Shown: in pieces, positions 1 to 32,967 of the stretch | Numbering within the stretch: the stretch's first letter is position 1 | Layout of the letters: each line of letters begins with the position of its first letter | IMG/VR virus record: IMGVR_UViG_3300017697_000052 | Coordinates: 1-32,967 of that record | Source of the DNA: a virus | Length of the DNA: 32,967 nt | Reading direction: 5' to 3' (one strand) | Notes under the pieces: model-generated | The model's database searches: none | What the model was told of the DNA's origin: nothing | What the model saw: the letters and a program-made list of their open reading frames with translations, nothing else | Position numbers and translations under genes: made by a program

Positions 1-597
1 ATATTTGACTTTATAATTGAACCAAAGAAAAATAGATACAACAATACTACAAAGGTTGGTGATAAAGATCTCATATTAAATACAGAGATATTTAACCACC
101 AATATGTTAGTAGAGAAGCAATTGTAAAGCAATTACCTCTAGCTGTTAAAACAAAAATACAAGTAGGTGACGAAGTAATAGTTCATCACAATGTATTTAG
201 AAGATGGCATAATGTCAAAGGTGAGGAAAAGAACAGCAGGAGTTATATAGATGAAAACACTTATTGCGTTAGAGAGGATCAGATATTCTCCTACAAGCGA
301 GATGATAAGTGGTTAGCTACTGAGGGTTTTTGCTTTGTAAAGCCCATACATCACGACGATGACTTTACAATTGAAAAAGAAAAACCATTAATGGGTGTAA
401 TGAAGCACATAGATAAAAACCTATTGCAATTTAACATTAAAGAAGGGGATTTAGTTGGCTTTACGCCTAACAGTGAATACGAGTTTATCGTAGATGGTGA
501 AAAACTTTATAGGGTTTTAACCAAAGAAATTTCAATCAAGTATGAATATCAAGGAAACGAAAAAGAATATAATCCTAGCTGGACAAATAGCGGTTGA
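1..597 (+). CDS. Phage co-chaperonin, tandem GroES-like (5' partial)
   Basis: The reading frame is open from base 1 to the TGA at 595-597, giving 198 residues; the true start lies upstream of the window. Two GroES-like halves can be seen. In the first, a segment around VGDEVIVHHNVFRRW is followed by YCVREDQIFSYK. The second starts at GFCFVKPI and continues with KPLMGVMKHIDK, IKEGDLVGF, then YEFIVDGEKLYRVLTKEIS, which matches the GroES order 'VLVKP - GxV - VGDxV - IDGEEYLILxEDDI'. GroES-type co-chaperonins cap a chaperonin ring; phage versions such as T4 gp31 help fold the capsid protein. No GroEL is in the window, so it probably works with the host chaperonin. Its place just before packaging and head genes fits head assembly. 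The last 56 bases overlap the next gene in another frame. Family call is by motif recognition; domain limits are approximate. Confidence 0.72.
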   Translation: MFDFIIEPKKNRYNNTTKVGDKDLILNTEIFNHQYVSREAIVKQLPLAVKTKIQVGDEVIVHHNVFRRWHNVKGEEKNSRSYIDENTYCVREDQIFSYKRDDKWLATEGFCFVKPIHHDDDFTIEKEKPLMGVMKHIDKNLLQFNIKEGDLVGFTPNSEYEFIVDGEKLYRVLTKEISIKYEYQGNEKEYNPSWTNSG

Positions 598-820
598 GGA
601 ATTAATTAAAGTAGCCAAGGAAGCAATAGTAGACTCAGATGAGGATATATCAGCAGATAGGTTAAAGAATGCAGCAGCGACTAAGAAACTAGCCATATTT
701 GATGCATTTGAAATACTTAAGAGAATAGAGGAGGAGGATAACATCTTAGAGAACAAAATACCAGTTGATACTGAGAAAGATGTTTCATTTGGTGGATTTG
801 CAGAGAGAAGATCTAAATAA
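542..820 (+). CDS. Probable terminase small subunit
   Basis: This 92-residue charged, helical protein lies directly upstream of the large terminase, and its TAA shares a base with the next ATG (TAATG). The small terminase would bind phage DNA and hand it to the ATPase/nuclease subunit. The visible core is a helix-rich stretch, SADRLKNAAATKKLAIFDAF followed by EILKRIEEE, of a kind I associate with small proteins in front of terL in marine phages. The only in-frame methionine is the first, so the start at 542 is fixed even though it lies inside the preceding co-chaperonin gene (56-base overlap). I see no classical helix-turn-helix. The call rests mainly on position, size and helix content. Confidence 0.6.
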   Translation: MNIKETKKNIILAGQIAVEELIKVAKEAIVDSDEDISADRLKNAAATKKLAIFDAFEILKRIEEEDNILENKIPVDTEKDVSFGGFAERRSK

Positions 821-3030
821 TGTACGAACAGACTTTACTAAAGGTTATAGAGCCTATAAAAAAGAGTACAATTTCCAGGTTAAACAAAACCAAGAAATGG
901 GAATACGGTTATAACAAAGAACACGATGTTATTGTTATAAGCAAAACTGGTAAAATAGGTGATATATATGAGATACAGAATCTTAAAATAGCTCTACCTA
1001 AATCAGATAAAATAGTAAAGTTTAAAAGTAATACGTGGGAGGTAACTCCTTATCCAAAAGAACTAGGTAGAATAAAAACAATATTTGATTGGAAAGAATA
1101 TCCAGCGGATTTTAAAGAAAAATACATAGAATACATAGAGGATGAATTTAAGCACAGAGAAGAAGGCTTATGGTTTGATAACAACGGCAGTAATTCTTAT
1201 ATTACTGGTACTCATTACATGTACTTGCAATGGAGTAAAATTGACGTCGGGCAACCAGACTTTCGTGAGGCCAATAGAATATTCTACATCTTTTGGGAAG
1301 CCTGCAAGGCAGACATCAGATGTTATGGAATGTGTTACCTTAAGAATAGACGATCAGGGTTCTCTTTCATGGCATCGGGTGAGGTGGTCAACTTGGCAAC
1401 TATATCCAGTGATTCCAGGTATGGTATCTTGTCCAAGTCCGGTCCTGACGCTAAGAAGATGTTTACAGACAAAGTCGTGCCCATATCCGTCAACTACCCC
1501 TTCTTCTTTAAACCGATCCAAGACGGTATGGACAGACCAAAAACAGAAATTGCGTTTAGGGTCCCAGCATCAAAGCTTACCAGACGGAGTATCACGAGCA
1601 CAGACAAACCAGAAGATTTACAAGGCTTGGACACAACCATCGATTGGAAGAACACCGGTGACAACTCCTACGATGGGGAGAAACTCAAACTTCTCGTACA
1701 CGACGAATCAGGGAAATGGGAGAGGCCAAACAATATCCTCAACAACTGGCGGGTCACGAAAACAACCTTAAGATTAGGTAGTAGAATAATAGGTAAGTGT
1801 ATGATGGGTAGTACCTCTAACGCTTTAGATAAAGGTGGAGAGAACTTCAAGAAGTTATACAAAAGCTCAGATGTAACAAAGAGAAATAAAAACGGTCAGA
1901 CTGGTTCTGGTTTATATTCTTTGTTCATACCGATGGAGTGGAACTACGAGGGTTTTATAGATAGATTTGGCCAACCAGTATTTGATACGCCAGAACAAGA
2001 AACTAAAGGTCCTTTTGGAGAGTATATAGACACCGGAATTATAGAACATTGGCAGAATGAAGTTGATGGTTTAAAAAGTGATGGTGATGCTCTAAATGAG
2101 TTTTACAGACAGTTTCCTAGAACAGAGGAACATGCTTTTAGAGATGAAACTAAGAATAGTATATTTAACTTACAAAAAATATACGAGCAAGTAGATTACA
2201 ATGAAGATTTATCAACTTCAATAGGTGTTAACACTGGTAGTTTTCAGTGGGTTAATGGAATTAAAGATTCTAAAGTAATATTTTATCCAGATCCAAAAGG
2301 TAGATTCAAAGTTAGTTGGATACCACCATCTCATCTTCAAAATAATATTATTGAGCAAAATGGTTTTAAAAAACCTGGAAATGAGTACATGGGTGCTTTT
2401 GGATGTGACAGTTATGATATTTCGGGAACGGTCGACGGACTAGGTTCCAAAGGAGCTCTTCATGGCCTCACCAAGTTTTCCATGGAAGATGCTCCTCCTA
2501 ATCACTTTTTCTTAGAATACATTGCTAGACCTCAGACAGCTGAGATATTCTTTGAAGATGTACTTATGGCACTTATATTTTATGGTATGCCAATACTAGC
2601 TGAGAACAATAAGCCTAGACTTTTATATTATTTAAGACGTAGAGGTTATAGAGGTTATTCAATGAATAGACCTGATAGAACTTGGAACAAGTTGTCTGTA
2701 ACAGAAAAAGAGATAGGTGGAATACCTAACTCAAGTGAAGATATCAAGCAAGCGCACGCGGCTGCAATAGAAATGTACATACAAGAACACGTTGGTTTAA
2801 AAACAAACGGTAATTATGGAGATGTATATTTTAATAAAACATTAAATGATTGGGCTAGATTTGACATAAACAATAGAACAAAGTTTGATGCGGCTATTAG
2901 TTCTGGTCTAGCTATTATGGCTTGTAATAGACACTTATATACTCCTAACGTGAAAAAAGAAAAACAAAATATAAACATTAGCTTTTCCAGATACAAAAAC
3001 TCAGGAAGCTCTTCAACAATAATAAAGTAA
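820..3030 (+). CDS. terL: Terminase large subunit (packaging ATPase-nuclease)
   Basis: This 736-residue protein is the DNA packaging motor, with an N-terminal ATPase that translocates DNA through the portal and a C-terminal nuclease that cuts the concatemer. The ATPase shows a degenerate Walker A-like segment, NRRSGFSF at residues 176-183, and a clear Walker B, LLVHDES at 291-297 with D295/E296. The RNase H-like nuclease shows a first acidic residue in FGCDSYD (D530) and a last one in TKFDAAISSG (D690). The order and size fit terL of T4-like or podoviral type. The gene overlaps the small terminase stop by one base and ends four bases before the portal gene. Bases about 1236-1765, covering the ATPase core, are much richer in G/C and use different synonymous codons than the rest, while the protein reads on without a break; see findings. 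Confidence 0.93.
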   Translation: MYEQTLLKVIEPIKKSTISRLNKTKKWEYGYNKEHDVIVISKTGKIGDIYEIQNLKIALPKSDKIVKFKSNTWEVTPYPKELGRIKTIFDWKEYPADFKEKYIEYIEDEFKHREEGLWFDNNGSNSYITGTHYMYLQWSKIDVGQPDFREANRIFYIFWEACKADIRCYGMCYLKNRRSGFSFMASGEVVNLATISSDSRYGILSKSGPDAKKMFTDKVVPISVNYPFFFKPIQDGMDRPKTEIAFRVPASKLTRRSITSTDKPEDLQGLDTTIDWKNTGDNSYDGEKLKLLVHDESGKWERPNNILNNWRVTKTTLRLGSRIIGKCMMGSTSNALDKGGENFKKLYKSSDVTKRNKNGQTGSGLYSLFIPMEWNYEGFIDRFGQPVFDTPEQETKGPFGEYIDTGIIEHWQNEVDGLKSDGDALNEFYRQFPRTEEHAFRDETKNSIFNLQKIYEQVDYNEDLSTSIGVNTGSFQWVNGIKDSKVIFYPDPKGRFKVSWIPPSHLQNNIIEQNGFKKPGNEYMGAFGCDSYDISGTVDGLGSKGALHGLTKFSMEDAPPNHFFLEYIARPQTAEIFFEDVLMALIFYGMPILAENNKPRLLYYLRRRGYRGYSMNRPDRTWNKLSVTEKEIGGIPNSSEDIKQAHAAAIEMYIQEHVGLKTNGNYGDVYFNKTLNDWARFDINNRTKFDAAISSGLAIMACNRHLYTPNVKKEKQNINISFSRYKNSGSSSTIIK

Positions 3031-3034
3031 AAAT

Positions 3035-5461
3035 ATGGCTGAATCAGTTACAAAAAGTTTTTTCCCTAGTCAAATAGCTAGCGATATTGAAAAGCAAAGC
3101 TTAGAGTATGGACTCAAGGTTGGTAAAGCCATTGAAAGTGAATGGTTTGATAAAGATTCTGGATCTAACAGATATAGAAGCCATGAAATAAATTTTCATA
3201 GACTTAGATTGTATGCTAGGGGAGAACAATCAATACAAAAATACAAAGATGAGTTGTCTATAAATGGTGACTTATCATATCTTAATTTAGACTGGAAACC
3301 AGTACCTATTATTCCTAAATTTGTAGATATAGTTGTTAATGGTATATCTGAAAGAACTTATGATGTAAAGGCTTATTCTCAAGATCCATATGGCGTAGAA
3401 AAGAGAACTAATTATATGGAAACCATATTAGCTGATATGGAAACTAGAGAACTAGCTCAATTTTCCAAGCAAGCTTTCGGTATAGATATAACTGATACAC
3501 CTGAAGATGAACTTCCTGAGACTAAGGAAGAACTTGAATTGCACATGCAACTAACTTACAAGCAAGCAGTTGAACTAGCTGAAGAGCAAGCTATAAATAC
3601 AATACTAGAAACTAATAAATATGATTTAACTAGAAAAAGAGTTAATTATGATTTAGCTGTTTTAGGTATAGGTGCTGTTAAAAATACTTTCTCTAAGTCA
3701 GAGGGAGTTAAAGTTGATTATGTTGATCCAGCTAATTTAATTTATTCCCACACAGATTCACCTTATTTTGAAGATGTTTATTATGTTGGTGAGGTTAAGG
3801 TGATACCAATGAACGAGCTTAAGAAAGAGTTTCCAAATTTATCTCAAGAAGATTTAGAGGAAATAATGCAGCAGCCTCATAACAATAAAAATGGATATAG
3901 CAGAACGCATCTTAATGATAACTATGTAGATACAAATCAAATAGAAATTTTGTATTTTAATTATAAAACTTACATGAATGAGGTTTATAAAGTTAAAACT
4001 CTTGGAAGCGGTGCAAGTAAAATAATAGTTAAAGATGATTCTTTTAATCCTCCTCAAGAGCTTATTGAACAAAATTTTGAAAGAGTTTCTAGGTCTATAG
4101 AGGTTTTATATGAAGGAGTTTTGATTCTTGGAACTAAAAAACTTCTTAAATGGGAAATAGCTAAGAATATGGTTAGGCCAAAAAGTGATAATACAAAAGT
4201 TAAATTAAACTATAGTATTGTAGCTCCAAGAATGTATAATGGTAAGATAGAATCCTTAGTTAGTAGAATAACTGGTTTTGCTGACATGATTCAGTTAACA
4301 CATTTAAAACTACAACAGGTCTTATCAAGAATGATACCTGATGGAGTTTACTTAGATGCAGATGGTATAGCAGAAGTTGATTTAGGTAATGGTACAAACT
4401 ACAACCCGCAAGAAGCGCTTAACATGTTCTTCCAAACAGGTAGTATTATCGGTAGATCTCTAACATCTGAGGGTGATATGAATCCAGGTAAAGTACCTAT
4501 TCAAGAAATATCAAGTGGCAGCGGTGGTCAAAAAATGCAAACACTAATTCAGACTTACAATTATTATCTACAAATGATAAGAGATGTAACCGGGTTAAAC
4601 GAAGCTAGAGATGGTACCACACCGTCAAAAGATGCTTTAGTAGGAGTTCAAAAACTAGCTGCTGCTAATTCTAACACAGCTACAAGACATATACTTCAAA
4701 GTAGTTTATTTTTAACATCAGAATTAGCTGAATGTGTTTCACTTAGAATTTCTGATATTATAGAATATTCTCCTACAAGAGACGCTTTCATTCAGAGTAT
4801 TGGCGTTCACAACGTTGCTACACTAGAGGAGATGTCTAATTTACATATACATGATTTTGGTATATTTATAGAACTAACACCTGATGATGAGGAAAAGCAA
4901 ATACTAGAAAACAATATACAAGCAGCTGTTGCTCAAAAAGGTATAGATATAGAAGATGCAATAGATCTTAGAGAAATTAAAAACATAAAGTTAGCTAATC
5001 AGTTGTTAAAAATTAGAAGAAAAAAGAAGCAAGAAAGAGATCAGCAAATGCAAGAGCGAAACATACAAGCTCAAGCCCAAGCTAATGCTGAAGCTCAACA
5101 AGTAGCTGCACAAGCTGAAGTTCAAAAGCAACAAGCTTTGATACAAATTAATAGTGAACTTGAACAATTGAAAGGTCAAATAGCTTCTCAAAAAATGCAA
5201 CAAGAAGTTGCTGCAAAAAAAGAATTAATGCAATTAGAATTTCAATTAAATATGCAATTGAAACAAATGGAAGTTGAAGCTCAAAAAGGTAAAGAAAACA
5301 ACAAGGAAGATAGAAAAGACAAAAGAACAAAAATTCAAGCATCTCAACAATCAGAACTAATTGATCAAAGAGCAAAAGAAAAACCCCCTAAAAACTTTGA
5401 ATCGTCTGGTAACGACGTTATGGAAGGCGGATTTAGCTTAGGTTCGTTTGAACCTAGGTAA
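3035..5461 (+). CDS. Portal protein
   Basis: This 808-residue protein sits between terL and the scaffold/capsid genes, the usual portal position. The portal is a dodecameric ring at one head vertex through which DNA enters and leaves. The N-terminal part has a portal-like core, with LDWKPVPIIPKFVDIVVNGI near residues 90-110 and long mixed helix/strand segments up to about residue 640. Residues about 665-780 are a long, highly charged Gln/Lys/Glu-rich helical region (repeated QAQA, QQ, KK, EVQKQQ), resembling the C-terminal helical barrel of long P22-type portals. The length is close to the larger members of that class. There is no Shine-Dalgarno sequence; the start is AAAAATATGG. Confidence 0.88.
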   Translation: MAESVTKSFFPSQIASDIEKQSLEYGLKVGKAIESEWFDKDSGSNRYRSHEINFHRLRLYARGEQSIQKYKDELSINGDLSYLNLDWKPVPIIPKFVDIVVNGISERTYDVKAYSQDPYGVEKRTNYMETILADMETRELAQFSKQAFGIDITDTPEDELPETKEELELHMQLTYKQAVELAEEQAINTILETNKYDLTRKRVNYDLAVLGIGAVKNTFSKSEGVKVDYVDPANLIYSHTDSPYFEDVYYVGEVKVIPMNELKKEFPNLSQEDLEEIMQQPHNNKNGYSRTHLNDNYVDTNQIEILYFNYKTYMNEVYKVKTLGSGASKIIVKDDSFNPPQELIEQNFERVSRSIEVLYEGVLILGTKKLLKWEIAKNMVRPKSDNTKVKLNYSIVAPRMYNGKIESLVSRITGFADMIQLTHLKLQQVLSRMIPDGVYLDADGIAEVDLGNGTNYNPQEALNMFFQTGSIIGRSLTSEGDMNPGKVPIQEISSGSGGQKMQTLIQTYNYYLQMIRDVTGLNEARDGTTPSKDALVGVQKLAAANSNTATRHILQSSLFLTSELAECVSLRISDIIEYSPTRDAFIQSIGVHNVATLEEMSNLHIHDFGIFIELTPDDEEKQILENNIQAAVAQKGIDIEDAIDLREIKNIKLANQLLKIRRKKKQERDQQMQERNIQAQAQANAEAQQVAAQAEVQKQQALIQINSELEQLKGQIASQKMQQEVAAKKELMQLEFQLNMQLKQMEVEAQKGKENNKEDRKDKRTKIQASQQSELIDQRAKEKPPKNFESSGNDVMEGGFSLGSFEPR

Positions 5462-5476
5462 TTATTTTTACATTTT

Positions 5477-5494
5477 TTATTATATTATATTATG
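5477..5494 (+). promoter_or_regulatory. SD-less leader of TTATA repeats before scaffold gene
   Basis: The 30-base gap after the portal stop ends with TTA, TTATA, TTATA, TTATG, where the last unit contains the start codon at 5492. No G/A-rich Shine-Dalgarno motif is present. The same unit precedes the gene at 8273. It probably works as an unstructured A/T translation-initiation region of the Bacteroidota kind. Confidence 0.5.
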
Positions 5495-6733
5495 GCTAAG
5501 AAAAAACAAGAAGAACAAGTTGAAGAAAAAAACACAGAATCAACAGTACAGGACGATAAGATTAGAATAAAAAAACCTAGTTTTAAAAAAAATACTGATG
5601 AAGTTATAAAGGTTGATCTCAGAGACGTTAATAAAAGCGAAGAAGAGGTGATTACTAAAGAAGAACAAAAAGAAGATAATGCAACAAAAGAGCCGGAGAC
5701 ACCCGATGGATCATCAGCACCAATTGAACAATTGGGAGAAGAAGATGCCACAGATAAAACCTCAGAAGAAAATAAAGAACAAGTTCCCGAGGATGAGCAA
5801 GACAGCGTTCTCGAGGAGATAACAGATGAAGAGGTTAAAGAAAAAGCAGATGAGCTAACTGATGAGGTTAAGGAAGCTGTAGAAGAACAAAAACAAACTG
5901 GAGTTGATCTACCTGATAATATACAAAAGGTTGTTGACTTTATGGAAGAGACTGGAGGAAGCTTAGAAGATTATGTTAAGCTAAATCAAGATTACACCTC
6001 TTTAGATCAAAATCAATTATTAAAAGAATATTACAAATCAACAAAACCTCATTTAGATAACGATGAGATTGAATTTTTGATGGAAGATAATTTTCTTTAC
6101 GATGAAGATGTTGATGATGAAAGGGATATTAAAAGAAAAAAATTAGCATTTAAAGAGCAAGTTGCCAATGCTAAGACCCACTTAGACGGGCAAAAGTCTA
6201 AATATTATGAAGAAATCAAGGCTGGTTCTAAGTTAACGCTTGAGCAACAAAAGGCTATGGATTTTTTCAATCGTTACAATAAGGAGTCAGAGAGTAACAA
6301 CAAAGTAGCTGAAAAGCAGAAGCTTACTTTTCAAAAGAAAACTAATGAGGTTTTTTCCGATGAATTCAAAGGTTTTGAATACAAAGTTGGAGATAAGAGA
6401 TTTAGGTTTAATGTTAAGGAAGCTGATAAAGTAAAGCAAACTCAAAGCGACATAAATAACTTTGTTAGAAAGTTTCTAAACAAGGATAATGAAATGGTCG
6501 ATGCTAAGGGTTATCATAAGTCTTTATTTACTGCTATGAATTCAGATGCTATTGCAAACCACTTCTACGAACAAGGCAAGGCCGATGCAATTAAAAATAC
6601 AATTGCAAAATCCAAAAACATCGACATGGACCCGAGACAAGGTCATCAGGGAATTGTCAATGATGGTCAAGTTAGAGCAAGAGTTTTGCATGATGATACA
6701 TCTCCTACTTTTAAGTTTAAATTAAAAAAGTAA
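5492..6733 (+). CDS. Probable head scaffolding protein
   Basis: This 413-residue protein lies between the portal and the major capsid protein, where phages usually encode the scaffold that shapes the procapsid and is later lost. The first ~130 residues are extremely acidic and low in complexity, rich in Glu, Asp, Lys and Thr, after a short KKKQEEQ start. A central segment (about 145-260) is predicted helical and charged. The C-terminus is Lys-rich (FKFKLKK), which could dock on capsid protein as in other scaffolds. No protease motif was seen, so I do not call a scaffold-protease fusion. The gene starts inside a TTATA repeat leader, with the ATG as part of TTATG. The assignment is from position and composition, not from a recognised fold. 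Confidence 0.7.
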   Translation: MAKKKQEEQVEEKNTESTVQDDKIRIKKPSFKKNTDEVIKVDLRDVNKSEEEVITKEEQKEDNATKEPETPDGSSAPIEQLGEEDATDKTSEENKEQVPEDEQDSVLEEITDEEVKEKADELTDEVKEAVEEQKQTGVDLPDNIQKVVDFMEETGGSLEDYVKLNQDYTSLDQNQLLKEYYKSTKPHLDNDEIEFLMEDNFLYDEDVDDERDIKRKKLAFKEQVANAKTHLDGQKSKYYEEIKAGSKLTLEQQKAMDFFNRYNKESESNNKVAEKQKLTFQKKTNEVFSDEFKGFEYKVGDKRFRFNVKEADKVKQTQSDINNFVRKFLNKDNEMVDAKGYHKSLFTAMNSDAIANHFYEQGKADAIKNTIAKSKNIDMDPRQGHQGIVNDGQVRARVLHDDTSPTFKFKLKK

Positions 6734-6752
6734 AAATTAAAAATTAAAAATT
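6732..6752 (+). repeat. Three perfect AAAAATT repeats abutting the capsid start codon
   Basis: Three head-to-tail copies of AAAAATT fill the whole gap between the scaffold stop (6731-6733, with which they overlap) and the ATG at 6753. The tract has no Shine-Dalgarno motif and no possible stable structure. An unstructured A-rich leader directly before the most abundantly needed protein suggests a strong SD-independent initiation site; that role is inferred. Confidence 0.6.
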
Positions 6753-8195
6753 ATGGCAATTACGCAATCGGGAGCTAATAATCCTGGGGTTAACGCAACT
6801 CCCGCCCCAAATAAAGTAGCCGTAGCATCTAATTACTTAGATTTCGCTACAGCTGGACAAGCAAACTGGTCACAGCAGTTCCTACCAGATTTAATGGAAC
6901 AAGAAGCAGAGGCTTTTGGAAAAAGAACGATCTCTGGATTTTTAGCTCAAGTTGGAGCTGAAGAAGCAATGACTTCTGATCAAGTAATTTGGTCTGAGCA
7001 AGGTAGGTTACACCTAAAGTATGCTGGTAAAATCAATGGTGTAAGTTCATCTGTAGCTATTGATAATTTACCAACAGGTCATGCTCTTAGGGTCGGAGAT
7101 ACTGTAGTTATCAGTGGTAATGTTAGTGATTTAACTATTAAAGCTCATGTAACAACAATAGCTGCTAACGCAATTACAGTTGCTACTTATACAGCTGCTC
7201 ATTTAACTGGTGCTGGTTTTTCAACAGACAATGAAGATGTTGACATCTTTGTTTATGGTTCTGAATTTACTAAAGGTACTTCGGGAAGAGCAGAATCTAT
7301 CAGTCCTCAGTTCAAGTCATTCAGTAACAAACCTATTATTTTGAAAGATAAGTACCATGTAAATGGATCTGATACTTCTCAAATTGGATGGGTTGAAGTA
7401 ACTGGCGAAGCTGGACAATCAGGTTTTCTTTGGTATTTAAAAGCTGAAGGAGATACTAAGTCTAGATTTACTGATTACTTGGAAATGTCTATGATGGAAT
7501 CTGTTAAAAAATTAGCGAGCGGTGCTCACGCTAGCGCACCAGATGGTTCTGAAGGACTTTTTGCTGCTATTGAAGACAGGGGTATTCTTTCTAATGGTTT
7601 AGATTCTACTGCAGCAAATAACTTAGCTGAGTTTGATTTAGTACTTAAAGAACTAGATAAGCAAGGATCTATTGAAGAAAACATGCTTTATGTTAATAGA
7701 GATACAGCATTAAACATTGATGACATGCTTGCCGCTCAAAACTCTTATGGTTCTGGTGGTACTTCTTATGGAGTATTTAGTAACAGTGAGGATATGGCTT
7801 TGAATCTTGGTTTTTCAGGTTTCCGTAGAGGATCTTATGATTTTTATAAGTCTGATTGGAAATATTTAAATGACTCAATGACTCGAGGAAGTATTGATAC
7901 TCCTGCTGCGTCCGACAGTCCTGATGCTACTGGTAATACTACTCAAATTAGGGGTGTGTTAATTCCAGCTGGTGTTTCTTCTGTTTATGATGAGCAATTA
8001 GGTAAGAATCTTAAGCGTCCATTTCTACATGTTCGATACAGAGCTTCTCAAGCGGATGATCGCAGAATGAAGTCTTGGATTACTGGATCTGTTGGTGGAA
8101 ACATCACTTCGGATCTTGATGCTATGGAGGTACATTACCTTTCAGAAAGATGTTTAGTTGTACAAGGTGCTAACAACTTTGTAATGTTTAACTAA
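6753..8195 (+). CDS. Major capsid protein
   Basis: This 480-residue protein follows portal and scaffold and is followed by a terminator, the expected place for the main shell protein. Composition is balanced, without membrane segments or coiled coils. The region AEAFGKRTISGFLAQVGAEE (about 48-67) looks like an N-arm helix, and the C-terminal LHVRYRASQADDRRMKSWI region leads to the end NNFVMFN. Residues about 107-157 (LPTGHALRVGDTVVISGNV onward) form a Thr/Val/Ala-rich beta segment that resembles the small repeated beta module in two downstream structural proteins, so it may be an inserted surface domain. HK97 fold is expected from family knowledge but cannot be seen directly. The start is TTATGG after three AAAAATT repeats. 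Confidence 0.87.
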   Translation: MAITQSGANNPGVNATPAPNKVAVASNYLDFATAGQANWSQQFLPDLMEQEAEAFGKRTISGFLAQVGAEEAMTSDQVIWSEQGRLHLKYAGKINGVSSSVAIDNLPTGHALRVGDTVVISGNVSDLTIKAHVTTIAANAITVATYTAAHLTGAGFSTDNEDVDIFVYGSEFTKGTSGRAESISPQFKSFSNKPIILKDKYHVNGSDTSQIGWVEVTGEAGQSGFLWYLKAEGDTKSRFTDYLEMSMMESVKKLASGAHASAPDGSEGLFAAIEDRGILSNGLDSTAANNLAEFDLVLKELDKQGSIEENMLYVNRDTALNIDDMLAAQNSYGSGGTSYGVFSNSEDMALNLGFSGFRRGSYDFYKSDWKYLNDSMTRGSIDTPAASDSPDATGNTTQIRGVLIPAGVSSVYDEQLGKNLKRPFLHVRYRASQADDRRMKSWITGSVGGNITSDLDAMEVHYLSERCLVVQGANNFVMFN

Positions 8196-8209
8196 GCAAT
8201 TATATTTAT

Positions 8210-8243
8210 AATTACCCTTGTCTTATGGATGAGGGTAATTTTT
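8210..8243 (+). terminator. Intrinsic terminator after capsid gene
   Basis: Bases 8210-8222 pair with 8228-8240: outer arms AATTACCCT and AGGGTAATT match perfectly over 9 bp, and inner TGTC/GATG adds four pairs including two wobbles, leaving the loop TTATG. Five T residues follow (8239-8243). It starts 15 bases after the capsid stop. It probably stops or partly stops transcription, letting head mRNA exceed downstream mRNA. Confidence 0.8.
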
Positions 8244-8247
8244 ACAC

Positions 8248-8275
8248 TTATTATATTATATTATATTATATTATG
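8248..8275 (+). repeat. (TTATA)x4 leader ending in TTATG start
   Basis: TTA is followed by four perfect TTATA units (8251-8270) and TTATG (8271-8275), in which ATG at 8273 is the start of the next gene. It resembles the shorter tract before 5492. The 5-base period means copy-number slippage would change leader length but not the coding frame. Confidence 0.6.
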
Positions 8276-9022
8276 AAAACAAAAGAAAAAATTAAAACAA
8301 ATACTTGGGAAATAAAGCCAAGAACATACTTATTAAAAAATTTATCCCCAATTGCTTACATGCTTAAATCATCTGACATATATTGGTTTGATGAAGAAAA
8401 AGGTTATGAAAGAGAATTAAAATTAACCTCTAATCAAAAAACACCTTTTGTAGATGAATTTCAAGGTGATGCTAGGTTAGAGCATATAATATTTAGAGAT
8501 GGTTCTTTAGTAGTTCCTAAAAATAAACAGACACTTCAAAAGCTTTTATCTCTTTATCATCCCAAAAAAAATAAAACATATTACGAATTAGATGAAGTAA
8601 AAGAAGCTATTGACGAGCTAGAAGTAATGGAACTAGAAATAGAAGCTTTAAATGCTGCTAAAAATTTAGACGTAGAAATGGCAGAAGCTGTTATGCGTGT
8701 GGAATTAGGTTCTAAGGTGTCAGATATGACTTCTAAGGAGCTTAAAAGAGATTTATTACTATTTGCTAGGAATAACCCAGATTTGTTCTTAGAATTAGTT
8801 TCTGATGATAATGTTCAATTAAGAAACTTTGGTATTAAAGCTACTGAAGCAGGTATTGTAAAACTATCCGAAGATCAAAGAAATTTTACTTGGTCTAGTA
8901 ATGGAAGAAAAATTATGAATGTTCCATTTGATGAACATCCGTATTCTGCGTTAGCAGCTTTCTTCAAAACAGATGAGGGTATGGAAATATACTCTAATAT
9001 TGAGAAACGATTAAAGGATTAA
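8273..9022 (+). CDS. Conserved phage protein of unknown role, head-neck region
   Basis: I do not recognise a functional family. The ATG at 8225 in the same frame lies in the loop of a terminator and would add a low-complexity YYIILYYI leader coded by the TTATA repeats, so I take the ATG at 8273 (249 residues). The first ~90 residues look like a compact mixed domain, with FDEEKGYERELK and HIIFRDGSLVVPKNK. Residues about 100-140 are a charged helix (ELDEVKEAIDELEVMELEIE). The C-terminal half has VQLRNFGIKA and FTWSSNGRKIMNVPF followed by DEHPYSALAAFFKTDEG. The position between capsid and neck proteins suggests a head-completion, capsid-decoration or assembly role. It could equally be a non-structural helper. 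Confidence 0.7.
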   Translation: MKTKEKIKTNTWEIKPRTYLLKNLSPIAYMLKSSDIYWFDEEKGYERELKLTSNQKTPFVDEFQGDARLEHIIFRDGSLVVPKNKQTLQKLLSLYHPKKNKTYYELDEVKEAIDELEVMELEIEALNAAKNLDVEMAEAVMRVELGSKVSDMTSKELKRDLLLFARNNPDLFLELVSDDNVQLRNFGIKATEAGIVKLSEDQRNFTWSSNGRKIMNVPFDEHPYSALAAFFKTDEGMEIYSNIEKRLKD

Positions 9023-9034
9023 CATCCATGTAGA

Positions 9035-9064
9035 AGTTAGGTCATCTATGATGGTGACCTAACT
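9035..9064 (+). other. Perfect 10-bp hairpin without U-tract
   Basis: AGTTAGGTCA (9035-9044) pairs perfectly with TGACCTAACT (9055-9064) in the 60-base gap before the next gene; two further inner pairs (T-G, C-G) leave a six-base loop. The 3' flank is A-rich, so it is not a standard intrinsic terminator on the + strand. It may be an mRNA stabiliser or processing site, or a protein-binding inverted repeat. Confidence 0.6.
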
Positions 9065-9082
9065 AATACAAAATAAAAAATT

Positions 9083-10030
9083 ATGGCAATAAATATAGAT
9101 ACCGTATATCAAAGAGTATTGGCTATATCAAATAAAGAACAAAGAGGTTATATAACACCTCTTGAGTTTAATTTGATGGCTAACCAAGCTCAGCTTGATG
9201 TTTTTAATCAATACTTTTACGATTTAGGTCAATTTAAAAGATTACCTAAATATGACTTAGAATACTCGGATTCAGTTGCTTTTCTTGAAGAGAAAATGTC
9301 TATATTTGAAGTCTTTAGTCAAACACCTTTATCTATAACTAACAATATAATTAGACTTGATAGTACTGAGACCGGAACAGGTACAGTTGATGGAGCTACT
9401 TCAAGTTCAACTTCTGTTGTTTTAGATGCTATAACTAATAGCGTTTTGCCAGGTATGACTGTCACTGGCACAGGAGTTCCATCAGGAGTAAAAATAAACA
9501 CCGTTTCATTAAATACACCATCGGGTCACACAACGTTAAGTTTAACAGGATCAGCATCAATATCTGATAATGTCATTTTAACTTTTAAGTTTGATAATCC
9601 TGAAATATATAGATTAGGTAATGTTTATTATACTTTATCAGGAGTAGATTATGAGGTTGAAGAAATAACAAGAAAAGAATTAATACAATACAAGCTTTCA
9701 CCGTTAGCAGCACCAACAGTTAAAAGACCTGTTTTTATAAGAAATACTAACTCTGGTAATAGAATAGAAGTGTATCCAAACACCATATCATCTGATATAA
9801 CATATAATTATATAAGAAAACCAGCTGAAGTATCATGGGGTTATACTATTATAAATAATGAAACATTATATAATTCCAATACAGCTGTAGATTTTGAACT
9901 TCATGAGTCGGATGAAACTGTTTTAGTTATTAAGATATTGGCTTTAGCTGGTGTTATAATAAAAGATCCTAGTTTGTATCAAATATCTTCTCAAGAAGAA
10001 GTTAAAAATATTCAACAAGAAAAAGCATAA
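9083..10030 (+). CDS. Probable neck/adaptor (tail tubular A-like) protein with beta insert
   Basis: This 315-residue protein begins with an alpha-helical segment (IDTVYQRVLAISNKEQRGYI, then LEFNLMANQAQLDVFNQYF) that resembles the adaptor proteins joining portal and tail in podoviruses. Residues about 97-168 hold a Thr/Ser/Val-rich beta module (GTVDGATSSSTSVVLDA, PGMTVTGTGVPSG, ISDNVILTFKF) also found several times in the 2688-residue tail protein. After it the adaptor-like part resumes (RLGNVYYTLSGVDYEVEEI). The C-terminus LHESDETVLVIKILALAGVI is helical. The start is TTATGG after an A-rich leader without a Shine-Dalgarno motif. The next gene begins four bases after its stop. Tail tubular A-like function is inferred from position and helix pattern; the insert is directly visible. 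Confidence 0.6.
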   Translation: MAINIDTVYQRVLAISNKEQRGYITPLEFNLMANQAQLDVFNQYFYDLGQFKRLPKYDLEYSDSVAFLEEKMSIFEVFSQTPLSITNNIIRLDSTETGTGTVDGATSSSTSVVLDAITNSVLPGMTVTGTGVPSGVKINTVSLNTPSGHTTLSLTGSASISDNVILTFKFDNPEIYRLGNVYYTLSGVDYEVEEITRKELIQYKLSPLAAPTVKRPVFIRNTNSGNRIEVYPNTISSDITYNYIRKPAEVSWGYTIINNETLYNSNTAVDFELHESDETVLVIKILALAGVIIKDPSLYQISSQEEVKNIQQEKA

Positions 10031-10033
10031 TAA

Positions 10034-11170
10034 ATGGGACTACTAGGAACAACTACTCAAGAATCATACTACAACCAATCTCAAACGTTTACAGGTGATG
10101 GATCTACTACCGCATTTGTTCTTACCGATGCCTACTTCCCTGTTGTACCTGATTTAAAAACCGAGTTTGAAGTATTTATAAACAATATACTCATAAAGAG
10201 TAGTAATTATAATTACACTGCTAATAACGATACTTTAACTTTTACTACTTCAAACATAAACTCTGACGTACAAGCCACAAGCGGAGCTCCACTCAATGGT
10301 TATAGTATAATAGTTAGAGAAATAAGTGATACAGAGCAATATGGTTCTTATCAATTTATAAAAATAGAAGATATTATAAACAACTTTATGGTATCTTATG
10401 TTGGAGAAGATAAAATAATAGATAGAGTTAAAAAAGCTGATGTAGCTTTTCACGCTCAAAGAGCAATACAAGAGTTGAGTTATGATACATTTAAATCTAC
10501 TAAAGCTCAAGAAATAGAAGTACCACCTGCATTAACAATGGTGTTACCACAGGATTATGTTAACTATGTAAAACTTAGTTGGAAAGATTCTGGAGGTTTA
10601 GAAAAAATAATATATCCAACTAGAGACACTAGCAACCCAACGGCTTTGCTACAAGATTCAGATTATAAGTATTTATTTGATGCCGAGGGTAAATTACAAA
10701 GAGCATTTAATTCTGAAACATGGAATAGTTATTCAGCAGCAAACTCATCAGCAGATGAAACAAATGACACTATAGATCCAGAGTTTCTAAGTACTTACTC
10801 CGAAGGAAAAAGATACGGTATTCTACCAGAATACTCTCAATCAAACGGTACATTCTTTATTGATGAACAAAAAGGAAGTATATACTTTAGTTCTAACATA
10901 GTAGGTAAAGTTATAACAATGAAGTATATAAGTGACGGACTTGGTACAGACTCAGAAATGATAGTACATAAGTTTGCAGAAGAAGCCGCATACAAACACA
11001 TTGCTTACGCTGTTCTAGCTAGTAAGTCTAAAATCCCAGAATACATAGTAAATAGATTTAAGAAAGAAAGATTTGCATCTAAAAGAGTTGCAAAACTTAG
11101 ACTATCTAATTTAAAATCTAATGAGTTATCACTCATAATGAAAAATAAATCAAAGCAAATTAAACACTAA
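10034..11170 (+). CDS. Probable neck/tail structural protein
   Basis: This 378-residue protein opens with QTFTGDGSTTAFVLTD, a beta motif common at the N-termini of phage tail-attached proteins, and a beta-rich domain to about residue 110 (EVFINNILIKSSNYNYTANN). The rest is mixed: DVAFHAQRAIQELSYDTFKS near 135-154, then PPALTMVLPQDYVNYVKLSW, and a basic helical C-terminus (FKKERFASKRVAKLRLSNLK). The middle block with 'helix - P..L..PxDYVxYVKLSW' is of a kind seen in marine phage neck proteins encoded next to the stabilisation protein. It lies four bases after one neck-like gene and three bases before the giant tail gene, so it is probably a second connector ring. The exact ring is not decidable from sequence. 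Confidence 0.6.
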   Translation: MGLLGTTTQESYYNQSQTFTGDGSTTAFVLTDAYFPVVPDLKTEFEVFINNILIKSSNYNYTANNDTLTFTTSNINSDVQATSGAPLNGYSIIVREISDTEQYGSYQFIKIEDIINNFMVSYVGEDKIIDRVKKADVAFHAQRAIQELSYDTFKSTKAQEIEVPPALTMVLPQDYVNYVKLSWKDSGGLEKIIYPTRDTSNPTALLQDSDYKYLFDAEGKLQRAFNSETWNSYSAANSSADETNDTIDPEFLSTYSEGKRYGILPEYSQSNGTFFIDEQKGSIYFSSNIVGKVITMKYISDGLGTDSEMIVHKFAEEAAYKHIAYAVLASKSKIPEYIVNRFKKERFASKRVAKLRLSNLKSNELSLIMKNKSKQIKH

Positions 11171-11173
11171 AGT

Positions 11174-14100
11174 ATGCCAGAATTTAAGCATCATTTTCGT
11201 AGAGGTCGAATGAACAAAGACCTTGATGAGAGATTATTGCCTAATGGAGAGTATAGAGATGCTCAAAACGTGGAGATAGTTACATCTGAGGGATCTGACG
11301 TTGGATCTATACAAAATGTATTGGGTACGGTTTTAGGTAGAGGTAGATTATATGACGAAAGTACTCAGGTACTTACTGAGTGGTCTGCTGATTCTAATTT
11401 CTTTGATTTAATAAATCCAACATGTATTGGTTCTTTTGTTGATACTCAAAACGACAATATTTATTGGTTTATACATTATTCATTTTTAAATGATTCTAAA
11501 ATAGTAATAAATGGTAGTGCTATTATAGAGTATGATGATACTACTAAAGTAATTCAACCAATACTTGTTGATATAAATAATATACTAAAATTTAGCTCTA
11601 ACTACCTAATAACAGGTATAAACGTTATAGATGGATTGTTTTTTTGGACAGATAATCAAACAGAACCTAAGAGAATAAACATATCAAAGTTTAAAGAAGG
11701 TACTGTAGTAGGATCAGATCAATTTAAGGTACAAACAAAATATTTAGGAGCTACTGGTAGCGATTTTACTGAAAAAGATATAACAGTAATAAAGCTTTCA
11801 CCAAACATAAAACCTAAGTTAAATTTATCTGCTTCTAAAAGAACTGGTGTAGGAACAGGTAACCAACCTATAACAGTACAATCTCATAGTGAAAGCTTTA
11901 GAACAGCGGAGGGAGATGCGGGTGTTTCTAGACCTAACGGATATGATTTATTTTTAGTTTTTCCATTAGCTCCAAATTATAAAGATAGAGATATACTTAA
12001 ACTATCTTATACTGATAGCAATGCCCTAGAGGGTGATGTAAGTTATGAGATACTGGTTCAGGTTACTAAAGGTGAAAATTCTTTTAAGAAAACTTTTGTT
12101 AAAATACAATCAATACCAGATGAGGTTCCTTATGGCACAAATCTTCCATGGGAAGTTGTTTTACTTGAAGATGAGCCGTTATTTGAAGATAAGTTTGTAA
12201 GATTTTCTTATAGATGGAAGTATATAGATGGTGAATATTCAACATTTGCACCTTTTTCTAATATAGCTTTTCTTCCTTCTGATTTTGAATATAAATCTTC
12301 AGATGGTTACAATACTGGTATGATTAACACAGCTAGACAGATAGAGATACAAAGTTTAGAAACGCCTCCAGTTGGTGTTGTTGAGGTAGATTTATTATAT
12401 AAAGAATCCAACAATAACAATGTATATGTTGTAGATAGAATAAAAACTGAAGATTTATCTACAGAATTTCCGTACGAAATAAAAAGTGAAATAGTTGGTG
12501 ATGTTGTGGAGTCTAATCAGATGCTTAGACCGTGGGACAATGTTCCTTTAAGAGCTAAATCTCAAGAGATTAGTTCTAATAGAGTACTTTATGGTAACTA
12601 TACTCAAGGCTATGATATAGAAAATAATAGATTACCTGATATAAAAACAACACATAATTCAATAGATATAACAACCGTAGGAACACCGGAAAAATCTATA
12701 AAATCACAACGAACATATCAAGTAGGTGTTGTGTACTTAGATCCATATAGTCGAGAAACTCCTGTTTTCTCTAAAAAAGAAGCCGCAGTAACTATAAGTA
12801 AAGAATATGCTGATAAAGTAAATAGTCTAAGTTGTGAATTGAATAATAATGCACCTAATTTTGCAACACATTTCAAACATTTTGTAAAAGAAACATCCAG
12901 CGAGTACTATAATATTGCTTTAGATAGATATTATCTAGCTGAAGATGGTAATATATGGCTATCGTTTCCTTCTTCAGAAAGAAATAAAGTAAGTGAAGAA
13001 GATTACTTGATTTTAAAGAAAAAACACGATAAATCTGTATTTGTAAGTGTAGATAATGAAAGCCCAAATCCAAACGCTAAATATAAGATTTTAGATATAA
13101 AAAACGAAGTTCCAGAGTTTATTGCTACAGAGTTAAAGTCAAAAGCTTTAGCTACGGTAAAGTGTAGAGTAGATAACAATATTTTACTAAATGAACCTCT
13201 AGCTAAAGCTATATCCTTTCAGTTTTTAGGACCTACTGATGTTCAAAATCCAAGTTTTTATAATTCATTTTCTTCTGATGCTAAAATAGTAATAACAACT
13301 ATAGAAGCGGGTAACGATATTGGATCTACTAAAAGGTATAAATTATCTAAAGGTGGACCAACGGGTAAACAAGAAAGTAGCTTGGAAATATATGAAGTTA
13401 CTTTAACAGAATCTATAAGAGATATTGATAAAAATGTATTTGCAACATACAAAAACGATGATACTATTGACACATCATATCTAATAGATGGTTCTAATAA
13501 TGCTATTGATTTTAAAATTGAAGTTTTAGAAAAAGAAAGTATAAATAAAGCTCAATTTTTTGGTAGATTTTTTGCTAAAATAAATAGAGATGTTGTTTTT
13601 GATGAAAATATTATAGAAACATTTCCTGCAGCTACAACCGAGTATGCTTCCGTTAGAAATGTTAGTGTTATTAGTAATGCTACAAGTGACCCCGATGATG
13701 ATAAAAAAGACAGTGATGTTGATTGGTGCTGGACTGATACTAATCCAAGTAATCCTTACGATAAAAACTACGCAAATCACCCTGAACTTGGATCAAACAA
13801 ATTTACTGTTTATTTAGCTGGAGTTGATTTGCCTGGAGATAAAAGTGATAAGAATAATAAATTTGAAGATGTAGTAACACAACCTGTTTCTAAAGATCTA
13901 AGAACAACAGGTACCCTTATTCAATTTGAAAACGCTAATGGAAATAAAGGATCAGTATATAAAATAAAAAATAGTGAAGTAGCTACTGGATGGAGATCAA
14001 AAAAAGATAGTAGAAGAAAAAGAACTAGCGGTAGAAGAAGAGAATTTACAATTACTATAGAAAAAGTAACAAATGATATAACTAATAAAAATAAAAACTA

Positions 14101-17100
14101 CGATGATGGTTTTGATTATGATGTAACAGATACTACTTCCGAAAAAGGTAGAATATCTAAAATAAATATCATGAGAAGATTGGTTTCAACTGATTTTCTT
14201 GAAGAAAATGATATATCATCCGATAATCCAGCTATATTTGAAGTTGAGCCTAAAGAATCTATAGATTTAGACATATACAATGAAGTTGGTAGTGCTTTGC
14301 CTATAGTTAAAACTGGATTAAAAGTAACTGGTACAAATATAGCTGCTAACACAAAAGTTGACACATATAAGCTAGAGTCAGATGTTATTATATTAGATAC
14401 AAATACAACTGGTAGCATATCAGCTGGAACAGTATTAACTCTAACAGACCCTAAAGGTATTTATAGCTTTAAAATAAAAACTAGTGGTACGGTCTCCAGT
14501 GGAACAAAAGTAATAACTATAGCCGAAAGCCAAGTACATGGTCAACACCATCAATTAGATTTTTCAAATTGCTATAGCTTTGGTCAAGGAGTTGAATCTA
14601 ATAGACTTAGGGATGATTATAATGCTATAACTATAGACAAAGGACCAGTTGTATCTACCATTATTAATGAAAAATATAAGCAAGACGTGAAGCTAAATAC
14701 CATAATTTGGTCTGGTATATTTAATTCAACTGGTGGTGTTAATAAATTAAATGAATTTATTCAAGCTGAAAAAATAACAAAAGATTTAAATCCTGAATAT
14801 GGTAGTATTCAAAAACTGCATGTTAGAGACACTGATTTAATAGCTCTATGTGAAGATAAAGTTTTAAGAATATTAGCTAACAAGGATGCTTTATTCAATG
14901 CAGATGGAAATACAAACTTAACATCAACTAATAATGTATTAGGTCAAGCCATGCCTTTTGTTGGTGAGCATGGTATATCTAAAAACCCAGAATCATTTGT
15001 GTCGCACGCTTATAGGGTTTATTTTTCAGACAAAGCAAGAGGATCTGTTTTAAGGCTGTCTAGAGATGGTCTAACAGATATAGCTACTAAAGGTATGACA
15101 GATTGGTTTAATGACAACCTACCACTGTCTAATTCAATTGTAGGATCTTATAATCAAAAGAAAGGATCTTATAATTTAACATTAAACAACTACACACTTT
15201 GTTTTGACGAAAGAGTTGATGGTTGGACTAGTTTTAAATCATTCATACCTGAATCAGGTGTATCATTAAATAATGTTTATTACACATTTAAAAATGGATA
15301 TTTATATTCACACAATAATAAAAGAAGAAATTCATTTCATCAAACACTTGCTAAAGTTATTTCTACTAATAGTGGAAATAATAAGATAGTTAATATATCT
15401 AGTCAACCAAGTGTTGAAAATATAAATATTGGTGATTATTTGTTAAGTTCTGAAGTTGATAGTGATATAACCGTAACTTCAATAGTAATACCTTATGTTT
15501 CTACTGGTACTGTAAATGGTGCAACTAGCACAAGTGTTAATGTAGCTGTTGACGGTAATTCTGGTACTATATCTGTTAATGATATAGTTACCGGAACAGG
15601 TATAGCAAGTAATATAACTGTTAAAGTAGCATCCGTAACTGATCAAAACAATATAGTTTTAGATACAGCCTTGAGCCTGTCTAATGAAACAGTATTAAGT
15701 TTTACTGGTACATCGCCAAATAAAACTCTAGATACTGTTGTTACATTTTCTTCAGCGCCTGCATTGTCTAATAGCTCTAATATAGAATTCACTAAAACAT
15801 ACGACTCATCGGTTACCTTACTTATTAATGATGAACCATCTACTATAAAAGAGTATAAGACACTTTCTTATGAAGGTACAGATTCTAAAGCATATACATA
15901 TTCCGGTACAATATCTGTTGATGCTGCGGGTAATTCGCTAAGCTCTAACATAACGATAGCTGCTGGAACACCGTTATCTGATTTACAAAAATATAAATAT
16001 AATGCTAATCAAATAGCACAACTAACGGAATCTGTTGTTACTGGTTGGAGTAGCACATCCATAACCACAGACTCTCAAAGTGGTAGCGTTAAACTTTTTA
16101 AGAACAAAGAAGGTTTATGGAGTAATTCAATATCGGGTGATGCAACATCGGCATCAAATATAGATACTAGAGAATTATCTGTTCAGGGTTTAGGTGCGTT
16201 TTCAACTATAACAGGTGCAACCTCTCCTACTCAAGCTGAGTTAACGATATCTCTAGCTAACTCTACACCAAATCATAACACAGACATATCAGCAACTAAA
16301 ACAATAAATGGTCTAGCTAATGGCGCTAATATAAACAGTACTTATGGAACTTTAGATTTAATTATATATGCAACAATAGGGTATAGCTTAGATGCTTCAA
16401 ACTTTGCTTTTAGTAGTGCCTCAGGAGTTAGTGGTGCAGGAGTTAGTGGTATTTCATTTACTCAACATGGTATCAATGTAAAAGCCACTATAACATTTAG
16501 TGGGGTAATGCCATCTTCAGATGATGCGATGTTAATAACTATAACTGGAGAAGCAATCGCTAATACTTATACTGTAGATGGAACATACGACACTATTGAA
16601 GATAATACAACAACTGGATCTAGCGATAGTATTGCTTATTCTGGAAGCGGTGTTTATGATAAGAAAACTGTTGCTAATGCAAGCACAGATCCAGTAACAT
16701 ATACTAGTGTTCCAGAAGATGTATTCATAAAAACATTTACTGCAAATGCTAATCATTTTTTTTATACTAGACCAGTTGTTTTTATAGAAGAAGAAGATAG
16801 TAGTTCAGTTAGTGCTTATACTATAACATGTCCTTGGGCAATAACTACTGCCACTGTTAATGGAGCCGTAAACGGTACAAGTGTTACACTAGACGCTGGA
16901 CACTCAGGCATAGCCATTGGCATGGCAGTTACTGGGGTAGGTTTAGGTCAAAATTGTAGGGTTTCTTCTATAAGTTCTAATACATTAGTGTTAACATCAT
17001 CTAAGATAATACCAGATGGTGCCACATTAACCTTTACACCAACGTCTGTTACTTTTACAGTAAAGTATGTTTATGGTATAAATAATCCTAAATTTGATAA

Positions 17101-19240
17101 ATTAGTATTTACAGCTAAAGCTATTGAGGTATTTGACCCCGGTATATCAGAATTAACTTCTTTTGTTAGTGGTAATAAAACAATACTAAGTGGTGGAGAA
17201 AGTAGAACAATGGTAATACAAGGTTCAACTGGTTATGATGATGAAACAAATGCTACTTTTACTTTTTCAAACGAAGCATCAGGAACAGCTGTTACTTTTA
17301 CGGCAACCTCTGACAATACTACTGCAACAGCTACTTTTAGTGATTATGTTGGCACAGTAAGACCTGGAATGAGTGTTTCTGGAACAAATGTTCCTGCTGG
17401 TACGGTTGTTAGTTATGTTGTTGTAAATCCAACTACTAATTCTACGACAGTTCATGTTACACTTGCTAATGCTGTAACCTCTACTCCATCAGGAGTAATA
17501 ACATTCGCTGAATACTATAATAGTTCTAACTCTAGTTGGCAATCAACACCTTATATTATAACACTACCTGAAATAGGTAGATTATCTATAACAAAAGTTT
17601 ATAATCCAACAACATCAACTAGTTACTATAGATATTTTATTAGAGCTATTGATGCATTAGTTGGAACTCACACTAATTTATCATCTAGCTTTTCAGGTAA
17701 TGCTGTTTTAGATTCTAGTAACGACTTCGCTTTATGTGAGGTTAACCAATACGAAAAACCAACCATAAACATAAATGCAACCTCTAATATAGTTGATTCA
17801 ACAAGCGCTGCTATTAATATAAGAAACTTAGATAGTATAGTTACTGTAGGTACCGCTACAGCTAAGGTTAACGTTGTTGGAGGAACCAGCGCATCTACAG
17901 CGGTAGTTGTTGATAATAATATTGGAACTATACAGGCTGGATTTTTTGTAACAGGAACTGGAATTGTTGGAACGGTCACGGTTGAATCTTTATCTGACCA
18001 ACAAAATTTGGTTTTATCTTCTAATCAAACGATAGCAGATAATGTAGATTTAACATTTAGTGGAGCTGCTGCAAATTCTAAAACAATAATTCTCGCATCA
18101 GGCAACACAGAAATAAAAATTGGTATGTTAGTAACTGGTACTAACATATTAGCAAAAACTAGAGTTAAAAGTATAAGTGGTACAACTTTAACTATAGATC
18201 AAACACCAACCTTGGCACCATCAGATGAACTTAAATTTTTGGATAATGGTCGGTATGAAGCTTATGGTGAACCGAATTCTGGTTCAATATACTCTAAAAT
18301 ACCTTTTAAAGTAGTGGCGAGTGTTGGTGGATCAACAGAATTGTCTAAGCAAAGAGATATAAGTATAGAAGATGATTTTCAATACAGTGAAACAACACTT
18401 TTTGCTTCTTCAGTATCTAGTACTGTTGTTGGTTTTTCTAGTACAGTACCACAATCTATTGTTGTTGGCTCTATCATTACATCAAATAGTATAACATCTA
18501 GTTATTCTAATAATGTTATTACTGTTGCTGCTATAACATCTACAACGCAAATAACATTAGCTCTTGATGGTATAACTTTAAACGGTACAAATAGCCATGG
18601 TACAAGTACGGCTAGTAGCGTAAGTACGTATGTTACAGTAAATGATGAACTTACTTTTTCTGCTCCATACTCTTGGGATATTAGTTTAAGTAATTTAAGC
18701 GAAGCTATAACAGGTAGCAATAAAATATATACATTAACCGGTTTAATGTCAGTTGCTAGATATGGTAATCAAAATTTACCAATAGGTTTAAATCTAGATA
18801 ATATATTAGCTAGAACTAGTACTAGTGGTGGAAGTGGTGGATCCACAACAAACTATATATTTATAGAAAAAATATTTAGTACAAGTTATTATATTTCTAG
18901 CTTGGTAATGTATCCTAAGTCAGTTGCTGTAGGTACCACAGCAGGAACAGTTATAACTTTTACTGGTAGTGTTTTAGGCAACTGGTATGGTAATGCTATG
19001 AGTGGTATTAAAATGTATCTAGGATCTGCAACAGGGTTTAATGATGCAAGTGGTGGTAGTTTAACTTTTGGAGAAGCTGGAGATGTGCAAGCATCAATAA
19101 TATCTACATTAACTTTTGCTAACTCAAGTCCTACGACGACCGGTGGTACTTTTTCTTTTGATCTACAACTAGCTGCTACAGCTGCAGCGGGTCAAACTTT
19201 AACAATAGAGCCAAGAATATACTTACCAATTCAACCTTAA
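11174..19240 (+). CDS. Giant tail/stabilisation protein with repeat-rich C-terminal extension
   Basis: This is a 2688-residue virion protein. Its N-terminus carries the block GRMNKDLDERLLPNGEYRDA followed by QNVEIVTSEGSDVGSIQN, typical of 'stabilisation/tail tubular'-type proteins of marine podoviruses. A second conserved block lies around residues 1170-1310 (IQKLHVRDTDLIALCEDKVLRI, NADGNTNLTS, GEHGISKNPESF, YFSDKARGSVLRLSRDG). These parts probably build the head-proximal tail tube or nozzle. From about residue 1430 to the end the chain is Thr/Ser/Gly/Val-rich beta sequence with at least five copies of a ~60-residue module (see repeats) and no enzyme motif; it looks like an exposed fibre or adhesin. 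No separate tail fibre gene was found, so this region may bind the host. Start ATG at 11174 follows the previous stop by three bases. Confidence 0.78.
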   Translation: MPEFKHHFRRGRMNKDLDERLLPNGEYRDAQNVEIVTSEGSDVGSIQNVLGTVLGRGRLYDESTQVLTEWSADSNFFDLINPTCIGSFVDTQNDNIYWFIHYSFLNDSKIVINGSAIIEYDDTTKVIQPILVDINNILKFSSNYLITGINVIDGLFFWTDNQTEPKRINISKFKEGTVVGSDQFKVQTKYLGATGSDFTEKDITVIKLSPNIKPKLNLSASKRTGVGTGNQPITVQSHSESFRTAEGDAGVSRPNGYDLFLVFPLAPNYKDRDILKLSYTDSNALEGDVSYEILVQVTKGENSFKKTFVKIQSIPDEVPYGTNLPWEVVLLEDEPLFEDKFVRFSYRWKYIDGEYSTFAPFSNIAFLPSDFEYKSSDGYNTGMINTARQIEIQSLETPPVGVVEVDLLYKESNNNNVYVVDRIKTEDLSTEFPYEIKSEIVGDVVESNQMLRPWDNVPLRAKSQEISSNRVLYGNYTQGYDIENNRLPDIKTTHNSIDITTVGTPEKSIKSQRTYQVGVVYLDPYSRETPVFSKKEAAVTISKEYADKVNSLSCELNNNAPNFATHFKHFVKETSSEYYNIALDRYYLAEDGNIWLSFPSSERNKVSEEDYLILKKKHDKSVFVSVDNESPNPNAKYKILDIKNEVPEFIATELKSKALATVKCRVDNNILLNEPLAKAISFQFLGPTDVQNPSFYNSFSSDAKIVITTIEAGNDIGSTKRYKLSKGGPTGKQESSLEIYEVTLTESIRDIDKNVFATYKNDDTIDTSYLIDGSNNAIDFKIEVLEKESINKAQFFGRFFAKINRDVVFDENIIETFPAATTEYASVRNVSVISNATSDPDDDKKDSDVDWCWTDTNPSNPYDKNYANHPELGSNKFTVYLAGVDLPGDKSDKNNKFEDVVTQPVSKDLRTTGTLIQFENANGNKGSVYKIKNSEVATGWRSKKDSRRKRTSGRRREFTITIEKVTNDITNKNKNYDDGFDYDVTDTTSEKGRISKINIMRRLVSTDFLEENDISSDNPAIFEVEPKESIDLDIYNEVGSALPIVKTGLKVTGTNIAANTKVDTYKLESDVIILDTNTTGSISAGTVLTLTDPKGIYSFKIKTSGTVSSGTKVITIAESQVHGQHHQLDFSNCYSFGQGVESNRLRDDYNAITIDKGPVVSTIINEKYKQDVKLNTIIWSGIFNSTGGVNKLNEFIQAEKITKDLNPEYGSIQKLHVRDTDLIALCEDKVLRILANKDALFNADGNTNLTSTNNVLGQAMPFVGEHGISKNPESFVSHAYRVYFSDKARGSVLRLSRDGLTDIATKGMTDWFNDNLPLSNSIVGSYNQKKGSYNLTLNNYTLCFDERVDGWTSFKSFIPESGVSLNNVYYTFKNGYLYSHNNKRRNSFHQTLAKVISTNSGNNKIVNISSQPSVENINIGDYLLSSEVDSDITVTSIVIPYVSTGTVNGATSTSVNVAVDGNSGTISVNDIVTGTGIASNITVKVASVTDQNNIVLDTALSLSNETVLSFTGTSPNKTLDTVVTFSSAPALSNSSNIEFTKTYDSSVTLLINDEPSTIKEYKTLSYEGTDSKAYTYSGTISVDAAGNSLSSNITIAAGTPLSDLQKYKYNANQIAQLTESVVTGWSSTSITTDSQSGSVKLFKNKEGLWSNSISGDATSASNIDTRELSVQGLGAFSTITGATSPTQAELTISLANSTPNHNTDISATKTINGLANGANINSTYGTLDLIIYATIGYSLDASNFAFSSASGVSGAGVSGISFTQHGINVKATITFSGVMPSSDDAMLITITGEAIANTYTVDGTYDTIEDNTTTGSSDSIAYSGSGVYDKKTVANASTDPVTYTSVPEDVFIKTFTANANHFFYTRPVVFIEEEDSSSVSAYTITCPWAITTATVNGAVNGTSVTLDAGHSGIAIGMAVTGVGLGQNCRVSSISSNTLVLTSSKIIPDGATLTFTPTSVTFTVKYVYGINNPKFDKLVFTAKAIEVFDPGISELTSFVSGNKTILSGGESRTMVIQGSTGYDDETNATFTFSNEASGTAVTFTATSDNTTATATFSDYVGTVRPGMSVSGTNVPAGTVVSYVVVNPTTNSTTVHVTLANAVTSTPSGVITFAEYYNSSNSSWQSTPYIITLPEIGRLSITKVYNPTTSTSYYRYFIRAIDALVGTHTNLSSSFSGNAVLDSSNDFALCEVNQYEKPTININATSNIVDSTSAAINIRNLDSIVTVGTATAKVNVVGGTSASTAVVVDNNIGTIQAGFFVTGTGIVGTVTVESLSDQQNLVLSSNQTIADNVDLTFSGAAANSKTIILASGNTEIKIGMLVTGTNILAKTRVKSISGTTLTIDQTPTLAPSDELKFLDNGRYEAYGEPNSGSIYSKIPFKVVASVGGSTELSKQRDISIEDDFQYSETTLFASSVSSTVVGFSSTVPQSIVVGSIITSNSITSSYSNNVITVAAITSTTQITLALDGITLNGTNSHGTSTASSVSTYVTVNDELTFSAPYSWDISLSNLSEAITGSNKIYTLTGLMSVARYGNQNLPIGLNLDNILARTSTSGGSGGSTTNYIFIEKIFSTSYYISSLVMYPKSVAVGTTAGTVITFTGSVLGNWYGNAMSGIKMYLGSATGFNDASGGSLTFGEAGDVQASIISTLTFANSSPTTTGGTFSFDLQLAATAAAGQTLTIEPRIYLPIQP
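14289..14450 (+). repeat. Divergent copy of the virion beta module, inside the tail core
   Basis: Translated, this segment reads LPIVKTGLKVTGTNIAANTKV, then VIILDTNTTGSISAGTVLTL, the same 'GxxVTGTxIxxxTxV ... xIxLxxxxx...GxxLTLT' pattern as the modules at 15502 and beyond. It lies within the first half of the 2688-residue protein (about residues 1038-1092), away from the C-terminal array. Confidence 0.5.
15502..15710 (+). repeat. Virion beta module, C-terminal array copy 1
   Basis: The module (residues about 1443-1512) shows TVNGATSTSVNVAVDGNSGT, IVTGTGIASNITVKVASVTD, NNIVLDTALSLSNETVLSF. The pattern is 'V-x-GA-T..V.VD-..GTI..GD.VTGTGI...-TV..V.D..N.VLD..L....TVL.F'. It most resembles copies at 17864 and in the neck protein at 9379. 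Confidence 0.65.
16422..16450 (+). repeat. Short 15-base tandem repeat
   Basis: CAGGAGTTAGTGGT occurs at 16422-16435 and again at 16437-16450, a 15-base period coding SGVSGAGVSG in the tail protein. The period is a multiple of three, so loss or gain of a unit keeps the frame. Confidence 0.7.
16850..17044 (+). repeat. Virion beta module, copy 2
   Basis: Residues about 1892-1957 read ATVNGAVNGTSVTLDAGHSG, IAIGMAVTGVGLGQNCRVSS, NTLVLTSSKIIPDGATLTF. Same layout as copy 1, with the VTGxG turn and an alternating hydrophobic strand pattern. Confidence 0.6.
17325..17510 (+). repeat. Virion beta module, copy 3 (divergent)
   Basis: The segment contains VGTVRPGMSVSGTNVPAGTV, then TTVHVTLANAVTSTPSGVIT. 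The PGMSVSGTNVPAG core closely matches PGMTVTGTGVPSG in the neck protein encoded at 9083-10030. Confidence 0.6.
17864..18062 (+). repeat. Virion beta module, copy 4
   Basis: It reads KVNVVGGTSASTAVVVDNNI, GTIQAGFFVTGTGIVGTVTV, ESLSDQQNLVLSSNQTIADN and VDLTFSG, clearly homologous in layout to copy 1 (VASVTDQNNIVLDTALSLSN). Confidence 0.65.
18078..18240 (+). repeat. Virion beta module, copy 5
   Basis: Directly after copy 4, this shorter unit reads KTIILASGNTEIKIGMLVTG, TNILAKTRVKSISGTTLTID, then SDELKFL. It keeps the GMxVTGT core and the final acidic-hydrophobic strand. Confidence 0.6.
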
Positions 19241-19244
19241 TAAT

Positions 19245-19586
19245 ATGGCAGATTCAATTAACTTAGTATTTAGTAAAACAATAAACTCATCAATACAAGC
19301 TGGTGATACAGTATATAAATCTATCATAACAGGTGGAGTTTCTTCTGCACCTGTATTAATTGGTGAGTGTACAGCTATTAATTCAACAAGAGATACAGTT
19401 ACATGTAACATAAACGAATGGGAGGACAGACCGACTGATAGTGATTTTATTTTATTTACAAAAGATAATAAAGCTAACTTATCTTCGCTAAAAGGTTATT
19501 ATGCAGAAGTTGTTATGAAAAACAACTCTCATAAGCCTGTAGAGTTATATGCTGTTGGTTCTGAAGTTTCAATAAACAGTAAATAG
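19245..19586 (+). CDS. Small virion-associated protein of marine phage type
   Basis: This 113-residue soluble, beta-rich protein follows the giant tail gene by four bases. It has a short motif ECTAINSTRDTVTCNI in the middle and a C-terminal block GYYAEVVMKNNSHKPVELYA followed by VGSEVSINSK. I recall the GYYAEV-NNS-ELxAxxSE block from many marine phages, where it belongs to small structural proteins of unknown role. It may decorate the tail or sit at the tip of the preceding protein. It has no signal peptide, membrane segment or enzyme motif. The start is AATATGG without a Shine-Dalgarno motif. Confidence 0.65.
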   Translation: MADSINLVFSKTINSSIQAGDTVYKSIITGGVSSAPVLIGECTAINSTRDTVTCNINEWEDRPTDSDFILFTKDNKANLSSLKGYYAEVVMKNNSHKPVELYAVGSEVSINSK

Positions 19587-19606
19587 TTAACAAATAGTGT
19601 AACTAT
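19583..19606 (+). other. Weak hairpin over the stop codon
   Basis: ATAGTTA (19583-19589) pairs perfectly with TAACTAT (19600-19606) over 7 bp with a 10-base loop; the arm overlaps the TAG stop of the small structural gene. No T-tract follows, so a terminator is unlikely. Confidence 0.35.
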
Positions 19607-19634
19607 AAGACTAAATGAAATGTAATTAAATGTA

Positions 19635-20237
19635 ATGAAATTAGAAGATATTAATACTCAAGTTAAAAAAAAGCCTCTAACAAAAGAGGAGTCTAAAGAG
19701 CAATTTATAAAACTAACAAGTGAGTTAGATATAAAACATAGCTTTGATTTTGAAGAAGCGTGGGAGATAGGTGAAGAGATAAGGAAAAGAAAAGATTTTA
19801 GAGAAAAAATTACGGATCTTGAAAAAGAAGGTTTTGATAAACAAATTTGGGATAGTAAAGAACATAGTGATAAGTTAAACCCAGTTAAGCATAGTTTTGC
19901 GAATGGCTGTTATATTAGAGAAATATTTAATCCTGCGGGTGAATTAATAGTAACTGCAATACATAAAAAAGAACATCCATTTTTTTTAATGCAAGGAGAA
20001 ATGTCAATATTGACAGAAGATGGTATAAAACATCTCAAAGCTCCACACCATGGCATAACAAAACCAGGTACAAAAAGAATTATATACACACATACTGATT
20101 GTATATTTATAACAGTACACGCAACTGAGGAAACTGACGTTGCTAAAATAGAAGAGCAAGTTATTGCTAAGGATTTTCAAGATCCTTTAATAACGCAGGA
20201 AGATATGAAGTTATTAACTAAAATAGATAAGACATGA
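19635..20237 (+). CDS. Cupin-fold protein
   Basis: This 200-residue protein has a helical charged N-terminal half (to about residue 80) and a C-terminal cupin barrel. Cupin motif 1 is seen as H110-x3-H114 followed by FFLMQGE with E122; motif 2 is PGTKRIIYTHTDC with H153. Three His and a Glu would make the usual metal site. Before it comes CYIREIFNPAGELIVTAI, the first strands of the barrel. Cupins may be enzymes, sugar-binding or structural proteins, and the sequence does not say which. It lies between tail and ejection-type genes and its stop overlaps the next start (ATGA), so it is co-expressed late. It could be a virion part or an assembly helper. The start at 19635 is in an A/T-rich leader. 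Confidence 0.72.
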   Translation: MKLEDINTQVKKKPLTKEESKEQFIKLTSELDIKHSFDFEEAWEIGEEIRKRKDFREKITDLEKEGFDKQIWDSKEHSDKLNPVKHSFANGCYIREIFNPAGELIVTAIHKKEHPFFLMQGEMSILTEDGIKHLKAPHHGITKPGTKRIIYTHTDCIFITVHATEETDVAKIEEQVIAKDFQDPLITQEDMKLLTKIDKT

Positions 20238-20971
20238 GTTTTGTAGTAGGATCAATAATAATAGGTGGAGCCATCGCGGGTGGAGGAGTGGCTACTGGTT
20301 TAATTGGAAGAGGAGCTAAAAAGCAAGAAGTAGCAGAGGCTGAAGCTGACAGACGAAGATTAAAGAATGAATATAGTCAAATGGATAATTCTAATCTTTA
20401 CGCTGGTTTTCAAAATAGCATGCAAAATCTTAGCGTAAATACTCAACAAGCACAATTTCAACAGCAGCAACAAAGACAGAGTCAAGCTAACATATTATCA
20501 GCTTTAAGAGGATCTGCTGGTAGCTCTGGTATAGCAGGTTTAGCACAAGCGCTTCAAGGACAATCTAATTTAGCTGCCCAACAGTCTTCTGCATCGATAG
20601 GCATGCAAGAGCAAAGAAACCAAATGGCTTCTGCACAAGGAGAAATGCAAGCACAACAAATTAGAATGGGTGGTGCTGCTCAAGCTAGATCGCTTAAACA
20701 ACAACAGTTAGCTACTCAATATGGAATAGCAATGCAAAGAGAGGGTGCAGCAAATGAAGTTCTAGCTCAGAATGATGCTCAAATGATGGACACTGTTATG
20801 GAAGGAGTTGGCATGGCTGCCGGTGGTGTTGCACAGGGTTATAGCGACGGTACTTTTGGTGGTGGTGGACCTAGTACAGCAAAAATACGCAGACAAGCTG
20901 GAAGAGCTGAAAAAGAATATCTAAAAAGCATTGGTGGAGGTAATAATACTGGATCAGTAGGTCAAGGTTAA
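20234..20971 (+). CDS. Probable small internal virion (ejection) protein, T7 gp14-like by position
   Basis: This 245-residue protein starts with a glycine/isoleucine-rich hydrophobic stretch (VVGSIIIGGAIAGGGVATGL, residues 4-23) that could insert in a membrane. The remainder is rich in Gln, Ala and Met, with a helical NLSVNTQQAQFQQQQQRQS region and a Gly-rich end (GGGGPSTAKIRR, GGGNNTGSVGQG). In T7-like phages the first ejected protein is a small, hydrophobic, Ala/Gln-rich protein encoded before two larger ones, and the same order holds here. The function (forming a pore in the cell envelope for DNA entry) is inferred from that analogy. The gene overlaps the cupin stop by four bases. Confidence 0.6.
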   Translation: MSFVVGSIIIGGAIAGGGVATGLIGRGAKKQEVAEAEADRRRLKNEYSQMDNSNLYAGFQNSMQNLSVNTQQAQFQQQQQRQSQANILSALRGSAGSSGIAGLAQALQGQSNLAAQQSSASIGMQEQRNQMASAQGEMQAQQIRMGGAAQARSLKQQQLATQYGIAMQREGAANEVLAQNDAQMMDTVMEGVGMAAGGVAQGYSDGTFGGGGPSTAKIRRQAGRAEKEYLKSIGGGNNTGSVGQG

Positions 20972-20986
20972 TAAATATAAAATATT

Positions 20987-22498
20987 ATGGCAAAATCAAG
21001 ACGAAACTCTTATAGTAATAGAAGACAAACATCTGACAGCTCTTTAATACAAAGCGCAGGTAGCATGTATAGGGCTAAAATCCCATATCAAGCAGATCCT
21101 GTTGGAAGTTTTTCTAGAGCATTTAAGTCAACCTATGAGGAGATACAAGTTAAAAAAGATGCTGATTATGCTAAAGTAGAGTTAGAAATGGCCGAACACT
21201 TAGATGAGTTTGGTGAATTAAAAGAGTTTTCCAATGGTTTGTCATCAGAAAAAAAAGCTCAAATAACTCCATGGATTAGAGCTAGAAGAGATGAACTGTA
21301 TGATGCTAAGAAAAGATTGCATGAAGCTAAACCTAAAGAAAGAGATTCTATAAGAGCCGAAATAGATGACATTATGAGTACAGTTGAAAACTCAGCTAAA
21401 ACCAATAGTGATATGATTACGTATTTTAACTCTGTAGCTGGAGCTAAACTAGGTAATGGTAATGGCATGATATCACCAGAAAATTCTAAAAATACTCTTA
21501 AAAATATGCTTGGTCAGGGTGCTGTATTTAATTCAGAAGATGGGACTTGGGAGTATGAAAAAGGTATGTATCAAGTTGCTGAGGAAGAAAGAGTCGAGAT
21601 AATGGAAAACTTTGCTCAAGGACTTAAGTTTGGTCAAGATAATGTAGCTGCTTACCCAACTGAAAAAGAAAGAGAAAATTGGAGAACATCGGATCAAGGT
21701 GTATTACAAAAAGCTTCTTTTAGAAATTTATTAAATGAAAATGCTGTTGTATCAATGCTTTTTGATAAGCACGGGTTTAACGATGGTGGTTATTTTAATG
21801 CAACCTTATTTGCTTTAAAACAATTGGAAAACCCAAAAAAAGAAGATATACTAAAACTTAACGAATATGATGATAATTTATCAAAGCTTAGGATGGGTAG
21901 GGGTACAGAAGAGTATAATCAAGCTATAGAATATTTTAGAGAAGAATTAGCCACTAAAATGATGGATCAATTTAATTTATCTGTTCAAAGGGGTTTTAAG
22001 TTAGGTACTATAAAACCTGAAGATCAAGAATTTGATTACGAGGTTGAAACGGGTATTGAGTCTCTTGATGAAAAAAATTATTTTACTGAAAACATAAAAT
22101 CTCCATTTACTAAAAAAGATGAAAACGGAAGAGTTATATTAAAAACAACTTCTGAGCTTTTTGACCCTAAAGATGAATTTACTTTAGATGAAATAGAACA
22201 AGAAATAAGAAAGTATGATGGATTAGACGAAAAAGATGACATATCAATAATACAGTATTCAAGACAGGTTGGTGGTATTCCTAAAAATCCAGAATATCCA
22301 GATGCTATAGAAGTTATTACTACTATCAATACAATGATAGAAGATCCAAATGATAAAACTAAAAACGAAACTATTAAAAAGAGATCGTCAAGAAAATATA
22401 GTAGTCTATCTAAATTCATAGAAAATATGAATGAGAAAAAATTGATATATAAAAGAAATATAGCTAGCGCTCAAGTTAGATCAAATCCTACAAAATAA
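20987..22498 (+). CDS. Probable internal virion protein, gp15-like by position
   Basis: I do not recognise the family. The protein has 503 residues, is mostly charged and helical, and has no membrane segment. It has a basic start (AKSRRNSYSNRRQ), a coiled segment around residues 85-125 (ARRDELYDAKKRLHEAKPKE) and a Gly-poor acidic C-terminal half (LDEIEQEIRKYDGLDEKDDI). It lies between the gp14-like gene and the giant gene, with gaps of 15 and 7 bases, the place of T7 gp15 in the ejection set. A structural or ejected role is likely from context only. The start is TATTATGG after an A-rich leader. Confidence 0.5.
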   Translation: MAKSRRNSYSNRRQTSDSSLIQSAGSMYRAKIPYQADPVGSFSRAFKSTYEEIQVKKDADYAKVELEMAEHLDEFGELKEFSNGLSSEKKAQITPWIRARRDELYDAKKRLHEAKPKERDSIRAEIDDIMSTVENSAKTNSDMITYFNSVAGAKLGNGNGMISPENSKNTLKNMLGQGAVFNSEDGTWEYEKGMYQVAEEERVEIMENFAQGLKFGQDNVAAYPTEKERENWRTSDQGVLQKASFRNLLNENAVVSMLFDKHGFNDGGYFNATLFALKQLENPKKEDILKLNEYDDNLSKLRMGRGTEEYNQAIEYFREELATKMMDQFNLSVQRGFKLGTIKPEDQEFDYEVETGIESLDEKNYFTENIKSPFTKKDENGRVILKTTSELFDPKDEFTLDEIEQEIRKYDGLDEKDDISIIQYSRQVGGIPKNPEYPDAIEVITTINTMIEDPNDKTKNETIKKRSSRKYSSLSKFIENMNEKKLIYKRNIASAQVRSNPTK

Positions 22499-22505
22499 AT
22501 TAAAT

Positions 22506-25500
22506 ATGGCAAAACAACAACTACTTGTTGACGATTCTGATCAAGTAACTCAAGATGCTTTAAATATAATTCCTGATGATTTGGTTTTTAAGCAAAGCCT
22601 TGATGAAACTTTACGTAGGTTTAGTAACACTAATTTGTTATATGAGAAAACAGATGAATTATTAAATCCTTCTCAAATAGTTAAAACAGATGCTCCTAGA
22701 AAAGAAACACCTCAATTTGATTTATCTGAGGAAGAGTATAAAGCTTTGCCAGAAGAAGAAGTTTTTGTAAGTGATGGATTAAATTATCCTGATATACAAT
22801 ATGATTTTGAAAAACCAAAACCAGATCCATTAATTAGTGATGCTGAAATAATATTAAAAAGAAATGATTTAGTAAAATTAGCTACTAAAAACTATATAAA
22901 AAGTAGAAGCTTAAATGACGAATCTGAGTTATCTCCTGAAGATAAGGCTAATATTATTGTCGAAGCTGAAAATCTGTTTAGACAAGAGCTAACATATGAT
23001 AATATATTAAAAAAAGCAGTTAAAAAAGCTAGAAATATTTCTGAAGAAGAAAAACAAAAACTAATAATAGCAGATTCTAGTATAAAAAAATACAAAGCAG
23101 ATACTAATTTTAAATTAGATTCTATTAATACCAGCATAGAAAATATTGATATTAAGTATGATTCTCTTATTAATAAATTAACACCTATAAATAAGGAAAT
23201 AAAAAACATAGAAAAAAAACAAACAGATTTAAAATCAAATATATCTAACTTATACAAACAATCAAAAGCTGAGTTAGAAGTAGTGAATTTAAATTTAAAA
23301 GAGTTAGATGAGCAAGGTAAATTAATAGTTAGCCAAGAATACGCTACAGAAGAAGTGCATAACGCTGCTGCAGAAAGTTTAAATCAAATAAATCTAGCTA
23401 TAAATGAAGGTGTTAAAAAAAGAGATTTAATAATAAATAGTCTTAAACAAAAAGAATCAGAAGTTGCTTTAGAATTTAATTCTTTAGCTGATTCAATAAA
23501 ATCAAACTTTAAAACTATAGGTGTAAACGAGGATGGAACAGAAATACCAAATTCTTTAATATATAATTTAAATAATTTATCATCAGAAAGAAAAGCAAGT
23601 ATAAAAGCTTTTAATGATATAATTTATAACAGTAACAAGTATAGCTTTGAAGACGAACTTGAAGTTACTCAACTATTAAAAGAACTAGATAAAGAATATA
23701 ACATAGGTACTCTTTTTGCTAAAGAACTTCTTACATCAACAGCTGAGTTGGCTGTAAACTTTGGGCTTGGTGTTAAAGCTTTTACATTTGACTTAGCTTT
23801 AAAAAATGACCCTTTATATAATGTTAAATCTCAGTTACTAGAAAAAGAATTAGATGACTTTTTTCAAGAAACCAAATCAGCTTTTAGACAACCTATAGCA
23901 TTTAGAGATATAGAAAATGCTTATGATTTTGCTGATTGGTTAGGTCATTTAACCTCTACACAAGCACCTCAATATGCTGTTTTATATGCCACTAGAGGTT
24001 TAAGCGGTATAAGAGCAGCTAAAGCATTATCAACCGCTACAAAAGCCCAACAGACAGCTCGAGCGGCAAAAATAGCGTCGGCTAACCTAGCTTCTAGACA
24101 CGCTGGATTATCATTTTTAAGTATGGGTTCTGCTGGTAGTACAATTAGATCAGCTAAGCAAGAAATTAGAAACGGTGCAGATTATAGTGATTTACAATTA
24201 TATACAGCTGCTGTTATTAGCTTTGGAGCTGAATATACTAGTGAATTATATACATCAAAACTAATTAGTGGAGAAACATTTAAAGCATTTAAAACCGACG
24301 CTTTTAAAAAAGGATTTGTAGGTTGGACTAAAAATAAATTCAAAGCTAATAATATGATAGCTGGTGGCTTAGACTTATCAGGTGAAGGTTTATCTGAAGT
24401 TTTTGCTGAGAGCATAGGTAGTAATTTTGTTGATAGATATATATACGGGAAAAAAGACGTTAGTTTATTTCGTAATATTGATGAAGCTTTTATTAGTGGT
24501 GTATTTATGGCTGGTGCTATCTATAAGATGCCAGCTATGGCTCACGATGCTATAAAAGGATTTGTACCAACAGATAACCTTAAGGTTTATAATAATAACA
24601 AAAAAGAAATTGAAAAATTATCTTTTAATATATCTAACAATGAATTAACAATTCAAGAAATAGAAATTGCAGAAAAAAGAATTTCTAAGTTAGTCATGGA
24701 AAACAACAATCTTGTTTCAGACGTAATTACGGTTATTGATGAAATGAGTAATGAAGATAAAAGAGCATTACTAGACGTAGAATTAGAATTAAATGAGGCT
24801 GAAGTAGAATTAGATGAAATATCTAATTTAGATAAAATAGATATCATTTCTTTAGATATTCAATCGAAGATTAAAACTAAGATAAAAGATCTTAAAGAAA
24901 AAAATAATCAAATAGCAATAAAATACTATAAACAATTAGGTAGTAATAAAGCTAAAATAATAAAAAATCAAGCAAAAAAAATATATGGTGACGAGGTTAT
25001 AGTTAGAAGCTCTGATAGCTTAGAAGACCTACAGAGACAAGTAGAGCTTGATTTAATAGAAGAATATACCTATGGCTTAGAAGAAGGAACAGAACCTTAT
25101 GACAAAGCAATTATTAAAGCTAAGTCAGAATCAGAAAAAAGAAGTATAGGTAAAGATGCTTTTATTACAAGCGTTGAGCAAGGTGCTAATAGAGGTAAAG
25201 ATATAATATATATAAATAATAGTCCTGAGTTAGTATCTATAAATGTTAATGCCGCTGCACATGAGTTTTTACATAAATTACTACAAGCTACTTTAAAAAG
25301 TAATCCATCAGCTGCAAGAAAAATATCTGTTAATCTAAAAAGTTATATTGATAAAATAGATAAATCATTGATAAATGATGAAAGTTTTTCTAAAAGACTA
25401 GAAAGTTATAGTAATTTTTATAAAGATAAGATTGATAATGTAAAAATAGAAAAAGAAATATTAGAAAAGTTAGAGTCAGCAGTTTATGCTCCAGTAATAA

Positions 25501-28500
25501 AAGAAAAAATAATAGAAGCTAAGAATAAAATAGCAAGTTTAAATTCAGATTTAGCCGAAGAAACAATGACATTGTTTTCTGATGCTTTAGCAAATAAAAA
25601 CATTAAGTATGAAGAAAATAGTTTTACAAAAGTAACTGATTCTGTTAGAAGAACATTTCAAGATCTTGGTTATAAAAAAATAAAATTTAATACTGGTGAA
25701 GATGTTTTTAATTTCATAAGAGACTACAACGATGCTATTAAGTCTGGTAACTTGGGCAGTGCTTTTATAAAAGTAGGAAAAGAGGGTGTTGAAGGAAAGC
25801 TTATAGATACGAAAAGAAAAACTACTAAAAAAACTAGCTCAATTAAATACAGTAAATCTTTTAAAGATAACGTTAAAAGAAAATTTAATAACGTATCTGA
25901 AAAAGAAGCATTGCCAGATAGAGATGTATGGCCATCTGAAAACAATGAAAGAAAAGGTAAGTTAGCACTAGAAATTGCAAAATTGTACGAGGGTACTTTA
26001 GTTAGTAGCTTAAGACCTGGTCAGTTTGAAATATTAAGAAAAGAAGGACTTGTTGAGGAGTTTAAAGAAGATGCTAAAACTAATTTATCAATACATATAC
26101 TTAATTTTAATTCAGATAAAAACGATAACATACATGGTTGGATTAACTCTCAAGTAGCTAACAAAGCACAAGATGCAATTAAAGGTCTTGGTATAGAATT
26201 AGAAACACTTCCATTAGGTGAAACTGAAAAACAAATACCTGAACAACAGAGTGAAATAACAACACAGGAAAGACAAGAAGAAGAAAAAGCTTTACAAAAT
26301 ACAACATTAAAGCAAAACATATCTGTAACCGCTAAGTCAGAAACAATGACAGAGTTAAGGAGTATAGTTGGTGGTGTTTTAAATGACTTAAACATAGGTG
26401 CTAGAGAGGTTGATTCTACAAATAAAGTTAGTGACTTTGTAGCTATATTAAAAGAAAGAATACAAGGTAAAAAACCTGGTACAGCTTTTAAATTATTAAG
26501 AAAAGCTTTTAAGGTAGGTAATTCTACCATGCCTCAATACAGAGATAACTTAATAAAAAATAAAGAAGCAATACTAAAAGGTTTAACGACTAGTTATTTA
26601 TCAAGAGCTTTTCCACCTGCTATAGAAAAAAGAATTATAACTGAAGATGGTGGTACTAAGTTTGTTAAATCTGAAGAGTGGTTAAAGATACCTAAAAAAA
26701 ATATAGGTAAAAAACCTGGTTTTATAGACATAAGAAGTACTAAAGAAGAAGGTTATGAGGGTGATACTACTGGTAAGCAAGCCATGCGTAGAGTTGAAAA
26801 CATATCAGAAACTATATCTGATGAGGTTTTTCTAGCTAAGTACATAGTAAATAACAAAGTACCTCAAATGCCATCAGAGATGTTAATGCAACAGCTTGCT
26901 GGTGAAATTGGTTTAGATATATTTCAAGAAGAAATAAATAAGTTTGATGAGTTTAATGATGCTTTAGAAAAAGCTGTTTTAAAAGGTGAATCTGTAGAAG
27001 AAATAATTAATAGTGACAGATTTAAAATAATTAGCTCTTTCGTAGATAATCAAAAATTATTAAAAAATGTAATTATAGAATCTACTATATCAAACTTAAC
27101 AAAGCAACTAGAAAGAGGTACAACAAAGTATTCTATGTTTAGTGATAGTGATATCACTAAGTTAAACTTATTCTTTAATGAAACCGCAGAAATAATAAAT
27201 CAAAAAGACAAATCTCAAAGAAAAATAGATTTTTATAATCTACTAAATGATCAAGATGAATTTATTAAAGATTTCTACAAGCAAGTAGTAAGCGAAGGTT
27301 CTATGATAAAAGACAATAGAGCTTTTGGAACAGTTGTTGAAATAGAAAATAATTTAAAGTTTAAGATTGCAGTTCAAGAAAGTGAAGTTGATATAAACAT
27401 TAATAATGAAGTTTCTTCTTCCAATAGTGTTAAGGGAGATATATTTTTTAATGTAGATGGTAATAAAGATGAAGTTAAGATAATAGAGTCTAAAAGTTCT
27501 TTTTTTGATGAATTTAGTGGAGCAACGGCTGGTATAAAATCAAACGGTTATCTTGGTATTAATGCACCTAAATATTTAAAGCAAGGTACTTGGGTTGAAG
27601 AAGCACTTAAGGAAATGGGATCACCATCAGATAAACAAGGTGTGCCTTACACTAAAAAACAACAATTATCTGATAAACTTCAAAAACAATTAGATGAAAT
27701 TATAGAACAAAAAGAGTTTGAATATTTTAAAGAAAACAATAAAATAGCTGATATAATAAATAATATTTTAATTAACGTTAATTCTTCTATAAATGAATTT
27801 ATAGAAGAGTATAACAATGCTGCATCAAAAATACTAACACCTGAACAATACAAAAATCATAAAAAAACATCTTTAAAAAGAGAACAATTTATATATGATA
27901 TAGTAGAAAACGATAAAAATGTAAAAAAAGCATTAAGTAAAATAAGCAAATTAGGCGTATTTAAACCAGAAGGAAATACAGAATTATTTAATGCCGTAGA
28001 GCAATTGTATGTTAACGCTGGAGTTGATACTATAGTAATAAACAATATATTATATGCTTTAAAAGATGGAATTGATGGTTTGCAAAGAATAAGCATTGGT
28101 AAAAATGGAAATCATATTTCTCCTGGTTTAAACTTTCAGTTATATTTAAAAAGAGCAGGAGGTGGTCCTAATGTAACAAAAATAAATGGTAAGAATAATA
28201 AAGTTTATGAATTAAGAAGTTACAGCATATCAACAATATTCAAAATACCATCAAAAGATATTAAAATATTAAAAGAAAAAGAAAAAATTAATACTAATAA
28301 TATACAGAGTGCAGAAGTAGCTCAAAAATTATATAATCATTATTCAGTAAAAAATTCTTTAACTCAAGATGTACCAATGGATCCATCTTTTGTTAACGCT
28401 AACTTTGCTAATAAAAAAGCTATAATAGTAGTTGGTGGTATTGGCTCAGGTAAAACAACTATAATAAACAAAATAATTGATAAGTTAAATCTTAAGGAAT

Positions 28501-31076
28501 TAGGTTTTAATATTGTAGATGAAGATGTAGAAAGATCAAGAATACAGCAAGACAAAACTGTAAGTAAAGCTAGTGCTTATCAAAATGCAAGAAAATCTGT
28601 TAAAAAAAGATTAAATGATTTATCTAATAATGGAGATGGAATAATATATGATAATGTTGGAGGTAATAGAGATTTAACTACAAAAAAAGTTAATGAATTA
28701 AAATCCAAAGGATACGATGTATCAATGATACTGGTTGATACAAATGTTGAAATAGCTAAAAAAAGAGATTCCTCTAGAGAGAGAAGCTTAGGTGAATTTA
28801 TGGTTGAGTTTAGTAATGGATTAATTGATAGAAGAAAAGACTTGTATGCTAAAGATTTTGAAGGTAGCTTTTCTATAATTAATACAGATAATTTAAATAT
28901 AAAAGACCCATTACCTAGTAATTTCCTTGAACAAGTTAAGAGTAATATAAAATACTCTTTCAATGAGGAAGAGTTAGATAATAAATTCAACAATATAATA
29001 CAAGAAACAAAAGGTGTAAATGCTGATAAGACATTTTCAGATACAATAGCTTCTTTAAAAGGCGCAGGAATAGGTAAGTATAAATTTTTTGTACCACCAT
29101 CTGCAGATGATTTTATGGGTTTAATGTATGCTTTTATGGGTAAAGGTAAGATTGGTGAAGTTCATAAAGACTTTATTGAAGCTGCATTAAATGGACCATA
29201 CAAAAGAGGTGTTGCTGCTTTAGAATCTTCTAAGCAGAAAATGGAAAATGATTACAAAAAACTCAAGAAAAAATACCCTAAAGTTGCAAAAAAACTAGGT
29301 AAAAAAATACCTAATAGTGAATTTACTTATGATCAAGCTATAAGAGTTTATTTATGGAAATACAACAATGAGATATTTAATTCTAAACTAGAAGAAGAAC
29401 TTGGTTTAACCACTAGTGAGATTAATGAATTATTTTTCACCGTAACAGAAAGTAGAGAATTACAACAATATGCTAGAGGCCTAGGAAAACTAACTGGATT
29501 ACCAGAGGGTTATATAGAACCTAGTAGAACTTGGTTGTTAGAAACAATAGCTAGTGATTTAAATGATATATCTGATAAGGTAAGTAGAAAAAAGCATTTA
29601 GCTGAGTTTATAGCTAATAAAGAAGCCATCTTTAATAAAGATAATTTAAACAAGATTCAAGCTATATATGGTACTACATTTAGATCAGCATTGGAAGATT
29701 CTCTATATGCTATGACAAATGGTACTAGCCGTAATTTTGGTGATAATGAAATAGCTAATAGGTTTGCTAATTGGTTGAATGGTTCTGTTGGAGCTATCAT
29801 GTTTTTTAATGCTAGATCAGCTGCTTTACAGTTAATATCAAATGTAAACTACTTAAACTGGAGTGATAACAATGTATTACAAGCAGCAACTGCTTTTGCT
29901 AATCAAAAACAATTTTGGACAGATTTTACTACTATAATAATGTCTGATAAACTTAAGCAAAGACGTAAGGGTTTAAGTACAGATGTTCAAGCTGCTGAAC
30001 TAGCTAATAGCGTAGCAACTTCTAAAAGTAAGTATAAAAGTGCTTTAAGGTATTTGTTAAGAATAGGTTTTACACCTACTCAAGCTGCAGATGCTATAGC
30101 TATATCTTTTGGTGGTGCTGCTTTTTATAGAAATAGAATTAATTCAAAAATTAAAGAAGGTAAATCTAAAGAAGTAGCTGAAAAAGAAGCTTGGCGTGAA
30201 TTTTCTGATATAACCGATGCAACACAACAGTCAGCTGATGCCGCTATGATATCTCAACAACAAAGAAATCCTTTAACTAGATTTGTTTTAGCTTTTCAAA
30301 ATACTTCTATGCAATACAATAGAGTTATGAAAAAGTCTTTTTTAGATCTAATTAATAGAAGAGGTAATGACAAAGAAAACATATCAAAAATAATTTACTA
30401 TGGAGCAATTCAAAATATAATATTTAATGGCGTTCAGCAAGCGATGTTTGCTATGATATGGGGTGATGATGAATCAGATGAAAAAGAAAAACAAAGATTT
30501 TTTAATCTAGGCAATGGTATGATGGATACAATTCTTAGGGGTTCGGGTTGGAAAGGTGCTGTTGTTGCTGCTCTCAAAAACACTATAATTAGATACCAAA
30601 AAGAAGAGGCTAAAGGTAGTTTTAAAGCTGATCACTTAAATACAGCTATAACATTACTTAATGTTGCACCTTCCATAGGATCTAAATTTACTAAAGCTTA
30701 TGGAGCTTATAAGAGTAATTATTATGAAAGAGATGTTATAAAGGAAAAAGGTTATTCTTGGGATAGTCCTATATGGATGGTTTATGGAAAAACAGCATCC
30801 GCAGCTTTTAATATACCAGCTGATAGAGTTGTAAGTAAGGTAGATAATTTAGTTATGGCTTCTAAAAGTTATACTGAAAATTGGCAAAAAGTAGCATTAT
30901 TGTCTGGTTGGAGTTCTTGGTCTCTTGGGCTTAAAAATAAAGAGAATGAAATTATAAAAGCTAAGGGTAAAGAACAAAGAAAAATATTGGGCATTGAAAA
31001 AGCAAAAGAAACTAGAAGAAAAAATAGTGCTGGAAAAAGAAGAGCAAAACAAATTAGAGATGCTTTTAATAATTAA
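22506..31076 (+). CDS. Giant multi-domain ejected-type (polyvalent) protein: Zn-peptidase, nuclease-like, P-loop kinase
   Basis: This 2856-residue protein is the last of the ejection-type set. Visible parts in order: an acidic N-terminus; a coiled-coil stretch about 190-275; hydrophobic helices about 560-680 (LYTAAVISFGAEYTSELY); a zinc-peptidase motif HEFLH at 919-923 with possible third ligand E1018 or E1019 (LAEETMTLF); a candidate PD-(D/E)XK site with D1645 (KGDIFF) and E1661-x-K1663 (IIESKSS); a Walker A GGIGSGKTT at 1977-1985 followed by NIVDEDVERSR and KKRDSSRERSLGE, like zeta-toxin or AAA_33 kinases; and a long helical C-terminus ending in Lys/Arg-rich helices. Large phage and conjugative proteins with such mixes are known as polyvalent proteins, injected with the DNA. 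Peptidase and kinase motifs are clear; the nuclease is tentative; injection is inferred. Confidence 0.72.
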   Translation: MAKQQLLVDDSDQVTQDALNIIPDDLVFKQSLDETLRRFSNTNLLYEKTDELLNPSQIVKTDAPRKETPQFDLSEEEYKALPEEEVFVSDGLNYPDIQYDFEKPKPDPLISDAEIILKRNDLVKLATKNYIKSRSLNDESELSPEDKANIIVEAENLFRQELTYDNILKKAVKKARNISEEEKQKLIIADSSIKKYKADTNFKLDSINTSIENIDIKYDSLINKLTPINKEIKNIEKKQTDLKSNISNLYKQSKAELEVVNLNLKELDEQGKLIVSQEYATEEVHNAAAESLNQINLAINEGVKKRDLIINSLKQKESEVALEFNSLADSIKSNFKTIGVNEDGTEIPNSLIYNLNNLSSERKASIKAFNDIIYNSNKYSFEDELEVTQLLKELDKEYNIGTLFAKELLTSTAELAVNFGLGVKAFTFDLALKNDPLYNVKSQLLEKELDDFFQETKSAFRQPIAFRDIENAYDFADWLGHLTSTQAPQYAVLYATRGLSGIRAAKALSTATKAQQTARAAKIASANLASRHAGLSFLSMGSAGSTIRSAKQEIRNGADYSDLQLYTAAVISFGAEYTSELYTSKLISGETFKAFKTDAFKKGFVGWTKNKFKANNMIAGGLDLSGEGLSEVFAESIGSNFVDRYIYGKKDVSLFRNIDEAFISGVFMAGAIYKMPAMAHDAIKGFVPTDNLKVYNNNKKEIEKLSFNISNNELTIQEIEIAEKRISKLVMENNNLVSDVITVIDEMSNEDKRALLDVELELNEAEVELDEISNLDKIDIISLDIQSKIKTKIKDLKEKNNQIAIKYYKQLGSNKAKIIKNQAKKIYGDEVIVRSSDSLEDLQRQVELDLIEEYTYGLEEGTEPYDKAIIKAKSESEKRSIGKDAFITSVEQGANRGKDIIYINNSPELVSINVNAAAHEFLHKLLQATLKSNPSAARKISVNLKSYIDKIDKSLINDESFSKRLESYSNFYKDKIDNVKIEKEILEKLESAVYAPVIKEKIIEAKNKIASLNSDLAEETMTLFSDALANKNIKYEENSFTKVTDSVRRTFQDLGYKKIKFNTGEDVFNFIRDYNDAIKSGNLGSAFIKVGKEGVEGKLIDTKRKTTKKTSSIKYSKSFKDNVKRKFNNVSEKEALPDRDVWPSENNERKGKLALEIAKLYEGTLVSSLRPGQFEILRKEGLVEEFKEDAKTNLSIHILNFNSDKNDNIHGWINSQVANKAQDAIKGLGIELETLPLGETEKQIPEQQSEITTQERQEEEKALQNTTLKQNISVTAKSETMTELRSIVGGVLNDLNIGAREVDSTNKVSDFVAILKERIQGKKPGTAFKLLRKAFKVGNSTMPQYRDNLIKNKEAILKGLTTSYLSRAFPPAIEKRIITEDGGTKFVKSEEWLKIPKKNIGKKPGFIDIRSTKEEGYEGDTTGKQAMRRVENISETISDEVFLAKYIVNNKVPQMPSEMLMQQLAGEIGLDIFQEEINKFDEFNDALEKAVLKGESVEEIINSDRFKIISSFVDNQKLLKNVIIESTISNLTKQLERGTTKYSMFSDSDITKLNLFFNETAEIINQKDKSQRKIDFYNLLNDQDEFIKDFYKQVVSEGSMIKDNRAFGTVVEIENNLKFKIAVQESEVDININNEVSSSNSVKGDIFFNVDGNKDEVKIIESKSSFFDEFSGATAGIKSNGYLGINAPKYLKQGTWVEEALKEMGSPSDKQGVPYTKKQQLSDKLQKQLDEIIEQKEFEYFKENNKIADIINNILINVNSSINEFIEEYNNAASKILTPEQYKNHKKTSLKREQFIYDIVENDKNVKKALSKISKLGVFKPEGNTELFNAVEQLYVNAGVDTIVINNILYALKDGIDGLQRISIGKNGNHISPGLNFQLYLKRAGGGPNVTKINGKNNKVYELRSYSISTIFKIPSKDIKILKEKEKINTNNIQSAEVAQKLYNHYSVKNSLTQDVPMDPSFVNANFANKKAIIVVGGIGSGKTTIINKIIDKLNLKELGFNIVDEDVERSRIQQDKTVSKASAYQNARKSVKKRLNDLSNNGDGIIYDNVGGNRDLTTKKVNELKSKGYDVSMILVDTNVEIAKKRDSSRERSLGEFMVEFSNGLIDRRKDLYAKDFEGSFSIINTDNLNIKDPLPSNFLEQVKSNIKYSFNEEELDNKFNNIIQETKGVNADKTFSDTIASLKGAGIGKYKFFVPPSADDFMGLMYAFMGKGKIGEVHKDFIEAALNGPYKRGVAALESSKQKMENDYKKLKKKYPKVAKKLGKKIPNSEFTYDQAIRVYLWKYNNEIFNSKLEEELGLTTSEINELFFTVTESRELQQYARGLGKLTGLPEGYIEPSRTWLLETIASDLNDISDKVSRKKHLAEFIANKEAIFNKDNLNKIQAIYGTTFRSALEDSLYAMTNGTSRNFGDNEIANRFANWLNGSVGAIMFFNARSAALQLISNVNYLNWSDNNVLQAATAFANQKQFWTDFTTIIMSDKLKQRRKGLSTDVQAAELANSVATSKSKYKSALRYLLRIGFTPTQAADAIAISFGGAAFYRNRINSKIKEGKSKEVAEKEAWREFSDITDATQQSADAAMISQQQRNPLTRFVLAFQNTSMQYNRVMKKSFLDLINRRGNDKENISKIIYYGAIQNIIFNGVQQAMFAMIWGDDESDEKEKQRFFNLGNGMMDTILRGSGWKGAVVAALKNTIIRYQKEEAKGSFKADHLNTAITLLNVAPSIGSKFTKAYGAYKSNYYERDVIKEKGYSWDSPIWMVYGKTASAAFNIPADRVVSKVDNLVMASKSYTENWQKVALLSGWSSWSLGLKNKENEIIKAKGKEQRKILGIEKAKETRRKNSAGKRRAKQIRDAFNN

Positions 31077-31119
31077 ACAAAACAAGTAATAATAACATTG
31101 TACATAACTAAATAACAAC

Positions 31120-31437
31120 ATGGCTCAAGAATTAGGATCAGGAACAAATGTGGGGGTTGACGTGGATGGGGATGGTAAGCCTGACTTTCATTTAACACTA
31201 AAATCAGTGGCTATGATAGTAGCTGCCGTTTTTACATTAGGTAGCATGTATGTAAAGCTACAAATGGATATAGATGACGCAAAGCTTTTGCCACCAGCTT
31301 CTATTGATAGGACTGAATATGATTTAAAACAACAGTGGTTTGAAGATCATATAGATGACTTAGAAGAAGATGTTAAGGATTTACAGCAACACGTAGAAAA
31401 ACTAAGTGATAAACTGGCAAATAAAAAAGATAGATGA
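31120..31437 (+). CDS. One-TM coiled-coil protein, holin/spanin-like candidate
   Basis: This 105-residue protein has a single likely membrane helix at about residues 28-46 (LKSVAMIVAAVFTLGSMYV), followed by a charged helix that looks like a coiled coil (about 68-102, DLEEDVKDLQQHVEKLSDKL). Before the membrane helix is the loop DVDGDGKPD (D14, D16, D18, D22), which fits the EF-hand-like calcium motif DxDGDGxxD. The stop overlaps the start of a DUF5675-type gene (ATGA), which suggests a lysis pair: a holin, or a spanin-type protein. It could also be a small virion membrane protein. The 43-base gap before it contains no obvious terminator or hairpin. Confidence 0.6.
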   Translation: MAQELGSGTNVGVDVDGDGKPDFHLTLKSVAMIVAAVFTLGSMYVKLQMDIDDAKLLPPASIDRTEYDLKQQWFEDHIDDLEEDVKDLQQHVEKLSDKLANKKDR

Positions 31438-31901
31438 AACTAGAACTAAAAAGATTTAGCGGTCAAAGTGATACAACACTGGGTTTACTTTTCCTTGATG
31501 GAGACTTTGAGTGCTTCACATTAGAGGATGAGTATCGTGCTGACAAAGTAAATGGTGAAACTAGAATACCTGCTGGAACCTATAAGGTTGAAAAGCGTGA
31601 GGTACTTAGTGGATTAACCGAGAAGTATCGTAAGAAATATCCTTGGTTTGACTTTCACTTTATGCTTCAGGATGTACCAGATTTTCAATATGTATATATT
31701 CATATAGGAAACGATGATGATCACACTGACGGTTGCCTTTTGGTAGGTGATTCAGTTAAGTCTAATAGGTTTAATGAAGATAATAACTTAACTAGCTCAG
31801 GACCAGCATTTAAGAGGTTATATCAAAAGATGAGTGATGCTGACTTTGTCAGTATTAGCGTAACCGATTGTTGTACTGAGTGTAACTGTACTTGTAACTA
31901 A
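31434..31901 (+). CDS. DUF5675-type protein, candidate lysis enzyme
   Basis: This 155-residue protein matches the DUF5675 layout: TTLGLLFLDGDFECFTLEDE, then GETRIPAGTYKV (G41-V52), then DVPDFQYVYIHIGN and the block H90-I-G-N, D99-G-C101-LLVG. The conserved His and Cys with a 'HxGN...GCLLVG' spacing resembles L,D-transpeptidase-like folds, so an action on peptidoglycan is often supposed; this is not established. It is encoded with a TM protein in overlapping frames and followed directly by small genes (TAATG overlap), which fits a lysis cassette. The last ten residues are unusual: five Cys (146, 147, 150, 152, 154) in CCTECNCTCN, maybe a metal site. Confidence 0.75.
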   Translation: MKLELKRFSGQSDTTLGLLFLDGDFECFTLEDEYRADKVNGETRIPAGTYKVEKREVLSGLTEKYRKKYPWFDFHFMLQDVPDFQYVYIHIGNDDDHTDGCLLVGDSVKSNRFNEDNNLTSSGPAFKRLYQKMSDADFVSISVTDCCTECNCTCN

Positions 31902-32149
31902 TGGCTATCAGGAAAACAACAAAGGGAGCAGGTAGAAACTTTAGAACTACTAAAGAAGGTGCTGGTATGACAGCTAAAGGTGTAGCTGCATATAAGAGTA
32001 AAAATCCTGGTAGTAAATTAAAAACAGCTGTTACTGGAAAAGTTAAAGCAGGTAGTAAAGCTGCTGGTCGTAGAAAATCATTCTGTGCTAGATCAAAAGG
32101 ATGGACTGGTGAAAGAGGTAAAGCAGCTCGTAGAAGATGGAAATGTTAG
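31901..32149 (+). CDS. Small basic protein of marine-phage type (KSFCARS...RRRWKC)
   Basis: This 82-residue, very basic protein (Lys, Arg, Gly, Ala) has no acidic patches. It has recognisable blocks GAGMTAKGVAAYKSKNPGSK, LKTAVTGKVKAGSKAAGRRK, SFCARSKGW and the end RRRWKC. I know similar small proteins from marine T4-like and podovirus genomes, where their function is unknown. The charge suggests binding to DNA or RNA, and the two Cys may pair or hold metal. It overlaps the DUF5675 gene stop by one base. Confidence 0.8.
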   Translation: MAIRKTTKGAGRNFRTTKEGAGMTAKGVAAYKSKNPGSKLKTAVTGKVKAGSKAAGRRKSFCARSKGWTGERGKAARRRWKC

Positions 32150-32153
32150 TAAT

Positions 32154-32315
32154 ATGAAATCAAGAGGACTAGGAGATAGTATAGAAAAGTTTACAAAAGC
32201 AACTGGTATTAAAAAAGTTGTAAATAAAGTATCTGAAGGACTTAACATACCCTGTGGTTGTGAAGGACGTAGAGATGCAATGAATATTTTATTCCCATAT
32301 AACAATAAGAAATGA
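32154..32315 (+). CDS. Small conserved Cys protein (GLGD...CGC...FPY)
   Basis: The frame is open from an ATG at 32085, but that start lies inside the preceding gene. The ATG at 32154, four bases after the previous stop, gives a natural 53-residue protein starting MKSRGLGDSIEKFTKATGIK. It ends with PCGCEGRRDAMNILFPYNNK. The N-terminal helix and the CGCxxRxxxxNxxFPY tail look like a conserved small phage family of unknown role; CGC may bind metal. Its TGA overlaps the next start (ATGA). Confidence 0.75.
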   Translation: MKSRGLGDSIEKFTKATGIKKVVNKVSEGLNIPCGCEGRRDAMNILFPYNNKK

Positions 32316-32437
32316 AAAAGAAAGCAAAAAATTCTTGCTGGGCAGGCTATGTAGCCAAAGGCAAAAAGAAATCACCTAGTGGTAAGAAGACTAAGGGTGG
32401 TAAAACTAAGATGGTAAACAATTGTGTAAAAAAATAA
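32312..32437 (+). CDS. 41-residue Lys-rich peptide
   Basis: This is an open frame of 41 codons with ATG at 32312 in an ATGA overlap with the previous stop. The peptide is very basic, with about 16 Lys. It has NSCWAGYVAKGKKKSPSGK, GGKTKMVNNCVKK and two Cys. Tight coupling and codon use like the neighbours support a real gene. I know of similar Lys-rich NNCV-ending peptides in marine phages, without a role. Its stop codon overlaps the arm of the minus-strand terminator. Confidence 0.65.
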   Translation: MKKKAKNSCWAGYVAKGKKKSPSGKKTKGGKTKMVNNCVKK

Positions 32438-32460
32438 AGCCGATCGTTATGACCGGCTTT
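32436..32460 (-). terminator. Terminator for the minus-strand nrdA
   Basis: AAAGCCG (32436-32442) pairs with CGGCTTT (32454-32460), with one mismatch and two further pairs inside and the loop GTTAT. Read on the minus strand the 3' arm is followed by TTTTTTT from the run of A at 32428-32434. The nrdA stop is about 50 bases upstream of it. On the + strand no good T-tract follows. Confidence 0.75.
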
Positions 32461-32480
32461 AGTGTTGTGTATAGTATATT

Positions 32481-32504
32481 AAGTTTTCTATTAGAAAACT
32501 TTTT
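32481..32504 (+). terminator. Terminator of the late + strand operon
   Basis: AAGTTTTCT (32481-32489) and AGAAAACTT (32493-32501) form a perfect 9-bp stem with loop ATT; a run of T (32500-32504) follows. It is 43 bases after the last + gene and ends five bases before the nrdA stop codon. Confidence 0.75.
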
Positions 32505-32508
32505 ACCT

Positions 32509-32967
32509 TTAGCCATCACAGCTCAAGCAATCTTCATCCATAGCTTTTTCAGCTATATCTCCACGCAGAACTGATTCAGTTCTCATATAATATAAGGTTT
32601 TAATACCTTTCTTCCAAGCCTCAAGATGCACTTTGTTTATAAACTTAGGGTCTGCTACTGAGGGAAAAGCTAAATTCAAGCTAACACTCTGATCTATATA
32701 CTGTTGTCTAATTCCAGCTTGATTAACTAGTTCTAGTTGATTGATCTCTTTGAATGTTTTAAACACATCCTTGACCTCGAAATCGTTATCACCGACAACT
32801 AACCCATCTAGTTCGTCTATGCCCTGTATGGATCCTCCATCAGCTAATATCCTACCCCAAACTCCTTCATTATTTAATTCAAGATCCTCTAAGACTTTTT
32901 CCAGAGTAGGGTTTTTACGTATAAAAGTCCCTTTAGCACTTTGTTCAGTAAATACATTAGCAGCCCA
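32509..32967 (-). CDS. nrdA: Ribonucleoside-diphosphate reductase alpha subunit, C-terminal part
   Basis: The minus-strand frame is open from the window edge to TAA at 32509-32511, giving the last 152 residues. The beginning of the gene is outside the window; the internal ATG at 32766 is not the start. Motifs match class I alpha subunits: WGRILADGGSIQGIDEL, VFKTFKEINQLELVNQA, the block RQQYIDQSVSLNL and HLEAWKKGIKTLYYMRTES. The protein ends in CLSCDG, the usual C-terminal Cys pair that re-reduces the active site. It makes deoxynucleotides for phage DNA synthesis. It is transcribed towards the late genes and separated from them by two crossed terminators, so it most likely belongs to a replication/nucleotide operon beyond the right edge. 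Confidence 0.93.
   Translation of the reverse strand, partial: WAANVFTEQSAKGTFIRKNPTLEKVLEDLELNNEGVWGRILADGGSIQGIDELDGLVVGDNDFEVKDVFKTFKEINQLELVNQAGIRQQYIDQSVSLNLAFPSVADPKFINKVHLEAWKKGIKTLYYMRTESVLRGDIAEKAMDEDCLSCDG

Follow-up and report, generated by a model that had tools for sequence, protein, structure and literature searches.

The window, the whole stretch of DNA analysed here (32,967 bases, a complete virus record), carries genes for terminase, portal, capsid, two ring-type neck proteins and a 2688-residue muzzle protein, in this order, followed by tail and cargo genes whose labels are partly inferred. One of the neck proteins (9083-10030, plus strand, as are all coordinates below for the rings, muzzle and capsid) matches phrog_14543, and a profile of 24 of its homologues that lack the module described below matches ring protein 4/5 of phicrAss001, gp34 (7qoj_E), at E 0.007, for which reason we call it ring protein A and regard it as a remote homologue of gp34. 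Ring protein B (10034-11170) matches phrog_13977, and the muzzle (11174-19240) matches phrog_14478 at E 6e-127 and, weakly and below cutoff, Pfam crAss_MUZ_C; the PDB gave no credible match for ring protein B and none at E up to 1 for the muzzle. The terminase is closest to that of a Manatee Spring record (63%), with elemo Flavobacterium phages at 45% and Cellulophaga phi13:2 at 38%; Bayfield et al. use phi13:2 as the outgroup when they compare crassviruses (PMC10172136). With homologues of terminase, portal, ring and muzzle in order, as judged from the PHROG matches and the gp34 match, the window appears to represent a marine crassvirus-like phage. A separate 2856-residue protein (22506-31076) contains, at residues 1967-2093, a domain resembling zeta-toxin/AAA-type P-loop kinases (Pfam E 2e-12).

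Ring protein A and the muzzle share a domain of ~65-75 residues, hereafter the module, with one copy in the former and six in the latter. All seven lie where the original prediction, made from the sequence alone, had placed them, and each was found by a leave-one-out HMM built from the other six (7/7, 13.7-54.6 bits, E-values down to 7e-18). When the 18 proteins of the window were compared with the module profile, matches listed at E<1e-3 fell solely in ring protein A and the muzzle. Structure prediction for a single copy, that of ring protein A, from an alignment of 44 copies gave a confident domain of six beta strands (AlphaFold2, pLDDT 94.3). No Pfam family reached its cutoff against the 44 copies and none was listed with E below 0.002; the endosialidase beta-barrel family PF12195 weakly matched 1 of the 44 (0.016), and the top PDB match of one copy, also weak, was the phi92 endosialidase 4hiz (E 0.14). 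Sequence searches thus gave no credible solved homologue, and matches to haemagglutinin (E 0.15-1) were taken as chance. Structural comparison with the module model was middling (best Z 8.5; nothing at E <=0.001 in Foldseek), the best matches being portions of tail proteins, phage lyases or tailspikes. Against annotated phages, the copy of ring protein A hit 29 Synechococcus phage records at E 0.2-0.3, mostly annotated as tail fibres, and a copy from a related locus (L015:9780-9986) had no match at E 0.1. A search of predicted viral protein structures (best E 2.3e-3, TM up to 0.84) listed the fold in proteins of cyanophages S-PM2 and P-HM1, in tail-collar proteins and in one HK97-type capsid protein, so the module may be a widespread virion domain.

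The capsid protein was also expected to hold a weaker copy (7069-7220). This we do not find: the capsid scored -0.3 bits with the seven-copy profile and -0.6 bits with the 44-copy profile, where the top ten of 2000 shuffles scored 8-13 bits; the best of 89 capsid homologues reached 5.3 bits with the latter; and profile-profile alignment (hhalign) gave the pair a probability of 1-7%. The segment (7005-7295) is instead a fixed part of the capsid protein, present in the homologues listed in the 89-sequence alignment, with six strands in the AlphaFold2 model (pLDDT 85.7). Its position agrees with that of the I-domain of the phicrAss001 capsid protein, residues 79-180 (PMC10172136), and we assign it accordingly. 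The module model does resemble I-domains in structure (7qof residues 81-178, Z 5.7, 2.7 A over 69 residues; P22 coat 8i1v residues 227-346, Z 5.9, 2.4 A over 68 residues); such Z values are common, and the tail tube 9n71 and ATPase barrels match both module and I-domain. The likeness may therefore be one of fold class, possibly just a common arrangement, and gives no evidence of common descent. At the level of sequence, the capsid segment is a case of chance similarity between Thr/Val/Gly-rich beta sequences. For the seven copies the same explanation is ruled out for practical purposes by the leave-one-out E-values, the confident fold and the clean insertion boundaries described below.

In ring protein A the module (9377-9598, 48.1 bits in the leave-one-out search) lies between two conserved stretches, as it does in the related loci L003 and L004. 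It is also present in L002, L005 and L006, and is missing from L007, L042, L070 and L015. Ring protein A of L007 (72% identity in the best segment) has a clean, in-frame empty site with no remnant of the module. A second insertion site in the same protein holds a module in L023, L029, L106 and L119. Five of the 65 rows of the ring protein A tree carry a module, one starred clade per site: one unites the three site-1 rows and has L007 as the nearest branch outside it, and the other unites the two site-2 rows (L106 and L119 were retrieved as module carriers and lie outside this tree). Ring protein A of L037 (5299-6720) contains a large insert that weakly matches a galactose-binding-like turret domain (E 0.005, below cutoff).

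In the muzzle, one copy (14228-14455, 23.4 bits) occupies a conserved position, marked by the motif PAIFExEPKES, and is found there likewise in L003, L007, L017, L030 and L070. The copies at 16847-17047 (36.4 bits), 17291-17518 (13.7 bits, the weakest of the seven) and 18047-18250 (39.8 bits) have positional orthologues in L003 and L007. Two others are lineage-specific. The copy at 17864-18070 (54.6 bits) stands in tandem before the next one and is missing from L003, L007 and L070; that at 15503-15715 is missing from L003 and L007 and sits in the loop of an older module, an eighth copy, overlooked by the original prediction and split into halves at ~15371-15484 and 15731-15802. Both L003 and L007 have the older module unbroken (23-27 bits). 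When its halves in the window are joined they reach 9.7 bits, a value surpassed by 1 of 2000 shuffles, so that its recognition there rests mainly on position. On a larger scale (region 11174-19586), the start of phrog_18548 aligns with muzzle residues 1341-1391 and its end with gene 19245, and L085 has a single frame matching both the muzzle and that gene; an insertion into an older gene may have given the muzzle its long C-terminal part.

Ring protein B has no module in the window, where the loop concerned is empty (10679-10711). In relatives this loop carries modules, a CBM_4_9-like domain or other domains: among 52 distinct measurable sequences (10 more, without the landmark motifs, were left out), 31 had no long insert, 10 had modules and 11 had other inserts. 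Pfam searches with five proteins of the last group (L071, L049, L044, L089 and L036) returned CBM_4_9 for one, a weak match to a cyclase family for one and nothing for three. The CBM_4_9 match, in the insert of L071, had E 1.5e-4, slightly short of the curated cutoff, and none of the other scanned ring A/B proteins with such inserts (0/5) scored above cutoff against any carbohydrate-binding family. The N-terminus of ring protein B holds a domain of another type (10082-10333), with the motif FTGDGST, which is 38% identical (E 1e-13) to residues 1441-1534 of the L070 muzzle and there occupies the loop where the window has the nested module. This is a second mobile type of domain, one that moves between ring protein B and the muzzle.

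These observations bear on whether the inserts matter at all. Loops that tolerate any foldable insert could collect modules as neutral hitch-hikers with no selected function, and the varying copy number and the insertion within an older module would suit that explanation. Against it, the copies in ring protein A keep an open frame at 74-91% identity between relatives, and within the operon inserts turn up repeatedly in a small number of tail proteins. We regard neutrality as improbable.

We then compared the copies across genomes. An iterated profile search, of the kind that the original prediction had proposed for the phage and its relatives, covered the window together with 93 viral loci and a single phage record and gave 63 copies in 34 reading frames from 29 sources; the count takes in near-duplicates, as L002 repeats the window's own ring match, and L005 and L006 repeat the matches of L004. 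By gene, 36 copies are in muzzles, 18 in ring protein B, 8 in ring protein A and 1 in an unlabelled frame. Within the window, copies in one gene are no more alike than copies in different genes, as had been observed (mean identity 27% for the 15 muzzle-muzzle pairs and 30% for the 6 ring-muzzle pairs). In a tree of 110 copies (63 columns, many forks open), five of the window copies group with their positional counterparts in L003, L004 or L007. The remaining two group elsewhere, the 15503 copy with proteins of L103 and L114 (SH-aLRT 96) and the 17864 copy with a set of such proteins (SH-aLRT 95). Of six proteins scanned from these groups, phrog_5107 (labelled amidase) is matched by five and virion structural families by the remaining one, from which we partly infer that they are phage tail proteins. 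The two copies are 70% identical to proteins of other phages, 63-67% to bacterial copies and at most 44% to the window's own copies. Their closest matches at the DNA level are 62-72%, so the exchange was not recent. Gene labels cluster on the tree (14 changes, compared with 58 in shuffles), as expected from inheritance by position.

Duplication inside this genome is another conceivable source, as a single gene holds six copies and two of these are neighbours. In AU tests (34 chosen rows, simpler model), however, a single clade was rejected both for the seven window copies (p-AU 1.7e-64) and for the six muzzle copies (1.4e-42), and the nearest relatives are in other genomes. The data were compatible with the 15503 and 17864 copies being sisters (p 0.37), and for that pair a single import with later copying inside the gene could be the explanation; as the origin of the copies in general, duplication is very unlikely. 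Since five copies were inherited by position and two are nearest to other phages and bacteria, exchange has proceeded through a wider pool, comprising phage tail proteins and surface proteins of marine Bacteroidota, rather than mainly by shuffling among the phage's own genes. The proposed exchange of a module between virion genes thus stands in part: one module is found in different virion genes and was gained by insertion, as seen from the empty site of L007 and the two muzzle copies missing in L003 and L007, but the capsid does not take part and own-gene shuffling was not the main route. That the module is inserted and exchanged we hold with high confidence.

The bacterial part of this pool came from a scan of genome contigs, which found four bacterial loci, all labelled as Flammeovirgaceae or Cyclobacteriaceae MAGs, with 5-6 copies in giant proteins; the adjoining genes include ones that we read as recognisable housekeeping genes. 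Type IX secretion system (T9SS) sorting domains occur in the L131 protein and in L132; L130 has one as well, in a frame that overlaps the module gene region at its end. SprB repeats and a CHU_C domain are present in L134, and a SusD-family protein (L133:5427-7172) has a module copy near residues 345-397. In bacteria the module is rare (2 of 295 other genomes drawn from the phylum and 1 of 77 others from the family). The giant gene of L130 (318-10144) appears as three overlapping frames in the MAG, perhaps through an assembly error. Matches to RimM inside bacterial modules covered 26-39 residues only and were taken as chance or shared barrel sequence.

Taken together, the results show the module to be an accessory domain inserted into loops of the ring proteins of the tail barrel and of the muzzle at the tail tip. 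The insert-tolerant loops act as sockets, which over time gain, lose, stack or nest the module and in relatives take other domains instead, the modules being drawn from a pool common to tail proteins of other phages and giant surface proteins of marine Bacteroidota. Facing outwards, as we predict, they could make weak, many-copy contacts with glycans or proteins of the host surface before DNA ejection. In phicrAss001 the muzzle is at the tail tip, gp34 forms the rings nearest to it, and insertions in the muzzle are said to affect surface properties (PMC10172136). We favour outward contact because of this position, the alternative occupants of the loops and the counterparts in surface proteins. 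Surface binding is plausible, as the module shares a loop with a CBM_4_9-like domain and its bacterial copies are in T9SS-type and SusD proteins; that the module might itself be a carbohydrate-binding one is hinted at only by the CBM_4_9-like occupant in L071. The middling fold matches, the CBM_4_9 score short of its cutoff, the rarity of the module in bacteria and the compatibility of the two lineage-specific copies with a sister pair tell against this interpretation. We give the whole reading, exposed and interchangeable contact domains on a crassvirus-like tail, a probability of about 0.6, and consider the chances of a binding role taken by itself to be evenly balanced.

The modules could instead be structural, lengthening or stiffening the tail barrel and muzzle as spacers or clamps that bind nothing outside. 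The muzzle copy whose position is conserved across several relatives would agree with this, as would the capsid I-domain, which may share the module's broad fold class and serves capsid assembly and stability (PMC10172136). Patchy presence in close relatives and unrelated domains in the same loops suit a socket better than a strut, and we consider the structural role unlikely, though less so than neutrality. Within the contact-domain reading, a bolder version is that the phage bears the adhesive module of its prey's own T9SS/SprB-type proteins and settles through module-module or shared-ligand contact, its sockets being refilled from prey adhesins; this is speculative and we doubt it.

The results show that ring proteins, which lie deep in the structure of crassvirus-like tails, have loops open to interchangeable domains, so that such tails can diversify elsewhere than in their fibres. 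The narrow set of surface proteins holding the bacterial copies makes host prediction and a binding test possible, and the nested insertion and empty sites are ordered, testable events.

Several known systems invite comparison. The I-domains of phicrAss001 and P22 may be of a similar fold class; unlike the module, they are fixed parts of the capsid, and no link in sequence to the module was detectable. The small capsid chain 8eci_1, a decoration protein of Arthrobacter phage Bridgette, matches the module model (Z 7.4, 2.2 A over 67 residues, 31% identity); it is a separate small chain, absent from the module's sequence-search matches. Ig-like domains on virions are promiscuous accessory domains, found on several structural proteins and thought to aid surface contact. 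The module is likewise an accessory domain on several structural proteins, but it is predicted as a six-stranded beta domain, and no Ig sandwiches were among its best structural matches listed; of the Ig-like and Big models in Pfam, Big_1 touched 1 of 44 copies (0.028) and a GBS104-like Ig model 1 of 44 (0.0022). Immunoglobulin domains of phages are mentioned by de Jonge 2019 (PMC6949934), which describes BACON domains transferred singly and horizontally between crAss-like phages and Bacteroidota. The module resembles BACON repeats in being a small beta domain of crAss-like tail-associated proteins, common to Bacteroidota, that spreads partly by horizontal movement of single domains. It differs in belonging to another family (1 of 44 copies touches the BACON model PF13004, at E 0.024) and in entering conserved ring proteins besides the muzzle, at definable empty sites. 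Domain shuffling is also described for receptor-binding and neck proteins of phages (Smug 2023, PMC10684548); the module resembles those cases as a domain exchanged in proteins linked to host contact, and goes beyond them in its insertions against empty sites, its nesting, its bacterial counterpart and its lack of a Pfam family. We recognised no earlier description of the module in a literature judged mostly by titles and the beginnings of abstracts. Transfer of the BACON type (PMC6949934) and shuffling of neck proteins (PMC10684548) are already known; as far as our searches show, the domain itself, the socket loops of the ring proteins, the nesting and the sharing with bacterial surface proteins are new.

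Follow-up and report, generated by a model that had tools for sequence, protein, structure and literature searches.

The window analysed here, a metagenomic contig, is the whole of a linear virus record of 32,967 bases, in which terminase, portal, head and tail genes follow in order. Among these virion genes of a portal-terminase phage lies a real open reading frame of 2856 amino acids on the + strand (22506..31076). It is preceded on the same strand by two smaller genes, the first in a gp14-like position (20234..20971, 245 aa) and the second in a gp15-like position (20987..22498, 503 aa). A simple hydropathy scan of the giant protein gave no clear transmembrane segment.

Tblastn searches against cultured phages with the whole giant protein and with its C-terminal part returned no match. 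Relatives were found via TerL and portal instead, which match 87 records, from Flavobacterium elemo phages, Cellulophaga phages of the Pervagoviridae and Pachyviridae, Tenacibaculum phage Gundel, Maribacter phage Panino and a Manatee Spring phage. The window comes from a marine Bacteroidota phage, most likely a podovirus. Scans of IMG/VR yielded 50 loci with the C-terminal domain of the giant and 61 with its gp14-like partner, and after removal of near-copies the set comprised 84 giants, six of them from cultured or named phages. A comparison of domain order among relatives, suggested with the original prediction for this DNA, found over these 84 giants a shared architecture with exchangeable parts: a variable N-terminus, a core module, a zincin, a domain resembling sigma-70 region 2, variable cargo and a conserved C-terminal domain. 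The core module, the sigma-like domain and the C-terminal domain, as delimited by sequence comparison, were absent from that prediction and are added here.

In the relatives inspected the gene order is constant: the structural set closes with the giant gene, preceded by smaller ones. In Gundel the set containing the giant lies directly upstream of the terminase. The products gp099, gp100 and gp101 of phage phi40:1 are all annotated as structural from MS/MS proteomics, as are gp120, gp121 and gp123 of phi18:3. The 245-aa protein of the window aligns with phi40:1 gp099 and with elemo, and the 503-aa protein, with an alignment identity of only 14–21%, matches phi40:1 gp100 in its place. The giants are linked by the core module, residues 533–705 (24102..24620, + strand), which is common to five of the six cultured relatives. 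A leave-out profile of residues 500–720, built solely from the window and environmental relatives, matched elemo (E 2e-24), phi40:1 gp101 (4e-23), Gundel (3e-22), phi18:3 gp123 (5e-19) and Panino (3e-16), but did not recover the Manatee Spring giant. Because this profile finds them, the MS/MS-detected proteins of phi40:1 and phi18:3 are true homologues of the core module.

Like the window giant, phi40:1 gp101 (Pervagoviridae) and phi18:3 gp123 (Pachyviridae) are the last of a three-gene set, but they are shorter (1691 and 1935 aa), have no HExxH motif and at profile level show neither zincin nor sigma-like domain, kinase or C-terminal domain, so that virion presence is carried over to the window protein via the core module alone. 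Since homologues at the same place are virion proteins sharing that module, a virion role is indicated for the giant. Its earlier assignment as third member of a gp14/gp15/gp16-like set is thus backed by synteny and by homology with phages having MS/MS-analysed virions, and the MS/MS-detected syntenic homologues likewise support an ejection-type protein, which would be packaged and ejected. Two syntenic giant genes, in PP540027.1 (28228-33717) and MW202828.1 (741-12320), carry the names 'tRNA methyltransferase' and 'reticulocyte binding/rhoptry protein'. Since the core module makes the Panino giant a homologue, its name at least looks like a misannotation.

T7 gp16, also the third protein of its ejection set, is smaller (about 1318 aa) and carries its transglycosylase at the N-terminus. 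The window giant has no detectable sequence similarity to it in PHROGs, and residues 1–859 gave no Pfam match, hence no N-terminal muralytic domain was detected. Only two relatives have such domains, an SLT transglycosylase in L052 (residues about 20–76, E 1.1e-10) and a phage lysozyme in L074 (residues about 20–149, E 1.5e-17). The contrast originally drawn with the T7 transglycosylase holds for the window protein itself but is weaker than stated, given L052 and L074. As these muralytic domains occupy the place of the T7 enzyme, the window giant is best described as a gp16-like ejection protein that would work in the manner of gp16, a functional analogy rather than strict gp16 membership.

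A zincin-like metallopeptidase domain was delimited at residues 845–1111 (25038..25838, + strand). The HEFLH motif reported earlier at residues 919–923 (25260-25274, + strand) is present, represents the HExxH of the zincin and is far from a chance occurrence, HExxH being found in 73 of the 84 non-redundant giants, in single copy in all but one of them; the other 11 giants lack it. In alignment A10 (39 rows, 14–36% identity) the only invariant columns are those of H919, E920, H923 and E1019 of the window protein, the last being the third ligand (Glu1019, 25560-25562, + strand). An invariant H, E and H with a later Glu corresponds to the zinc ligands and catalytic residue expected of a zincin. 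The domain is also present in the cultured elemo giant. In a predicted model both zincin motifs fall in helices; its structural alignment is weak (Z 5.0 to the lethal-factor zincin), and Foldseek searches against PDB and BFVD gave nothing significant. The peptidase claim is accordingly supported by the four invariant residues, the fold search of the model being weak. This agrees with the metallopeptidases of polyvalent proteins, for which processing of their own polypeptide has been proposed (PMC5512222). The zincin would most likely cut the giant polypeptide, or host proteins, after entry, and so release the other domains.

In 52 giants the zincin is separated from the cargo by a common helical domain whose pattern is I..Y.P.....L..YIN..L..R; in the window protein it covers residues about 1184–1282 (26055..26351, + strand). 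When a 41-row profile of this domain was searched against 177,635 PDB sequences, the best 60 were almost exclusively sigma factors, aligned at the same place (best E 9.8e-5). Pfam Sigma70_r2 matches three of 45 members (best 6.6e-4; next family 0.013), and hhalign gave 70% against six aligned E. coli sigma factors, compared with <0.5% for unrelated and reversed sequences. A profile built without the window finds residues 1184–1282 of the window protein at E 1.8e-11 with filters off; with default filters the window protein was missed. Because the PDB profile, Pfam, hhalign with decoys and the leave-out profile agree, homology of the domain to sigma-70 region 2.1–2.2 is likely. Pfam gave no match to other sigma regions in the window protein, hence none to regions 3–4 with their –35 recognition, and we do not class it as a sigma factor. 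The domain may dock on host RNA polymerase; region 2 of sigma-70 factors comprises helices that bind the polymerase. We put at somewhat under even odds that it merely resembles sigma region 2 and is unconnected with RNA polymerase, a reading consistent with coverage limited to region 2.1–2.2, with structural Z scores of 5–6 that lie within noise for helical domains, with the divergence of the window copy and with the lack of profile matches in cultured relatives. Such a resemblance would have to account for a profile that picks nearly only sigma factors from the PDB at one alignment place, and for the failure of decoys and reversed sequences in hhalign.

The protein ends in a conserved domain, residues 2157–2847 (28974..31046, + strand), found in 70 of the 84 giants. 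Pfam gave no family over cut-off for it and the PDB no relative, so that an identification as LPD38 is unsupported. As the sequences show, the segment preceding this domain is exchanged between relatives. In the window protein it includes an orphan cargo region, residues 1480–1965 (26943..28400, + strand), with no relative among the 84 giants or in an IMG/VR scan made with it. The D/ExK nuclease site proposed there at residues 1645–1663 (GDIFFNVDGNKDEVKIIESK; candidate at 27435-27494) was not upheld. Its letters are present, but an equally strict D/ExK pattern occurs in 47% of shuffles of the window protein, and a strict PD...ExK pattern occurs in 36 of the 84 giants compared with 32.6 in shuffles. 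The predicted model is unreliable here, with pLDDT <50 for most of the region, and hhalign of residues 1480–1968 against candidate nuclease regions of relatives reached ≤8%. An iterated search with the orphan region at E 0.05 drifted by composition and was discarded. Five relatives (L002, L011, L015, L075 and L095) have a common GYDxxSPDLQ...EAK region about 240–260 residues before the C-terminal domain, which is a better PD-(D/E)XK nuclease candidate than that of the window; it is common to the L002/L011/L015 and L075/L095 groups (hhalign 95.8%) and not to the window.

Immediately before the C-terminal domain lies a P-loop kinase domain, residues 1969–2145 (28410..28940, + strand). The predicted GGIGSGKTT Walker A motif at 1977–1985 is present and covered by Pfam Zeta_toxin (E 2.2e-12; 47.3 bits, cut-off 22.3) and AAA_33 (E 3.2e-9) over residues 1967–2094; further kinase positions are D2007xxR2010, D2049 and R2087/R2091/R2093. 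The best PDB sequence for the kinase profile is PezT (E 2.3e-4). Structural alignment of the predicted model was headed by O-phosphoseryl-tRNA kinase (Z 15.5) and Clostridium polynucleotide kinase (15.3), with T4 polynucleotide kinase at 13.6 (22% identity), and Foldseek ranked Clostridium polynucleotide kinase first (E 8e-6) and zeta second. Zeta entries are absent among the 50 structural alignments listed for the model, which excludes nothing, and related kinases score alike, so the kinase fold does not fix the substrate. Of the motif segments for which the original prediction had named fold prediction as the check, the kinase adopts a P-loop fold in its model, the zincin gave its weak match and the D/ExK segment no reliable model.

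The kinase occurs in seven of the 84 giants and a HAD phosphatase in 54, the latter mostly ending exactly at the start of the C-terminal domain; in most relatives the HAD occupies this slot by itself. In the six other kinase-bearing giants (L084:18302-19456, L092:16978-18132, L093:13065-14219, and L063, L078 and L097), the kinase is nested inside the HAD, between its DxDxT motif and the remainder, in the layout DFDDTLA...TKSGV..T.PN, then kinase, then ..EFA...FDFSEF...LTARP...DD. In the window protein the kinase occupies the same slot without HAD. A tree of the C-terminal domain groups the window with six giants that lack both kinase and HAD (clade of seven, 100/100), so the window kinase was probably an independent gain, or it was retained when HAD disappeared. 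On this tree the HAD label changes 10 times compared with 20.7 in shuffles; its distribution is clustered, yet it has been exchanged many times. The HAD profile has no match in PDB, and HAD alone matches phrog_415 best, annotated 'polynucleotide kinase'. The T4 enzyme also combines kinase with HAD phosphatase, as the six relatives do, with the kinase before the HAD and not inserted into it.

The kinase claimed earlier as zeta-like is thus real and its sequence profile is zeta-like, but in predicted fold it is closer to the polynucleotide and tRNA kinases, and in relatives it comes together with HAD. A true zeta toxin would phosphorylate a peptidoglycan precursor sugar and weaken the cell wall at entry. 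In zeta toxins the glutamate of the LIEGT strand is the substrate site; at the place aligned with it in PezT, both the window (D2049) and relatives have Asp. Together with the nesting of the kinase inside HAD in six relatives and the tRNA and polynucleotide kinases heading the structural alignment, this makes a zeta toxin rather unlikely, even though Zeta_toxin is the best Pfam family, PezT the best PDB sequence and zeta second in Foldseek, and such weakening of the cell wall during entry has been put forward as the role of zeta-like kinases in fusions with phage MuF proteins (PMC5512222). On the strength of the structural alignments, the Foldseek ranking and the HAD match to phrog_415, we prefer a role like that of nucleic-acid or tRNA kinases, with no certainty as to substrate; the most likely action of the kinase, early in infection, would be phosphorylation of 5' ends of nucleic acids or of something related.

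Zincin metallopeptidases joined to unrelated enzyme domains in one phage protein are described as polyvalent proteins, among which zeta-like kinases are known (PMC5512222). The window giant combines a zincin having HExxH and a later Glu with a P-loop kinase in one large polypeptide of a portal-terminase phage, which bears out the proposed enzyme load of polyvalent type; no LPD family was found in the giants. The suggestion that the domain mix may be undescribed needs qualification in that the general type is known, while a term search of the main text of PMC5512222 found neither sigma nor HAD phosphatase domains. What is new is the sigma-like domain and the relatives with the kinase inside HAD. 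The virion RNA polymerase of N4-like phages (Schitoviridae) is likewise a giant that is ejected, contains an HExxH domain and has two other ejection proteins as partners (PMC12633501), but the window giant gave no RNA polymerase match in Pfam or PHROG and has the sigma-like domain instead.

Our main reading, to which we assign a probability of about 0.68, is that a Bacteroidota podovirus encodes a three-protein ejection set in which this protein is the giant, carried in the capsid with a cargo of zincin, sigma-like domain and kinase, and in its predicted features a gp16-like ejection protein of the polyvalent kind. It would sit in the capsid and exit together with the DNA or before it, and its core module and two partner proteins would help it to cross the envelope. 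That the giant is purely a structural or conduit protein, its enzyme-like domains inactive relics, appears quite improbable: GKG replaces GKS/GKT in the Walker A of four of the six kinase-in-HAD relatives, HExxH is missing from 11 giants and the sigma-like domain spans only part of region 2, but the zincin catalytic and ligand residues are invariant over 39 divergent rows and the window kinase retains Walker A, DxxR and its arginines. A more elaborate version of the main reading, speculative and in its entirety distinctly doubtful, is an injected polyprotein processed by its zincin, freeing the sigma-like module for host RNA polymerase and an end-healing kinase, which in relatives is nested in a phosphatase, for repair of RNA or DNA cut by host defences. 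If so, the virion would deliver a transcription-recruitment and repair kit, and the sigma-like module would start early transcription or help to pull the genome in via the host polymerase and not an injected one.

Most of what is known about podovirus ejection proteins concerns mechanical conduits or the virion polymerase of N4. The family of at least 84 giants in Bacteroidota phages and environmental relatives, in which a conserved scaffold bears exchangeable enzyme cargo, offers a tractable set for testing what phages send into the cell along with the DNA. Recruitment of host RNA polymerase at entry would become testable through a virion protein that has a sigma-like domain, and the kinase-in-HAD relatives suggest virion-delivered end repair. 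The shared core can be tested in the cultured elemo, phi38:1/phi40:1 and phi18:3 phages, and the zincin in elemo.

Three further features of the window were recorded. Directly downstream of the giant gene, 31434-31901 encodes a DUF5675 protein (E 3e-28); small phage ORFs come next, and this may be a lysis module. A second giant ORF (11174-19240, 2688 aa) is assigned by PHROG to the virion structural proteins, and its match to the C-terminal domain of the crAss muzzle is very weak (E 0.022, below cut-off). A GroES-like co-chaperonin gene (1-597) lies close to the terminase, and genes annotated as GroES or cpn10 are likewise close to the terminase in elemo, phi18:3 and Panino.
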